Position numbers and translations under genes: made by a program. Below, piece after piece: positions 1-64,000 of a stretch of 64,000 bases of DNA. The notes under the pieces were generated by a model. It made no database searches. It was not told the DNA's origin and worked only from the letters and a program-made list of their open reading frames with translations. Numbering within the stretch: the stretch's first letter is position 1; each line of letters starts with the position of its first letter. This stretch comes from Tenericutes bacterium RIFOXYA12_FULL_35_10 (GTDB lineage Bacteria; Bacillota_I; Bacilli_A; Acholeplasmatales; Acholeplasmataceae): positions 24,487 to 88,486 of the forward strand of contig MIDA01000105.1 of assembly GCA_001830045.1 (NCBI GenBank), given 5' to 3'.

Positions 1-852
1 AAACTTCTCCCCATGCAAAGAGAAGACTTCATCGGATTATATAAAGAGATGAAGGGTTACGCCGTGACCATCCGTTATTTGGATCCACCTCTACATGAAT
101 TCGTTCCAACTGCTGAAGATGATATTCGTGATTTAGCAAAAGAAATGGGATTAACATTTGAAGAACTTTCTAAGACAATTAATGATCTTCATGAAACAAA
201 CCCAATGTTAGGTCACCGTGGTGTTAGACTTTCAGTCACTTACCCTGAAATTGCAGAAATGCAAACCAGAGCGGTCATTGAAGCTGCAATTCACGTGAAG
301 AAAGAAGGACTTGATATCACTCCAGAAATCATGATTCCTTTAGTTGGTGAAGTCAAAGAACTTCAATACGTTAAAGATATCGTTGTTGAAACTGCAGACA
401 GAATTATTAAAGAATCTGGTTTAGATCTTAAGTACTTAGTGGGTACGATGATTGAAATCCCAAGAGCTGCAATCACTGCAGATATCATTGCGAAAGAAGC
501 AGAATTCTTTAGCTTTGGTACAAACGATTTAACACAAATGACCTTTGGTTTCTCAAGAGATGACGCTGGCAAGTTCTTAGGCGATTACTACGAAAAGAAG
601 ATTTTCGCTTCTGACCCATTTGCGCATATCGACCAAACAGGTGTTGGTAAATTAATGGAAATGGCTGTTACTTTAGGTAAACAAACAAGACCTGATATTA
701 AATTAGGTATTTGTGGTGAACACGGTGGGGACCCACTTTCAGTGGAATTCTGCCATAACATCGGTTTAACATATGTTTCATGTTCTCCATTTAGAGTGCC
801 GATTGCAAGACTTGCAGCTGCACATGCTAACATTAAGAACCCAAGAAAATAA
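1..852 (+). CDS. ppdK: pyruvate, phosphate dikinase, C-terminal part (gene starts before the window)
   Basis: Frame is open from base 1 (KLLPMQREDF...). PEP-utiliser C-terminal motifs: LGHRGVRL, PEIMIPLVGEVKEL, GTMIEIPRAA, FFSFGTNDLTQMTFGFSRDD, GICGEHGGDP. Confidence 0.93.
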   Translation, partial: KLLPMQREDFIGLYKEMKGYAVTIRYLDPPLHEFVPTAEDDIRDLAKEMGLTFEELSKTINDLHETNPMLGHRGVRLSVTYPEIAEMQTRAVIEAAIHVKKEGLDITPEIMIPLVGEVKELQYVKDIVVETADRIIKESGLDLKYLVGTMIEIPRAAITADIIAKEAEFFSFGTNDLTQMTFGFSRDDAGKFLGDYYEKKIFASDPFAHIDQTGVGKLMEMAVTLGKQTRPDIKLGICGEHGGDPLSVEFCHNIGLTYVSCSPFRVPIARLAAAHANIKNPRK

Positions 853-865
853 GTCAATATGAAAT

Positions 866-895
866 TAAGCCTGACTATATGTTGGGCTTTTTTTA
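866..895 (+). terminator. rho-independent terminator after ppdK
   Basis: AAGCC...GGGCTT stem followed by TTTTTTT. Confidence 0.6.
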
Positions 896-1117
896 TTAGA
901 AGAGTAGGAGACAGCTCTATATCTTCTTATACCAGGGTTCTCAGTCTGGAATTTGAATAGCAAAAAGAAGCGGGTGAACGATCATCCATAAATACATAGT
1001 TTTGTTTTCATTAAACCACAGTTCACTAATAATTGGATAATTTAATCTACAATAATTGGAATAAAAAGATGATATAAATTGGAATAGTGATATAATGAAC
1101 ATAGAGGTGATTACTAA

Positions 1118-2377
1118 ATGGCTTTCATTAATTATCGTAAGAGACTTATCGAACAAGATATCGAGAATAAAATGAGATATAGTGGTGGTGTTGTTATAGA
1201 AGGTCCTAAATGGGCTGGTAAATCTACAACAGCTGCTTTATTTTCAAAAACCATCATTAAACTTCAAAATCCGATCATCAAAAAACAGTATCAAACATTA
1301 GCAACGATATCAAAAGATGAACTATTGTCGGGTGAAAAGCCAATTCTTTTTGATGAATGGCAAGAAGTTCCAGAACTATGGGATTTTATCCGATTAGATA
1401 TCGATGAGCATAAGTTCAAAGGTGCATATCTGTTAACTGGTTCAACAAAAAAACAAAATTTGCCTGTTTCTCACACTGGAACAGGTAGAATAAATTCTAT
1501 ATATATGAGACCCATGAGTCTTTATGAAAGTGGTGACTCAACAGGTACTGTTTCACTTAGCGCCTTATTTAAAGGTGTGAAACTAAAACCTGTAAAATCT
1601 CATATAACAATTAATGATATTGCACAACTTATATGTCGAGGGGGTTGGCCCGGAAGTCTAGATTTAACGGTTAAAGATCAGCTGCTCGTGGCTAGAGATT
1701 TATTAGAAAGCATTATTAAAAATGATGTCGATGAAGTAGACGGTATAAAGAAAGATAAAGAAAAAATGAGAAAACTGATAAGAAGTTATGCTAGAAATAT
1801 ATCAACTTTAGCCACTAGCAAAACAATTTATCAAGATCAAAATAACGAAGGATTACTTTTGGATTATAAAACATTTGACTCCTATGTTAATGCATTACAA
1901 AGATTGTTTATCATAGAAAATGTTAAAGCTTGGTCTCCACAAATTAGAAGTTCATCAACCATTAGAACATCAGATAAAAAACAATTTGTAGATCCATCAA
2001 TTGCTGTTGCTGCACTAGGTTTATCTGTAGAAAAGTTAAAAAATGATTTTAATACATTTGGATTTTTCTTTGAATCTATTTGCACAAGAGATATAAAAAT
2101 TTATGCTCAAACACTTGAGGGTGAAGTATATCATTACCTCGACTCATCGGGTTTAGAAATCGACTTGATTATCGAATTAAATGATGGAAATTGGGCCGCT
2201 ATAGAGGTAAAAATGGGAGAAAATGAAGTTGAAAAAGCTGCAGAAAACCTAAAAAAACTGGCGAACTTACATAAGGTTGTCAAACCCTCATTTTTAATGA
2301 TACTAACAAATACTCAGTTAGGGTACCAACGACAAGATGGCGTATTCGTTATACCAATAGGTTGCCTTAAACCATAA
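1118..2377 (+). CDS. AAA-type ATP-binding protein with DUF4143-like C-terminus
   Basis: GPKWAGKSTTAALFS Walker A, ILFDEWQEVPELWDFIR Walker B-like, YLLTGSTKK, and C-terminal ...EIDLIIELNDGNWAAIEVKMG typical of AAA_14/DUF4143 proteins. AGAGGTGA ribosome binding site. Confidence 0.85.
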   Translation: MAFINYRKRLIEQDIENKMRYSGGVVIEGPKWAGKSTTAALFSKTIIKLQNPIIKKQYQTLATISKDELLSGEKPILFDEWQEVPELWDFIRLDIDEHKFKGAYLLTGSTKKQNLPVSHTGTGRINSIYMRPMSLYESGDSTGTVSLSALFKGVKLKPVKSHITINDIAQLICRGGWPGSLDLTVKDQLLVARDLLESIIKNDVDEVDGIKKDKEKMRKLIRSYARNISTLATSKTIYQDQNNEGLLLDYKTFDSYVNALQRLFIIENVKAWSPQIRSSSTIRTSDKKQFVDPSIAVAALGLSVEKLKNDFNTFGFFFESICTRDIKIYAQTLEGEVYHYLDSSGLEIDLIIELNDGNWAAIEVKMGENEVEKAAENLKKLANLHKVVKPSFLMILTNTQLGYQRQDGVFVIPIGCLKP

Positions 2378-2573
2378 TAATCAATAACTTTGAATAATGA
2401 TTGATAGGAATAAGAATGAAATGTGTTTTTAAAAGTAATTAACAATTTCATAATTGGAAAAAAAGATGAGATGATAGATCTGATCTTTTTTTGTGAAATG
2501 ATGTGAGAAATGCAAAATTGTTGAAAAGTCAACAAAAAAGAGTATCATAGAAACTATGACTATGGAGGTTTCT

Positions 2574-4343
2574 ATGTTTAAATTATTTAAGTATTTTAGA
2601 TGGTATCATTATATGTTTATCGTCTTGATTGCAGGATTGATTTACGGTCAAGTCCAAATGGACTTAGCGCTTCCTGAGTATATGGGAAAAATCATTATTC
2701 TGATTAATCAAGGCATTCAAACAGGGACACCACAAACCAGTGAGATTTTAAATGAAGGATTAATGATGTTGCTCATCACGTTTGGTTCGATTACAGCAAC
2801 CATTATTGCAAGTTTTATCGCAGCAAGACTTGGGACTAGATTAGCTGTAACGATCAGACATCGTTTGTTTCAGCATATCCAAGGTTTTTCTGCAGCTGAA
2901 ATGAATCATTTTTCAACACCATCACTCATTACGAGAAGTACGAATGATGTGCAACAAGTTCAAATGGCTGTCATCATGATGTTGCGTATGCTAATTACAG
3001 CACCGATTATGGCATTTTCAGGCATTCGAAAAGTCACGTCGATTAACTTAACTATGAGTTTAATTGTTGTAGGTGGTGTGGTTGCGATTATTGCACTCAT
3101 TTCAGTCATCTTTATTTTAGTTGGACCGAAGTTTGCGAAGATTCAAACAAAGATTGATGATGTCAACCAAGTGACAAGAGAAACCTTAACGGGTATTCGT
3201 GTCGTAAGAGCACATCGTGCAGAACATATTCAAGGTGATAAATTTGAAGTTGTTAACACAGATTTAACCAAAACACAACTTTTCGTTAACAGTGCATTTG
3301 CAGTGATGAACCCAGGAATGAGTTTTATTATGAATGCACTCAATTTAGCATTGATAACGGTTGGAGCTGTTTTAATTGGTGATGGTTTGTTAGGTTCTAA
3401 TCCGATTGAAGGCCTTTCACTTCAAGTGCAGTTTACGTCGTATGCAATGACGATTCTTATAGCCTTTATGATTTTAATTATGCTCTTTATCTTTTTACCA
3501 AGAGCATGGGTATCAGCAAAACGAATTAATGAAGTGTTAGATCAACCTTACACCATCCATGATGGTTCATCTACTTTTGATGATACATCTCGCGATTTAG
3601 TTGTTGAATTCAAACACGTTAGTTTTCGTTACCCACACGCGGATGAAGACGTTTTAAAAGATGTTAGTTTTAAAGTCAAAAAAGGTGAAACACTCGCATT
3701 TATTGGTTCTACTGGATCAGGTAAATCTACGATCGTATCACTCTTACTGAGATTTTATGATGTGACACAAGGTGAAATTTTAATCAATGGTGTGAATATC
3801 AAGTCATATCAGTTAAGTGAACTCTATCGCTTGATGGGTTACGTGCCACAAAAAGGTACGCTTTTTAGAGGTACGATTAAGTCAAATCTTGAAATAGGTC
3901 GTAGGGAAGCTGATGAAGATCAAATGATTGAAGCACTGGATACAGCACAAATCAAATCGATTTTAAATGAAGGTGAAGAAGGTTTAAATCGTTCTATAGA
4001 TCAAGGTGGTCAAAACGTATCTGGTGGACAACGCCAAAGACTATCGATTGCACGTGCATTAATTAAAAAACCACAGATTTATATCTTTGATGATTCATTT
4101 AGTGCACTCGATTATCGCACAGATCGACTGCTTAGAAAAGCACTTAAAAAGCAAACAGAACACGCATTAACCGTCATCATTGGTCAACGCATCGGAACCA
4201 TTCTTGATGCAGAACAAATCATTGTTCTTGATCAAGGAATCATTGTAGGTCAAGGTAAACATCATGAGCTTCTTGAATCATGTCAAGCATATCAAGATAT
4301 TGCCTATGCACAGCTATCAAAGGAGGAACTCAGCCATGTCTAA
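2574..4343 (+). CDS. ABC exporter half-transporter (permease-ATPase), subunit 1
   Basis: ABC membrane domain; Walker A GSTGSGKS, signature VSGGQRQRLSIARAL. Start set at ATG 2574 after TATGGAGG. Confidence 0.92.
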   Translation: MFKLFKYFRWYHYMFIVLIAGLIYGQVQMDLALPEYMGKIIILINQGIQTGTPQTSEILNEGLMMLLITFGSITATIIASFIAARLGTRLAVTIRHRLFQHIQGFSAAEMNHFSTPSLITRSTNDVQQVQMAVIMMLRMLITAPIMAFSGIRKVTSINLTMSLIVVGGVVAIIALISVIFILVGPKFAKIQTKIDDVNQVTRETLTGIRVVRAHRAEHIQGDKFEVVNTDLTKTQLFVNSAFAVMNPGMSFIMNALNLALITVGAVLIGDGLLGSNPIEGLSLQVQFTSYAMTILIAFMILIMLFIFLPRAWVSAKRINEVLDQPYTIHDGSSTFDDTSRDLVVEFKHVSFRYPHADEDVLKDVSFKVKKGETLAFIGSTGSGKSTIVSLLLRFYDVTQGEILINGVNIKSYQLSELYRLMGYVPQKGTLFRGTIKSNLEIGRREADEDQMIEALDTAQIKSILNEGEEGLNRSIDQGGQNVSGGQRQRLSIARALIKKPQIYIFDDSFSALDYRTDRLLRKALKKQTEHALTVIIGQRIGTILDAEQIIVLDQGIIVGQGKHHELLESCQAYQDIAYAQLSKEELSHV

Positions 4344-6189
4344 TCAGTCAAAAGATAGCCAAAAGCCTGTTGTTCGTCCAATGCATGGTCCTATGGGACG
4401 CATGGGTGGTGGTGAAAAACCAAAATCCATGAAGAATGCTTTGAAACAATTATTAACGTATATTAAACCATATCGCTTACAGTTTTTAATGATGATTATG
4501 TTTGCTATGTTGGGTGCTGCACTTGCTATTGCTGGACCTAAATTATTAGGAAACATTACATCTGAAATTCAAAAAGGGATTGCTTATAACCCCATATCTG
4601 GAACATTTTTAGTGGATATCAATTTTGATGTCATTTATAACATTGTTTATCTTTTAATCTTACTTTATGGGTTAAGTTTATTCTTTAATGTCACACAAGG
4701 TATTTTAGTCAGTCGTATGACACAAAAGATTTCTAAACAACTCAGAACTGACTTGTTTAAGAAAATGGAAAGATTACCACTTAAATACTTTGATCAGCAT
4801 CCTCATGGTGATACATTATCACGTATGACCAATGATATTGATACCATTGGTCAAGCAATGAATTCATCCGTGTCTTCATTGTTCTCATCGATCACACTTT
4901 TAATTGGTGTGCTCATTATGATGTTAACGATCTCAGGATGGTTGACATTGGTTGCAATGATCACGCTCCCATCAACAACCGTCTTAATGGGTCTCATTAT
5001 GAAGAAAGCAAGAGGCTATTTTAGAAAGCAGCAACAAACCTTAGGATTACTGAATGGACATATTGAAGAAAACTATACGAACCAACAAATTGTTAAAACA
5101 TATCAAGCAGAACAAACCATGTTAGATACATTTGAAGTACACAATAAAGATTTGTATGAATCATCTTGGAAATCACAGTTTATTTCAGGTTTAATGATGC
5201 CACTCACAACGTTTGTAAGTAATCTTTCCTATGTTGCGATTTCGGTTGTAGGCGGTATTTTAGCAATTAGTAGAGGATTACTCATTGGTGATATTCAATC
5301 GATGCTCATGTATGTGAGAACATTTTCTCAACCATTAGGAAACATTGCTCAAAGTTTAACGATGACACAAACAGCTTTAGCAGCTTCAGAAAGAGTATTT
5401 GAATTTCTAAATGAACCCGAGATGATCGTAGAAACAAGAAGCGTTGAGATGAATAAGATCAAGGGAAATGTTCGTTTTGATCATGTTCGTTTCGGTTATG
5501 TCGAAGGTAAAGAAATTATCCATGATTTTAACGCTGAAATTAAAGCTGGTCAAAAGATTGCAATTGTAGGACCAACTGGTGCAGGTAAAACGACACTGGT
5601 TAATCTGTTAATGCGTTTTTATGAACTTAATAGTGGTTCAATTCAAGTTGATGGTATCAAAACGACTGATTTAACCCGCGATCAAGTTCATGAACTTTTT
5701 GGTATGGTACTTCAAGACACATGGTTGTTTAAAGGCAGCATCAAAGATAACTTGAAATACGGAAAACCAGACGTTTCAGATGAATTGATGATCCAAGCAA
5801 CACAAGCAGCAAACATTGACCATTTTATCAAGAGTCTTCCTTATGGATATGATATGGTTCTTGATGAGAATGCAAGTATATCACAAGGACAAAAACAATT
5901 ATTAACTATTGCGAGAGCTATGATCGTTGATGCACCTATGTTGATCTTAGATGAAGCGACATCTTCGGTTGATGTTCGAACTGAACTTCTTATCCAAGAA
6001 GCTATGGATCGCCTCATGAAGGGAAGAACAACGTTTGTTATTGCTCACCGTTTATCAACGATTAAAAATGCAGATCTCATTTTCGTTTTAAAAGATGGTA
6101 ATATCGTTGAGACGGGAACACATAACACGTTACTTGAACAACAAGGTTTTTATGCAGATCTGTATAATAGTCAGTTTGAAACGGAGTGA
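4336..6189 (+). CDS. ABC exporter half-transporter (permease-ATPase), subunit 2
   Basis: Walker A GPTGAGKT, ISQGQKQLLTIARAM, LDEATSSVD. ATG 4336 after AAGGAGG, overlapping the upstream stop. Confidence 0.92.
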   Translation: MSNQSKDSQKPVVRPMHGPMGRMGGGEKPKSMKNALKQLLTYIKPYRLQFLMMIMFAMLGAALAIAGPKLLGNITSEIQKGIAYNPISGTFLVDINFDVIYNIVYLLILLYGLSLFFNVTQGILVSRMTQKISKQLRTDLFKKMERLPLKYFDQHPHGDTLSRMTNDIDTIGQAMNSSVSSLFSSITLLIGVLIMMLTISGWLTLVAMITLPSTTVLMGLIMKKARGYFRKQQQTLGLLNGHIEENYTNQQIVKTYQAEQTMLDTFEVHNKDLYESSWKSQFISGLMMPLTTFVSNLSYVAISVVGGILAISRGLLIGDIQSMLMYVRTFSQPLGNIAQSLTMTQTALAASERVFEFLNEPEMIVETRSVEMNKIKGNVRFDHVRFGYVEGKEIIHDFNAEIKAGQKIAIVGPTGAGKTTLVNLLMRFYELNSGSIQVDGIKTTDLTRDQVHELFGMVLQDTWLFKGSIKDNLKYGKPDVSDELMIQATQAANIDHFIKSLPYGYDMVLDENASISQGQKQLLTIARAMIVDAPMLILDEATSSVDVRTELLIQEAMDRLMKGRTTFVIAHRLSTIKNADLIFVLKDGNIVETGTHNTLLEQQGFYADLYNSQFETE

Positions 6190-6194
6190 TCAAG

Positions 6195-6617
6195 ATGATG
6201 GATTCAAAACTTAATGCTATGCCTAATTTATTTTCAGCATTGCATAAAAAAATGATGGAAAATCATCAACAGTTACTATCTCATTATGGGTTATCAAAAA
6301 TACATCTTCCTTACTTGATGATTTTATCAGCACATGAAGATGGTTTGACACAGAAAGAAATGGTTGATCAACTCTTTTTAGATAAAGGACATGCATCAAG
6401 AGCATTACGTGATTTAGTTGATAAACACATGATCAATAAAGATGATCAAACAACCTATAAGAATAAATATTTCATCAATGAAAACGGCTTGAAAGTTGTT
6501 CAAGCAGTACGTAAACAAACGATGGATTTACGTAAGAAAGTTATCGAGTCTTTAACAGAAGAAGAACTTGTTCTATTCACAAAGGTTATTGAGAAAATGA
6601 TTGAAGTATTAGAATAG
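6195..6617 (+). CDS. MarR family transcriptional regulator
   Basis: Winged-helix MarR pattern (DGLTQKEMVDQLFLDKGHASRALRDLVDKHMI); directly after the ABC pair. Confidence 0.85.
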   Translation: MMDSKLNAMPNLFSALHKKMMENHQQLLSHYGLSKIHLPYLMILSAHEDGLTQKEMVDQLFLDKGHASRALRDLVDKHMINKDDQTTYKNKYFINENGLKVVQAVRKQTMDLRKKVIESLTEEELVLFTKVIEKMIEVLE

Positions 6618-6681
6618 TTCATTTGTTTAAATCAACATTTAGTTTATGGGATAATGAAACCCATGTTAATAAAAACAAATC

Positions 6682-6724
6682 AAAAAACGCAATTTACCAA
6701 ATCAATAGGGTATTTGCGTTTTTT
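6682..6724 (+). terminator. rho-independent terminator
   Basis: AAAAAACGCAAtttacc...gggtaTTTGCGTTTTTT. Confidence 0.75.
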
Positions 6725-6876
6725 AGTTGTTAATTCTGTAAGTTATATGTAAATAGAATGAAAAAATAGATTAAATAAATTAAAAACGTTTTCATGACAG
6801 GGGGGTCTAGGTGACTTATTATATTATGATATAATACATTCGGGAAAAGTCGTTTATCGGCTTTCAAGGAGTGTCT

Positions 6877-8232
6877 ATGCGTAAAACAAAACTTGTAGGG
6901 ACATGTGGACCTGCATCAGAAGATAAAGCCATTTTAAGACAATTGATTCTTTCAGGAGTCAACGTTGTTCGTAATAATTATTCTCATGGTGATCACCAGG
7001 AGCACATACATCGTTTTCATTTAGTACATGAACTTAACAAAGAGTTAGGAACTTATGTAGGGACATTGATGGATACGAAAGGTCCTGAGATAAGAACACA
7101 TAACTTTAAAGAAGGTAAAGCATACATTAAACAAGGATCTACCGTCACGGTTCATATGACTGAAATCTTGGGTGATGAGGAGTCTTTATCGATAACCTAC
7201 GGTGCTTTATTTGATGATGTTGAGATAGGTACAACTCTCTTAATTGATGATGGTTATTTAGGACTTCTCGTGATTGAAAAAAATCATGAGGACCGTACAC
7301 TCATTACGGTTGCTAAAAACTCACACATGGTGAAGAACCGTCGTGGAGTGAACGTGCCTAACACCATCTTAAATATGCCTTTCCTATCGGAACAAGACAT
7401 CCTTGATTTAAAGTTCGCAGCACAAAATGATTATGATTATATCGCAGCATCCTTTACGCGAAGAAAAGAGGATGTGTTTGCCATCCGTGAACTTCTTAAA
7501 CAAGAAGGCAAAGACTACATTCAAATCATCGCAAAAATAGAAAACCAAGAAGGTATCAACAATGTCGATGAAATCATCGACGCTGCAGATGGCATCATGG
7601 TTGCACGTGGTGACTTAGGTGTTGAAGTTTTCGCAGAAGATCTTCCACAAATGCAAAAATCAATTGTTCATAAATGCCAACAAAAAGGTAAGTTGGTGAT
7701 TGTTGCGACTCAAATGCTTGAATCGATGCAACAAAATCCAAGACCGACCAGAGCTGAGGTTTCAGACGTTGCAAATGCAGTTTACGATGGAACGGATGCA
7801 ACGATGTTATCTGGTGAAATGGCACAAGGTAAGTACCCGATTGAATCGGTTGAATATATGTCAAAAATCTCAGAAAAAGCGGAAAAGCACGTCGATCATC
7901 GCAAATTTATGGATCGTGCTCTTTTCGAGGGCGACAATCTCCTTGACGCCATCTCTTTTTCAGCAGCACAAGCTGCCATGCATTACAATGTGAAAGCGAT
8001 GATCGCTTACGGTTATAAAGCAACAGACAATCTATCTAAATATCGTTCGATCGCACCTATTGTTGGTGTGGTGGATTCGTATCATAAAGCAACATCATTA
8101 TCCCTTTATTACGGGGTCTTTCCTGTCATCGGTCAAGAAGAACTTGAGCGTAGACTGAAAAGTCTAGGTGTTGTCAAAGGTGATACCATCCTTGTAGTTC
8201 GTAAATATCAAATTGAGTTTATCAACTACTAA
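6877..8232 (+). CDS. pyk: pyruvate kinase
   Basis: [84 protein letters not shown] before ATG 6877. Confidence 0.96.
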
Positions 8233-8242
8233 CGAATGCTTA

Positions 8243-8271
8243 TGCAAAAGCATCATTCGTGATGCTTTTTT
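8243..8271 (+). terminator. rho-independent terminator after pyk
   Basis: AAAAGCATCA ttcg TGATGCTTTTTT. Confidence 0.8.
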
Positions 8272-8337
8272 GCTGAAAGAAAGACAGAATGAAACAATAT
8301 CAAGTAAAATAGAAATGAAAGTCGTAGGAGGATAAGT

Positions 8338-10041
8338 ATGACGATTGCACTAGCAGGTATTGGAGAGAACATTATGTTCGTCTTTGGGGGACTCGCATTA
8401 TTTCTTTTCGGGATCAATTTGATGAGTGATTCACTGAAGGCTGCAGCTGGACGTAAATTAAAATCGATAATTGAGAAAGCAACCAATACACCACTAAAAG
8501 GTATTTTGGTAGGGATTTTCTTAACCGTCTTAATTCAATCTTCTTCAGGAACAACTGCGTTAACGATTGGTTTACTTAGAGCAGGACTGATGACATTACC
8601 GCAATCTGTTGGTATTATTATGGGTGCAAACATCGGGACAACCGTGACTGCATTTATTATTGGTTTACCGATTGCGAAATTCGGTTATGTCTTTTTAGGT
8701 ATTGGTGTGATCATGTCATTTATTGGTAAGAAGAAGATCCATCATTTTGGTGGCGTTCTTGCTGGTCTTGGTATGTTATTCGTTGGCCTTGAAGTCATGG
8801 GTGGCGGTCTTAAGCCACTCGCAAGCACACCTGAAGCAGAACAGATGTTTGCAGTCTTCTCACAAAATTGGTTCTTAGGAACGATTTTTGGTACCGTCTT
8901 TACAGCGGTTGTTCAATCATCTTCTGCAGCCATTGGTATTTTAGAAAAACTTTATGCACTGAATGCTGAAGGTATTGATACGATTACATTAGCTGGTGCT
9001 ATTCCGATTTTGCTTGGTGCAAACATCGGAACAACCATTACAGCGTTCTTAGCATCACTTGGTGGTAATACAGAATCCAAACGTGCCGCATTTGTTCACG
9101 TCTTGTTCAACGTCTTAATGACCGTTGTCTTCTTAATTGTTTTAGCACCGTATCGTTTATTTATCATATGGTTCGAAGAAACATTCTTAGTCAGATACTC
9201 AATGATTTCGATCGCATTCGCCCATGCGTTCCAAAACATTACGATGACCATCATCTTGTATTTCTTTATTAAACAAATGATTGCTGCTGCGAAATTTGTT
9301 GTTAAGGATAAAGAGAAAAAACATATTCCAGATGATATGTTTGACGAAAAACTGATTTCAGAATCACCCATGTTAGCTTTAGAAGTTGCAAAACGTGGAA
9401 TTCTTTCCATGGGTGCGGTGATTAAAGAGTATTTTGACATCGTTAAAAACTATAGTTTTAAAGAAGAAGATCATTATGTTGAAGAAGGGTATACGTTAGA
9501 GATGATCACGGATACCTATGACATGAAACTCCATGACTACCTCATTAAAATTTCGATGGCTGGATTAGAGAAAGAAGATTCTGCAAAACTTTCAAGAGAC
9601 TTAGATACCATTAAAGACTTTGAACGTATCGGTGACCACTTAACAAACGTTTTAGAGTTTTTCAAAGAAAGATATGAAGAAAATCAACTTTTATCAGAAG
9701 AAGGTAAAAAAGATTTAAACATGATGTTTGAAGTCTTAGATCAAATGTTAACAGCAACACTCGAAAGTTTCAAAAACCAAGATGTTGAACTCGCTCAAAA
9801 AGTTGTTAAAATGGAAGATGTCGTCGATGAACTCGAAGAAAAATGCCGTTTTAGATATATTGAAAGACTAAAGAACCAAGAAGTGAAGTTTGTGAAAGCA
9901 GCGAACTATCCCGACATTTTAGCAAACCTTGAACGTATCGGTGACCATTTAATGAACATCGTAAGTTCTGTCATTGAACCCATGTATGTTCCACAAAGTG
10001 TGATTGTTCCTAAACCTCACGAAATAGATAAAGATATTTAA
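8338..10041 (+). CDS. Na/Pi cotransporter family protein with C-terminal PhoU-like domain
   Basis: Two QSSSGTT/QSSSAA repeats with GANIGTT motifs; C-terminal helical repeats with [10 protein letters not shown] / [10 protein letters not shown]. Confidence 0.9.
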
Positions 10042-10061
10042 ATAAAAAAGGAAGTGGTTTA

Positions 10062-12017
10062 ATGTTTGAACTTAAAGCACCCTATACACCTAAAGGGGAT
10101 CAGATTAAAGCGATTGAAACGTTAAAAAATAACATGAATCGTGGAATCAAAGAACAAATTCTTTTGGGTGCAACAGGTACAGGTAAAACATATACCATGG
10201 CCAACATGATTCAACAGTTACAAAAGAAAACCCTTATTCTCGCCCCAAACAAGACCTTAGCCGGTCAGCTTTATGGCGAGCTTAAGGCTTTTTTTCCTAA
10301 CAATCGCGTGGAATACTTCATTTCATATTATGATTATTATCAACCTGAAGCTTATGTTGTCTCATCAGATACCTACATTGAAAAAGATTCATCGATCAAT
10401 GATGAAATTGATGAGATGAGACATGCAGCAACCTCTTCACTATTAGATCGTGATGATGTGATTGTTGTCGCATCCGTTTCATGTATTTACGGGATTGGTG
10501 ATCCAGATGATTACAAGAAGGCGATGCTTTTTGTACGTTCTGGTGACTTATATGGAAGAGATCATTTAATTAATAAGTTAGTCGAACTTACGTATCAGAG
10601 AAATGATATCGATTTTCATCGTGGAACGTTTAGAGTCCGAGGTGACTCCATTGAAGTCATTCCTGCATATGAACGTGCCCAAGGTATTCGTATATCGTTT
10701 TTTGGTGATGAAGTCGAAGAGATCAAACGTTTTGATGTCTTGACAGGCCAAGCTTTGGAAACTTTAACCTATATCACCATCTTCCCAGCAACACACTTTA
10801 TGACCGATAAAGATAAACTACAAGAATCAATTAGAAGAATCAAGAACGAACTCCAGGAACAAATCGCTTATTTTAAAGGAGAAAATCTTCTTTTAGAAGC
10901 ACAGCGTATTGAACAGAGAACGAAATATGATATTGAAATGCTAGAAGAAATAGGCATGTGTAGTGGTATTGAAAACTACTCAAGACATCTATCACTACGT
11001 GAAGCTGGTGAAACACCAGCTACACTTGTTGATTTCTTTGGTGATGATTTTTTACTGATTATTGATGAATCTCACGTGACCGTTCCTCAAGTAAGAGGGA
11101 TGTATAACGGGGATAGATCTCGTAAAATGACACTCGTTAATTACGGATTTCGCCTACCTTCAGCATTAGATAACCGTCCTTTAAAGTTTGAAGAGTTTGA
11201 AGCTAAAATGGATAAAGTCATTTATCTGTCAGCAACCCCAGGTGCTTATGAACTTGAAAAGGGAATTCCAATTGTTGAACAAATCATTCGTCCAACGTAT
11301 CTACTCGATCCTGAGATTGAGATTAGATCAACCAAGGGTCAGATGGACGATCTTTATTTTGAAATTAAAAAGAGAGTACAAGCAAATGAGCGTGTACTTG
11401 TGACAACTTTAACCATTAGAATGTCTGAAGATTTAACAGCTTATTTTAAACAACTAGGGATGAAAGTCGCTTATTTACACAGTGAGATAAAGTCTTTAGA
11501 ACGTATTACCATCTTAAGAGATTTAAGACTAGGAAAATATGACTGTTTAATTGGGATTAACCTACTCAGAGAAGGTCTCGACTTACCTGAGGTTTCTTTA
11601 GTTGCGATTTTGGATGCTGATAAACAAGGTTTCTTAAGAAGTGAGAGAAGTTTAATTCAAACCATTGGACGTGCAGCAAGAAACTTAAATGGTAAAGTTA
11701 TCATGTATGCAGATAGCATTTCGGATGCGATGACATACGCGATGAAAGAAACTGAACGAAGAAGAGCAATGCAACTCAAGTTTAATGTAGAAAATAATGT
11801 GACACCTGTAACCATTCAAAAAGAAATCAGAGATAAGATTAGTATTAAAGAAGATGTCATCGAAGAGCCTAAGGATTATCAAAAACTCACGAAGAAAGAT
11901 CGTGAGAAGATGATCAAGGATTTTGAAAATGAAATGAAATTAGCAGCCAAGAATTTAAACTTTGAAAGAGCTGTAGAACTCAGAGATTTAATCTTTGAAC
12001 TGAAAGCTGAGGAGTAA
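10062..12017 (+). CDS. uvrB: excinuclease ABC subunit B
   Basis: [90 protein letters not shown]-terminal UVR motif. Confidence 0.97.
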
Positions 12018-12018
12018 G

Positions 12019-12627
12019 ATGTCAAACGATCAAACGTTGATGAAAGCAATCATTAAAGCTGACTATACGCGGAGGGTGAAAACCTTCCGCGCTTTACCCA
12101 TTGAAGGAAAAGATATTATGATCGGTGATTCAATGATTGCTTATTTAAATTTGAATCATGTTGGATTTTCTGATTGGATCAATATGGGTATTGCTGGTGA
12201 TACGACAGATGGGGTGTTAGACCGCTTGGATGCAGTCATTAGACAACGTCCTAGCAAGGTTGTTCTATCCATTGGTTCAAATGATTTAGTTCTAACATCA
12301 TATACAACAGATGAAATTATCAACAATATTAAAAGAATTTCCGATATATTATCATCATATGCTGCGGTCTATCTTTTAACGTTAACGCCTGTTAATGAAC
12401 GAGATCCTAAAGCAGTTCATGCATATATTGCTGGTAGAAAAAATAAAGATATCTTTGAAATCAATGAAAAACTCAAAGACCATTTTTCACGACAACTCAT
12501 TGATACATGTACGCCTTTGTTAAATCAGGAAAACCGATTAGACCTCGCTTACTCAAAAGATGGCATTCATTTAAATGAAGAAGGCTACAAAGTTTTTATC
12601 AAAACCATTCAAAACGCTCTTGTATAA
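12019..12627 (+). CDS. SGNH/GDSL-type hydrolase
   Basis: IMIGDSMI, GIAGDTTDGV, SIGSNDL, and SKDGIHLNEEGY catalytic blocks. Confidence 0.85.
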   Translation: MSNDQTLMKAIIKADYTRRVKTFRALPIEGKDIMIGDSMIAYLNLNHVGFSDWINMGIAGDTTDGVLDRLDAVIRQRPSKVVLSIGSNDLVLTSYTTDEIINNIKRISDILSSYAAVYLLTLTPVNERDPKAVHAYIAGRKNKDIFEINEKLKDHFSRQLIDTCTPLLNQENRLDLAYSKDGIHLNEEGYKVFIKTIQNALV

Positions 12628-12682
12628 ATGTCTTATAAATGTTATCATAAAGCCATATATTCACATTGGAGGGTTATACAAA

Positions 12683-13591
12683 ATGAAGTTAGAAGTAGTC
12701 GCACAGAAGTTGGGTCTGTCTTTTGAACATGGTGTTCCAAGTGGACAGATCAGAGGGTATAATTACGATGTCGTGAATGTTTCAATCGACACATTCGTTA
12801 AAGTTCCTATGATGACATTCGTCTTTGAAAGAACACTCACAAAAGAAGAAACAAAAACGATTCAAAAAGCTGTAGGTATGCAACAAATTCGTATTGAATC
12901 TGTTGGTTTGAACAACAATGCAGTGATCATTATGTTTAGACACGGCATTAAGAACTCTGATAAACATCAAGCTTTCTTAGAAAAGATTGCTGATGCATTT
13001 AAAGAACTTGGTTTAAAATCTTTAAATCATTGTCCATTCTGCGGTAATGAAGATACAGATTCCATTCGCGTGATTAAGGGTTCAGTCATTAAAGTTCATG
13101 ATGCATGTGCGAAGAGTTTCTATCAAGAATTAACAGCACGTGTTGAAGAAGAGGAAAAATCAAATGACAACATGGGTAAGAGCTTAGTCTTTGCAGTATT
13201 AGGAGCTGTTGTTGGTATGATTCCAACCTTCGTATCCATCGTATTCTTCCAATACATGTTTGCACTTCTTTACGCACTTATTCCACTGGCATCCTTTTAT
13301 GGATATAAGTATGGAAAAGCACCAAAGAAATCTTGGGTTCCCATTGCTGTATCTGTGATTTCACTCATCTTAGTTTTAGCACTTCATTTCTGGTTATACA
13401 ATGCGATTGCAGTTGAAGAAGGTGTAACACTCTCTTATGCGATGGGTATCGAAGAATTTAGCAGTGCTTTCTATTCTGACTTAATGACAAGCCTTCTCTT
13501 CTTAGCGATTGGTATTTGGATTTCTTGGCGTCAAATGTATAAACAAACAACAGGCGCTATCAAGAAGAGTTTTTCTGGATTAAATAAGTAA
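12683..13591 (+). CDS. uncharacterised membrane protein with a CPFCG motif and C-terminal TM helices
   Basis: ATG 12683 after GGAGGG; soluble N-terminus, CPFCGNEDTDSIR, then about 4 hydrophobic segments. Confidence 0.75.
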   Translation: MKLEVVAQKLGLSFEHGVPSGQIRGYNYDVVNVSIDTFVKVPMMTFVFERTLTKEETKTIQKAVGMQQIRIESVGLNNNAVIIMFRHGIKNSDKHQAFLEKIADAFKELGLKSLNHCPFCGNEDTDSIRVIKGSVIKVHDACAKSFYQELTARVEEEEKSNDNMGKSLVFAVLGAVVGMIPTFVSIVFFQYMFALLYALIPLASFYGYKYGKAPKKSWVPIAVSVISLILVLALHFWLYNAIAVEEGVTLSYAMGIEEFSSAFYSDLMTSLLFLAIGIWISWRQMYKQTTGAIKKSFSGLNK

Positions 13592-13597
13592 TCTTAT

Positions 13598-13626
13598 AAA
13601 ACCACAGCGATGTGGTTTTCTTTTTT
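13598..13626 (+). terminator. rho-independent terminator
   Basis: AAAACCACA gcga TGTGGTTTT cTTTTTT. Confidence 0.8.
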
Positions 13627-13686
13627 AAAGACATCTTTCTAAAGAAAAACCATCGTTTATGGTATGATAATCATGGAGTTGATTTT

Positions 13687-14949
13687 ATGAATGCACAAAC
13701 ACATTATCAAGCAGGATTAGGTAATTATATTTTAAATACACCTAAGAAAAACATTATGGTTGCGATTGAACACTTTAGTCAAGCAGTCGCATTAGGACAT
13801 GCAGATGCCCATTATTTTTTAGGTCGTTTTTACGGATTAGGCGATGGGATCTCCATCGACTTTGGGAAAGCAAAAGAACATTATGAAAAAGGCTATGCTT
13901 TAGGGTCCTATAAATGCGGTTATGCCATAGGTTTAATGTATCATTCAGGTATGGGTGTTGAAAAAGATGAAGATTTAGCAAAATCTTATTTCAATCAAAA
14001 TTACGATATTTTATTATCTGAAGCGGAAGCAAAAGATCCAGTGAGTATGCATATTTTAGGGACTTACTTTTATTATGGTTTTTCAGTACAACGTTATATC
14101 TTTAAAGCAATGGAATGGTTTATTAAAGCATCTGAATTAGGCTATAGTGATTCACAATATATGCTTGGTATGATTTATGAAACGATCAGTCATGAAGATA
14201 ACGAAAAAGAAAAAGCGAGTCATTATTATGAACTTGCTGCTAAGCAAGATCATCCTTATGCCCTCTACGCTCTTGGCATTAATGCATTAGAAGAAGAAAG
14301 ATTTAAAGATGCAGTCTTCTATTTAGAAAGAGCAGCTAACCAACAATATGTGTTAGCAGCGTATACACTAGCCATGTATTACCACGAGAAAGAACCGAAG
14401 TATCCTTTAAAAGCTTTTGAATGGTTTATGGTAGCAGCTAAACAAAATCATACGGAATCTGAATATTATGTCGGTCTTTACTATCAAAATGCTAAAGGTG
14501 TTCCACAGAGCATTGAACAAGCGATTCATTGGTATGAAAGAGCAGCGTTAAAGAAGAATAAGAATGCACTTTATCATTTAGCGATGATTTTGATCAAACA
14601 AGAAAATAAAGATTATGTCTCAATTGCAAAATTATTAGAATCTGCTGCAAAACTTGATCACCCGAATGCACAATATAATTTAGCAGTCATGCATCAAAAA
14701 GGTGATGGTGTTGAAAAGGATATGCAGAAAGCATTATTCTGGTATGAAAAAGCGTCTGATGCAGGACTTGCGATTGCACAATATAATTTAGGTATGCTTT
14801 ATTTTGAAGGTGCCATTGTACCTAAAGATGAAGTGAAAGCTAAAGAGTTATGGCAGAAAGCAGCTAACCAAGGATTGGAGGCTGCAGTGAAGTTGATGTA
14901 TTCGATTAATAACTATGAAAAACTGCAGAAATCATCATGGCAATCTTAA
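13687..14949 (+). CDS. Sel1-repeat (tetratricopeptide-like) protein
   Basis: Many repeats of the type A..ly.LG.mY..G.gv..d..kA..wyekAa (e.g. AQYNLAVMHQKGDGVEKDMQKALFWYEKASDAG). Confidence 0.9.
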   Translation: MNAQTHYQAGLGNYILNTPKKNIMVAIEHFSQAVALGHADAHYFLGRFYGLGDGISIDFGKAKEHYEKGYALGSYKCGYAIGLMYHSGMGVEKDEDLAKSYFNQNYDILLSEAEAKDPVSMHILGTYFYYGFSVQRYIFKAMEWFIKASELGYSDSQYMLGMIYETISHEDNEKEKASHYYELAAKQDHPYALYALGINALEEERFKDAVFYLERAANQQYVLAAYTLAMYYHEKEPKYPLKAFEWFMVAAKQNHTESEYYVGLYYQNAKGVPQSIEQAIHWYERAALKKNKNALYHLAMILIKQENKDYVSIAKLLESAAKLDHPNAQYNLAVMHQKGDGVEKDMQKALFWYEKASDAGLAIAQYNLGMLYFEGAIVPKDEVKAKELWQKAANQGLEAAVKLMYSINNYEKLQKSSWQS

Positions 14950-15215
14950 AGTATAGTTATTTGGTTTTAGGTGTTATCCTTTATGTGTTTATCAATGTTT
15001 TATCGTATACGACAGCATCATTTGCAGGAGATATGGGTATCAAAATCCTTTATAGTGCGATTTCACTCATTTTATTAGTTTTAGACTATGTTATTATCTT
15101 AAAAGCTGAACTCATCTTTAAACGTCCATTTTCATCGTTTACGATGTATACAAAAATCATGTTTTACATTGGCGTCTTTGTGATACCAATGATCAGTTTA
15201 TACTATCAATCATGA
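14937..15215 (+). CDS. small uncharacterised membrane protein
   Basis: 92 aa, about three hydrophobic helices; start overlaps the end of the Sel1 gene. Confidence 0.65.
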   Translation: MAILKYSYLVLGVILYVFINVLSYTTASFAGDMGIKILYSAISLILLVLDYVIILKAELIFKRPFSSFTMYTKIMFYIGVFVIPMISLYYQS

Positions 15216-15239
15216 TGCAGATTGCGTCATGATTTTTTT
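15209..15239 (+). terminator. rho-independent terminator
   Basis: ATCATGATGC agatt GCGTCATGAT followed by T run. Confidence 0.8.
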
Positions 15240-15309
15240 ATTTTTTCTTCACTTTATGTCAAAATAGGCGTATGATGAAACTAATTATGGATGAAAGTGG
15301 GGATATTTC

Positions 15310-15993
15310 ATGAACATCGATTCAAAACAGATCAGTCATTTATTTAGCGTAGCAAGATACATGATTTTTTCGATGATTGGCATTATTTTATTGCAGGTAG
15401 CAGTCTATTTGTTGATGCCACCACCGGATAGTGCAGTTGGTTTTTTTGAACTTTTCCAAGAAAGTACGTTTAAAGGGTTACTTAGTTTAGATTTTCTATA
15501 CCTCATCAATAATGCCTTACTCATCATCATTTATTTAGCTTTTTCAGTGTTTATGATGAAAAGAAAACCTTTGTTAGCAATCATCGCTTTTATCATAAGT
15601 GCGATTGGCATTGCATGCTATTATGCGTCTAATCCGATTTTTGAGTTTTATTTTATAAGTAAGACATATGCCACTGCAACTCCTTTGGAACAGCAAATGT
15701 GGATTACTGTTGGTGAAGGGTTATTAGTTCAATACATTGGAACCGCGTTTATCAGTTATTATATGTTCAATGCGATTGGATTATTTCTTTATGCGATTAT
15801 CTTACTCTTTATGAAAGAAGTCCCAAGAAGGGTCGCCGTGTTTGGTTTTATGTCAGCTATCTTTATGTCAGTTCCATCATCGTTTGGTACATTAGGCTTA
15901 ATCTTTGCATTGTTATCCCTTATTCCTTGGATCATCTTTTGTTTGATGATGGAAAAAGAACTCCGTATCGAGCAAACCATCATGATGCAGTAA
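15310..15993 (+). CDS. uncharacterised multi-pass membrane protein
   Basis: 227 aa, strongly hydrophobic with several TM segments. Confidence 0.7.
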   Translation: MNIDSKQISHLFSVARYMIFSMIGIILLQVAVYLLMPPPDSAVGFFELFQESTFKGLLSLDFLYLINNALLIIIYLAFSVFMMKRKPLLAIIAFIISAIGIACYYASNPIFEFYFISKTYATATPLEQQMWITVGEGLLVQYIGTAFISYYMFNAIGLFLYAIILLFMKEVPRRVAVFGFMSAIFMSVPSSFGTLGLIFALLSLIPWIIFCLMMEKELRIEQTIMMQ

Positions 15994-16011
15994 TCATTGA
16001 CTATATAAAAT

Positions 16012-16049
16012 AAAAACAGAACGAGATATCATTTTCGTTCTGTTTTTTT
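16012..16049. terminator. bidirectional terminator between convergent genes
   Basis: AAAAACAGAACGA ... TCGTTCTGTTTTTTT between the + gene ending 15993 and the - gene ending 16067. Confidence 0.85.
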
Positions 16050-16066
16050 AATGTGAATAGGATGAT

Positions 16067-17281
16067 TTATAGTTCTGCAGCTAATTTAACAATCTCAATA
16101 AAAATATTGACTGCTTTTTCCATTTGATTGATCGATGCAAACTCCATACGACCATGGAACTGGTAACCACCTGTTCCAATATTTGGACATAATAAACCTT
16201 CATAGGTTAATCTTGCACCATCTGTGCCACCTCTGATGGCTTTATAGAAAGGTGTAACGCCGACGTTTTCAACAGCCTTCTTAGCTAAGTCAACAATATA
16301 CATATGATCTTTAATGACTTCATACATATTGAAGTAAGAATCTTTAATGTTTAATTCAACGGCTTGATAACCATATTTTGAGTTCAGATAGGTTTGAATG
16401 GTTTCAAACTCTTGTTTTTGTTCAGTAAATTTAGCCATATCATGGTTGCGTATAATGTAATGTGCATGCGCATGCTCTACTTCACCTTTTAAACCTGTTA
16501 AATGATTAAATCCTTCATAACCTTCTGTGTATGCGGGATTTTTAAAGGTTGGAAGCATGTTGTGAAACTCCATGGCTAAATGAAGTGCATTGATCATTTT
16601 GTTTTTAGCCGAACCTGGATGAATCGATTTTCCAACAAAATGAACATCCGCAGATGCCGCATTAAAGTTTTCAAATTCGATACCACCAACTTCATCGCCA
16701 TCAGCAGTATACGCAAAATCAGCTTTAAACCAATCATAATTGAAATGATCAGCACCTTCGCCAATTTCTTCATCAGGTGTAAAGCAAATGTAGATGTCAC
16801 CATGTTTGACATCTTTATTCTTTTGGAAGTATTCAGCAACCTCCATGATTTCTGCAACACCACATTTATCATCAGCCCCAAGTAATGTATTACCATCGGT
16901 CACGATAATATCATCACCAATGACTCTTGCTAAACTAGGGTATTGTGCAGGTGCCATACTTAATTGATCATTTAAATGAATGGTTGAACCATCATATTTC
17001 TTGATGATTCTTGGATTGACGTTTAAGCCGGGAGCATCAGGTGATGTATCTACGTGTGCGATTAATCCAATCGCTTTAGCACCTTTCTGATTTCCATCAA
17101 TTTTGGCGTATGTATAACCGAAGTCATCCATAAATGCATCAAGCCCCATCGCTTTTAATTCTTCAACTAACATGCGCGATAAATTCTTTTGTTTTTCTGT
17201 GGAAGGATGGGTGTGTGTCTCATGTGAGGACTGTGTATCCACCTTCACGTAACGTAAGAAACGTTCAACAAGTCGATTCAT
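16067..17281 (-). CDS. pepT: peptidase T (tripeptide aminopeptidase)
   Basis: MNRLVERFLRYVKVDTQSS, GLIAHVDTSPD, LLGADDKCGVAEIMEV, CFTPDEEIGEGADHF, IRGGTDGARLTYEGLLCPNIGTGG. Confidence 0.95.
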   Translation of the reverse strand: MNRLVERFLRYVKVDTQSSHETHTHPSTEKQKNLSRMLVEELKAMGLDAFMDDFGYTYAKIDGNQKGAKAIGLIAHVDTSPDAPGLNVNPRIIKKYDGSTIHLNDQLSMAPAQYPSLARVIGDDIIVTDGNTLLGADDKCGVAEIMEVAEYFQKNKDVKHGDIYICFTPDEEIGEGADHFNYDWFKADFAYTADGDEVGGIEFENFNAASADVHFVGKSIHPGSAKNKMINALHLAMEFHNMLPTFKNPAYTEGYEGFNHLTGLKGEVEHAHAHYIIRNHDMAKFTEQKQEFETIQTYLNSKYGYQAVELNIKDSYFNMYEVIKDHMYIVDLAKKAVENVGVTPFYKAIRGGTDGARLTYEGLLCPNIGTGGYQFHGRMEFASINQMEKAVNIFIEIVKLAAEL

Positions 17282-17399
17282 AGGTCTACCTTCTTTCTAG
17301 TATCTGTTTATATTATACGATAAAAATTGATAAAATTGAAGTCTAGATTGATAAAATGAATATCAAAATTAATTTTTTTAATATTTTTTTAGTTTTTGC

Positions 17400-17427
17400 T
17401 TGACAAATGATAAAAATGCAATATAAT
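17400..17427 (+). promoter_or_regulatory. sigma-A type promoter
   Basis: TTGACA (17400-17405), 16-bp spacer, TATAAT (17422-17427). Confidence 0.75.
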
Positions 17428-17467
17428 TAAGGTAACAATTGAAAATATTAAAGAAGGTGAGTGAAAA

Positions 17468-17821
17468 ATGACAAAAGATGAAGTTTTAACTCAACTGAAT
17501 CAAAAAGAATTGAAACCAAAGAAAGCTTATCAGATGCTTTATCCTAAAGTTAAAATTAGAAAACCAAGACGTGCATCTTTTGTAAAACTCTCGATCAGTG
17601 TTCCAGAATCAAGAGGTGTAACCATCTTCTTGAAGATTCTCTTTTTACTCCCAATCCCCATGTTTATCATCAAGTGGATTGCTAAGCGAAAAGCAGATCA
17701 AGTTGTGAGTGAGCAAATGAACTTAACGACTGGGGAACTGATTGATCTGATTTCAATTCGTGGTGTCAAGGTTGACATCAAGACAGCAACAAAAGAACGT
17801 ATTTTAATTAAAACAATCTAA
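17468..17821 (+). CDS. uncharacterised protein with SHOCT-like N-terminal helical motif and one hydrophobic segment
   Basis: MTKDEVLTQLNQKELKPKKAYQMLYPK at the N-terminus; FLKILFLLPIPMFIIKWI hydrophobic segment. Confidence 0.65.
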   Translation: MTKDEVLTQLNQKELKPKKAYQMLYPKVKIRKPRRASFVKLSISVPESRGVTIFLKILFLLPIPMFIIKWIAKRKADQVVSEQMNLTTGELIDLISIRGVKVDIKTATKERILIKTI

Positions 17822-17834
17822 GGAGGAATTACCC

Positions 17835-18257
17835 ATGGAAAAAAATCCCACCGTAAACCCAGTACTAACGACTTGCCCTGTATGTAAACACGAATTACGT
17901 GTTCAAAAATTACATTGTGATCACTGTCACACAACGATTGATGGATCATTTACACTTTCTAAATTCAACTATTTAGAAACAGAAAAACTCTATTTCATTG
18001 AAATATTCATCAAAAATAGAGGAAACATCAAACAAATCGAAAAAGAACTAAACATCAGTTACCCTACTGTTAAGAAAATGCTTGATGAAGTAATTATTGG
18101 TTTAGGTTATTCAATCACTGATGATGATGACATGTTCCAAAAGCAACCAGAAAAAGAAGAACCCGTTCAAAAGAATTTAAAAACGAATATTTTAGAAAGA
18201 ATCGAAAAAGGTGAATTAAGTGTTCAAGATGCACTTGATTTACTCAAAAAGAAATAA
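17835..18257 (+). CDS. DUF2089-family protein
   Basis: TCPVCKHELRVQKLHCDHCHTTIDGSFTLSKFNYL..., HTH-like NIKQIEKELNISYPTVKKMLDEVI, C-terminal ILERIEKGELSVQDALDLLKKK. Confidence 0.85.
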   Translation: MEKNPTVNPVLTTCPVCKHELRVQKLHCDHCHTTIDGSFTLSKFNYLETEKLYFIEIFIKNRGNIKQIEKELNISYPTVKKMLDEVIIGLGYSITDDDDMFQKQPEKEEPVQKNLKTNILERIEKGELSVQDALDLLKKK

Positions 18258-18270
18258 GAGGTGAATGACA

Positions 18271-18663
18271 ATGTCAAAAGATCAACTTAAAGAAGAAAGA
18301 ATGAAGATTTTAGATTTATTAGCCAAAGGGATTATTAAAGCTGATGAGGCAGAAAAATTATTAAATGCATTGGAAGGTATTCCTCAAGCTCCTGAAGTTC
18401 CAGGGATTCCTGTATTTAAAGATAAGAAAGCTCCCTTTAGAATGCTTAAAATCTTTGTTGATTCTAAGGATGGAGATGTCATTAAAATTCAAATTCCTGT
18501 TGAATTTGCGAAACTCTTAAAGACAGGCAAATTCAATGTTAATCTCCAAGATGCAGATATCGATATCGATTCACTCATTCAAATGATCAATGCAGGCGTT
18601 GCAGGTGAACTCGTGAATGTCGAGTCAGCAGATGGCGATGTTGTCAGAATCGTAGTAGAATAG
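18271..18663 (+). CDS. SHOCT-like / YvlB-related protein
   Basis: MSKDQLKEERMKILDLLAKGIIKADEAEKLLNALEG N-terminal motif; start ATG 18271 downstream of AGAGGTGA. Confidence 0.7.
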   Translation: MSKDQLKEERMKILDLLAKGIIKADEAEKLLNALEGIPQAPEVPGIPVFKDKKAPFRMLKIFVDSKDGDVIKIQIPVEFAKLLKTGKFNVNLQDADIDIDSLIQMINAGVAGELVNVESADGDVVRIVVE

Positions 18664-18689
18664 TGTTGGAAGACATACTTCATGTTCGT

Positions 18690-18725
18690 TAACCAGGACG
18701 CACGAGTCTTTGCGTCCTTTGGTTA
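18690..18725 (+). terminator. strong hairpin, likely terminator or structured leader
   Basis: TAACCAGGACGCA cgagtctt TGCGTCCttTGGTTA; weak T tract. Confidence 0.5.
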
Positions 18726-18765
18726 TGTTTAGGCAAAACGGAATATGCCGGTAAGGAATTAAATT

Positions 18766-20538
18766 ATGCTACTTAGTAAACACTTTAGAAAGTATTACCT
18801 CAAATACGCACTCTACTTTATCGTAGGGATTGCTGTATTGATTGCTGTAGACTGGCTACAGCTCGATATTCCAAAACTTGTTGGGGGGATTATCGATACC
18901 TTAAAACAGACTGATCCAGATGTAGAGATGATTGAAAATTCGATTATTCAAATCGGAATTTTAGCAGCTTCAATAACTTTGGGTCGTTTTTTGTGGCGCT
19001 ACACCATTTTTGGAGCGTCAAGACGTATAGAATACGAACTAAGAAATGTGATGTTCGGACATGCTACCAAACTTTCTCAAAGCTTCTATAGCCAAGAAAA
19101 AGTGGGTGGGTTAATGACCTATTTCATTAACGACTTAGAAGCGATTCGTATGTCATTTGGTCCTGGTATTTTAATGCTGATTGATGGACTTATGTTAGGT
19201 GGTTTTGCACTTTATCGAATGGCAGCATTAAACTTAAAGTTAACGATTTATGCCGCGATTCCGATGACTTTATTAACGGTTGCACTTGTTTTCATCAGAA
19301 AAACAATTACGAAGCGCTTTAAAGAACGTCAAGAATCCGTTGAAAAATTATCTGATTTTACCCAAGAGAATTTTTCAGGAATTACCGTTATTAAAGCATT
19401 TGTTCGTGAAATGAAAGAAGCAATGCTCTTTAGAACGAAGAATTTAGATTTATACGATAAGAACATTACGTTCATGAAATACATTATCGTGATTAACATC
19501 GCATTAGGGATCGCCTTAAACATGGTGATCTTAGTCATTATTATTTTAGGTTCTCTCTTAGTCATTAATCATGAAGATGCTGGTTTAACTGCAGGTCAGT
19601 TAACGGAATATTTAGGTTATTTCTTTACATTGATCTGGCCAACGATGGCTTTATCACAATTTATTAATATTCAAAGCCAAGCGAAAGCTTCTGCTGAACG
19701 TATAACGAAATTCTTAGATCATCCACTTGATGTTTCTGATGAACCTGATGCAGTTGAAATACCAAATTTAAGAGGTGCTTTAAAAGTAGAGCATTTAACA
19801 TTTAAATACCCTGACGGAGATGCACCGGTGTTACACGATGTCTCATTTGATATTAAAGCAGGTGAAATGGTTGGTATTTTAGGTCGCACAGGAAGTGGCA
19901 AATCAAGCTTGGTTGACCTATTCCTTCGTATTTATAACTTAGAACCGGGCATGATTTATTTAGATAGTCACGATATCATGAAGTTATCCATTAAATCAGT
20001 CAGACAAACGATAGGCTACGTTCCACAAGATAATTTCTTATTCTCGGATACGATTGTCAATAACATCGGATTTGCCATGGAAAATCCAAAAGAAGAAGAT
20101 GTTGTTGAACCCGCGAAGTTATCGGATGTCTATGAGAATATTATGGAATTTAAAGAACAATTTAACACCATTTTAGGTGAACGTGGGGTCACTGTTTCGG
20201 GTGGTCAAAAACAACGTATTTCTATTGCAAGAGCTTTGGCTAAAGATCCTGAAATCTTAATATTAGATGATTCTGTTTCAGCAGTTGATACAAAAACTGA
20301 AGAAGCGATTATTAAAAACTTACACCGTATTCGTAAAGGTAGAACAACTATTTTTATTGCGCACCGTATTTCAACGGTGAAGCGTATGGATAAAATCATT
20401 TTACTTGATCAAGGAAAAGTTGTTGGCATAGGTTCTCACAAGGAACTCATGAAGACATCACCACTTTATCAAGATATGGTGAAACGTCAAACGTTAGAAA
20501 ATCTCGTTCAAGGAGGTGCAACTAGTGAAGGACTTTAA
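18766..20538 (+). CDS. ABC exporter half-transporter, subunit 1
   Basis: ABC membrane domain; GRTGSGKSS Walker A, VSGGQKQRISIARALA, LDDSVSAVD. Confidence 0.92.
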   Translation: MLLSKHFRKYYLKYALYFIVGIAVLIAVDWLQLDIPKLVGGIIDTLKQTDPDVEMIENSIIQIGILAASITLGRFLWRYTIFGASRRIEYELRNVMFGHATKLSQSFYSQEKVGGLMTYFINDLEAIRMSFGPGILMLIDGLMLGGFALYRMAALNLKLTIYAAIPMTLLTVALVFIRKTITKRFKERQESVEKLSDFTQENFSGITVIKAFVREMKEAMLFRTKNLDLYDKNITFMKYIIVINIALGIALNMVILVIIILGSLLVINHEDAGLTAGQLTEYLGYFFTLIWPTMALSQFINIQSQAKASAERITKFLDHPLDVSDEPDAVEIPNLRGALKVEHLTFKYPDGDAPVLHDVSFDIKAGEMVGILGRTGSGKSSLVDLFLRIYNLEPGMIYLDSHDIMKLSIKSVRQTIGYVPQDNFLFSDTIVNNIGFAMENPKEEDVVEPAKLSDVYENIMEFKEQFNTILGERGVTVSGGQKQRISIARALAKDPEILILDDSVSAVDTKTEEAIIKNLHRIRKGRTTIFIAHRISTVKRMDKIILLDQGKVVGIGSHKELMKTSPLYQDMVKRQTLENLVQGGATSEGL

Positions 20539-22318
20539 AGATAACACTCGTGAACGTAGTGATAAAGAAGTGATTCGTCGTTTGTTAACGTACGGAAAGC
20601 CTTATAAACGTGAATTTTTCTGGATTGTCGTCATGATGATTGTATCCTTAGGGATTCAGCTACTTCCACCACTTCTGATCGGTTTAACCGTTGATACGGT
20701 GGGTAATGATGCACTCTCAAGACCTGAGAAAATTGAATTCATTATTTTCTTATCTATCTTTTTCATCATCGTTTTAGTTATTGGTAACGTTGTAGGATAC
20801 TTACAAGGGATCATGCTTCAAAAAGTAGGTCAAAAGACAGTTGTCTCACTTCGTGATGAAGTATTCAATCACATTGAACATCTCTCGATTGGACAGATCA
20901 ACCAAGTTCCTGTTGGTAAATTAGTCACCAGAGTGATTAATGATACCAATACGATCAGTGAAATGTATACCAATGTTGCAGTTAACTTGATTCGAAATGT
21001 GCTTTATTTATTTGCTATATTGATTGTCATCTTTATCATTAACTGGAAGATTTCACTCTTTGTAGTGACGGTTGTACCACTTGTTTTCTTAGCAACCATG
21101 ATTTTTAGAAAGTATTCAAGAACATCTTATCGTAAGGTGAGACAAAACGTTTCTGAAGTGAATGCATTTCTATCTGAAAATTTATCAGGTATGAAGGTGA
21201 CACAAATCTTTAACCAAGAAGATAAAAAACGTTCTGAGTTTAAAAATCATAGCGTGAAATTAAGAAACAGCTACTTACAAGAAATTTTAGTCTTCGGTAT
21301 ATATCGTCCAGTCGTCTACCTCTTTTCAATGGTTGGACTGCTCTTGGTTTTATATATCGGTTATCAAGAAGTTTTAGCAGGCGTCATTACTGCAGGTATT
21401 CTCTATGCTTACTATGCATACGTCGGTGATTTCTTTGAACCGATTCAGCAACTTGCTGAACAGTTTAATACACTTCAAAATGCATTTGCATCTGCTGAAA
21501 AAGTATTTGACGTCCTAGATACGAAACCAGAGATCACAGATGATCCAGAAGCTATGGATATGACATCGTTTTCAGGTCGAATCGAATTTAAGGATGTTTG
21601 GTTTTCTTACTTACCCGATGAATGGGTTTTAAAAGGTGTATCATTTAGTGTCAATCCAGGTGATACCGTGGCCTTTGTAGGTGCAACCGGTTCAGGTAAA
21701 ACAACGATCTTAGGATTGATTGTCAGAAATTATGAAATCCAAAAAGGTCAAATTTTAATTGATGGTATCGATATTAAAAAGATTACAAGATCCTCCTTAA
21801 GACGTTTTATTGGTCAAATGCTACAAGATGTCTTCTTATTCTCTGGAACAATTTTAGAAAACATTACACTTCGTGATGAGTCGATTACGCAAGAAGAAGT
21901 GAAGAGTGCTTCTGAATATGTTGGAGCGAACACATTTATTGAAACATTACCAGATAGTTACAATCACGTCGTCTTAGAAAGAGGAAATAACTTCTCAGCA
22001 GGACAACGTCAGCTCATCAGTTTTGCAAGAGCGCTTGTTTATAAACCAAGTCTTATGATCTTAGATGAAGCAACCGCGAATATCGATAGTGAAACTGAAG
22101 GTTTGATTCAAGAGTCTTTAGAAAAGATGATGAATATCTCTACGATGCTCATCGTTGCCCATCGATTATCCACCATTCAGCATGCCGATAAAATCATCGT
22201 CATGCAAAAAGGTGAAATCAAAGAAAGTGGAAATCATCAGGAATTACTTAAACTTGGTGGTTTATACTATAACCTCTATCAATTACAGTATGAAGAGAAG
22301 GAAGCGAATCCAGCATAG
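20525..22318 (+). CDS. ABC exporter half-transporter, subunit 2
   Basis: GATGSGKTT Walker A, FSAGQRQLISFARAL, LDEATANIDSETE; GTG 20525 spaced from AAGGAGG. Confidence 0.92.
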   Translation: MKDFKDNTRERSDKEVIRRLLTYGKPYKREFFWIVVMMIVSLGIQLLPPLLIGLTVDTVGNDALSRPEKIEFIIFLSIFFIIVLVIGNVVGYLQGIMLQKVGQKTVVSLRDEVFNHIEHLSIGQINQVPVGKLVTRVINDTNTISEMYTNVAVNLIRNVLYLFAILIVIFIINWKISLFVVTVVPLVFLATMIFRKYSRTSYRKVRQNVSEVNAFLSENLSGMKVTQIFNQEDKKRSEFKNHSVKLRNSYLQEILVFGIYRPVVYLFSMVGLLLVLYIGYQEVLAGVITAGILYAYYAYVGDFFEPIQQLAEQFNTLQNAFASAEKVFDVLDTKPEITDDPEAMDMTSFSGRIEFKDVWFSYLPDEWVLKGVSFSVNPGDTVAFVGATGSGKTTILGLIVRNYEIQKGQILIDGIDIKKITRSSLRRFIGQMLQDVFLFSGTILENITLRDESITQEEVKSASEYVGANTFIETLPDSYNHVVLERGNNFSAGQRQLISFARALVYKPSLMILDEATANIDSETEGLIQESLEKMMNISTMLIVAHRLSTIQHADKIIVMQKGEIKESGNHQELLKLGGLYYNLYQLQYEEKEANPA

Positions 22319-22337
22319 CTGGTCGCTTCTTTTTCTT
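22302..22337 (+). terminator. rho-independent terminator
   Basis: GAAGCGA...TCGCTTCTTTTTC. Confidence 0.7.
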
Positions 22338-22390
22338 CGTGACTTTTAAGAGGTAAACAGTTACAATAGTACTGAAAGGACGTGATTTTT

Positions 22391-23389
22391 ATGTTTCAAG
22401 CAAATCCAGCACGTTACGACAAAATGATTTTTAGACGTGCGGGTAAAACGGGTTTAAAACTTCCTGTCTTATCCTTTGGCTTATGGCAAAACTTTGGTGC
22501 TGATAATGATTATGAGACCTGTAAAGCGATGATTTATCAAGCATTTAACAACGGTATTATTCATTTTGACTTAGCAAATAACTACGGACCTCCCGCAGGA
22601 TTCGCAGAAAGTATGTTTGGTCGTATTTTAGATGATGGTTTAAGAGCTTACCGTGATGAACTTATTATTTCTACAAAAGCGGGTTACTATATGTGGCCAG
22701 GTCCTTATGGTGATTTTGGTTCAAGAAAGTATTTAATGGCATCTTTAGACCAATCTTTAAAAAGAATGGGTTTAGATTATGTTGATATTTTTTATCATCA
22801 CCGTTTTGATGATGGTACAGACCTTTATGAAACGATGCTTGCCTTGAGGGATATCGTTTTACAAGGTAAAGCGATTTATGTAGGACTTTCAAATTATAAC
22901 AGTGAACAACTTAAGAGAGCACATCACATCTTAGATGAACTTCATGTACCTTATGTGATTACTCAGCCTTCTTATAGCATGTTAAACCGCTGGATTGAAA
23001 GAGATGGATTACTTGATACACAAGATAAACTCGGTGTGGGAACGATTTGTTTTTCAGCGCTTGCACAAGGTAAGTTAACGAATAAATATATCACGGGTAT
23101 TCCAGAAGATTCAAGAGCTAAAAAAGCGCATTCGATGTGGTTAAAAGAAAAAGATATTACACCTGCACTTCAATCTATGTTAAAAGAACTAGATGCTGTT
23201 GCTAAAAAAAGAGGTCAATCAATTGCACAGATGGCACTTGCATGGGTACTCAGAAATCCGAAGATGACATCAACATTAATCTCAACTTCAAAAATCGAAC
23301 AATTAGATGAAAACTTAAAAACATTAGACAATCTTTCATTTACTGAAGAAGAAATCAAAGAAATCGATCTAATCTTAAGTCATTTCTAG
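22391..23389 (+). CDS. aldo/keto reductase (YghZ/L-glyceraldehyde 3-phosphate reductase-like)
   Basis: ANPARYDKMIFRRAGKTGLKLPVLSFGLWQNFG, DLANNYGPPAGFAE, KAGYYMWPGPYGDFGSRKYL, QPSYSMLNRW. Confidence 0.92.
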   Translation: MFQANPARYDKMIFRRAGKTGLKLPVLSFGLWQNFGADNDYETCKAMIYQAFNNGIIHFDLANNYGPPAGFAESMFGRILDDGLRAYRDELIISTKAGYYMWPGPYGDFGSRKYLMASLDQSLKRMGLDYVDIFYHHRFDDGTDLYETMLALRDIVLQGKAIYVGLSNYNSEQLKRAHHILDELHVPYVITQPSYSMLNRWIERDGLLDTQDKLGVGTICFSALAQGKLTNKYITGIPEDSRAKKAHSMWLKEKDITPALQSMLKELDAVAKKRGQSIAQMALAWVLRNPKMTSTLISTSKIEQLDENLKTLDNLSFTEEEIKEIDLILSHF

Positions 23390-23414
23390 TCCAACACATG
23401 TTGGACTTTTTCTT
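23388..23414 (+). terminator. rho-independent terminator
   Basis: AGTCCAACA ca TGTTGGACTTTTTC. Confidence 0.85.
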
Positions 23415-23420
23415 TATCTA

Positions 23421-23449
23421 TTGACGTATATAAAAAAGCATGCTATACT
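23421..23449 (+). promoter_or_regulatory. sigma-A type promoter of the ZIP-dtxR operon
   Basis: TTGACG (23421-23426), 17-bp spacer, TATACT (23444-23449). Confidence 0.75.
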
Positions 23450-23459
23450 TAAACCGAAA

Positions 23460-23475
23460 TTAAGGCATGCCTTAA
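23460..23475. promoter_or_regulatory. putative DtxR/MntR-family operator
   Basis: Perfect 16-bp palindrome TTAAGGCATGCCTTAA just downstream of the -10, ahead of a ZIP transporter and a DtxR-family regulator. Confidence 0.65.
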
Positions 23476-23491
23476 AAAAGGAGTAGATTCT

Positions 23492-24316
23492 ATGCTGACA
23501 TGGTTTATGGGATTAGAGGTTTGGGTACAGGCATTGATCGGAACATTATTTACATGGGGACTTACCGCACTCGGTGCTTCGCTTGTATTTTTGTTTAAAA
23601 ATATTGAACGTAACGTATTTAATTTAATGTTAGGATTTGCATCTGGTGTGATGATAGCAGCAAGCTTTTGGAGTTTACTAGCTCCAGCCATTGATATGGC
23701 CAATGAACAAGGTGCTATCTCATGGTTTGTCGTTGCAGTTGGTTTTGCATTAGGTGGTATTTTCTTATACCTAGCAGATAAAATTGTACCTCACATGCAT
23801 TTTGGATTTAATCATGATCGTGAAGGATTACCCACAAAGTTAAAAAGAAATATATTACTTGTTTTTTCAATTACACTGCATAACATTCCAGAAGGTTTAG
23901 CAGTTGGTGTTGCTTTTGGTGCCATTCAATACATGTCTGGTGATTTAACTGCAGCAACCCTTTCTGCGATTGGACTTGCGATTGGGATTGGGATTCAAAA
24001 CTTCCCTGAAGGTGCTGCAGTATCCATTCCTTTAAGACAAGAAGGGGTATCACGTACAAAAGCTTTTATTTATGGCCAAGCATCAGGCTTAGTAGAACCT
24101 GTTTCAGCCATTTTAGGAGCTATCTTAGTGACCTATGTTTCAGTCATTTTGCCTTACGCACTCGCATTTGCTGCAGGTGCGATGATTTATGTCGTTGTTG
24201 AAGAGTTGATTCCTGAAGCACAGCAAAAACAGACACCCAAAGGTGCGCATTACGCCACGTTTGGTGTTATGGTTGGTTTTATTGTAATGATGATCTTAGA
24301 TGTTGCCTTAGGCTAA
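23492..24316 (+). CDS. ZIP family metal transporter
   Basis: HNIPEGLAVGVAFG, GIGIQNFPEGAAVSIPLR, EPVSAILGA: canonical ZIP TM4/TM5 motifs. Confidence 0.93.
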   Translation: MLTWFMGLEVWVQALIGTLFTWGLTALGASLVFLFKNIERNVFNLMLGFASGVMIAASFWSLLAPAIDMANEQGAISWFVVAVGFALGGIFLYLADKIVPHMHFGFNHDREGLPTKLKRNILLVFSITLHNIPEGLAVGVAFGAIQYMSGDLTAATLSAIGLAIGIGIQNFPEGAAVSIPLRQEGVSRTKAFIYGQASGLVEPVSAILGAILVTYVSVILPYALAFAAGAMIYVVVEELIPEAQQKQTPKGAHYATFGVMVGFIVMMILDVALG

Positions 24317-24332
24317 TAAGAGGAGATTAAGG

Positions 24333-24986
24333 ATGAATAGAGCGGAAGAGGATTATATAAAAACGATCTACGAATTAACAATTGAAAAAAAACAAGAGAT
24401 GATTAAGTCGAATGAGATTGCTGATCGTTTTGGGTTTACCGACCAAAGTGTGAACGAAATGATCAAAAAATTAGAGAAAAAACATCTCGTTTCATTTGTT
24501 CCTTATAAAGGGATTTCTTTAACCAAGAAGGGAAAAGATGTTGCGATTCGTATGATTCGTGCTCACCGGATTTGGGAAGTATTTTTAACAGAAAAATTAG
24601 GTTTTTCATGGGAAAATGTGCATGAAGATGCTGAGATGTTAGAACATGCAACAAGTTCTGAAGTACTCGAGAAACTCTATCATTTTTTAGGTGAGCCTAA
24701 ATATTGTCAACATGGTAACCCAATCCCCAATATCAAAGGTAAAATGGAAGATGCAATTTCTTTATCACTTGACCATTTAGAAGTAGGTCAAACATTCGAA
24801 TTATTAAGAGTGATTGATCATAAAGATTTACTGATCTATCTCAACACACAACATATAAAACTTCATGACCAATTTAAAATTATTGAAAAAGATGCGTTTA
24901 ATGGATTGATGAAGGTTTTATGTCAAGGTGTTGAAAAAACGATCACCATCAAAACAGCTAAAATGTTATTTGGTAAATTGATTTAA
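24333..24986 (+). CDS. DtxR/MntR-family metal-dependent transcriptional regulator
   Basis: NRAEEDYIKTIYEL...SNEIADRFGFTDQSVNEMIKKLEKKHLVSFVPYKGISLTKKGKDVAIRMIRAHRIWEVFL; EDAEMLEHATS metal-binding domain. Confidence 0.93.
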   Translation: MNRAEEDYIKTIYELTIEKKQEMIKSNEIADRFGFTDQSVNEMIKKLEKKHLVSFVPYKGISLTKKGKDVAIRMIRAHRIWEVFLTEKLGFSWENVHEDAEMLEHATSSEVLEKLYHFLGEPKYCQHGNPIPNIKGKMEDAISLSLDHLEVGQTFELLRVIDHKDLLIYLNTQHIKLHDQFKIIEKDAFNGLMKVLCQGVEKTITIKTAKMLFGKLI

Positions 24987-25027
24987 GTATAAAATGATTG
25001 AATGAAATTTTGAAAGGGGGCTAAGAC

Positions 25028-26350
25028 ATGCTAAAAGAATTTTTACAAGGGCAGGATATAAAGATATTAAAAGAATTTTTAGATGATATCCATGCACATG
25101 ACTTAGCAGATATGTTTTTAGAACTAACTCAAGAAGAAAAAGATAAAGTCTATCAACTCTTGTCCAGTGAGAAACTTGCTGAGCTAGTTTCTTATCTTGA
25201 AGTTGAAGAAGCAGCAGAAGTCTTATCTGATTTTGATGTTGAAAAGCAGGTTGAACTGGTCGAAATGATGGAACCAGATGATGCTGCTGATATCATTTTG
25301 GAGTTAGATGAAGATGAACAAGAAGAACTTCTAGAAAACTTAGATGAAGATTCTGAAATTAAAGAATTAATTCAATACGATGATGATGAGACAGGTTCTG
25401 CGATGACGAACCTTTTTGTTGCTGTTTTACCAGATATGGATGTTAAGCAAGCAACAAAAAAAGTCATCAAAGAAGCAGATGAAGTTGAATCAATTAATAC
25501 CATCTTCGTTGCTGATGAACAAAATCATTATGTTGGTGCAGTTGAGTTAAAGTCTTTGTTAAAGGCTAAAACACCACTAGAAATCAAAGAATTAATCGTT
25601 GATTATCCCGTATCCTATGCGAAAGATTCCATTACAAAAACGGTTCAAGCCATTCGGAATTATGGGATTTACGAAATGCCAGTTTTAAATGAAAAAAACG
25701 AGTTGCTCGGAATGATTACGTTAGATGATGCACTTGATATTTATCAAGAAGAAGCTCAAGAAGACTATGAACGTTTATCTGCACTACCTGATACTGAAGA
25801 GCATAAAAACGCATTTTTAACTGCGCTTCATCGTCTACCATGGTTACTTTCACTACTTATCATTTCATTTCCAATCGCACTTGTTACAAGACAATTTGAA
25901 CATGTACTTGCCACAGTTGCTATTCTTGTTGTTTTCCAACCACTTATTTTAGACTCTGCGGGGAATGTTGCAACGCAAACACTTGCTGTTACACTTCGTA
26001 TGTTATCTTCTGAAGAAAAAGGTATGGGAGTCAATGCATGGAGAGAAATATTAACCGGTGTGATTAATGGTCTCGTGATTGGTGCAATAGCCTTCATTAT
26101 GACGTTCATTTTTGCAAAAGTGAACCCATCACTGACGACAGATCCCATTTTAATTAGCTTTGTTGTAGGACTATCTTTATGGTTAACTGTCATCATGGCA
26201 CCCGTTGTTGCGCTACTCATACCGGTGACACTTAATCTCCTAAAAATTGACCCTGCTGTCGCATCAGGTCCTTTTATTACGACATTAATCGACGTTGCTG
26301 CTTTATTTATCTATTTCGGTTTAGCAACCTTTATGTTAGGGGGGATATAA
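25028..26350 (+). CDS. mgtE: MgtE-family magnesium transporter, copy 1
   Basis: MgtE N domain, CBS pair, and membrane domain PLILDSAGNVATQTLAVTLR. Confidence 0.94.
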   Translation: MLKEFLQGQDIKILKEFLDDIHAHDLADMFLELTQEEKDKVYQLLSSEKLAELVSYLEVEEAAEVLSDFDVEKQVELVEMMEPDDAADIILELDEDEQEELLENLDEDSEIKELIQYDDDETGSAMTNLFVAVLPDMDVKQATKKVIKEADEVESINTIFVADEQNHYVGAVELKSLLKAKTPLEIKELIVDYPVSYAKDSITKTVQAIRNYGIYEMPVLNEKNELLGMITLDDALDIYQEEAQEDYERLSALPDTEEHKNAFLTALHRLPWLLSLLIISFPIALVTRQFEHVLATVAILVVFQPLILDSAGNVATQTLAVTLRMLSSEEKGMGVNAWREILTGVINGLVIGAIAFIMTFIFAKVNPSLTTDPILISFVVGLSLWLTVIMAPVVALLIPVTLNLLKIDPAVASGPFITTLIDVAALFIYFGLATFMLGGI

Positions 26351-27690
26351 TGCTTAGAAAAGTGAATTTTAAACATAGTGATGAACAACTAAAAAAAGAA
26401 ATTAAGCCAATCTTAGCCTATGATATCGCGCAATCCTATCATGAACTTGATGAAATGGAAAAAAAGAGATTGCTTCATGTTATCGGGTTAGATAAACTAA
26501 CGGATATGTTTGTTGAACTGGATGTCGATGATCAACTCGATGTCTTATCTCATTTAGAAGAAGTTAGAAAAAAATCGTTATTTAGAAATATGGAATCAGA
26601 TGATTTAAAAGAATTCATTGAAGATATTGATGAAGAATTAAGACCTGATATGTTTGCACTATTCTCAAAGGTTAAAGCTAAAACAATCTCTCTTTTATTA
26701 ACCTATGAGGAGGATACAGCAGCATCCATTATGTCCACCGATTTTATGGTGGTTTCAGTTAATGACACAATCAAAGAAGCGACCGATCACGTCATTAAAG
26801 AATCCAGAGATCAAGACTATATTGATACCATCTTTGTAGTTGATGATGACAAACGTATCGTTGGTCTCATTGATTTAAAAGATTTGATTAGAGCACGCAG
26901 TAATTCTAGTTTATCGAAAATCATGTTTGAAGATTTCCAATTTGTATATCAAGAAGAAACCATTGAAAAAGCAATTCAAACGGTTGTTGATTACGACAGA
27001 AATGTGATTCCAGTTTTGGATTCTGATGATCATGTTATTGGGATTGTTACTGCGGATGATATCTTTGATGAAGTGTTTGAAACGGTAGAATCAGATTACC
27101 AAAAAATGGCTTTATTATCGGATCATGAATCCTCATCATCCGCATGGATCAGATCAAAACAACGCCTACCATGGTTAATGATTGCTGTTGTGTTAAATCT
27201 TTTAATCGCAAGTTTTCTTTCCATTTTTGAAGCGACATTAGCAGAAGTAACTGCGATCGTTTTATTCCAACCACTGATTTTAGGGATGGCAGGTAACATC
27301 GGAACACAAGCACTTGCTGTTACGATTTTAGGCATTCATAAAAATGAGTTTGACGGTAAAAATATTCCTAAAAACCATGTATTTAAAGAAATGATGATTG
27401 GGTTATTCAACAGTTTATTACTCGGGGTTGCTGCATTTATTTTCGTTACAGCATTCCTATCCTTTTTTCCGACACAAGACAGTCAACTCCCCTATCAAAT
27501 GGGAATCGTCGTCTTTATTGCAGTTTCATTATCGATGTTTGTTTCAGCATTAATGGGTGTCTTTGTCCCCATGATTTTACATCGTTATGATCAAGATCCA
27601 TCTACTGCATCAGGTCCTATTATGACAACCATTAACGATTTAGTTGCATTAGTGATTTATTTTGGTCTAGCAACACTCGCCTTTTTATGA
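26350..27690 (+). CDS. MgtE-family magnesium transporter, copy 2
   Basis: Same architecture (PLILGMAGNIGTQALAVTILG); start codon overlaps the stop of copy 1 (TAATG). Confidence 0.93.
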   Translation: MLRKVNFKHSDEQLKKEIKPILAYDIAQSYHELDEMEKKRLLHVIGLDKLTDMFVELDVDDQLDVLSHLEEVRKKSLFRNMESDDLKEFIEDIDEELRPDMFALFSKVKAKTISLLLTYEEDTAASIMSTDFMVVSVNDTIKEATDHVIKESRDQDYIDTIFVVDDDKRIVGLIDLKDLIRARSNSSLSKIMFEDFQFVYQEETIEKAIQTVVDYDRNVIPVLDSDDHVIGIVTADDIFDEVFETVESDYQKMALLSDHESSSSAWIRSKQRLPWLMIAVVLNLLIASFLSIFEATLAEVTAIVLFQPLILGMAGNIGTQALAVTILGIHKNEFDGKNIPKNHVFKEMMIGLFNSLLLGVAAFIFVTAFLSFFPTQDSQLPYQMGIVVFIAVSLSMFVSALMGVFVPMILHRYDQDPSTASGPIMTTINDLVALVIYFGLATLAFL

Positions 27691-27764
27691 GATATTGTGT
27701 GATTTCAAGTCACATGATAGGTAACATGTTATAATTTAATTAAATGAAGAAACGAGGTCAATGT

Positions 27765-29255
27765 ATGGAAAACTATATCAAGATATACGAAGATTACCGC
27801 AAGAAAATTAAAGCTTACCACTATTTTGGGTGGCTTATGAGCTGGGACCAAGAAACGGAAGCTCCAGATGCATCAATTGAATATCGCACAAAACAATACC
27901 AGGTGATGGCTGAAGAAATGTATAAGATTGAATCTGCTCCTGAGTATTTAGAAGCGATTGATAAACTCTATGAAAACCTTGATCAGATTCAAGATACTGA
28001 TTTTAAGACTGAAATTAAACATGCATATAAAGGATTACGTGCGATTAAGCTAGTTCCTAAAGATGAACTTATTGAACACCAAGTGTTAATTTCACAAGCT
28101 TCTCATATTTGGGCAAAAGCGAAAAACAACAATGACTTTGAAGCGTTCCGCCCAACATTGGAAAAGATTGTTGAATTTAAGAGAAACTATGTCAAATATC
28201 TAGAAACACCAGAACTCAAAGGTTACGATATTTTATTAGATGATTTTGAAGAAGGTTTTACGGTTAAAGAATATGATGCTTTCTTTAATAAACTAAAAGA
28301 AGATTTAGTTCCTTTTGTTAAAGAAGTGACATCGAGAAAACCTAAGTTTTCACGTAAATTAACCAAAGGTGTATTCCCAAGAGAAAAACAAATCAAGTTT
28401 AATCATTATTTAATTGATGTATTTGGTTATGATCGCACAAGAGGTTTACTTAAAGAAAGTGCACACCCCTTTACATCTGGTGTGAGTTCAACCGATACCC
28501 GTATTACGACACATTATTATGAAGATAATTTAACATCAGCTATTTTTTCCACGATTCATGAAATGGGTCATGCCATTTATGAAATTCAAAATGATCCTAA
28601 ATATGATGATACATTCTTACATGGTGGAACCAGCTTAGGTATCCATGAATCACAATCAAGAATGTATGAAAATATGCTTGGTCGTTCATTATCGTTTTGG
28701 AAAGTACACTATCCAAAACTTGTCGAGATTTTCCCTAAAGAACTTAAAGGTGTCACAGTTGAAGAATTCCATCAATTTATTAACCGCTCTGAACGTTCTT
28801 TAATTCGCGTTGAAGCTGATGAACTTACATATGCACTTCATGTTATGGTTCGTTATGAACTTGAAAAAGGTTTAATTTCAGGTAAGATTAAAGTCAAGGA
28901 TCTTCCTAAGAAATGGAATCGCATGATGTATGAATATGTGGGTGTTCGTCCAAAGACCGATAAAGAAGGTGTCTTACAAGATGTTCACTGGTCTGGTGGT
29001 ATGTTAGGCTACTTCTCAACCTATGCACTTGGTTCAGCCTATGCAGCACAAATTTATAACGCAATGAATAAAGATTTAAATATTGAACAAGAACTTGAAA
29101 ACAACAACATTAAAGCGATTAATGCATGGGTGAAAGAAAAGATTCATAAGTTTGCATCTTCGAAATCACCTAAGGAATTGATGTTGATTGCAACTCAAGA
29201 ACCATTCAATCCACAATATTATGTCGACTATTTAAAAAATAAGTTTCAAAACTAA
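27765..29255 (+). CDS. M32 family carboxypeptidase
   Basis: HPFTSGVSSTDTRITTHY, HEMGHAIYE zinc motif, GIHESQSRMYENMLGRS, RVEADELTYALHVMVRYE. Confidence 0.95.
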   Translation: MENYIKIYEDYRKKIKAYHYFGWLMSWDQETEAPDASIEYRTKQYQVMAEEMYKIESAPEYLEAIDKLYENLDQIQDTDFKTEIKHAYKGLRAIKLVPKDELIEHQVLISQASHIWAKAKNNNDFEAFRPTLEKIVEFKRNYVKYLETPELKGYDILLDDFEEGFTVKEYDAFFNKLKEDLVPFVKEVTSRKPKFSRKLTKGVFPREKQIKFNHYLIDVFGYDRTRGLLKESAHPFTSGVSSTDTRITTHYYEDNLTSAIFSTIHEMGHAIYEIQNDPKYDDTFLHGGTSLGIHESQSRMYENMLGRSLSFWKVHYPKLVEIFPKELKGVTVEEFHQFINRSERSLIRVEADELTYALHVMVRYELEKGLISGKIKVKDLPKKWNRMMYEYVGVRPKTDKEGVLQDVHWSGGMLGYFSTYALGSAYAAQIYNAMNKDLNIEQELENNNIKAINAWVKEKIHKFASSKSPKELMLIATQEPFNPQYYVDYLKNKFQN

Positions 29256-29272
29256 AGGAATGTGACATTAAA

Positions 29273-30487
29273 ATGCTTTCTATTCGTTCTCTTTACCAGG
29301 TTGGACATGGTCCATCAAGTTCACACACGATGGGGCCAGCAAAGGCATCAGGGATTGTTAAACAGGCGTGTCCATCATGTGATCGTTTCGAGATTATGCT
29401 TTATAACTCACTCGCATTAACTGGTAGAGGGCATTTAACCGAAGAAGCGATCAAAGAGTCATTGGGAGAAACTCCCGTGACTTTTTTGACGTCATTAGAT
29501 TTAACAAAGCATCCGAATACACTGATCATTAAAGGTTACGAAAACGATCAGTTAATGATTGAAAAAGAAGTCAATAGTACTGGTGGAGGTCGTATTGTTT
29601 TTGTGGGCGATGACTCTACTGAAAAACATATTTATCCGCACAAGACATTTAAAGAAATTAAAAAATATTGTAAGAGTAAACATATGGCACTTCATGATTA
29701 TGTCTATGAAGTTGAAGGTGAAGAGATTAAAGTCTTTTTAGAAGAGATTTGGGAAGCGATGAAATCATCGATTATTAGAGGGATTGCTACACATGGTGTT
29801 CTACCAGGACCTTTAAAGATGAAAAGAAAAGCACCAGAACTTTATAGTAAGCTAAAAGCAACCGATGTCCCTGAACTTGTTGAAAATAGATTAGTCGCAA
29901 GCTATGCATTCGCGGTATCTGAAGAAAATGCGGGTGGGGGTATGATTGTGACAGCACCAACGTGTGGTGCATGTGGTGTTTTACCTGCTGTTTTATACTA
30001 CATGCACGAAAAACATCATTTTATCTCGAAGGAAAGAATCATTAATGGGTTAGCGGTTGCTGGTTTAATCGGAAATATCATTAAACATAACGCATCCATC
30101 TCTGGTGCAGTTGCAGGATGTCAGGCAGAAGTGGGAAGTGCATGTTCGATGGCTGCTGCAGCACACGCAACACTCTTTAATCTTTCCATGGATCAAATTG
30201 AATATGCTGCAGAGATTGCCATGGAACATCACTTAGGATTAACCTGTGATCCCGTGAACGGCTACGTTCAAATTCCATGTATCGAAAGAAATGCAGTTGC
30301 AGCACTTCGCGCCATTGATGCATGTGGTTTAGCTTACTTTTTAACCGATTCAAGAAAGATCTCATTTGATATGGTTGTACAAACGATGTATCAAACAGGA
30401 CTTGATATGCATCAGTCCTATAAAGAGACTTCGCAAGGTGGTTTAGCATATTACTTCAAGGAGGAAGACGATGTTAACTGTTGGTAG
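29273..30487 (+). CDS. sdaA: L-serine ammonia-lyase (single chain, iron-sulfur dependent)
   Basis: SLYQVGHGPSSSHTMGPAKA; APTCGACGVLPAVL, GAVAGCQAEVGSACSMAAAA, IPCIERNAVAA. Confidence 0.92.
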   Translation: MLSIRSLYQVGHGPSSSHTMGPAKASGIVKQACPSCDRFEIMLYNSLALTGRGHLTEEAIKESLGETPVTFLTSLDLTKHPNTLIIKGYENDQLMIEKEVNSTGGGRIVFVGDDSTEKHIYPHKTFKEIKKYCKSKHMALHDYVYEVEGEEIKVFLEEIWEAMKSSIIRGIATHGVLPGPLKMKRKAPELYSKLKATDVPELVENRLVASYAFAVSEENAGGGMIVTAPTCGACGVLPAVLYYMHEKHHFISKERIINGLAVAGLIGNIIKHNASISGAVAGCQAEVGSACSMAAAAHATLFNLSMDQIEYAAEIAMEHHLGLTCDPVNGYVQIPCIERNAVAALRAIDACGLAYFLTDSRKISFDMVVQTMYQTGLDMHQSYKETSQGGLAYYFKEEDDVNCW

Positions 30488-31754
30488 CAGATTTATAGGT
30501 GAATCCATTGATGTGGATTACCTCGGACAAGGGATTGTCAAGCACGAAGAGTTAGTCATCTTTGTTAAAGGAATGCTTTCTGGTGAAGTTGCAGAAATTG
30601 AAATTAAAACACTGAAAAAGCGCTTTGCTGAAGGAAAAATAGTGAAAATAGTTAAACCTTCTTTATCGCGTAGAGAAGGTGTAACCAATGTTTTAGGTAG
30701 TATGGATTTATATCATATGAAAGATGAAGATCAGTTGAAATGGCAAACCAAATTAACAGAAGATACCATCTTAAAAATTGCGGGTATCAAGGTTGAAACT
30801 GAGCGTATTTTAACCGATCATAAGTTTATCAGATACCGCAATAAATCGGTATATCATGTGATGGATAAAGATAACATCACGCTCGGTTTATATCATGAAG
30901 ATGGTAGAGGCCTGATGCGTGTAGCAGATTTTTTACTCGCTGATGAACTCACAAATCATCTCGTTAAAGTGATTCATCAAAGTGAAGTAAAAGTTGATTT
31001 TCTATCACTTAAAAACATTGCATTTAGAACGAATGAAAAAAAGGAAGCTTTGGTGACATTGGTTGCCACGAAAGCTTCATTTAAAGGATTAACACAATTA
31101 ATTCAAGTACTTAAAAAAGAACCATCAGTGATTGGTATTACGCTCAATATTAAAGATGATGTACGTAAAATACTAGGTACAACATCACATCTTTTATATG
31201 GAACAGAGACGATCGATGAAACGTTGGGAGATTTGATATACCCCGTAACGGATCAATCATTTTTTCAAATTAATGTTCCAGTCATTGTGAAAGCATACGA
31301 TGTGATTAAATCTTCAATGAAGCCTCAAAAGAAAGTGATTGATGCCTATAGTGGTGTAGGTACGATTGGATTTTATTTAGCATCTAAAGCCAAAGAGATG
31401 ATCATGATTGAATCAAATTCAGATGCCTTTAAAATGTCAGAACGTATGAAAGAAACGTATGGAATCAATCATGTATCGTTGATTCAAGGACGAGCTGAGG
31501 TTGAGATCAAAAACATTGATGGTGATATTTTAGTGATCGATCCACCAAGAAATGGATTGATGCCAGAACTGGTTACATCGATGATTGAAAAGCCATTTGA
31601 AGAAGTTTATTATGTCTCCTGCGATTTAAAAACATTAGCTAGAGATTTAAGTTTGTTAAAAGATACATATAACATTCAAAAAGTTTATCCCATTCGCATG
31701 TTTCCACAAACAACCGAATGTGAAACATTAGTGATTTTGCACCAAAAGAAATAA
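30471..31754 (+). CDS. 23S rRNA (uracil-C5)-methyltransferase, RlmD/RumA family
   Basis: TRAM-like N-terminus; VIDAYSGVGTIGFYLA, DPPRNGL, YVSCDLKTLARDL, FPQTTECETLVIL. Confidence 0.92.
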   Translation: MLTVGSRFIGESIDVDYLGQGIVKHEELVIFVKGMLSGEVAEIEIKTLKKRFAEGKIVKIVKPSLSRREGVTNVLGSMDLYHMKDEDQLKWQTKLTEDTILKIAGIKVETERILTDHKFIRYRNKSVYHVMDKDNITLGLYHEDGRGLMRVADFLLADELTNHLVKVIHQSEVKVDFLSLKNIAFRTNEKKEALVTLVATKASFKGLTQLIQVLKKEPSVIGITLNIKDDVRKILGTTSHLLYGTETIDETLGDLIYPVTDQSFFQINVPVIVKAYDVIKSSMKPQKKVIDAYSGVGTIGFYLASKAKEMIMIESNSDAFKMSERMKETYGINHVSLIQGRAEVEIKNIDGDILVIDPPRNGLMPELVTSMIEKPFEEVYYVSCDLKTLARDLSLLKDTYNIQKVYPIRMFPQTTECETLVILHQKK

Positions 31755-31780
31755 AACGCCAAACGGCGTTTATTTTTTTA
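31754..31780. terminator. terminator between convergent genes
   Basis: AAACGCC aaac GGCGTTT attttttt. Confidence 0.75.
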
Positions 31781-32780
31781 GGTCAAGGATCAGTTGATCA
31801 ATATCTTCTTTGGTTGTGCGATAGGTTGTTACAAGACGAATCATTTGTTTATCCTTGAGATCTTGCCAGATTTCAAAGGTGTATGTTTTCTTTAATTGTT
31901 CAATTTTTTCTTTTTTAAGGGTAATAAATTGTTGGTTTGTAGGTGTCTCATTAAACTGTAAACCAATAGATTTGAGTTGGCTGATGAGATAAGATGACAT
32001 TTGATTTGCATGTCTTCCAATTTCATAGAAAAGATCATTTTCAAATAAACCTTCGAACTGCATACCGACTAAAAAGCTTTTCGCAAGTAGTCCACCTTGT
32101 TGTTTCATCGAATATCTAAAATAATCATCCATAAATGCATGTTTCGTGATGACAGCTTCTCCCAATAAAGCACCATTTTTAGTACCACCAATATAAAAGA
32201 TATCGGTGAGGTTGACCATATCATCAAGTGTTAAATCATTTTCTTTTGATGTTAATGCAACTCCCAAACGTGCACCATCTACAAAAAGGTACATGTTTAA
32301 TTTTTGACAAACCTCATAGATTGCTTGAAGTTCTTTTTTTGAATAAATGAGTCCTGTTTCAGTCGCTTGTGAAATATAAACCATCTTAGGCTTAACCATA
32401 TGTTCATCTGTAAATGTTTGATAAGCCTCATCAATCTGCTGTGCATCTATTTTTCCATCATGTGTTGGAAGACTGATGATTTTGTGACCTGTTTGTTCAA
32501 TCGCACCTGTTTCATGGACTTCGATATGACCGGTTGCTGCAGATATGACAGCTTCAAATGGTTTTAAAAGATGTGAGATGACGATTTTATTGGTCGATGT
32601 TCCACCGCTCATAAAATGCACATATACCGGTGTCTTGATGTGTTTTTGAATCACATCTTTAGCATGTTTTGAATGCAGATCCATGCCATAGCCTAAATGT
32701 GCTTCGTTTTGATATGTCACTAATCTTTCAATCAGTTTTGGATGTGCAATATCGTTATAGTCGTTTCTAAAATGTATCAT
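31770..32780 (-). CDS. threonine aldolase / beta-eliminating lyase family protein
   Basis: FRNDYNDIAHPKL, FMSGGTSTNKIVISHLLKPFEAVISAATGHIEVHETGAIE, FVDGARLGVAL, FYIGGTKNGALLGEA (PLP lysine). Confidence 0.88.
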   Translation of the reverse strand: MIHFRNDYNDIAHPKLIERLVTYQNEAHLGYGMDLHSKHAKDVIQKHIKTPVYVHFMSGGTSTNKIVISHLLKPFEAVISAATGHIEVHETGAIEQTGHKIISLPTHDGKIDAQQIDEAYQTFTDEHMVKPKMVYISQATETGLIYSKKELQAIYEVCQKLNMYLFVDGARLGVALTSKENDLTLDDMVNLTDIFYIGGTKNGALLGEAVITKHAFMDDYFRYSMKQQGGLLAKSFLVGMQFEGLFENDLFYEIGRHANQMSSYLISQLKSIGLQFNETPTNQQFITLKKEKIEQLKKTYTFEIWQDLKDKQMIRLVTTYRTTKEDIDQLILDLKK

Positions 32781-32813
32781 AGGATTACCTCTCATTACTT
32801 AAAATTATAACAT

Positions 32814-32845
32814 AAAAAAATAACAGAAGAACGCATCTTCTGTTA
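32814..32845 (-). terminator. terminator of the minus-strand MBL gene
   Basis: TAACAGAAGA acgca TCTTCTGTTA with flanking A run (T run on the minus strand). Confidence 0.8.
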
Positions 32846-33442
32846 ACCTCTTACAAATGGATTGAATTTTTTCTCGTGTCCGATATCTGTAGGTTTTCCA
32901 TGTCCTGGATAAACTAAGACATCTTCATCAAAAATCTGATACATACGTTTAATGGATTGATAGATCACTTGAGGATCGGATAAAGGAATATCTGTTCTTC
33001 CAATACTTTGAAAGAAGAGGGTATCTCCTGAAAAAAGGATGTTATCAACGTGTAAAACGGTGCTACCTTCGGAATGTCCTGGAGTTTCATAAATCGAAAA
33101 AACATGTCCGATGGCTTCAAAGGTTTCAAGATCATGTACCCAAACATCAACAGGAATCTCATAACCAATTTGATTATAACTTGATTTACCCATCCAAATG
33201 CGATCTTTATGTGGTGCATAGACTATGCATCCAAAAAGGTCTTTGATTTGTTTTACACCACCCACATGATCAGGATGACCGTGTGTGAGATAGATAGCTT
33301 CAATATTTAATTCATGTTTTCTAATATATTTGAGCACTTCGTCACTTTCGTAACCTGGATCAATGATCAGTGCTCTGTTTTCTTCGCTAATGATATAACA
33401 GTTACTTCTTAAACTGCCTAGCTGAAAACGGATTATTTCCAT
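32843..33442 (-). CDS. MBL-fold metallo-hydrolase (glyoxalase II-like)
   Basis: NCYIISEENRALIIDPGYE, THGHPDHVGG, ETPGHSEGSTVLHV, LFSGDTLFFQSIGRTD, VYPGHGKPT. Confidence 0.92.
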   Translation of the reverse strand: MEIIRFQLGSLRSNCYIISEENRALIIDPGYESDEVLKYIRKHELNIEAIYLTHGHPDHVGGVKQIKDLFGCIVYAPHKDRIWMGKSSYNQIGYEIPVDVWVHDLETFEAIGHVFSIYETPGHSEGSTVLHVDNILFSGDTLFFQSIGRTDIPLSDPQVIYQSIKRMYQIFDEDVLVYPGHGKPTDIGHEKKFNPFVRG

Positions 33443-33589
33443 ATTCATCACCTGTTGCATTATAACATATTTTTCTAGTTTGCCAAGACTTTGTTGCTCG
33501 TTACTTATTAGTAAGCGTTATCTTATATCATCTTTCATGCAAAATAGAATCTTTTTAAGTATAATGAGGGTGCTTAAGGAGATGATTTT

Positions 33590-34519
33590 ATGAAAATAGC
33601 AAAACAATATACAGAACTCATTGGTAAGACTCCACTTTTAAGAATGTCAAATGTTGAAAAAATGTTTGATTTACATACTGAACTTGTTGGAAAACTTGAA
33701 CAACATAACCCGCTTTCGAGTGTGAAAGATCGATTAGCTTTAGCGCTTATCGAATCCATTGAACATACAGTTGGTGTAACAAAGAACACGCATTTTGTAG
33801 AACCGACATCAGGAAACACTGGTATTGGGCTAGCATTTATCTGTGCATCAAGAGGATATAAATTAACACTCATTATGCCAGAAACCGTTTCTAAAGAAAG
33901 GGTTCAAATTGTTAAAGCATTAGGAGCTGATGTTATTTTAACAGAAGCTGCTTTAGGCATGAAGGGTTCGATTCAAAAAGCAAACGACATGAAAGCATTA
34001 GATGCACATGTTGTTATTCCGATGCAGTTTGAGAATAAAGCAAATCCTGAAATGCATCGAAAAACAACAGCTTTAGAAATTTTAGAAGATACAGATGGTC
34101 AAGTTGATTACTTTATCGCAGGTGTTGGTACAGGAGGTACGATCACGGGTGTGGGTGAAGTTTTAAAGAAGCATAACCCAAACGTTAAAATCATCGCAGT
34201 TGAACCAACTGATTCTCCTGTTTTATCAGGAGGAAAGCCAGGTCCTCATAAGATTCAAGGAATTGGTGCGGGATTTATTCCTGAAGTTTTAAATATGAAC
34301 GTGATTGATGAAATCATTCAAGTGACCAATGATGAAGCTTTTGATGGTGCAAGATTACTTGCTAAAACAGAAGGTGTCTTTGCTGGGATTTCATCTGGAG
34401 CTATCTTACATGCAGCCATTCAAGTTGCCAAAAGAAAGGAAGCGGAAGGTAAACGTATTGTCTTTATCGTATGTGATACAGGCGAACGCTATTTATCAAC
34501 CCCACTTTATAACCTATGA
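33590..34519 (+). CDS. cysK: cysteine synthase
   Basis: IGKTPLLRM, NPLSSVKDRLALALIE, EPTSGNTGIGLAFI, GVGTGGTITGVGEVLK, AGISSGAI, CDTGERYLST. Confidence 0.95.
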   Translation: MKIAKQYTELIGKTPLLRMSNVEKMFDLHTELVGKLEQHNPLSSVKDRLALALIESIEHTVGVTKNTHFVEPTSGNTGIGLAFICASRGYKLTLIMPETVSKERVQIVKALGADVILTEAALGMKGSIQKANDMKALDAHVVIPMQFENKANPEMHRKTTALEILEDTDGQVDYFIAGVGTGGTITGVGEVLKKHNPNVKIIAVEPTDSPVLSGGKPGPHKIQGIGAGFIPEVLNMNVIDEIIQVTNDEAFDGARLLAKTEGVFAGISSGAILHAAIQVAKRKEAEGKRIVFIVCDTGERYLSTPLYNL

Positions 34520-35031
34520 TGAAATGTACAGTAGAAGATGTTAGATCAGCTAAACAGTTTGATCCAGCAGCACCCAATTGTGTAATGATCTATTTTACAT
34601 ACCCAGGTGTGATCGCGTTACGTAGACACAGAAGAGCACATCGTCTTTGGAAAAAAGGATTTAAGAATCTAGCGCGATGGATAAGTTATCGTACGCGAAG
34701 AATTACAGGGATTGATATTCATCCAGCTGCTCAAATCGGTCATGGTGTTTTTATCGATCATGGGATGGGTACCGTTATTGGGGAAACTGCAGTCATTGAT
34801 GATAACTGCGTTTTATACCATGGTGTTACTTTGGGGGCGAATACGTTCGAAAAAGTGGATCGCCATCCGAAATTAGGGAAAAATGTCATCGTTTATGCGA
34901 ACGCGACCATTTTAGGTCCCATTCACATTGGTGACCACAGTGTGATTGCTGCAGGTGCTGTTGTTTTAAAAGATGCACCAGCTTATAGTAAATTAATTGG
35001 TGTTCCTGCTCATAAAAATAACGCAAAATAG
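34516..35031 (+). CDS. cysE: serine O-acetyltransferase
   Basis: GIDIHPAAQIGHGVFIDHGMGTVIGETAVIDDNCVLYHGVTLGAN hexapeptide repeats; overlaps the cysK stop. Confidence 0.92.
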   Translation: MMKCTVEDVRSAKQFDPAAPNCVMIYFTYPGVIALRRHRRAHRLWKKGFKNLARWISYRTRRITGIDIHPAAQIGHGVFIDHGMGTVIGETAVIDDNCVLYHGVTLGANTFEKVDRHPKLGKNVIVYANATILGPIHIGDHSVIAAGAVVLKDAPAYSKLIGVPAHKNNAK

Positions 35032-35167
35032 AGTTATTTAGTTATATAAAATAGGAGATTTATGAGATTAATAACTTATTGTTACTTCACAATGTAATAC
35101 AGATTAGTAAAGTAATCTTATGAGTGTTTTAACTACATGCTTTTCTTACACATAATTATTCCATGAA

Positions 35168-35196
35168 TTGACAAAAACATAAATTTTTGTTATCAT
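35168..35196 (+). promoter_or_regulatory. promoter of secG
   Basis: TTGACA, 17-bp spacer, TATCAT. Confidence 0.65.
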
Positions 35197-35220
35197 TAGT
35201 TGAGCTTTTAGGAGGGTATT

Positions 35221-35445
35221 ATGAACTGGGCAGATATTTTAATTATTATCGTTACCATTCTCTTGATTGGTACTGTATTATTACAACAATCTCAAGACGA
35301 CATTAAAGATGCATTTAGTGGTGAAAAATCAGAATTATTCAAAAACCGTAAATCACGTGGACTTGAATTATTCTTAGTTAGATCCTCTGCAGTGCTATCT
35401 GTTTTGTTGATTGTTCTAGCTGTTATTTCAAACAGACTACACTAA
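35221..35445 (+). CDS. secG: preprotein translocase subunit SecG
   Basis: 74 aa with two TM helices and LLQQSQDDIKDAFSGEKSELFKNRKSRG. Confidence 0.85.
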   Translation: MNWADILIIIVTILLIGTVLLQQSQDDIKDAFSGEKSELFKNRKSRGLELFLVRSSAVLSVLLIVLAVISNRLH

Positions 35446-35507
35446 TCTAAGAATCTTATGAAAACCAAGTGTTTCTACGGAAACGCTTTTTTCATCAAAG
35501 GGGTACT

Positions 35508-36212
35508 ATGCAACGTTATTTTCTTCCAGAACTGAAGAGTAAAGAAATTACTGGATTAGATGCACATCACATCATGAAAGTGATGCGTATGACATCCGGT
35601 GAGAAGATCATCGTCTGTTCAGATAGACGCTGTTTTTTAGCAACTCTAGAGATTTCAAATGGACGTGTATTCTATGAACTTAGCGATGAATTAAAGGAAG
35701 AAAAAGATCCGGAAATTACACTTTTCCAAGGACTACCCAAACATCCCAAAACAGAATCTGTTGTTAAATATGCAACACTCTTTGGAGCATCTAAAATCAC
35801 TTTTGTACCGATGATGCGAAGTATCGCAAAATCGGATAATGAAGCCAATAAACTTAAGCGTATGGAACTTATTGCTAAAGAAGCTTCCGAACTTGCACAC
35901 CGGTTTGATGTTCCTAAAATAAGTTTTGAATCCTCATTAAAAAAGATTGATTGGACATCTTTTGATGTCATTTTATTAGCAGATGAAAATGAAAAAACAA
36001 TGACTTTACCTGAGGTGCTACCCTCAGTTTTAAACACCATGAACATCGCACTTATCATTGGTCCTGAAGGGGGTATTGCTGATCAAGAAAGAGATTATCT
36101 TGAATCGGTTGGTGCACGTTTCGTCTCTTTAGGTAAACACATTTTACCAACAGAACTCGCAGCACTTTACGCCCTCACCTATCTCTCGTTAAAAAACTTT
36201 AAAACATTTTGA
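35508..36212 (+). CDS. rsmE: 16S rRNA (uracil(1498)-N(3))-methyltransferase
   Basis: MQRYFLPE...HHIMKVMRM, LFQGLPKHPKTESVVKYATLFGASKITFVPMMRSIAK, IGPEGGIADQERDYLE, LGKHILPTELAALYALTYLS. Confidence 0.94.
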   Translation: MQRYFLPELKSKEITGLDAHHIMKVMRMTSGEKIIVCSDRRCFLATLEISNGRVFYELSDELKEEKDPEITLFQGLPKHPKTESVVKYATLFGASKITFVPMMRSIAKSDNEANKLKRMELIAKEASELAHRFDVPKISFESSLKKIDWTSFDVILLADENEKTMTLPEVLPSVLNTMNIALIIGPEGGIADQERDYLESVGARFVSLGKHILPTELAALYALTYLSLKNFKTF

Positions 36213-36237
36213 CAAAAGTAGAAAAATGCTATATAAT
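36209..36237 (+). promoter_or_regulatory. consensus sigma-A promoter for rpsU
   Basis: TTGACA, 17-bp spacer, TATAAT; the -35 overlaps the rsmE stop codon. Confidence 0.8.
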
Positions 36238-36278
36238 GGATGAGGCTAATGAATCTCAGCGTGGAAGGAGGGCAGACT

Positions 36279-36452
36279 ATGCCTAAAACAATCGTTCGCG
36301 AAAAAGAAACAATCGAAGATGCTTTACGTCGCTTTAAACGTGATGTTTCTAAGTCAGGAACTCTCCAAGAAGCACGCAGACGTGAGTTCTACTTAAAACC
36401 TTCAGTAGAACGCAAAGAACGCCAACGCGCAGCACGCTCTAAAAAGAAGTAA
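36279..36452 (+). CDS. rpsU: 30S ribosomal protein S21
   Basis: [57 protein letters not shown]. Confidence 0.95.
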
Positions 36453-36462
36453 AGTACAAAAT

Positions 36463-36485
36463 CGCACCTCAGGGTGCGTTTTTAT
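36463..36485 (+). terminator. rho-independent terminator after rpsU
   Basis: CGCACC tcag GGTGCGTTTTT. Confidence 0.85.
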
Positions 36486-36571
36486 ATCGCATTTGACTGA
36501 AAAAAGGACATTCCGTGCTTTTTTCTTTTTGTCTCTATGGTATAATGAATACACGATAAGGAGCGGATTTA

Positions 36572-37525
36572 ATGAAATTAAATCAACAAATTCATCATGC
36601 AGAAGCGATCGCAAGGCTCGTTGGTGTTCAAGATCGTAACCTCTTGGTTTTCAAGCAATATTTAGGAATTGTCGTTTCCGTCAATGGTTCTGAGATTATC
36701 ACAGATGCTAAAAAGGAACAAATTCCATTGCTGGAAGCTATTTTTGCTGTTTTAATTGAACTTGCTGAACATCAAGTCCAGTTATCTGAACGCGATGTCA
36801 TGTATATCATTAAACTTGCAGAAAAAGATGAACTTGAAGGTGTCTTCGAACTTTACAAAAACCGTAAACGCATTTTGATAAATGATCAAGGCCGTTCCAT
36901 CTATCCGAAAACATTTAATCAAAAGACCTATGTCGATGCCATTACTCATTATGATTTAGTGTTTGGTGTTGGTCCTGCAGGTACAGGTAAAACATATTTA
37001 GCTGTGGCACAAGCCGTGGCAGATTTAAAAAACAATATCGTAAAAAAACTTGTTTTGACACGACCTGTTGTTGAAGCTGGTGAGAATTTAGGGTTTTTAC
37101 CAGGTGACTTAAAAGAAAAAGTTGACCCTTATTTAGTACCACTCTACGATGCACTTTATGAAATGTTAGGCACACAAACAACATTGTCTCTTATGGAAAA
37201 AGGTGTCATTGAAATCGCACCACTTGCTTACATGAGAGGACGCACCTTAGAAAATGCGTTTGTCATTTTAGATGAAGCACAAAATACAACAAAAGTACAA
37301 ATGAAGATGTTTTTAACACGTTTAGGATTCGCATCTAAAATGGTGATCACAGGAGACCCAACACAATCCGATCTGCCGAGAGGTATTCCATCAGGTTTAA
37401 ATCAAGCATTACAACTTTTAGATCATTTAGATGATATTAAAATTGTAACGTTTGACAAACTTGATGTGGTTAGACATCCACTCGTTCAACGTATTCTTGA
37501 AAGGTATGAATCTAATGAAAACTAA
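36572..37525 (+). CDS. phoH: PhoH-family ATPase
   Basis: [86 protein letters not shown]. Confidence 0.95.
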
Positions 37526-37937
37526 TTTGTTTAATCAAACAGAACACGATATTAAACCTTATAAAAAATTGATGAAACGCATCTTCAAACACGTGAAAGA
37601 AAAACAATCTATGCAAATCGTTTTTGTTTCACAAGAAGAAATTCATCGTCTGAATCTCACATATCGACAGATTGACCGTCCAACGGATGTCTTAAGTTTT
37701 CCAAATGATGATCTAGAAGATAAGTCTTTAGGTGATATTTTTATCTCCATCGAACAAGCGATGAAACAAGCTGAAGACTATGGTCATGGATTAGATCGTG
37801 AAATGGGCTTTTTAGCAGTCCATGGTTATCTTCACCTAAAAGGTTATGATCATCATACCCCTGAAGAAGAAAAAGAAATGATTCAACTTCAAGAAGATAT
37901 TTTGAAGAAAGCAAAACTGGAAAGGATGAAAGCATGA
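37515..37937 (+). CDS. ybeY: endoribonuclease YbeY
   Basis: [33 protein letters not shown]. Confidence 0.95.
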
Positions 37938-38335
37938 AACCCAATCTAAATGAAGCACTTCGTGCAAGAGATAAAGCTTATGTACCTTACTCAAAGTTTA
38001 AGGTAGGTGCAGCCATTGAATTAAAAGACGGAAAAATCATACATGGTGCAAACATTGAAAATGCATCGTTTGGTTTGACATGTTGTGCAGAAAGAAATGC
38101 TTTATTTTCTTTGATTAGCCAAGGTTATAAGAAAGAAGATATCGTTTCAATCACGATCGTTGCTAACGACCATGGTCCTGTATCACCGTGTGGTGCTTGC
38201 CGCCAAGTGATGCATGAACTGATGCCTAGAAATACGAAAGTCTATTTAGCAAACACTAAAGGAGAAATCAAAGAAACATCAACCGATGAACTTCTTCCTT
38301 ATGCGTTTGTTTTAGATGAAAAACCACATGAATAA
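37934..38335 (+). CDS. cdd: cytidine deaminase
   Basis: [46 protein letters not shown]. Confidence 0.95.
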
Positions 38336-39224
38336 CCATCGTTCGGGGTTTGTAGCCATCGTAGGTCGCCCCAATGTCGGTAAATCAACGCTCATTAACG
38401 CACTGATTGGTGAGAAAATAGCGATTATGAGTCCAAAACCTCAAACAACCAGACATCGCATCATGGGTGTGCTTACGAAAGAAAATTATCAAATTACATT
38501 TGTAGATACACCAGGTCTTCATAAGGGAAAAGATTTATTAAATAAAACCATTGATAAAATCGCCGTTTCTGCCATCTCTGATGTCGATATCATTTTATAT
38601 GTCGTTGATCGTCCTAAAAATGAGGAAAATGATTATATCCTTCATTATTTTAAAGAAGCAGACGTTCCCGTTTTTCTAGCGATTAACAAAATCGATTTAC
38701 TACCTTCTAAAGCCGCGATTGATAACATCATCTTAAGTTATATCAATGCTTATCCTTTTGAAGGTGTCATTCCGATTTCTGCAAAAGATAAAACACACAT
38801 TGATAAGATTGAAGAATTGATTGTTCCATTATTATCAGAAGGTCCACGCTTTTTCCCAGAAGAGATGAAATCAGATCAAACTGAAGAAAAACTGATGAGT
38901 GAACTCATTAGAGAAAAGATTTTATATCACACCGAACAAGAAGTACCGCATGCGGTTGCTGTTGTGATTGAATCTTTAACTGAAAATGAGGAATTAAACA
39001 CCATTGATGTTTCAGCGCTCATTATCGTCGAAAGAACCACTCAAAAACAAATTTTGATTGGCAAAGGCGGCGAGAAGATGAAAAAGATTGGTATGGAAGC
39101 ACGCAAAGAAATTAATCAATTGCTTCACACCAAAATTCATTTAACATTATGGATTAAGGTTAAAAAAGATTGGAGAAATCGACCAGGCGACTTAAAGTCA
39201 TTTGGTTTTTCTGAGGACGTTTAA
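38328..39224 (+). CDS. era: GTPase Era
   Basis: GRPNVGKSTLINALIGEKIAIMSPKPQTTRHRIMGV, DTPGLHKGKDLLNK, NKIDLL, C-terminal KH domain IGKGGEKMKKIG. Confidence 0.95.
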   Translation: MNNHRSGFVAIVGRPNVGKSTLINALIGEKIAIMSPKPQTTRHRIMGVLTKENYQITFVDTPGLHKGKDLLNKTIDKIAVSAISDVDIILYVVDRPKNEENDYILHYFKEADVPVFLAINKIDLLPSKAAIDNIILSYINAYPFEGVIPISAKDKTHIDKIEELIVPLLSEGPRFFPEEMKSDQTEEKLMSELIREKILYHTEQEVPHAVAVVIESLTENEELNTIDVSALIIVERTTQKQILIGKGGEKMKKIGMEARKEINQLLHTKIHLTLWIKVKKDWRNRPGDLKSFGFSEDV

Positions 39225-39874
39225 TGGAAGGTATGATTTATAAGGTCCAACCTTATCAAGAACATGGTAGATTGTGTTTTACTTATACCGAGAAGGGTAA
39301 AGTCACTTTATATGCACAAGGTGCACAAAAAGTGAATCATGCAAACCGTATTCTTGCTCAGTTTTTAACAAAAATTAGTTTTAAAGAAGGAACTAAAAGT
39401 TTTCTACCACTTCAAGAAGCAGCAATCATCAATGATTACCAACACTTAAAACTTGATTATAAAAAGACACAAGCTGCAGCTTTAATGCTTGAGATCATTG
39501 ATAAAGTTGTTGTTGAGAATGCAAATCATGGTTTGATTTATCATGAATTATGTCTTGCGCTTGATGCGAAATCAGTTGAAGTAAGTTCTTTATCATTTGC
39601 AATTAAAATGATGCAAGAACTTGGTTATGGATTATCTTTAAAACCTGATGGTAGAAAAGTCAAAGGTGTTTCGATTTCTAAGGGTGTTTTAATCTATCAA
39701 GATGAAGATGAACCCATTGATTTAGAGACAAAAGATGCTGTAACGCTTTTAAAACTTTCAGTCATGCCTTATGATCAACTTGACCTAGAAATACTTGATT
39801 TAAATCAAATAAAAGAATATACTTCAAAATACTATAGCTATCATTTACAAACAACATTAAAAAATCTACAATAG
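39224..39874 (+). CDS. recO: DNA repair protein RecO
   Basis: Position between era and glyS; EGMIYKVQPYQEHGRLCFTYTEKGKVTLYAQGAQK is RecO-like. Confidence 0.8.
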   Translation: MEGMIYKVQPYQEHGRLCFTYTEKGKVTLYAQGAQKVNHANRILAQFLTKISFKEGTKSFLPLQEAAIINDYQHLKLDYKKTQAAALMLEIIDKVVVENANHGLIYHELCLALDAKSVEVSSLSFAIKMMQELGYGLSLKPDGRKVKGVSISKGVLIYQDEDEPIDLETKDAVTLLKLSVMPYDQLDLEILDLNQIKEYTSKYYSYHLQTTLKNLQ

Positions 39875-39895
39875 ACATGAAAAGGATGTGCTCAC

Positions 39896-41266
39896 ATGGT
39901 AACACTCGAACAGATTGTCCAATATGCCAAATCGACAGGATATATCTTTCAAGGTAGCGAACTCTACGGTGGCTTAGCAAACACCTGGGATTACGGTCCC
40001 CTTGGAAGCTTATTAAAAAAGAATATTAAAGAAGCGTGGATCAAAAAATTCCAACGCGAAAATCCCTATAACGTACTTTTAGATAGTTCGATTTTAATGA
40101 ACTCCGAAGTGTGGAAAGCATCAGGTCACGTGGGAGGGTTTTCTGATCCACTGACAGAATGCAGAAGTTGTAATAACCGCTTTAGAGCAGATAAACTGAT
40201 TGAAGATCATGATCAAAATATTCATCCTGATGGATGGAAGACAGATCAGATGTATCAATATTTAGTTGAACACAAAGTAGCTTGTCCTAATTGTGGAAAA
40301 TCAGATTGGTTACCCATTCGTGCATTTAACATGATGTTTCAAACGCATCAAGGTGTTGTTTTAGAACAAGCCAATCAAATTTATCTACGTCCTGAAACCG
40401 CACAAGGTATTTTTATTCAGTTTAAAAATATTCAACGTACGACACGTCGAAAAGTGCCCTTTGGTGTTTGCCAAGTCGGCAAATCATTTAGAAATGAAAT
40501 TACGCCCGGGAACTTCATTTTTAGAACAAGAGAATTTGAACAAATGGAACTCGAGTTTTTCGTGAAACCAGGTACAGAATTAGACTGGTTTAAATATTGG
40601 AAACAGTTTTGTATGGATTGGTTGTTATCACTTGGTTTGAAATCAGAAAACTTAGTCTTTGACGATCATAAACCTGAAGCGTTATCGCATTATTCGAATG
40701 CAACAACCGATATTAGATACCGTTTCCCATGGGGCTTTGATGAGCTCTGGGGGATTGCGTCGCGTACAGACTATGATTTAAAGGCACATCAAAACCATTC
40801 GGGTGAAAACATGACGTATTTAGATCCGGATACCAATGAAAGATATCTGCCTTACGTCATTGAACCATCTGTGGGTGTAGAAAGATTGATTTTAGCCTTT
40901 TTAACACAAGGTTATGATGAAGAAACACTTCCTTCAGGTGATATCAGACAAGTGCTTCATATTCACCCACAACTCGCACCTTATAAAGCAGCAATCTTAC
41001 CACTTATGAAAAAAGATCATAGTGAAAAAGCATTTGAAGTTTATCAAATGCTTGCTAAATATGTTGATGTCACTTATGATGAGACACAAAATATTGGTAA
41101 GAGATACCGTAGACAAGATGCGATTGGAACATATTTATGTATCACAATCGATCATGATACGATGAACGATCAAACGGTAACTGTTAGAAATCGTGATACG
41201 ATGGAACAGGTCAGAGTTGCTATTAATGATTTAAGAAGCTATATTGAAAAAGAAATTGCATTTTAA
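39896..41266 (+). CDS. glyS: glycyl-tRNA synthetase (class II, alpha2 type)
   Basis: GSELYGGLANTWDYGPLGSLLKKNIKEAW, HVGGFSDPLTECRSC, LRPETAQGIFIQFKN, PFGVCQVGKSFRNEITPGNFIFRTREFEQMELEFF. Confidence 0.97.
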   Translation: MVTLEQIVQYAKSTGYIFQGSELYGGLANTWDYGPLGSLLKKNIKEAWIKKFQRENPYNVLLDSSILMNSEVWKASGHVGGFSDPLTECRSCNNRFRADKLIEDHDQNIHPDGWKTDQMYQYLVEHKVACPNCGKSDWLPIRAFNMMFQTHQGVVLEQANQIYLRPETAQGIFIQFKNIQRTTRRKVPFGVCQVGKSFRNEITPGNFIFRTREFEQMELEFFVKPGTELDWFKYWKQFCMDWLLSLGLKSENLVFDDHKPEALSHYSNATTDIRYRFPWGFDELWGIASRTDYDLKAHQNHSGENMTYLDPDTNERYLPYVIEPSVGVERLILAFLTQGYDEETLPSGDIRQVLHIHPQLAPYKAAILPLMKKDHSEKAFEVYQMLAKYVDVTYDETQNIGKRYRRQDAIGTYLCITIDHDTMNDQTVTVRNRDTMEQVRVAINDLRSYIEKEIAF

Positions 41267-41284
41267 ACGATAAGGAGGGCGACC

Positions 41285-43033
41285 ATGGATGATAAACTCA
41301 TTGAACTGATAAATGAGAAAACGTCAATCGTTGATTTAGTTAGCGAGTTTGTCAGTCTGCAGAAACGCGGTAAAAATTTTGCCGGTTTATGCCCATTCCA
41401 TCAAGAAAAAACACCAAGTTTTTTCGTTTCACCGGAAAAAAACATTTGTAAATGTTATGGATGTGGTGAAGGTGGATCGCCAATTAACTTCTTAAGAAAG
41501 ATTAAAAACATCTCATTTGAAGAAGCAGCTCATGAACTTGCAGAAAAAGCTGGTATTGAAGTTAAAGAAAAAAAGGTCAAAAAAGATCCTTATGAAACAT
41601 TCTATGCTTTAATGAACGAAGTTGCGTCCTTCTATGAGTTTAATTTAAAACACAGTGAAAAGGGTATAGATGCTGTTAACTACCTTTATCAAAGACAACT
41701 TGTTGATGAACAGATTAAACATTTCAGACTAGGTTTAGCACCTAGCTTTGGTAATACGATTTATCAACTGTTGAAAAATAAAGGTTATCAAGTGTCAGAC
41801 ATGATCAAATGTGGTGTTGTTAAACAAAATGATCAAGGCGAGTATTACGATCTTTTTGCAGATAGAATCACATTTCCGATTACAGATCCTAAAGGAAGAG
41901 TCGTTGGCTTTTCTGGGCGAACAATGAATCCTAAAGAAACTGTGAAATACATGAACAGCCCTGAAACCATCATCTTTAAAAAAGGTTTATTGCTCTATCA
42001 TTTTTATGAAGCATTACCAGAGATTAGAAAAGAAAAACAAGTGATTTTATACGAAGGTTTCTTTGATGTCATCAGTTCTTATGCAGCAGGGATGAAACAT
42101 GGTGTAGCAACCATGGGAACATCGCTTACGAAAGAACAAGCTAAACTCATTAAAAGTGTATCACCATCGCTAATCATCGCCTATGATGGTGATAGTGCGG
42201 GGTTAAAAGCTGCAGATCACGCTATCCCTGTTTTAGAAAAAGAAGGTTTAAAAGTTGAAGTATTAACGATACCAGAAAAAATGGATCCAGATGACTTCAT
42301 TAAATCTTATGGTCCTGAAGCCTATGAAAAACTTTTTGGTGAATATACTGAAGATATGTATCAGTTCAGGTATCGTTATTATCGAATGGGTAAAAACTTA
42401 TCGAATGCAAATGACTTAAAGGAATATAAAAAAGCAGTGATGCAGATGATTCAATTATCTGATCCATCGATTAGAGCATATTATATCCAAAGATTATCGA
42501 CTGAATTTAATATTCCCATGTCAGAGTTAGATACGTCTAAACCAAGAGTGGTTGTAAACGAGCCTAAGATACCGACAAAGGAAAGACCAAAAACACTTAA
42601 TCGATATGAAAAAGCAGAACGTTACTTAATACTCGCCATGCTCAAATCACGACAATATGCTAAACTTGCCCAAGCTCAATTAAAATCAACTGATTTTGCA
42701 AATGCAATAACTGCAACCATTCGACTAAAGATTGAGCATTATTATGATGAGCATCTAGAATTCTTGGTTGAAGATTTCTTAGATACACTTACCAACGAGC
42801 AACGTGAACTTATGGAACAAGACATCCTTAAGGATACACTTTGGAAGAATGGAACTATGTTTGACGAGAAAGATATTAAAGATTATATTTTTCTTGTATT
42901 AGAAGCAAATGATAAACGCAGATTAGATGAACTTAATATGCGTATTCAAAATATTGAAGAATACAATGAAGAGCTGACGAAAGAACGAGATGAACTCTTA
43001 CTTCGTTTGCGCCATAATAATAAGGAGGATTGA
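41285..43033 (+). CDS. dnaG: DNA primase
   Basis: [33 protein letters not shown] zinc finger; [35 protein letters not shown] Toprim. Confidence 0.96.
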
Positions 43034-43034
43034 C

Positions 43035-44300
43035 ATGGACCGTGAAAAAATCATTGCCCAACTGATCAAGAAAGCAGGAAAAGACAAATTTCTTAGTCAG
43101 GAAGATGTCATTCAATATGCCGACCCAAACAGCGAAGACTATTTTGAAATTGAACGTGCATTATTAAATGAAGACATCGATATCATCATTAACGATGAAA
43201 TTGAAGAAGAGGAGGAAGAATTCAAGCCTGAAGTCCTAGCCATTGAAGAGGAAGAGGAAGAAGAAGCTGAATTCGACTTAGAAGATGTTGAACCAGATGA
43301 TCTTTCTTTGTCAGGTCTTGAAGTTGAAGAAGAAGAACTCATCAACATAGAATCGATTGCATCGTCAATAAAAATTGATGATCCAGTGCGTATGTATTTA
43401 AAAGAAATTGGTCAAATCCCCCTACTTAATCAAGAAGATGAAAAGAAATATGCAGTTGCAGTTTTTGAAGGAAGATTTGCTAAAGAACAGCTTGATGAAT
43501 ATGAAGCTGGTCGTCTTGAACTAAATGAATCTGATGTTGAAGATTTATCTAAAGTTGTTCGTAAAGCACATAATGCCAAAAACAAACTCGTTGAAGCGAA
43601 CTACCGTTTGGTTGTTTCTATCGCGAAACGTTACGTTGGACGTGGTCTTTTATTCTTAGATTTAATCCAAGAAGGTAACATGGGTTTAATGCGTGCAGTT
43701 GATAAGTTTGATTACGAAAAAGGATTTAAGTTTTCAACGTATGCAACATGGTGGATTCGTCAAGCAATCACCCGTGCTGTAGCAGACCAAGCAAGAACGA
43801 TTCGTATTCCTGTTCATATGGTTGAAACCATTAATAAGATGATTCGTATTCAACGTCAACTCATTCAAGATTTAGGTAGAGAACCTTCTTTAGAAGAAAT
43901 CGCATCTAAAATGGGAATTACACCAGAAAAAGTCCAAAATATTCAACGTATTGCCAAAGAACCTATTTCATTAGAAGCACACGTTGGTGAAGAAGAAGAT
44001 TCTTCATTAGGTGATTTCATTTCAGATCCAAACGCATTGACACCACATGAATATATGCTTCAAGAAATGGTCAAACAAACCTTAGATGAAGTTTTAGAAA
44101 CATTGACTGATCGTGAAGAGAAAGTGCTTCGCCTACGTTATGGCTTATTTGACGGTAAGAATCATACCCTAGAAGAAGTTGGACGTGAATTTGGTGTTAC
44201 CAGAGAACGTATTCGTCAAATTGAAGCCAAGGCTTTACGTAAGCTTAGAAGTCCATCAAGACAAAATAAGCTTCGTGAATTCTATTATGGCAAGAAATAA
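43035..44300 (+). CDS. rpoD: primary RNA polymerase sigma factor
   Basis: [120 protein letters not shown]. Confidence 0.97.
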
Positions 44301-44931
44301 AAGGATTGATTTCCTTGCATCACTTTTAAAGGGATATCATACCGTGTTAGACGTTGGTTCTGATCATGGGTATGTTTTAGAAGAAGCTTTTAAAAATGGT
44401 TATATCCAAAAAGGGATTGCATCTGATGTAAGAGAAATGCCTTTAGAAAGATCAATGAAAACATTAAAAAACTATCCGGTAAGAGGGATCTTGTCGGATG
44501 GTTTTTTGGCTATTGATGAAACCTTTGATGCAGCTGTTGTTGCGGGTATGGGCGCTTATTTAATTGCTGAATTGATGGAGCATGCACCGCTTCATGATGC
44601 TGTTTATATCTTACAAGCTAATGATAAACATGAGCATTTAAGAAGAAGATTAAATGAGCTTGGTTTTTTAATTAAAGATGAATATATCGTACATGACAAA
44701 TTCTTTTATATCATTATGATCGTTCAAAGAGGAAATCAACACTTAACTGATGAAGATCTTTATCTTGGACCATATCTAAAGCATAAGGCAGAAGCTATTC
44801 CTTTTTATGAAAAAAAACTTCAATTACTTAAAGATATTATCCATAAATCAACAGATGATCGTGAGCACGAATTAAAGCAAGAAATCGCATATTTAGAACT
44901 TTGTTTACCAAAAAAAGGTTCAAAAGAATAA
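44287..44931 (+). CDS. trmK: tRNA (adenine(22)-N(1))-methyltransferase family protein
   Basis: [41 protein letters not shown]; follows rpoD as in other Firmicutes. Confidence 0.85.
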
Positions 44932-45000
44932 TATTCTTTACAACCCTAGCTATTTGGGGTAGAATTATCATTGTAACTGTTCGCTTAGGAGGAACTCATT

Positions 45001-45432
45001 TTGAAAGAATATCAAACACTACAAAAGCTTGATCGCTCATTGCAAGCATTCCGTTTATCGGGCGTTTATAAACGTTCTCAGACCAAATTATCAGATGCAG
45101 ACATCATGGTCATGTTTTGTGTTGCATTTTGTGATACCAATCAACGTTTAAAATTAACGGATGTCGCTAAGACATTACGTGTGACACTGCCCGCAGTGAC
45201 ACATAAAGTCAACGATTTAGTTGAAAAGAAATATTTAGAAAAAGAAACTTCAGCAAAAGATTTACGTGTCACCTACATCAGATTAACTGAAGAAGGTAAA
45301 CAGTTTGTTGAAACCATTAGAGACGATTATTATCAACCTTTAAAATCACTCGTTGATTATTTAGGTGAAGAAGATACAAAGAATTTAATGCGCATCTTAG
45401 ATAAGATTAGTGCAATGGGGAAAATCGCCTAA
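45001..45432 (+). CDS. MarR family transcriptional regulator
   Basis: LKLTDVAKTLRVTLPAVTHKVNDLVEKKYLEKETSAKDLRVTYIRLTEEGKQF; TTG start after AGGAGG. Confidence 0.85.
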   Translation: MKEYQTLQKLDRSLQAFRLSGVYKRSQTKLSDADIMVMFCVAFCDTNQRLKLTDVAKTLRVTLPAVTHKVNDLVEKKYLEKETSAKDLRVTYIRLTEEGKQFVETIRDDYYQPLKSLVDYLGEEDTKNLMRILDKISAMGKIA

Positions 45433-45461
45433 TTTTGATTTAAGATGAAAAGAGGGATAGT

Positions 45462-47207
45462 TTGCTTAAAACGTTAAAATATTTAAAGCCATACCGTTTT
45501 GGTGTGGCGCTTGTTTTTACTTTGGTTGCACTCCGTGCATTTTTAGATCTTTTACTGCCTACTTTACTTGGTAAAATTGTGAGTGAAGGTTTAGGACTTG
45601 GTGAAGTTGTGAGTGATCCTAATTTGGAACGCATTTTTTATTATGCTGCTTTAATGTTAGGTGCGACCATCATCAGTATCGTGATTACCATTTATGGTGG
45701 TTATTTAGAATCTAAAATATCTGCTGGATTTGCTAAAAACATAAGAAGAGCTGTTTATGAAAAGATTGAATCCTTCTCACTTCGCGAGATGGATCATTTT
45801 ACGACATCTTCATTGATTACAAGAACAACCAATGACATTCAACAACTTCAAGGAATTGTTCATATGATGCTTCGTATGATCATCTTAGCGCCACTTCTAG
45901 CTGTCGGTGCAGTGACATTTTCGATCATGCAAAATCCAACGTTATCGATGGTTTTAGTGGCATCAATCGCAGCACTTATTACAATGCTTGTGATTGTGTT
46001 TTCGATCGTCATGCCAAAATTTCAACTTGTTCAATTACTCGTAGATAAATTAAACTTAGTTACACGAGAAAACTTAACGGGTTTGCGTGTCGTTAGAGCG
46101 TATAATACCCAAGAATATCAAGCTAAACGTATTGATGATGCGTCCATGGAATCCATGAGATTAAACATCTTTGTTAACCGCGTATCGTCCATTATGTGGC
46201 CATTTATGGGTCTCATTATGGGTGTTACGAGTTTAACGATTGTTTATTTAGGTGCACGATTCTTTGTGGGTTTAAACGGGTTTTCTCCTGCATCTTTAAT
46301 GGCACTCATGCAGTATGCAATGAGAGCGATTATGGCATTTATGTTTATGTCATTTATTTTCGTGAGTATTCCTAGAGCATCCATTTCTGCGAAACGTATT
46401 ATGGAAGTTTTAGAAATGGATAATCAAATTAAAGATCCGGTAAATCCAGTGACTTTACCTGAAAAAATTGTAGGAAACATTGAATTTAAAGATGTTTGTT
46501 TCCAATACCCAGATGCACAAGAACCTGTGTTATCCCATATATCATTTAAAGTGAAAGCTGGCTCTACAACGGCATTTATCGGTTCAACAGGTTCAGGTAA
46601 ATCAACACTCATTAATTTAATTCCACGCTTTTATGAATGCAGTTGTGGAACGATTACTATCGATGGTATCAACATTAAAGAAATGACACAACAAGACCTT
46701 CATGGCTTAATCGGTTATGTGCCACAAAAAGGAATTTTATTTGGTGGAACCATTAGAGAAAATATTTTGTTTGCTGAACATGCAGATCCAAATGCATTGG
46801 AAGAAGCTGCAGAAATAGCACAAGCCCATGATTTTATTTCTGAAATGGAAGATGGTTATGACCATAACATTGCTCAGGGTGGAACAAACGTATCTGGTGG
46901 ACAACGTCAACGCTTATCGATTGCGAGAGCAATTGCTAAAAAACCACCGATTTATATTTTCGATGATTCTTTTTCAGCACTTGATTATAAAACAGACCAA
47001 AAGTTAAGAAGAATGCTCAATGAAAGAGTCACTTCGACAAAACTGATTGTTGCACAACGTATTAATACCATTAGACATGCCGATCAAATCATCGTTTTAG
47101 ATGTAGGAACGATTGTTGGTATGGGTACGCATGATGAACTCATGAAGACCTCCAAGGTTTACCAAGAAATTGCATCGTCACAACTTTCGAAGGAGGAACT
47201 CGCATGA
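45462..47207 (+). CDS. ABC exporter half-transporter, subunit 1
   Basis: GSTGSGKST Walker A, VSGGQRQRLSIARAIA; TTG start. Confidence 0.92.
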   Translation: MLKTLKYLKPYRFGVALVFTLVALRAFLDLLLPTLLGKIVSEGLGLGEVVSDPNLERIFYYAALMLGATIISIVITIYGGYLESKISAGFAKNIRRAVYEKIESFSLREMDHFTTSSLITRTTNDIQQLQGIVHMMLRMIILAPLLAVGAVTFSIMQNPTLSMVLVASIAALITMLVIVFSIVMPKFQLVQLLVDKLNLVTRENLTGLRVVRAYNTQEYQAKRIDDASMESMRLNIFVNRVSSIMWPFMGLIMGVTSLTIVYLGARFFVGLNGFSPASLMALMQYAMRAIMAFMFMSFIFVSIPRASISAKRIMEVLEMDNQIKDPVNPVTLPEKIVGNIEFKDVCFQYPDAQEPVLSHISFKVKAGSTTAFIGSTGSGKSTLINLIPRFYECSCGTITIDGINIKEMTQQDLHGLIGYVPQKGILFGGTIRENILFAEHADPNALEEAAEIAQAHDFISEMEDGYDHNIAQGGTNVSGGQRQRLSIARAIAKKPPIYIFDDSFSALDYKTDQKLRRMLNERVTSTKLIVAQRINTIRHADQIIVLDVGTIVGMGTHDELMKTSKVYQEIASSQLSKEELA

Positions 47208-49096
47208 ACCAAGATCGCGCAAAAACTTCTTCGCAAGATGAAAAACCCATATTAAGAGGTCCTCGTGGTATGACCTATATGGGTAAACCTCAAGACTTTA
47301 AAGGCACGATGAAAAAATTACTTCGGTATTTACGCCCTTATGCATTCCAAGTGATTGGTGCCGGTATAATGGCAATTACTGCAGCCTTACTTTCTGTTTT
47401 AGGACCTTGGTTTCTAGGTTTGATTACATCTGAGGTTGCAAGAGCATATCAAGCGGCAAATGGTGTTTTTGAAAGTATTGAATTTGGTTTAATCCATATT
47501 ATATGGGGAATCAATGTATCTATTGGTGAACTCGCATTAATCATTGTTGGTGTTCATGTGCTATCTGCTGGATTTAACTACCTACAATCATTCTTACTGA
47601 TTGGGATGACACAGCATTTAACCTATGGTATGCGTAAAGAGTTATCAGCAAAAATCAATCGACTTCCCTTAAAATATTTTGATAATCAACAGTTTGGTGA
47701 TCTCTTAGGACGTGTCACGAATGACGTTGAAACGATTAATACAACCCTAACGCAAAGTATTGCAGAAATATTTAGATCGATCGCATTAATTATTGGTATT
47801 TTCGCAATCATGATTTTCTTAAGCTTATCTTTAACTGCAGTCGCTTTAGTAACAACCATTTTATCGTTTATTGCAGTGAGAAAATTTGTTAAACTCTCGC
47901 AAGGATACTTTAGAAAACAAGCAAGTTCATATGGTGAACTTGCAGGTCATATTGAAGAGACTTATAGTGGTCAAACAGTGATTAAGATTTTTAATCACCA
48001 ATCGAAGTCAAAAGAAAATTTTGATCGTATCAATAATGATTTATATAGTAGTGCGGTGAAATCACAATTTATTTCAGGTATCATGTTTCCTGTTCAATTA
48101 TTCTTTGGAAATATTGCCTATATCGCGATTGCAGTTATTGGAGCACTCTTAGTATTATCAGATAATGCGATGATCGCGATTGAAGTGGGTATTATTCAAA
48201 CATTTATTCAATATGTTAGACAGATCAATCAGCCCATTCAACAGATCGGTAGTATTGCTAACGTTTTACAATCAACAGCTGCAGCTTCTGAACGTATCTT
48301 TAACCTTTTAGGTGAGACAGAAGAAACACCTGAAAGAGATAATCTTAAAAAACTTGATAAAATTCAAGGTCATGTTGTCTTTAAAGATGTTTATTTCGGA
48401 TATCAAGATGATGTAAATATCATTAAAGGATTTTCTGCAGAAGTTAAACCAGGTCAAAAAGTTGCGATTGTTGGACCGACGGGTGCTGGTAAAACAACGA
48501 TGGTTAATCTTTTGATGCGCTTTTATGAAATTAAGAGCGGATCGATCACGATTGATGGTGTTGATATTAGAGATATGTCAAGAAATGAACTTCGTTCACT
48601 ATTTGGCATGGTCTTACAAGATACATGGCTTTTTGAAGGTACTGTTAAAGATAACATAGTTTATGGATCTCCAGATAAGACAGAAGAAGATATGTTAAAA
48701 GCTGCTAAGCTAGCACAGACCCATCACTTTATCGAATCACTATCTGCAGGATATGACTTTATCTTAAGTGAAGGTGGCTCGAATATTAGCCAAGGTCAAA
48801 GACAGCTCTTAACCATTTCTAGAGCGATGTTAGCAGATCGTCCAATGCTCATCTTAGATGAAGCGACTTCGTCTGTAGATACCCGTACAGAAGTACTCAT
48901 TCAACATGCGATGGAAGCCTTAATGAAGAATCGAACAAGCTTTGTGATTGCACATAGACTTTCAACCATTAAAGATGCAGATATCATTTTTGTCATGAAT
49001 GATGGTAATATTTTAGAACAAGGTAATCACCAAGAATTGCTTGATCAAAACGGATTCTATGCAAAACTGTATTACAGCCAATTTGAAACAAATTAA
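47204..49096 (+). CDS. ABC exporter half-transporter, subunit 2
   Basis: GPTGAGKTT Walker A, ISQGQRQLLTISRAML, LDEATSSVDTRTE; start overlaps the upstream stop. Confidence 0.92.
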   Translation: MNQDRAKTSSQDEKPILRGPRGMTYMGKPQDFKGTMKKLLRYLRPYAFQVIGAGIMAITAALLSVLGPWFLGLITSEVARAYQAANGVFESIEFGLIHIIWGINVSIGELALIIVGVHVLSAGFNYLQSFLLIGMTQHLTYGMRKELSAKINRLPLKYFDNQQFGDLLGRVTNDVETINTTLTQSIAEIFRSIALIIGIFAIMIFLSLSLTAVALVTTILSFIAVRKFVKLSQGYFRKQASSYGELAGHIEETYSGQTVIKIFNHQSKSKENFDRINNDLYSSAVKSQFISGIMFPVQLFFGNIAYIAIAVIGALLVLSDNAMIAIEVGIIQTFIQYVRQINQPIQQIGSIANVLQSTAAASERIFNLLGETEETPERDNLKKLDKIQGHVVFKDVYFGYQDDVNIIKGFSAEVKPGQKVAIVGPTGAGKTTMVNLLMRFYEIKSGSITIDGVDIRDMSRNELRSLFGMVLQDTWLFEGTVKDNIVYGSPDKTEEDMLKAAKLAQTHHFIESLSAGYDFILSEGGSNISQGQRQLLTISRAMLADRPMLILDEATSSVDTRTEVLIQHAMEALMKNRTSFVIAHRLSTIKDADIIFVMNDGNILEQGNHQELLDQNGFYAKLYYSQFETN

Positions 49097-49149
49097 GACT
49101 TGTAATTCAGCACTGATTAGGTTATAATATTCAGTGCTGACTTACCTAC

Positions 49150-49226
<77 letters not shown>

Positions 49227-49236
49227 TTTGAAATGA

Positions 49237-49264
49237 TCAAGACGTCCTAGACGTCTTTTTTATT
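49237..49264 (+). terminator. terminator after tRNA-Arg
   Basis: AAGACGTCctaGACGTCTTTTTT. Confidence 0.75.
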
Positions 49265-49281
49265 TAAAAAAAGAAGACCTT

Positions 49282-50103
49282 CTATTGGAAGTCTTCAAGA
49301 TTGAAAAAATCGATTAAAAAGTTTGCGACTGCTTCTTCATCATGTGTACGTTCAGTAATCACTTTAGCAACTGCATGAAGCTCTGGTACTGCATTCTTCA
49401 TTGCAACCCCAAGTCCAGCATCTCTAATCATCTCAACATCATTGATGCCATCCCCAAGAGCGATCCATCTTTCTTGTGGGATTTGATAATAATCAAGCAA
49501 GTATTTAATCGCAGATGATTTCGATACATGTTTTAAATAAACTTCATAAACAGCATAACCATTTTCGACACCCCATAAACGATGTGATAAGGTGTGTCCA
49601 AAATGTTCATTAATAAAACCTTCAAAAGGTTCTTGTTTATCTGAATGGATTAAGAAGACCATCCCTGTAGGTTGCACATTGAAATCGGTGTAATCACCTT
49701 CAATGACACGATCACTATGGATACCGCTAAAGAACTCTTCTAATTTCTTGTCATACTTATACGCATAGACAACATCATCAATCGAGAAGAAGGTTGAATA
49801 GATAATGGGTTTAGCAAACGTGAAAAGTTGATGCATCATATGCACAGGGATATAAGTTCTTTGTTTCGCGAAAGATGAGTCCACAGGATTTTCTATAGAA
49901 CCACCATTATCTGTTATAAGTGCAGTATCTAGTCCGATTTCTTCGTATTTGCCAATGGCACCGCTGAATGGACGTCCAGTTGCTAAAACGACAGTATGTC
50001 CTATTTCTCTAAGTTTTCTTAAGACTTTAATTGTTTTGGTTGTTAATTCGCCTTGACGGTTTAATGTCGTTCCATCAAGGTCACATGTAATGATATAGTT
50101 CAT
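49282..50103 (-). CDS. Cof-type HAD-IIB family phosphatase
   Basis: ITCDLDGTTLNRQGEL, VVLATGRPFSGA, ITDNGGSI, SKSSAIKYLL, ALGDGINDVEMIRDAGLGVAMKNA. Confidence 0.93.
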   Translation of the reverse strand: MNYIITCDLDGTTLNRQGELTTKTIKVLRKLREIGHTVVLATGRPFSGAIGKYEEIGLDTALITDNGGSIENPVDSSFAKQRTYIPVHMMHQLFTFAKPIIYSTFFSIDDVVYAYKYDKKLEEFFSGIHSDRVIEGDYTDFNVQPTGMVFLIHSDKQEPFEGFINEHFGHTLSHRLWGVENGYAVYEVYLKHVSKSSAIKYLLDYYQIPQERWIALGDGINDVEMIRDAGLGVAMKNAVPELHAVAKVITERTHDEEAVANFLIDFFNLEDFQ

Positions 50104-50172
50104 AAAATGCACCTCGCATTTATTATCCCACAATCTATGATTTAATCAAGAAAAATGTGTGATAAGATGGTG

Positions 50173-50199
50173 TAAAAAAAGAGGAAAAGGGTTCCTCTT
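50173..50199 (-). terminator. terminator of the minor-pilin operon
   Basis: AAGAGGAA aaggg TTCCTCTT with flanking A run (T run on the minus strand). Confidence 0.7.
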
Positions 50200-51346
50200 A
50201 ACTTAATTTAGGTGTCGTAAAGATAAACCCAATTTCACCTTCAACAGGATCTGTTGATTCGATTGAGACTTCTTCTGGAATACCATAATCATAGAAATCT
50301 TCATACGATAAATCAGGATTAGGTAAAACTTCGTTTTGTAAGGTAGGTGTTAGTGTTGTATAAACACCACCAGTGATATAAATATTGCCTTGTTGAGCGG
50401 TAAAGTCGTTGGATAAGAAGTAGCCATAACCGGTTGTATTATTTCCTAAAGTGATACTTCCTTCAGCAAACACAAATGTGGGGCGGTCAATACTACCAAG
50501 TAATGTACTTTTAGCAGTGGTTAAGTTACCACTGATATAAAGTGTTCCTTGAATGGATTCAACACTATTTCCTTTTCCAATAAGTGTGACATTGCCATTG
50601 ACGATCACATTTCCGTAGATTGTACTATTCTCATTCATGGTTAAGTCACCATCAATGACGAGCATTCTACCGTCTGGAACTGTTAAATTTTTGTTTTTAG
50701 GGATAGTTACTGATCCATCAATATACCAATGCCACCATGCTGTTGGATCCCACTGTGTTTCTAATGCGCTCGGTTGATAGTAATTAAAACCGTTTTGTGC
50801 GATTGCAAGTTCTCTAATATAATCAACAACACTTTGAAAATCTGTAAATGTCGTTTCTGGCGTAATCCATGGGAAGTTTGTTTCTATATAAGTTGGAAGA
50901 TAGCTCGCCGCTAAATTACTGGGAGTAACCATGGGACTTAAGTTAAACGTGGGTTCTTCACCGGTGTACTGGAAAATCGAATCATATGTATCGAGTGATG
51001 TCACAGAACCTGTGATATAACTCTGAACGGTTTTTGAACCAACTAAGGATCTCGATGATACAGTATAAAGGTTTGTACCATAGAGAACAATGTCAACATT
51101 CATAAGTTCTTCAAGCTGTAATAGATAAATTTCATCTAGGTTTTGATCTCTTGCAATCATGTAAAGAGCGCCTTTAACATTAGATACAGCATTGGCATAA
51201 GCTTCACTTTCTTCAATTTGGATATCAGATAACCTTGCTTGAAAGAAGATGTACGACAAAAAGGTTGCTGTTGTACCAAGTACAAAGGCAACAATCGCGA
51301 GTACAGCAGGTAATCCGATTCCTTTTTTACTTAAGAGAAGCTTCAT
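50198..51346 (-). CDS. pilin-like (GspK/PilX-type) protein with C-terminal beta-helix/bactofilin-like region
   Basis: N-terminus KKGIGLPAVLAIVAFVLGTTATFLSYIFFQ lacking Glu+5; C-terminal repeats DGDLTMNENSTIYGNVIVNGNVTLIGKG...IQGTLYISGNLTT. Confidence 0.65.
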   Translation of the reverse strand: MKLLLSKKGIGLPAVLAIVAFVLGTTATFLSYIFFQARLSDIQIEESEAYANAVSNVKGALYMIARDQNLDEIYLLQLEELMNVDIVLYGTNLYTVSSRSLVGSKTVQSYITGSVTSLDTYDSIFQYTGEEPTFNLSPMVTPSNLAASYLPTYIETNFPWITPETTFTDFQSVVDYIRELAIAQNGFNYYQPSALETQWDPTAWWHWYIDGSVTIPKNKNLTVPDGRMLVIDGDLTMNENSTIYGNVIVNGNVTLIGKGNSVESIQGTLYISGNLTTAKSTLLGSIDRPTFVFAEGSITLGNNTTGYGYFLSNDFTAQQGNIYITGGVYTTLTPTLQNEVLPNPDLSYEDFYDYGIPEEVSIESTDPVEGEIGFIFTTPKLS

Positions 51347-51358
51347 GTATTTTCCTCC

Positions 51359-51883
51359 TTACGTCGGAATAGTTTCAAGTGTTAACGTTTGTTCATAATG
51401 ATAGGTATAGGTATTTAATTCGCCTACAAAAGTTAAATCTAAATTTAAAATGAGTTCACTACCGATAATTTCATAGGTGAGTGTCGAATCTGTTGCTAAT
51501 GTAAAGTGATTGATGGTAATTAATTCATTATCGATATAAAGTCTATTATTTAATAAAGATATGTTTAGTTCAAGTTCAGGATTGTGAACAACCAAGTTAA
51601 TCGTCTCATTTTCTAAATCAACCACATATTCAAAAGCGTTAATCAAAATAATGCAATTTGTTATACCGACACATGGAATATAGTTGGTTGCACCAAAATC
51701 TTGATAAGTATCATCTAAAAGTGATGTAAGAAGTGTCATTTCAGTGTTTGCTTGACTTTGTTCGACGATTCTTGCATTCGCTTTGGTAATGGTTGATAAA
51801 ATCATTGCAGATAACGATAAGACAAGACCGAAGATGATAACTGCACCGAGTAGTTCAACTAATGCTAGTCCTGATTTACGCAT
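51359..51883 (-). CDS. minor prepilin (N-methylation motif)
   Basis: RKSG|LALVELLGAVIIFGLVLSLSAMILS; overlaps the upstream minor pilin gene by 8 bp. Confidence 0.8.
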   Translation of the reverse strand: MRKSGLALVELLGAVIIFGLVLSLSAMILSTITKANARIVEQSQANTEMTLLTSLLDDTYQDFGATNYIPCVGITNCIILINAFEYVVDLENETINLVVHNPELELNISLLNNRLYIDNELITINHFTLATDSTLTYEIIGSELILNLDLTFVGELNTYTYHYEQTLTLETIPT

Positions 51884-52322
51884 AAATCACACCTTCAATC
51901 GATATCGTACGTGTTTTATAATATGTCACTGTAATGGTAAATGTGATGATCTCATAGGTTATAGAATTTGGTGTAGGTGCATGAAATGTGATGTAGATGT
52001 TTTCAGAGGTAATGTTATCTGTTGTTAAGTTATTGATGACATCACAATTAACAGGTGAACTGATTGCTAAACAGGAGACATCATCAATTGTTCTTTCTTC
52101 ACTACCTAACCAAACTGAAAGTGAACTATAGGTTTCACTTCGAATGAGTTCATCACGTATGGATGATGCAATATCAACGGCTAACCGCTTGTTTTCGGTT
52201 GCAATCGTTTGGTTTCTCATAGTTGTAATCGTCGCAATTGCAGTCGTAAAAACGAGTGCGATAATCGCAACCGATGCAATCGCTTCAAGCATTGAAAATC
52301 CAAAACGGTTTAAAATCCTCAT
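51876..52322 (-). CDS. minor prepilin (N-methylation motif)
   Basis: NRFG|FSMLEAIASVAIIALVFTTAIATI; first gene of the minus-strand operon. Confidence 0.8.
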   Translation of the reverse strand: MRILNRFGFSMLEAIASVAIIALVFTTAIATITTMRNQTIATENKRLAVDIASSIRDELIRSETYSSLSVWLGSEERTIDDVSCLAISSPVNCDVINNLTTDNITSENIYITFHAPTPNSITYEIITFTITVTYYKTRTISIEGVIYA

Positions 52323-52345
52323 AACATGCATCCTCCTCTATTTTC

Positions 52346-52351
52346 ATTATA
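52346..52351 (-). promoter_or_regulatory. -10 element for the minor-pilin operon
   Basis: TATAAT on the minus strand about 24 bp before ATG 52322; no good -35 seen. Confidence 0.45.
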
Positions 52352-52446
52352 TACGATAAACCTACAAGGGTACGCCTTAAGATATTACAAATCCCTTAAG
52401 TTTTAAAGAAAATGATACCGACAATCAAACGAAATAACATGATTTT

Positions 52447-52455
52447 TGCTATAAT
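52447..52455 (+). promoter_or_regulatory. extended -10 promoter for the T4P operon
   Basis: TGCTATAAT (TGn extended -10) 24 bp before ATG 52479; no good -35 seen. Confidence 0.55.
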
Positions 52456-52478
52456 GGGGCTAGATTGAGGTGAACAGC

Positions 52479-53669
52479 ATGAAAAGTATCTCTTTATACT
52501 TAAAAAGAAATCTCTATTTTATCCTCTCTATCTTTGCACTTTTTTCGACGGTTGTTTTAGCTGTCGTCTTACTTTTAGTTCTTGACTTAAGTAGAGACGT
52601 ATCAAAAACCTCTGTCGGTTTTATTTATTTAGGAGCATCCGAAGTAAGTGATTATGAGAGTGTTTTAGCACCACGTATAGCTCAGTGGCAAGATACAGCT
52701 GATTATACACTAACATATCAAGAATATGAGTGGCAGATTGACTTAACTCATTTTGAATTTGATCTCAATCAAACATTAACAGAGATTAAAGAAAATCAAA
52801 ACAATGACGCATATTTTACCTTATCTGAGGTTAATCGAGATTTATTGATTTCAGAGCTGACTGAAGATTTGACACCACTCATCATTTCAAGCTTTGATGA
52901 AGATTCCTTCTTATCTGAATTAGAAAATGATTTGCGTGTTCTAAAAAATCGTAAGTCGTATGAACTTAAAGATTATCTTGATGCAGAAATCGCATCCACA
53001 ACCATTGATCAAGTCGATATGGATGATATTCCTGTAGATATTGTTTCAGAAATTTCATCAGTTTTATCCGAATTTGTCATTTCTGCACAGTCAAGATTTT
53101 ATTTAATAGAAGCACTAGATACATACTCATTATCGAACGAAGCATTATCAGTCATCGCATCTGCACTTCAATACATGACTGTAAAAACACCTGTTGAAGG
53201 TTATATTTATCAAGAATTTGATGAAAGACCGATTTGGTCTGGACTTGGCATGAGTGCACGTGTATTAGCTTTAAATGGTTATGATTTCTCATTTTTTAAT
53301 CCAAGACAAGAAGAAATGCGTGTAACCATCGAAGTTTTAGATACAAATACACTTAGATTTACACTCAAAGGATACCCTTTTTTAACAACCTATGAACGCA
53401 TCATTGAATTAGGACCAACGATTTATTATCACGTGATCACAAACGATAATCCGTTGCTTAATGAATTATCTGAAGGTGTAATCATCACAGATACAGAAAC
53501 AGAAACCATATATGAAGTTGTTATCGTTACGGGTGTTCATGGCCATGTAACTTATATTAAGCGCCGTGTGACACCACTAGGTGGAACATATAGTGATTAC
53601 ACATTGTTTTATGAACAAATGTTACCTGTTGATCAAGTGATCGAACAAAACATTGTTCCAAAGGGGTGA
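52479..53669 (+). CDS. membrane-anchored extracytoplasmic protein, weakly VanW/PG_binding_4-like, first gene of the pilus operon
   Basis: N-terminal TM (NLYFILSIFALFSTVVLAVVLLLVL) then VGFIYLGASEVSDYESVLAPRIAQW...YEWQIDLTHFEFDLNQTL and DFSFFNPRQEEMRVTIEVLDTNTLRFTLKG. Confidence 0.5.
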   Translation: MKSISLYLKRNLYFILSIFALFSTVVLAVVLLLVLDLSRDVSKTSVGFIYLGASEVSDYESVLAPRIAQWQDTADYTLTYQEYEWQIDLTHFEFDLNQTLTEIKENQNNDAYFTLSEVNRDLLISELTEDLTPLIISSFDEDSFLSELENDLRVLKNRKSYELKDYLDAEIASTTIDQVDMDDIPVDIVSEISSVLSEFVISAQSRFYLIEALDTYSLSNEALSVIASALQYMTVKTPVEGYIYQEFDERPIWSGLGMSARVLALNGYDFSFFNPRQEEMRVTIEVLDTNTLRFTLKGYPFLTTYERIIELGPTIYYHVITNDNPLLNELSEGVIITDTETETIYEVVIVTGVHGHVTYIKRRVTPLGGTYSDYTLFYEQMLPVDQVIEQNIVPKG

Positions 53670-53673
53670 GCTT

Positions 53674-55332
53674 ATGGCACTAAGACGAATTGGTGATATT
53701 TTACTAGAAGCAAAAGTCATCACTGAAGCACAACTTAAAGATGCACTCACTAAACAAGAAAAAACAGAACGTTTAGGCGAAACATTAGCACGTCTCGAAT
53801 ATGCAACAGAAATGCAAATTTTAAAGGCTCTCGAAGACTCAACGGGTGTTCAGCGTGTTGCTTTAACCAATTTTACGATTGATGAACATGTATTATCACT
53901 TGTTGATGAAATGTTTTGTCGTAGACATAACATTATACCCTTACGTATTGAAGGAAAAAATATCTTATTTGCAACATCAGACCCCCTAGATTTCGTGGTT
54001 ACTGAGGAATTACGTATTTTATCAGGATATCGTCCTAAGGCTTTTTCTGCACCCAAAAATGAAATTATTTCTCAGATTGAAAAATATTATGGATTCACAC
54101 GCACTTTAGAAGCACTTGGTGCGCGTCAATCCATTTCAAAAGAAGAAGAAATTGAAGAAGATGTAGAAGATGATACACCAATGGTCAAATTGGTGAATCA
54201 GATTTTGACATCTGCCGTTTTCCAAAGAGCAAGTGATATTCATATTGATCCATTAGATGATAAGGTTTTGGTACGTTACCGTGTTGATGGTGTCTTAGAT
54301 ATCGTAAAAGAATTTCCGATTAAAATTCATCATCAAATGATCTCACGTATTAAAGTGATGTCTGGTATGGATATAACTGAAACGAGAATACCTCAAGACG
54401 GAAGAATTCAAACTTCGATTCAACAAAAAAATATCGATCTTCGTATTTCAACACTTCCTACGGTTCGTGGTGAAAAAGTGGTCATGCGTGTTCTTGACTT
54501 ATCTGGATCGATGAATAAAATTTCTGCACTTGGTTTTTCTGAAAAAGAAGAACGTTTAGTCAGACAAATGATTGATCGTCCCAATGGCATAGTTTTAGTC
54601 AGTGGACCAACAGGTTCTGGTAAAACGACAACACTTTACGCATGTTTAGAAGAGTTAAATCAACCAGATGTCAATATTGTTACCGTAGAAGACCCTGTTG
54701 AAATCAAAATGGAAGGGGTTAATCAAGTTCAGGTTAGACCTGAGGTTGAGTTAACATTTGCCAAAGCATTAAGATCCATTTTAAGACAAGATCCTAACAT
54801 CATCATGGTAGGTGAAATTCGAGATGTTGAAACCGCTGAAATCGCGATTAGAGCATCCTTAACAGGACATTTAGTCTTATCTACCATTCATACCAATGAC
54901 GCAGTTAAAACAGTAACACGTCTTCTTGATATGAACATCGAACCCTTTTTAATCGCATCCTCTTTATCAGGCATTGTCTCACAACGCTTAGTGAGATGTT
55001 TGTGTACAGAATGTAGTTATGAAGACGAACCTAGTCCATCTGAAGTGGTGATGTTTAAAAAATATGGGATGAATATTGATCACGTTAAACGTGCTAAAGG
55101 ATGCACTTCGTGTAATTTCAAAGGCTATGCAGGACGTGTGGGGATTTTTGAAGTCTTGCCGATCACTAAAAATTTCCAACGTCTGATCGCGGAGAATGCA
55201 AATGTCATTGAACTCACCAAACAAGCACGTAATGAAGGTATGATTACCATCTTAGAATCCGGTTTACAAAAGGTGAAAAAAGGTATTACAACCCTTGAAG
55301 AAGTGCTCAAGGTTGCCAGTGAATTGGAGTGA
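53674..55332 (+). CDS. pilB: type IV pilus assembly ATPase PilB/GspE family
   Basis: MshEN-like N-terminus; ASDIHIDPLDDKVLVRYRVDGVLD, GPTGSGKTTTLYACLEEL, VEDPVEIKMEGVNQVQV, LRQDPNIIMVGEIRDVETAEIAIRASLTGHLVLSTIHTNDA, CxxC...CxxC. Confidence 0.95.
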   Translation: MALRRIGDILLEAKVITEAQLKDALTKQEKTERLGETLARLEYATEMQILKALEDSTGVQRVALTNFTIDEHVLSLVDEMFCRRHNIIPLRIEGKNILFATSDPLDFVVTEELRILSGYRPKAFSAPKNEIISQIEKYYGFTRTLEALGARQSISKEEEIEEDVEDDTPMVKLVNQILTSAVFQRASDIHIDPLDDKVLVRYRVDGVLDIVKEFPIKIHHQMISRIKVMSGMDITETRIPQDGRIQTSIQQKNIDLRISTLPTVRGEKVVMRVLDLSGSMNKISALGFSEKEERLVRQMIDRPNGIVLVSGPTGSGKTTTLYACLEELNQPDVNIVTVEDPVEIKMEGVNQVQVRPEVELTFAKALRSILRQDPNIIMVGEIRDVETAEIAIRASLTGHLVLSTIHTNDAVKTVTRLLDMNIEPFLIASSLSGIVSQRLVRCLCTECSYEDEPSPSEVVMFKKYGMNIDHVKRAKGCTSCNFKGYAGRVGIFEVLPITKNFQRLIAENANVIELTKQARNEGMITILESGLQKVKKGITTLEEVLKVASELE

Positions 55333-55336
55333 TGAG

Positions 55337-56557
55337 ATGGACTTAAGAAATTATAAGTATCTCGCAACCAATGCCGATGGTAGGAAGGTTAAAGGAACGA
55401 TTGAAGCACTAAACCGTAATGTCGTTGTCAAATATTTACAATCAAAAAATTATACAATTCAAAACATCAGTGAATATAAAAATATTTTGACACAACTCGA
55501 TAAAATCACGTTTGGTAGATTACTCTCTCCCAAACAGCTCATTTTCTTTTTAAAACAACTTGGTTCACTCTTAAATGCAGGTGTCAAACTCATTGGTGCA
55601 CTTGAACTCTTATCACTTCAACAAGAAAATAGAAATCAACGAAAGCTCTATTTTGAATTGTACCAACAAATTAATAACGGTTTATCATTTTCAAAAGCAT
55701 TATCTAAACGACCTAAAGATTTTCCAAGTCTACTTGTTCAGATGGTTGAAGTCGGTGAACTTTCAGGTGATTTAGGACCCACAGTGATTCATATGGCAGA
55801 TTATTATGAAAATCAGATGAAGGTTAACACCGAAATCAAGGGTGCATTACGAATGCCTTTAATCTATTTAGCCGCAGCCATTTTAATTTCCGTTGGGATG
55901 TTGCTCTTTGTTTTTCCAAACATTACGGGATTATTCCAATCGTTTGAAGGAGCTGAATTACCAGCAATTACACAAATGTTTCTAAATGTTGGTAACTTTT
56001 TAAAAGCATATGTATTACTTATCTTTGGTGTCATACTTGCACTCATTATGACGATCTATTTACTTAATAAATATGTAACCAAAGTGCATTATGGATTAAC
56101 TGTATTTGGTTTAAAAATACCGATTTTTGGATCACTCATTCAAATGAATAATCAGATCATGATTGCTAATGCATTAACTCAAATGCTATCGAATGGGGTA
56201 AACTCTATCAAAGCATTACAAACGGTTAGAAATATTTTAAAGAATGTGATTTACCGTGAACTAATGGAAAAAACACTCAAATACATAGAAGATGGGAAAC
56301 CATTTTCAAAAGCATTTGAAGAAAGTAGTTATATTGATCCCATCATGGCAAAGATGATTGCAACCGGTGAAAGAACGGGTAATATTCCTAAACTCATGGA
56401 AAATTTATCGAAATATTATAACGGAATTACTGAACTTAGAGTTCAGCAATTAAAAAATTCGATTCAACCGATTTTATTGATTATTGTCTATGCGATTGTT
56501 GGTGTATTGATCTTAGCGATTATGTTACCGATGTTATCGCTTGGTTCGCAGATATAA
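55337..56557 (+). CDS. pilC: type IV pilus inner-membrane platform protein PilC/GspF family
   Basis: FLKQLGSLLNAGVKLIGALELL, ALRMPLIYLAAAILIS, second repeat MIATGERTGNIPKLMENLSKYY. Confidence 0.92.
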   Translation: MDLRNYKYLATNADGRKVKGTIEALNRNVVVKYLQSKNYTIQNISEYKNILTQLDKITFGRLLSPKQLIFFLKQLGSLLNAGVKLIGALELLSLQQENRNQRKLYFELYQQINNGLSFSKALSKRPKDFPSLLVQMVEVGELSGDLGPTVIHMADYYENQMKVNTEIKGALRMPLIYLAAAILISVGMLLFVFPNITGLFQSFEGAELPAITQMFLNVGNFLKAYVLLIFGVILALIMTIYLLNKYVTKVHYGLTVFGLKIPIFGSLIQMNNQIMIANALTQMLSNGVNSIKALQTVRNILKNVIYRELMEKTLKYIEDGKPFSKAFEESSYIDPIMAKMIATGERTGNIPKLMENLSKYYNGITELRVQQLKNSIQPILLIIVYAIVGVLILAIMLPMLSLGSQI

Positions 56558-56657
56558 TTCTTACATTTTCATTAAACATAACAGATTTACTTACTTTTCG
56601 AAATAATTAGTGATATGATGAAAGTAAAGAAAATAAGATAATTAGGAGGAATACAAC

Positions 56658-57089
56658 ATGTTCAAGATTTTAAAGAATAGAAAAGGTGTTACCCTTGTTG
56701 AATTACTTGCTGTTGTTGTGATTTTAGGTATCATTGCAGCAATCGCTGTACCTACAATTGGTGGTTTAATTGAAAGACAAGAAGAAAGAGCTGCAGAAGC
56801 TACATATGATACAATCGTAGAAGCTGCTAAGTTATATGCTGAAGATGCTACACCATTTACTTTAGCAACATTAGAATCAGAAGATTTCGTTGATCTAAAA
56901 GATAACGTGTTTGGTTTGAACTCAGGTACAACTGTTGCTACAAACTTAATTTGGGTTGTAGTTTCAGGTGGCAATGTGACTTTCTATGAAGATTCAGATG
57001 TCGATGATTCAAACCCACTTGCTATCGTATTAAATGGTGGCGCAGTAGCTGATGATATTTTTGTTAATGGTTTTGACGTTACAGCATAA
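56658..57089 (+). CDS. major type IV pilin-like protein
   Basis: NRKG|VTLVELLAVVVILGIIAAIAVPTIGGLIERQEERAAEATYDTIVEAAKLYAED; strong RBS TTAGGAGGA. Confidence 0.92.
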   Translation: MFKILKNRKGVTLVELLAVVVILGIIAAIAVPTIGGLIERQEERAAEATYDTIVEAAKLYAEDATPFTLATLESEDFVDLKDNVFGLNSGTTVATNLIWVVVSGGNVTFYEDSDVDDSNPLAIVLNGGAVADDIFVNGFDVTA

Positions 57090-57109
57090 TTATTTGATTT
57101 AAAAAACCT

Positions 57110-57143
57110 AGGAGGTCTTCTTTTCAGATGCCTCCTTTTCTTT
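57110..57143 (+). terminator. terminator/attenuator between pilin and pilD
   Basis: AGGAGG...CCTCCT stem with TTTTCTTT tail, inside the operon. Confidence 0.65.
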
Positions 57144-57157
57144 CATACGGAGGTATT

Positions 57158-57910
57158 ATGACAATCTTTTATAGCATACTCATGTTTATACTTGGTGCAC
57201 TCTTAACCTCCTTTTTTGAACTTCTTGCGGATAGAATCCCTAAGAAAGAAAGTATCATGGGAAGATCACATTGTGATCAATGCCATGAAACACTCAAATG
57301 GGTCGATATTTTACCAATCATTGGCTATTTCATCCAAAAAGGTAAATGTGCTTCATGTGGTAGGAAAATATCTTTTTGCTATCCTTTATTAGAGTTATTA
57401 GGTGGGTTTATCTTTTTATTCACTTATCTCTACCAGGGATTTTCTTTAGATAGTTTTATCATATTGATCATGTATACAGTGTTTTACATCGAATCAAGAT
57501 CCGATCAAAAACACATGATTGTCATCGATCGCATATGGATGATTGCAACCATTCCTTTAATCATTATGCGTATCATTCAAGGTACATGGTTGACCTATCT
57601 GATTTCATCAACCATCTTATTTACAACTTTATTCTTGATTGCATATATATCTTCAAAACTTTATCACCGCGAAGCATTAGGTGGTGGTGATGTAAAGTTA
57701 TACTTTTTCATTGGATGGTTACTCACTTTAACCCAAGGTTTTCTATCACTTTTTATCGCATCCATACTTGGTCTTATTTATGGTATGATAAAAGTAAAGA
57801 AGAAGTCAGAAGTATTCGCTTTAGTGCCCTTTATTGCACTGGGTGTCATCATCTCCTATTTTTATGGAGATTGGCTCATTGAATCTTATCTAAATCTTTT
57901 AGGGATGTGA
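57158..57910 (+). CDS. pilD: prepilin peptidase
   Basis: SHCDQCHETLKWVDILPIIGYFIQKGKCASCGRKISFCYPLLELLGG; LGGGDVKLYFFIGW (GxGD). Confidence 0.93.
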   Translation: MTIFYSILMFILGALLTSFFELLADRIPKKESIMGRSHCDQCHETLKWVDILPIIGYFIQKGKCASCGRKISFCYPLLELLGGFIFLFTYLYQGFSLDSFIILIMYTVFYIESRSDQKHMIVIDRIWMIATIPLIIMRIIQGTWLTYLISSTILFTTLFLIAYISSKLYHREALGGGDVKLYFFIGWLLTLTQGFLSLFIASILGLIYGMIKVKKKSEVFALVPFIALGVIISYFYGDWLIESYLNLLGM

Positions 57911-59367
57911 TGTTCATGTTTAACAAAAGATCAGATGTTTCCTTATTCTTTACCGATCAAGTGGTTGGTTTTTTTCAGCGTCATGATTTTTTAGATCAAG
58001 CTGCATATGGATCATTAGCGCTTGAAAAAGGTGCGATTGAAAATGGGTATATCAAAGAACCAGAAAGTGTTCTTGAAACATTAAAGAAGTTATTTGAAAA
58101 ATACGCAATTTTCCCAAGAACTATTACATTGATGATTCATGATCAAAATTTACTCATTCGCGATGTCAAAATCAAAAAAGAAGATATCATAAAAAAAACA
58201 ATTGATCAATACTTTAATGAGCAACTTGGTAAATCACTTCATTTGCCCTATCCTGAACCTGTGATTACACATTTCATTCGTGAGGAATCAGAAGAGATGA
58301 TTCGTGTGATTGCTTTAATCACAGATGGGCATCTTTTACATGCTTATCATGATCTTTTTGATCGATTGAATGCAAAAGAAGTTAAATACGAAATATCAGC
58401 CATCCCCTTTTACAATGTCTACCACAATAAAGTTGAACAACTTGATGAAGTGGTCATGTTTGTTAATCTTTATCAAGGGATGTTCTCACTTCAAATTCTT
58501 GAAAAAGGATTTCCAATCTTTAACCTGATTGAAGAAAATGATGGTGGTATTGAAGAATACACACTCATGATTGAAAACTATGTGGAAAGAATTGCAAACT
58601 ATTATAAATTTAATTTAAGAAAAGGCAAGCAAACCATTAAAAAAGTACTTGTATTCAATATGAATACTGAAGTTGATGATCGTGATATAGAATCATTGCT
58701 CATCAAAAAGCTATCGTCTTATAAAGCACATAACTGCGATTTTAACACAGATGAAACTTTTTCTAAATTATTACCTAAAGTTTGTAAACTTCCGTATGCT
58801 ATCTTTTTAGGTGAAGCAGATCGTGGTCAACAGAATATAGATTTCAAATTAGATCGAATTCCAAAAAATCGGATGTTTGGGCATCAGTTGATGGTTATTT
58901 CATTTGCAATTGTTTCAATCATGCTTTTAGTTTATATTCCTTATTATGCGATGTCTGAAGAAATCAAGATGCAACAAAATAACAATAATGCACTACAGAT
59001 GCAACTTGATATGCTTCTTGAAGAAACACCAATCATACCAGAAATTCCTGCAGATCAACTTGCATATAATCAAGCTTACAACACCATCTTAAATGAACTC
59101 GATGATGTGACTCCCTTGATGAGTAAACTACTTATGACACAAAGCAGTAAAGTGACCATTACAAGTTATCAAGTGAGACCACATGATAATGAGATTGTTT
59201 TGATGCTCCTCGGTACTGATCAAAATGCACTGTATGAGTATTTGCTTTTCATTTATGAAACTCATGGAATAATCGATGAAAAAACGGATACACGTTTTAT
59301 CACAGCACAACCTACGTTTAGAATCATTTCATCTCAGACAATGGAGGTGACGATTACGCATGCGTAA
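57910..59367 (+). CDS. PilM-PilN-like fusion protein (actin-like N-terminus, TM, extracytoplasmic C-terminus)
   Basis: N-terminal ~330 aa PilM-like (FPRTITLMIHDQNLLIRDVKIKKEDIIKK...), one TM (LMVISFAIVSIMLLVYIPYYAM), then a PilN-like coil/ferredoxin-like region. GTGATG overlap with pilD. Confidence 0.7.
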   Translation: MFMFNKRSDVSLFFTDQVVGFFQRHDFLDQAAYGSLALEKGAIENGYIKEPESVLETLKKLFEKYAIFPRTITLMIHDQNLLIRDVKIKKEDIIKKTIDQYFNEQLGKSLHLPYPEPVITHFIREESEEMIRVIALITDGHLLHAYHDLFDRLNAKEVKYEISAIPFYNVYHNKVEQLDEVVMFVNLYQGMFSLQILEKGFPIFNLIEENDGGIEEYTLMIENYVERIANYYKFNLRKGKQTIKKVLVFNMNTEVDDRDIESLLIKKLSSYKAHNCDFNTDETFSKLLPKVCKLPYAIFLGEADRGQQNIDFKLDRIPKNRMFGHQLMVISFAIVSIMLLVYIPYYAMSEEIKMQQNNNNALQMQLDMLLEETPIIPEIPADQLAYNQAYNTILNELDDVTPLMSKLLMTQSSKVTITSYQVRPHDNEIVLMLLGTDQNALYEYLLFIYETHGIIDEKTDTRFITAQPTFRIISSQTMEVTITHA

Positions 59368-59917
59368 GTATGATATTTTTGGTAAAAAGATTAGCCAAAT
59401 CAAATTCGTTTATTCGCTTGTCGTTGTCTTTTTGATTGCGATTGCAGGCTATTTCCTTGTGATTAACATTCAACAAAATAGACTATATGAACTCGAACAA
59501 CAAGAAAAAAAGATTCAACGTCAAATCGATACACTACTTGAAACTGATCAACCCGTTAACTATGAAGAGATCGAAGAACTACTTCCCTTTATTCCTACCC
59601 ATTTTGATCAATATCAAGTTAGTCAAGAATTACAATACGTTTTAAATGCATCTTCATTTCAAGAGGTTAATCAGTATAATGTCACTTATAGTATAGGGGC
59701 AGCTAATCCATTTGATGTGAATTTACCGGCAACGATTGAGATGGTGCGCATCTCCATTCAACTTTCGGTGAGTGAACCTGAAAAGCTGCTTGATTATTTA
59801 GATATCTTAAGTGAGTTAGACCGTTTCTATTATGTGGATCAAATGAATGTCACATTTACTACAGAAGGAGCTATCACGCAGATCATCTTATTTACATTTT
59901 ACAATCCAGCTGAATAA
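59360..59917 (+). CDS. PilO-like pilus assembly protein
   Basis: Short cytoplasmic N-terminus, one TM, coiled coil (NRLYELEQQEKKIQRQIDTLL), then an alpha/beta domain; overlaps the PilMN ORF by 8 bp. Confidence 0.65.
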   Translation: MRKYDIFGKKISQIKFVYSLVVVFLIAIAGYFLVINIQQNRLYELEQQEKKIQRQIDTLLETDQPVNYEEIEELLPFIPTHFDQYQVSQELQYVLNASSFQEVNQYNVTYSIGAANPFDVNLPATIEMVRISIQLSVSEPEKLLDYLDILSELDRFYYVDQMNVTFTTEGAITQIILFTFYNPAE

Positions 59918-59927
59918 CATGCAATTT

Positions 59928-59950
59928 AAGGAGCCCTGGCTCCTTTTTAT
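59928..59950 (+). terminator. terminator of the pilus operon
   Basis: AAGGAGCCctGGCTCCTTTTTA. Confidence 0.8.
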
Positions 59951-60015
59951 TCATGTTGAAATAGTTAGATTGAGGTTTTCACGTGGTATAATATAACTTA
60001 GGAGGATAGGCACAC

Positions 60016-60798
60016 ATGAATCTTTTTCTATCGATTGGTCCCATCAATTTTGATCTTTCATCACTGATTAGCTTTCTGATTGGTATCAGTTTTGGCTTTT
60101 TAATGCTACTCCTTATTTATGTTTATGCGGTATTAAAAAGTGTTAACAAGGGCTTAAAGTTACGTCAAACCGATGAACAAGATATTGATGAAGAAGAAAT
60201 CAAGTGGCTTATTCAAGATGCGATTAAGTTATTTAAAAATAAAGAAGCTCGTGAAGAAGCTGGATTTGCGAAACATCTTCTTGAGGTTAATAAAGAATTA
60301 TCTGTTGACATTGCTAAAAAGTTTTACCCGAAATCAAAATATCCTTATTTAGAATTAACTGTTGATGAAACGTTAATGTTAAATCATTATATTACAGACC
60401 GTTTTCAAGAACTCATGGCATCTTCAAGAATTTTACGTTTAACTAGAGGATGGACCTTAGCTAAAATTGTTGAAATGAATGAAGTGAAAAATAAAATTGA
60501 AAAAAATGCGATTGTAAAAACTGTAAAAAAATATTCCGGTTTAACCAAAGCTGCAGGTGCGGTGATGAATGCGGTTAATCCCGTTTATTGGTTTAGACGA
60601 TTTACAAAAGAAGTTGCACTTCAAATCGTCAGTATTCAAATTGGTATTGCCTTAATTAAAATTACGGGTGAAGAAACCTATAAGATTTACAGCAAAAAAG
60701 TATTTAACGCTGAAAAAACGATTGATATGGATGTTGAAGCACTGTATAACGATTTAAAGAAGGAAGTTAAAAATGTTGTCGAACAGGGGGACGAATAA
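60016..60798 (+). CDS. uncharacterised membrane-anchored protein preceding ftsK
   Basis: N-terminal TM (SFLIGISFGFLMLLLIYVYAVL), helical cytoplasmic region, second hydrophobic segment near the C-terminus. Confidence 0.65.
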   Translation: MNLFLSIGPINFDLSSLISFLIGISFGFLMLLLIYVYAVLKSVNKGLKLRQTDEQDIDEEEIKWLIQDAIKLFKNKEAREEAGFAKHLLEVNKELSVDIAKKFYPKSKYPYLELTVDETLMLNHYITDRFQELMASSRILRLTRGWTLAKIVEMNEVKNKIEKNAIVKTVKKYSGLTKAAGAVMNAVNPVYWFRRFTKEVALQIVSIQIGIALIKITGEETYKIYSKKVFNAEKTIDMDVEALYNDLKKEVKNVVEQGDE

Positions 60799-60799
60799 G

Positions 60800-62881
60800 A
60801 TGAAAAAGGTTAAAGAAAATCCAACACTAAACATTGAAAAAGAACCTTTTGTCATTCCGCAGTTTGTCAAATTGGAAGGTATTAGGGGTAAAATGAAATA
60901 CCAAACAAGTCGGTTTGTTTCACCGATTTTTGGTCGTAGTGTCAAAGATGTCGTTACGGTTCCTTTTACGATTAAAGATACGGGAGATACAACCAAACGT
61001 TTTGATGCTTTTCGAACAAAACCTAAATTATCAGAAGAAGAAGCTATTAGAAAGCATGGCAATAAGTTTTATGAATTTACCAACATTGTCTCGTTGAAGA
61101 CGAGAGAAGATTATTTTGGCCCTTCAACGTATACGCCTTCTAAAGAAGAAGATGTTCAGAAAAAAGAAGAACGTAAAGCCATTAAGCCCATTGGTAGACA
61201 TATCAAAGATATACCTGCTTTTGTCCCGGACCCTATGCCATTTAAGGCTAACCCCGAACCTAAGCGTACAGTTGCTTATGTACCGCCCGTTTTACAAGAT
61301 GAGAAAAAAATTGATCGTGAACCTTCAGTAGAGACCTATAAGAGAACTACCTATGAAAAACCGGTTGTTACATCTGATTTTGGATCATCACGAACACGTG
61401 AAGAAGAATCACCACGTTTTGTTCAAAAGGAAGTTTATGTTCCAAAAGAGGAAAAGCGTTATTTATATCCACCAGTGACGTTATTTTCTAAAAAACAACG
61501 TGATTTAGATGAGAAACCACAATGGCTTTTAGATCAAATTGATGTTATTAATTCTACATTAAATCAATTTGGTGTTGAAGGCGAAGTTTCCGGTTCAAAA
61601 AAAGGACCTACGGTTACGCGTTATGAAATCGCACTTGAACCAGGTGTCAACGTCAAACGTGTGACATCCATTCAAGAGAATCTCATGATGAATCTTGCAT
61701 CAAAATCCATTCGTATTGAAGCACCTATTCCGGGTAAACCTTATGTGGGTATTGAAGTACCTAACGTAAAAACTGAAATTGTTGCTTTTGGTAATGTTGT
61801 TGATACAAAGGATTTTATGGATGATATGGATCATCCTTTAAAAGTTGCACTTGGTGTTGATATTGATGGTGAAAATATTTATGTCGATATTCAAGCGATG
61901 CCTCATGGTTTAATTGCAGGTGCGACAAACAGTGGTAAATCTGTTTGTGTGAATACCGTTTTAGTGAGCTTACTCATTAAAAACTCACCTGATGATTTAA
62001 AACTTATTTTAATCGACCCGAAAATGGTTGAATTAACTCCTTATAATGATCTACCTCATTTAGTTACACCTGTCATTACAGATGTGAAGATGGCTGCAGC
62101 TGCACTAAACTGGGCAGTGAATGAAATGGAAAAAAGATATCAACTCTTTGCTGGTAGTAGAGCAAGAGATATTAGATCATTTAATGATAATGTCAAACGT
62201 GGACTTGTGGACCATCCCAAAATGCCTTTTATTGTCATTGTGATCGATGAATTAGCCGATCTCATGATGGTAGCTCCCCATGATGTTGAAGATTCTATTC
62301 AACGTTTAACACAAAAAGCAAGAGCAGCAGGTATTCATCTTTTAGTCGCAACCCAAAGACCAACGACCGATGTTGTTAAGGGTACGATTAAGTCGAATAT
62401 TCCAGCGCGTATTGCATTTAAAGTGGCATCTTTCGTGGATTCAACAACGATTTTAGATGGTGCTGGTGCTGAAGCATTGCTTGGTAAAGGCGATATGCTT
62501 TTAAAGAGAGCTGATCGTACACATCGTCTACAAGGTGCATATATTCCTGATGATGAAATTTATGCAGTGACCGATTTTATTCGTAAACAATCAAACCCTG
62601 ATTATATTTTCGAACATGATGCGTTAAGACAACAATTAAAGAATAAACAAATCGTGACTGATGATTTGTTTCAAGATGTTTGTCGTTATGTTGTATCAAC
62701 AGGTAGTTCATCGATTAATACCATTCAAAAAGAATTTGAAGTGGGGTTTAACCGTGCACAACGCCTATTTGAAATGATGGAGGAATTTGAAATCGTATCA
62801 CGAGGTCAAGGCACAAAAGCAAGAGAAGTCTTAGTCACACCAAGTGAACTCGAAGAGATTTTAGCAAACATTGAATCTTAA
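60800..62881 (+). CDS. ftsK: FtsK/SpoIIIE-family DNA translocase without N-terminal TM region
   Basis: MPHGLIAGATNSGKSVCVNTVLVSLL, LILIDPKMVELTPYNDLPHL, VIVIDELADLMM, VATQRPTTDVVKGTIKSNIPARIAFKV, C-terminal gamma winged helix. Confidence 0.94.
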   Translation: MKKVKENPTLNIEKEPFVIPQFVKLEGIRGKMKYQTSRFVSPIFGRSVKDVVTVPFTIKDTGDTTKRFDAFRTKPKLSEEEAIRKHGNKFYEFTNIVSLKTREDYFGPSTYTPSKEEDVQKKEERKAIKPIGRHIKDIPAFVPDPMPFKANPEPKRTVAYVPPVLQDEKKIDREPSVETYKRTTYEKPVVTSDFGSSRTREEESPRFVQKEVYVPKEEKRYLYPPVTLFSKKQRDLDEKPQWLLDQIDVINSTLNQFGVEGEVSGSKKGPTVTRYEIALEPGVNVKRVTSIQENLMMNLASKSIRIEAPIPGKPYVGIEVPNVKTEIVAFGNVVDTKDFMDDMDHPLKVALGVDIDGENIYVDIQAMPHGLIAGATNSGKSVCVNTVLVSLLIKNSPDDLKLILIDPKMVELTPYNDLPHLVTPVITDVKMAAAALNWAVNEMEKRYQLFAGSRARDIRSFNDNVKRGLVDHPKMPFIVIVIDELADLMMVAPHDVEDSIQRLTQKARAAGIHLLVATQRPTTDVVKGTIKSNIPARIAFKVASFVDSTTILDGAGAEALLGKGDMLLKRADRTHRLQGAYIPDDEIYAVTDFIRKQSNPDYIFEHDALRQQLKNKQIVTDDLFQDVCRYVVSTGSSSINTIQKEFEVGFNRAQRLFEMMEEFEIVSRGQGTKAREVLVTPSELEEILANIES

Positions 62882-62899
62882 GTAAAAAGGATGGAAGAC

Positions 62900-63643
62900 A
62901 TGACCGTAAAGAAAGCTTATAAGACTTTAATCATCACCGTTATCTTTATGATGTTAACCATCATTTTTTATGCATTTCATGTCTCTAAACTTTCTTTATC
63001 GTGGGCGATGAGTGGTTTTGTCATTTCAGTTCTTGGAAGTATTATCTCTATTGTTGTTTCCATTAGAGAAAGTAGTCATAAAAGAGAAATATCGGATGGC
63101 TTTTGGGCAAAACAGCGTTTTGAAATCTTAGATTGGCTCACCTTCTTAAGTGTGAGTTTGATGGGAATCTTCCTTGTGTTCATGTTTATCGTACTTCCAT
63201 CAGTTGTAAGATTTTCATCGATGGAACCCACTCTATATCCCGGTGATCGCGTGGTTGTCTATCATTTTATGTATGAACCAGAATTAAATGATGTTGTGAT
63301 CGTTAAAATTGATGAAGAAACATATTACATTAAACGTGTTCACGCCATGCCAGGGGATATCATTCGCTTTTATGACATGGGTGATGGGAATTACCGCATT
63401 CAGATTAATGGTGAGTTTCCAAAATCACCTGAAGATCAATATTATATAATTGACATTTTAGGTAAAGAAGCTGTATTAGAAAAAATGGACGGAGAAGAAC
63501 TGATAGCAGATTATTACCTCGTTTTTGGTGATAATGCGAATAATTCCATTGATTCACGTTCTAAAGATATTGGTCCGATTCATATTGACCAAATTGTAGG
63601 GAAGGCTATTTTAAGATTATGGCCTTTTGGAGGTATCAAATGA
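62900..63643 (+). CDS. lepB: signal peptidase I
   Basis: FSSMEPTLYPGDRVVV (catalytic Ser), YYIKRVHAMPGDII (catalytic Lys), VFGDNANNSIDSR. Confidence 0.9.
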   Translation: MTVKKAYKTLIITVIFMMLTIIFYAFHVSKLSLSWAMSGFVISVLGSIISIVVSIRESSHKREISDGFWAKQRFEILDWLTFLSVSLMGIFLVFMFIVLPSVVRFSSMEPTLYPGDRVVVYHFMYEPELNDVVIVKIDEETYYIKRVHAMPGDIIRFYDMGDGNYRIQINGEFPKSPEDQYYIIDILGKEAVLEKMDGEELIADYYLVFGDNANNSIDSRSKDIGPIHIDQIVGKAILRLWPFGGIK

Positions 63644-64000
63644 CACATAAACAAATCCAATGGTTTCCTGGCCATATGTTTAAATCTTTAAGAGAAATTA
63701 GAGAAAAAGTCAAATTGATGGATCTCGTTTTTGTCTTACTTGATGCAAGACTTCCCTATTCTTCGATGAATCCAGAACTCTATAAAATCATTTCACATAA
63801 ACCGATGTTACTCTTATTTAATAAAATGGATTTAGCAGATGATCAGATCACCCATTTCTTTATGAAACATTACCAAGAGCAAGGCTATTATACGTTAAAG
63901 ATAGATGCTGCTAGTGGTAAGAACGTTCAAAAGATTAGAGGTATGGCTGAAGAAATATTAAAAGAAAAATTGGATAGAGAAAAAGCTAAAGGATTAAAAC
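63640..64000 (+). CDS. rbgA: ribosome biogenesis GTPase YlqF/RbgA (truncated by window end)
   Basis: ATGA overlap with lepB; translates MTHKQIQWFPGHMFKSLREIREKVKLMDLVFVLLDARLPYSSMNPEL...LLLFNKMDLAD. Not in the ORF track because it has no stop in the window. Confidence 0.92.
   Translation, partial: MTHKQIQWFPGHMFKSLREIREKVKLMDLVFVLLDARLPYSSMNPELYKIISHKPMLLLFNKMDLADDQITHFFMKHYQEQGYYTLKIDAASGKNVQKIRGMAEEILKEKLDREKAKGLK

Follow-up and report, generated by a model that had tools for sequence, protein, structure and literature searches.

The window analysed here, a stretch of 64,000 nucleotides from Tenericutes bacterium RIFOXYA12_FULL_35_10, contains a type IV pilus-like locus between positions 50198 and 59917. 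Type IV pili are thin filaments of protein with which bacteria hold on to surfaces, other cells or DNA. All ten genes (10/10) were confirmed as intact reading frames by an ORF check of the window; the locus is genuine, and its genes are subject to purifying selection. As judged from its sequence, the host encodes a complete set of monoderm type IV pilus genes, comprising PilB, PilC, the major pilin PilA, the prepilin peptidase PilD, a PilM-PilN fusion, a PilO-like protein, a VanW/G5-fold protein and three divergent minor pilins. The features of the locus are as follows.

50198 to 51346, minus strand: p1, GspK-like tip candidate with a prepilin N-terminus lacking Glu5, a pilin helix and a C-terminal beta-solenoid (about residues 207-330)
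51359 to 51883, minus strand: p2, minor pilin with the prepilin motif G/LALVE (N_methyl E=0.02)
51876 to 52331, minus strand: p3, GspI/ComGE-like minor pilin with the prepilin motif G/FSMLE (N_methyl 0.017)
52479 to 53669, plus strand: VanW/G5-fold membrane-anchored protein (listed from GTG 52470; ATG 52479 is likelier)
53674 to 55332, plus strand: PilB assembly ATPase with an N-terminal MshEN domain (the listed ORF begins at TTG 53653; 53674 is the likelier start)
55337 to 56557, plus strand: PilC platform protein (T2SSF 1.6e-48, full length; 55337 is the likely start)
56611 to 56619, plus strand: promoter-like extended -10 box TGATATGAT upstream of pilA, recurring in relatives and unflagged by a generic scan
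56658 to 57089, plus strand: PilA major pilin (Pfam N_methyl 1.3e-7)
57110 to 57140, plus strand: intrinsic terminator-like hairpin 3' of pilA, AGGAGG..CCTCCT followed by a T-rich stretch, at a position shared with relatives
57158 to 57910, plus strand: PilD prepilin peptidase (A24_N 1.5e-26, Peptidase_A24 2e-12; the listed ORF starts at 57128, 57158 is likelier)
57907 to 59367, plus strand: PilM-PilN fusion of 486 residues with a membrane helix at about 328-346, assigned by family profile and stand-alone PilN homologues
59360 to 59917, plus strand: PilO-like protein with one membrane helix, assigned by position, topology and its own family

Domain searches put the identities of PilB, PilC, PilA and PilD beyond doubt. 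The assembly ATPase matched the Pfam domains T2SSE (E=1e-139) and MshEN (1e-17), and its best model was TIGR02538 with 617 bits (E=4e-185), which lies under the equivalog cut-off of 676. The top PDB chains for this query are PilB, and the protein is 61-95% identical to its orthologues in wall-less relatives. The models of related ATPases scored lower and did not reach their cut-offs either, namely GspE (566 bits, cut-off 630), the ComGA model NF041000 (275 bits, cut-off 300) and the TadA-family model (54 bits, cut-off 373). Furthermore, the locus encodes a single PilC/GspF-type platform protein and no paired TadB/TadC, arguing against a Tad pilus.

PilT was not detected: one T2SSE protein scores over the cut-off in the host, and the same holds for each of the 23 named wall-less carriers. 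In the walled Kurthia a second, shorter ATPase (PilT) is encoded between pilB and pilC. Loss of PilT together with the wall was considered and dropped. PilT is not present in the main operons of the walled families f7 and f12; f7 has PilB only, and the second T2SSE proteins of f12, which adjoin a PilC/ComGB-like gene in several loci, resemble ComGA. Thus, the absence of PilT is a feature of the lineage and not a consequence of wall loss. PilT is usual, not universal, in monoderm type IVa pili, and pili may retract even without it.

The stop and start codons overlap tightly across most of the operon, as the original prediction had noted in proposing co-expression. The surroundings of pilA are an exception, this gene having a promoter-like site and a hairpin terminator of its own. 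The extended -10 box lies in a gap of 100 bases upstream of pilA, and in close relatives it is often preceded by a TTGACA-like box at a distance of 17-18 bases. Downstream, the hairpin has a predicted energy of -11.7 kcal/mol (z -1.56, not significant alone), and relatives carry hairpins of other sequence at the same place. As a generic promoter scan performed no better than on shuffled sequences, we accepted the promoter and the terminator because they recur in relatives and not on account of single-sequence scores. The possession of its own promoter and terminator suggests that pilA encodes an abundant major pilin. PilA itself has a prepilin signal and Glu5, a prepilin peptidase being present too, and among relatives its N-terminus is conserved and its C-terminus variable.

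For the PilM-PilN fusion, the PilM half is only weakly recognized as a single sequence (PilM_2 0.043), whereas PF11104 is matched by 11 of 17 members of the family (best 3e-7) and a PDB search with the family profile recovers PilM of Myxococcus xanthus (3jc8) at 2e-8. The C-terminal remainder, set apart from this half by the membrane helix at residues 328-346, can be aligned to stand-alone genes; these immediately follow a separate PilM gene in f16, in the rumen family f2 and in a single f24 genome. The predicted fusion is therefore assigned correctly, and the split state exists nearby. However, a walled Kurthia also has PilM and a weak PilN match within one protein, so that the fusion is not specific to wall-less cells. 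The PilO-like protein had no match in Pfam or NCBIfam, and its homologues are present in all families having the locus. The components of a PilM-PilN-PilO alignment complex are all encoded here, with PilO named from its position, topology and own family.

All three pilin-like subunits predicted on the minus strand have prepilin-type N-termini. Glu5 is conserved in p3, which matches GspI (0.0018) and ComGE (0.0027), and in 12 of 13 listed homologues of p2, the remaining one having been called with a truncated start. In the case of p1, it is absent from all 14 homologues (14/14). This protein is not recognized directly by Pfam or NCBIfam; in its AlphaFold2 model (pLDDT 87), the pilin helix and head lead into a beta-solenoid. 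A Foldseek search with p1 returned nothing significant, the weak beta-helix matches including the competence pilin ComZ (E=3) and tapirin adhesin domains. Glu5 is missing from GspK, the tip pseudopilin of type II systems. As p1 shares this property and p3 is weakly GspI/ComGE-like, a tip order resembling I-J-K appears plausible.

The label "VanW-like" of the protein encoded upstream of pilB is borne out by distant homology and by fold. Neither Pfam nor NCBIfam recognizes the protein, and no family member passes the Pfam VanW threshold. A profile of the family, however, hits the Kurthia protein encoded at this place in the operon, in which VanW and G5 domains are plainly recognizable. With the AlphaFold2 model (mean pLDDT 91) as Foldseek query, ranks 1-16 were all G5-containing proteins (SasG, Aap, RpfB, HP0197, IgA1 protease). 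On profile and predicted structure, the protein is a divergent member of the VanW/G5 group, anchored in the membrane by its N-terminus. Since most orthologues of the walled families f7 and f12 also fail Pfam domain detection, this Pfam-invisible form is not special to wall-less hosts.

The host, whose genome measures 2.05 Mb and is 94% complete, is a member of the GTDB genus UBA2284 (Peloplasma) of the Acholeplasmataceae, the genus group that also includes P. aerotolerans M4Ah, which is wall-less by TEM (PMC11122141). A contig of this cultured strain (NZ_JASCXW010000007.1) carries the complete locus (L075). FtsW/RodA and PBP transpeptidases were each found in 0/37 genomes of the family (the host and 36 others, many of them about 99% complete). 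PBP transpeptidases were likewise absent from the 23 named wall-less carriers of the locus and from 29 further carriers in f1, f16 and f24 (partly the same genomes), and present in 9/9 walled carriers of f7 and f12. The original prediction, which had surmised a wall-less mollicute from the gene content, thus holds for the host; the host is not a walled Firmicute, nor are pilB and the pilin gene pseudogenes, both being intact and under selection.

Within the genus the order of the locus is conserved, and PilB is present in 18 of 20 genus members as well as in 5/5 genomes of g15 and 3/3 of f2. PilB of any kind was found in 33 of 160 genomes of the order, the scattered ones being partly of a different type, and most other Acholeplasmataceae genera lack the locus. 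A class-wide PilM-N profile detected it also in f24 and f16, all PBP-negative, and in f7 and f12, all PBP-positive. Among the former is the cultured wall-less Izemoplasma Xianfuyuplasma coldseepsis zrk13 (f16, L117), and the complete genomes of MO-XQ and zrk2 carry the locus too. In the pil tree, all wall-less sequences group in one modestly supported clade (89/69), to the exclusion of the walled f12 and f7. Joining f1 and f2, which belong to the same order, in one clade was rejected (AU p=0.008). On this ground, purely vertical descent was dropped; the locus has probably passed at least once from one wall-less lineage to another. No plasmid-borne PilB exceeded 60% identity. The simplest reading of these phylogenies would be an ancestral Bacilli pilus that was kept through wall loss and later transferred between wall-less families. 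Compared to the nearest relative, dN/dS ranges from 0.02 (pilB) to 0.29 (vanW, pilA); dS is near saturation and the values are rough, yet they still speak against neutral decay.

That the locus is a decaying, non-functional relic of walled ancestors is, hence, hardly credible: a frameshift in both pilB and pilC of one genome bin (G014/L098) and the lack of the locus in most other genera of the family would fit it, but the genes are intact in nearly all genus members, dN/dS is low, the regulatory signals are kept and the locus was apparently transferred between wall-less families.

Comparison with the type IVa pilus loci of walled Bacilli and Clostridia (Kurthia gibsonii L104, f7 and f12) revealed the shared order vanW-pilB-pilC-pilin-pilM/N-pilO, with the same type of PilB and a VanW-family protein before pilB. 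Minor pilins on the opposite strand are also found in Kurthia and f12. The divergent layout, which had been regarded as non-canonical, is thus what walled Bacilli ordinarily have; it was retained when the wall was lost and is not new, and its status as an unusual feature was given up. In contrast to the walled Kurthia, the host has neither wall genes nor PilT, and its VanW/G5 domains are unrecognized by Pfam. The departures from the ordinary are the PilM-PilN fusion (split in sister lineages), the absence of PilT, the separately promoted and terminated pilA, and a Glu5-less tip-type minor pilin with a beta-solenoid head. The mechanistic surprise is lessened by archaeal type IV pili and archaella, related machines that function although their cells have no peptidoglycan; the gene set of the host differs from these in consisting of bacterial pil genes of Bacilli descent.

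We consider it probable that a free-living lineage kept a monoderm type IVa-type pilus machine after peptidoglycan loss and uses it to form thin, non-twitching adhesive pili. The sequences establish the gene set, the host and its lack of wall genes, the conservation of the locus, the fusion, the missing second ATPase and the prepilin motifs. Filament formation, the tip order, the role of the VanW/G5 protein and adhesion are what we infer from the genes, along the following lines. Prepilins would be trimmed by PilD. The minor pilins p3, p2 and p1 would form an I-J-K-like tip complex with the Glu5-less beta-solenoid protein p1 outermost, and a PilA filament would be extruded by PilC, driven by PilB. 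PilM-PilN together with PilO may serve as a scaffold reaching from the cytoplasm to the surface. The VanW/G5 protein would lie on the outside of the membrane and anchor or gate a filament that has no wall to cross. Production of PilA from its own promoter and terminator would be fitting for the major filament subunit. Without PilT, such pili would be expected to work as adhesive tethers to particles or partner cells, not as twitching motors. Adhesion is favoured because of the missing PilT, the non-motile cultured relative, the solenoid tip-type pilin and the separately expressed major pilin. In pure cultures of these organisms no filament has so far been observed, which counts against a pilus. 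The description of P. aerotolerans, as non-motile cocci occurring singly, says nothing of appendages, though the published micrograph is a view of wall and membrane (PMC11122141).

A pilus serving mainly in DNA uptake, which would feed extracellular DNA to ComEA/ComEC for genes or food, retains some weight, although we hold it to be clearly less probable than adhesive pili. ComG pili likewise lack PilT, their ATPase, platform and pilins are shared with the present locus, and ComEA/ComEC are encoded elsewhere in the genome. The comEA-comEC genes are intact in the host. Cultured Izemoplasmatales degrade DNA (PMC8397711, PMC10470597), one of them carrying the locus, and the weak match of p1 to ComZ mentioned above concerns a beta-solenoid pilin of competence. 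However, nearly all relatives have ComEC and ComEA-like genes whether or not they have a pilus, so that there is no specific coupling; for this near-universal presence the pair was dropped as a marker of pilus function. Unlike the comG system, the ATPase of the host has an MshEN domain and stays under the ComGA cut-off, PilM/N/O and the VanW/G5 protein are present in the locus, and the gene order differs.

Quite improbable, in our view, is a short pseudopilus of the type II secretion kind, by which proteins would be exported through the single membrane. Type II secretion shares a homologous ATPase and platform, PilB and PilC giving good scores also with the GspE and GspF models, and has I/J/K-like minor pilins, matched here by the GspI-like p3. 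On the other hand, the PilB model outscores that of GspE, PilM-N-O is encoded in place of GspL/M, which were not found in the locus, and a separately promoted and terminated pilA suggests an abundant major pilin. Moreover, a monoderm wall-less cell has no periplasm to clear.

Intact and maintained type IV pilus genes in many free-living wall-less relatives are of importance as they occur in a group cited as lacking them: Imam et al. (2011) took the Mollicutes as a class without pilus genes and as negative control for type IV pili (PMC3244431). The words pili, pilus and pilin are absent from the papers on P. aerotolerans, X. coldseepsis and H. nucleasis, the last belonging to the same order as X. 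coldseepsis, and neither Tenericutes nor Mollicutes are named in the main text of a survey of the type IV filament superfamily. A pilus locus in Mollicutes is thus apparently unreported in the open-licence literature; an earlier report elsewhere is possible. Its occurrence in several wall-less families including cultured strains indicates that a pilus machine can persist without peptidoglycan or an outer membrane. The anchoring of a bacterial pilus in the absence of a wall becomes testable, as does the question of whether the VanW/G5 protein serves this purpose. Adhesive pili would also provide cells thought to be passive consumers of exometabolites and necromass with a means of attachment.

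P. aerotolerans came from a culture of the methanogen Methanocrinis alkalitolerans, in which electron microscopy had revealed thin pili of about 10 µm "of unknown nature" on the methanogen cells, and the Methanocrinis genome has no pilus genes able to explain these filaments (PMC10598746). Adhesive pili of the kind favoured above are a possible source. We therefore put forward, as a speculative and on balance unlikely proposal, that wall-less mollicutes grip partner cells by long type IV pili and that the filaments in this culture are pili of the satellite P. aerotolerans made from this locus. When the methanogen was purified away from the bacterium, the culture died (PMC10598746).

The orientation of the minor-pilin block is variable within the genus, and in part of it (L080, L082 and also L059, L060) the block is inverted, so that it runs in the same direction as the main operon. 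Between pilO and ftsK the window carries a membrane protein gene (60016-60798) without a match in Pfam. The identity of its product within the genus is 64-86%, and it is thus better conserved there than PilM-N.

In L100, a locus of the rumen family f2, pilA and pilD are separated by a gene for an O-antigen-ligase-like protein (8117-9514; Wzy_C, E=3e-18), which may glycosylate the pilin. In L082, the pilA reading frame (11327-12142) runs on to 271 residues and extends into pilD, which then appears truncated at its N-terminus; either a bin frameshift or a fusion is the probable explanation. In genome bin G014 (L098 / L067), pilB and pilC each carry a frameshift that breaks the gene in two, reflecting either sequencing error or decay.

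A different pilus- or secretion-like cluster with prepilins and the order pilD-pilC-pilB (L066, L065; genomes G029, G042) was found in another genus of the host's wall-less family and in family f3; its PilB is about 41% identical.

An intact comEA-comEC pair is located on host contig C59 (L069, 3711-6264), and this pair is near-universal also among relatives without the pilus. The window further contains three ABC exporter gene pairs (2556-6189, 18766-22318 and 45462-49096), two of which are adjoined by MarR-like regulators.
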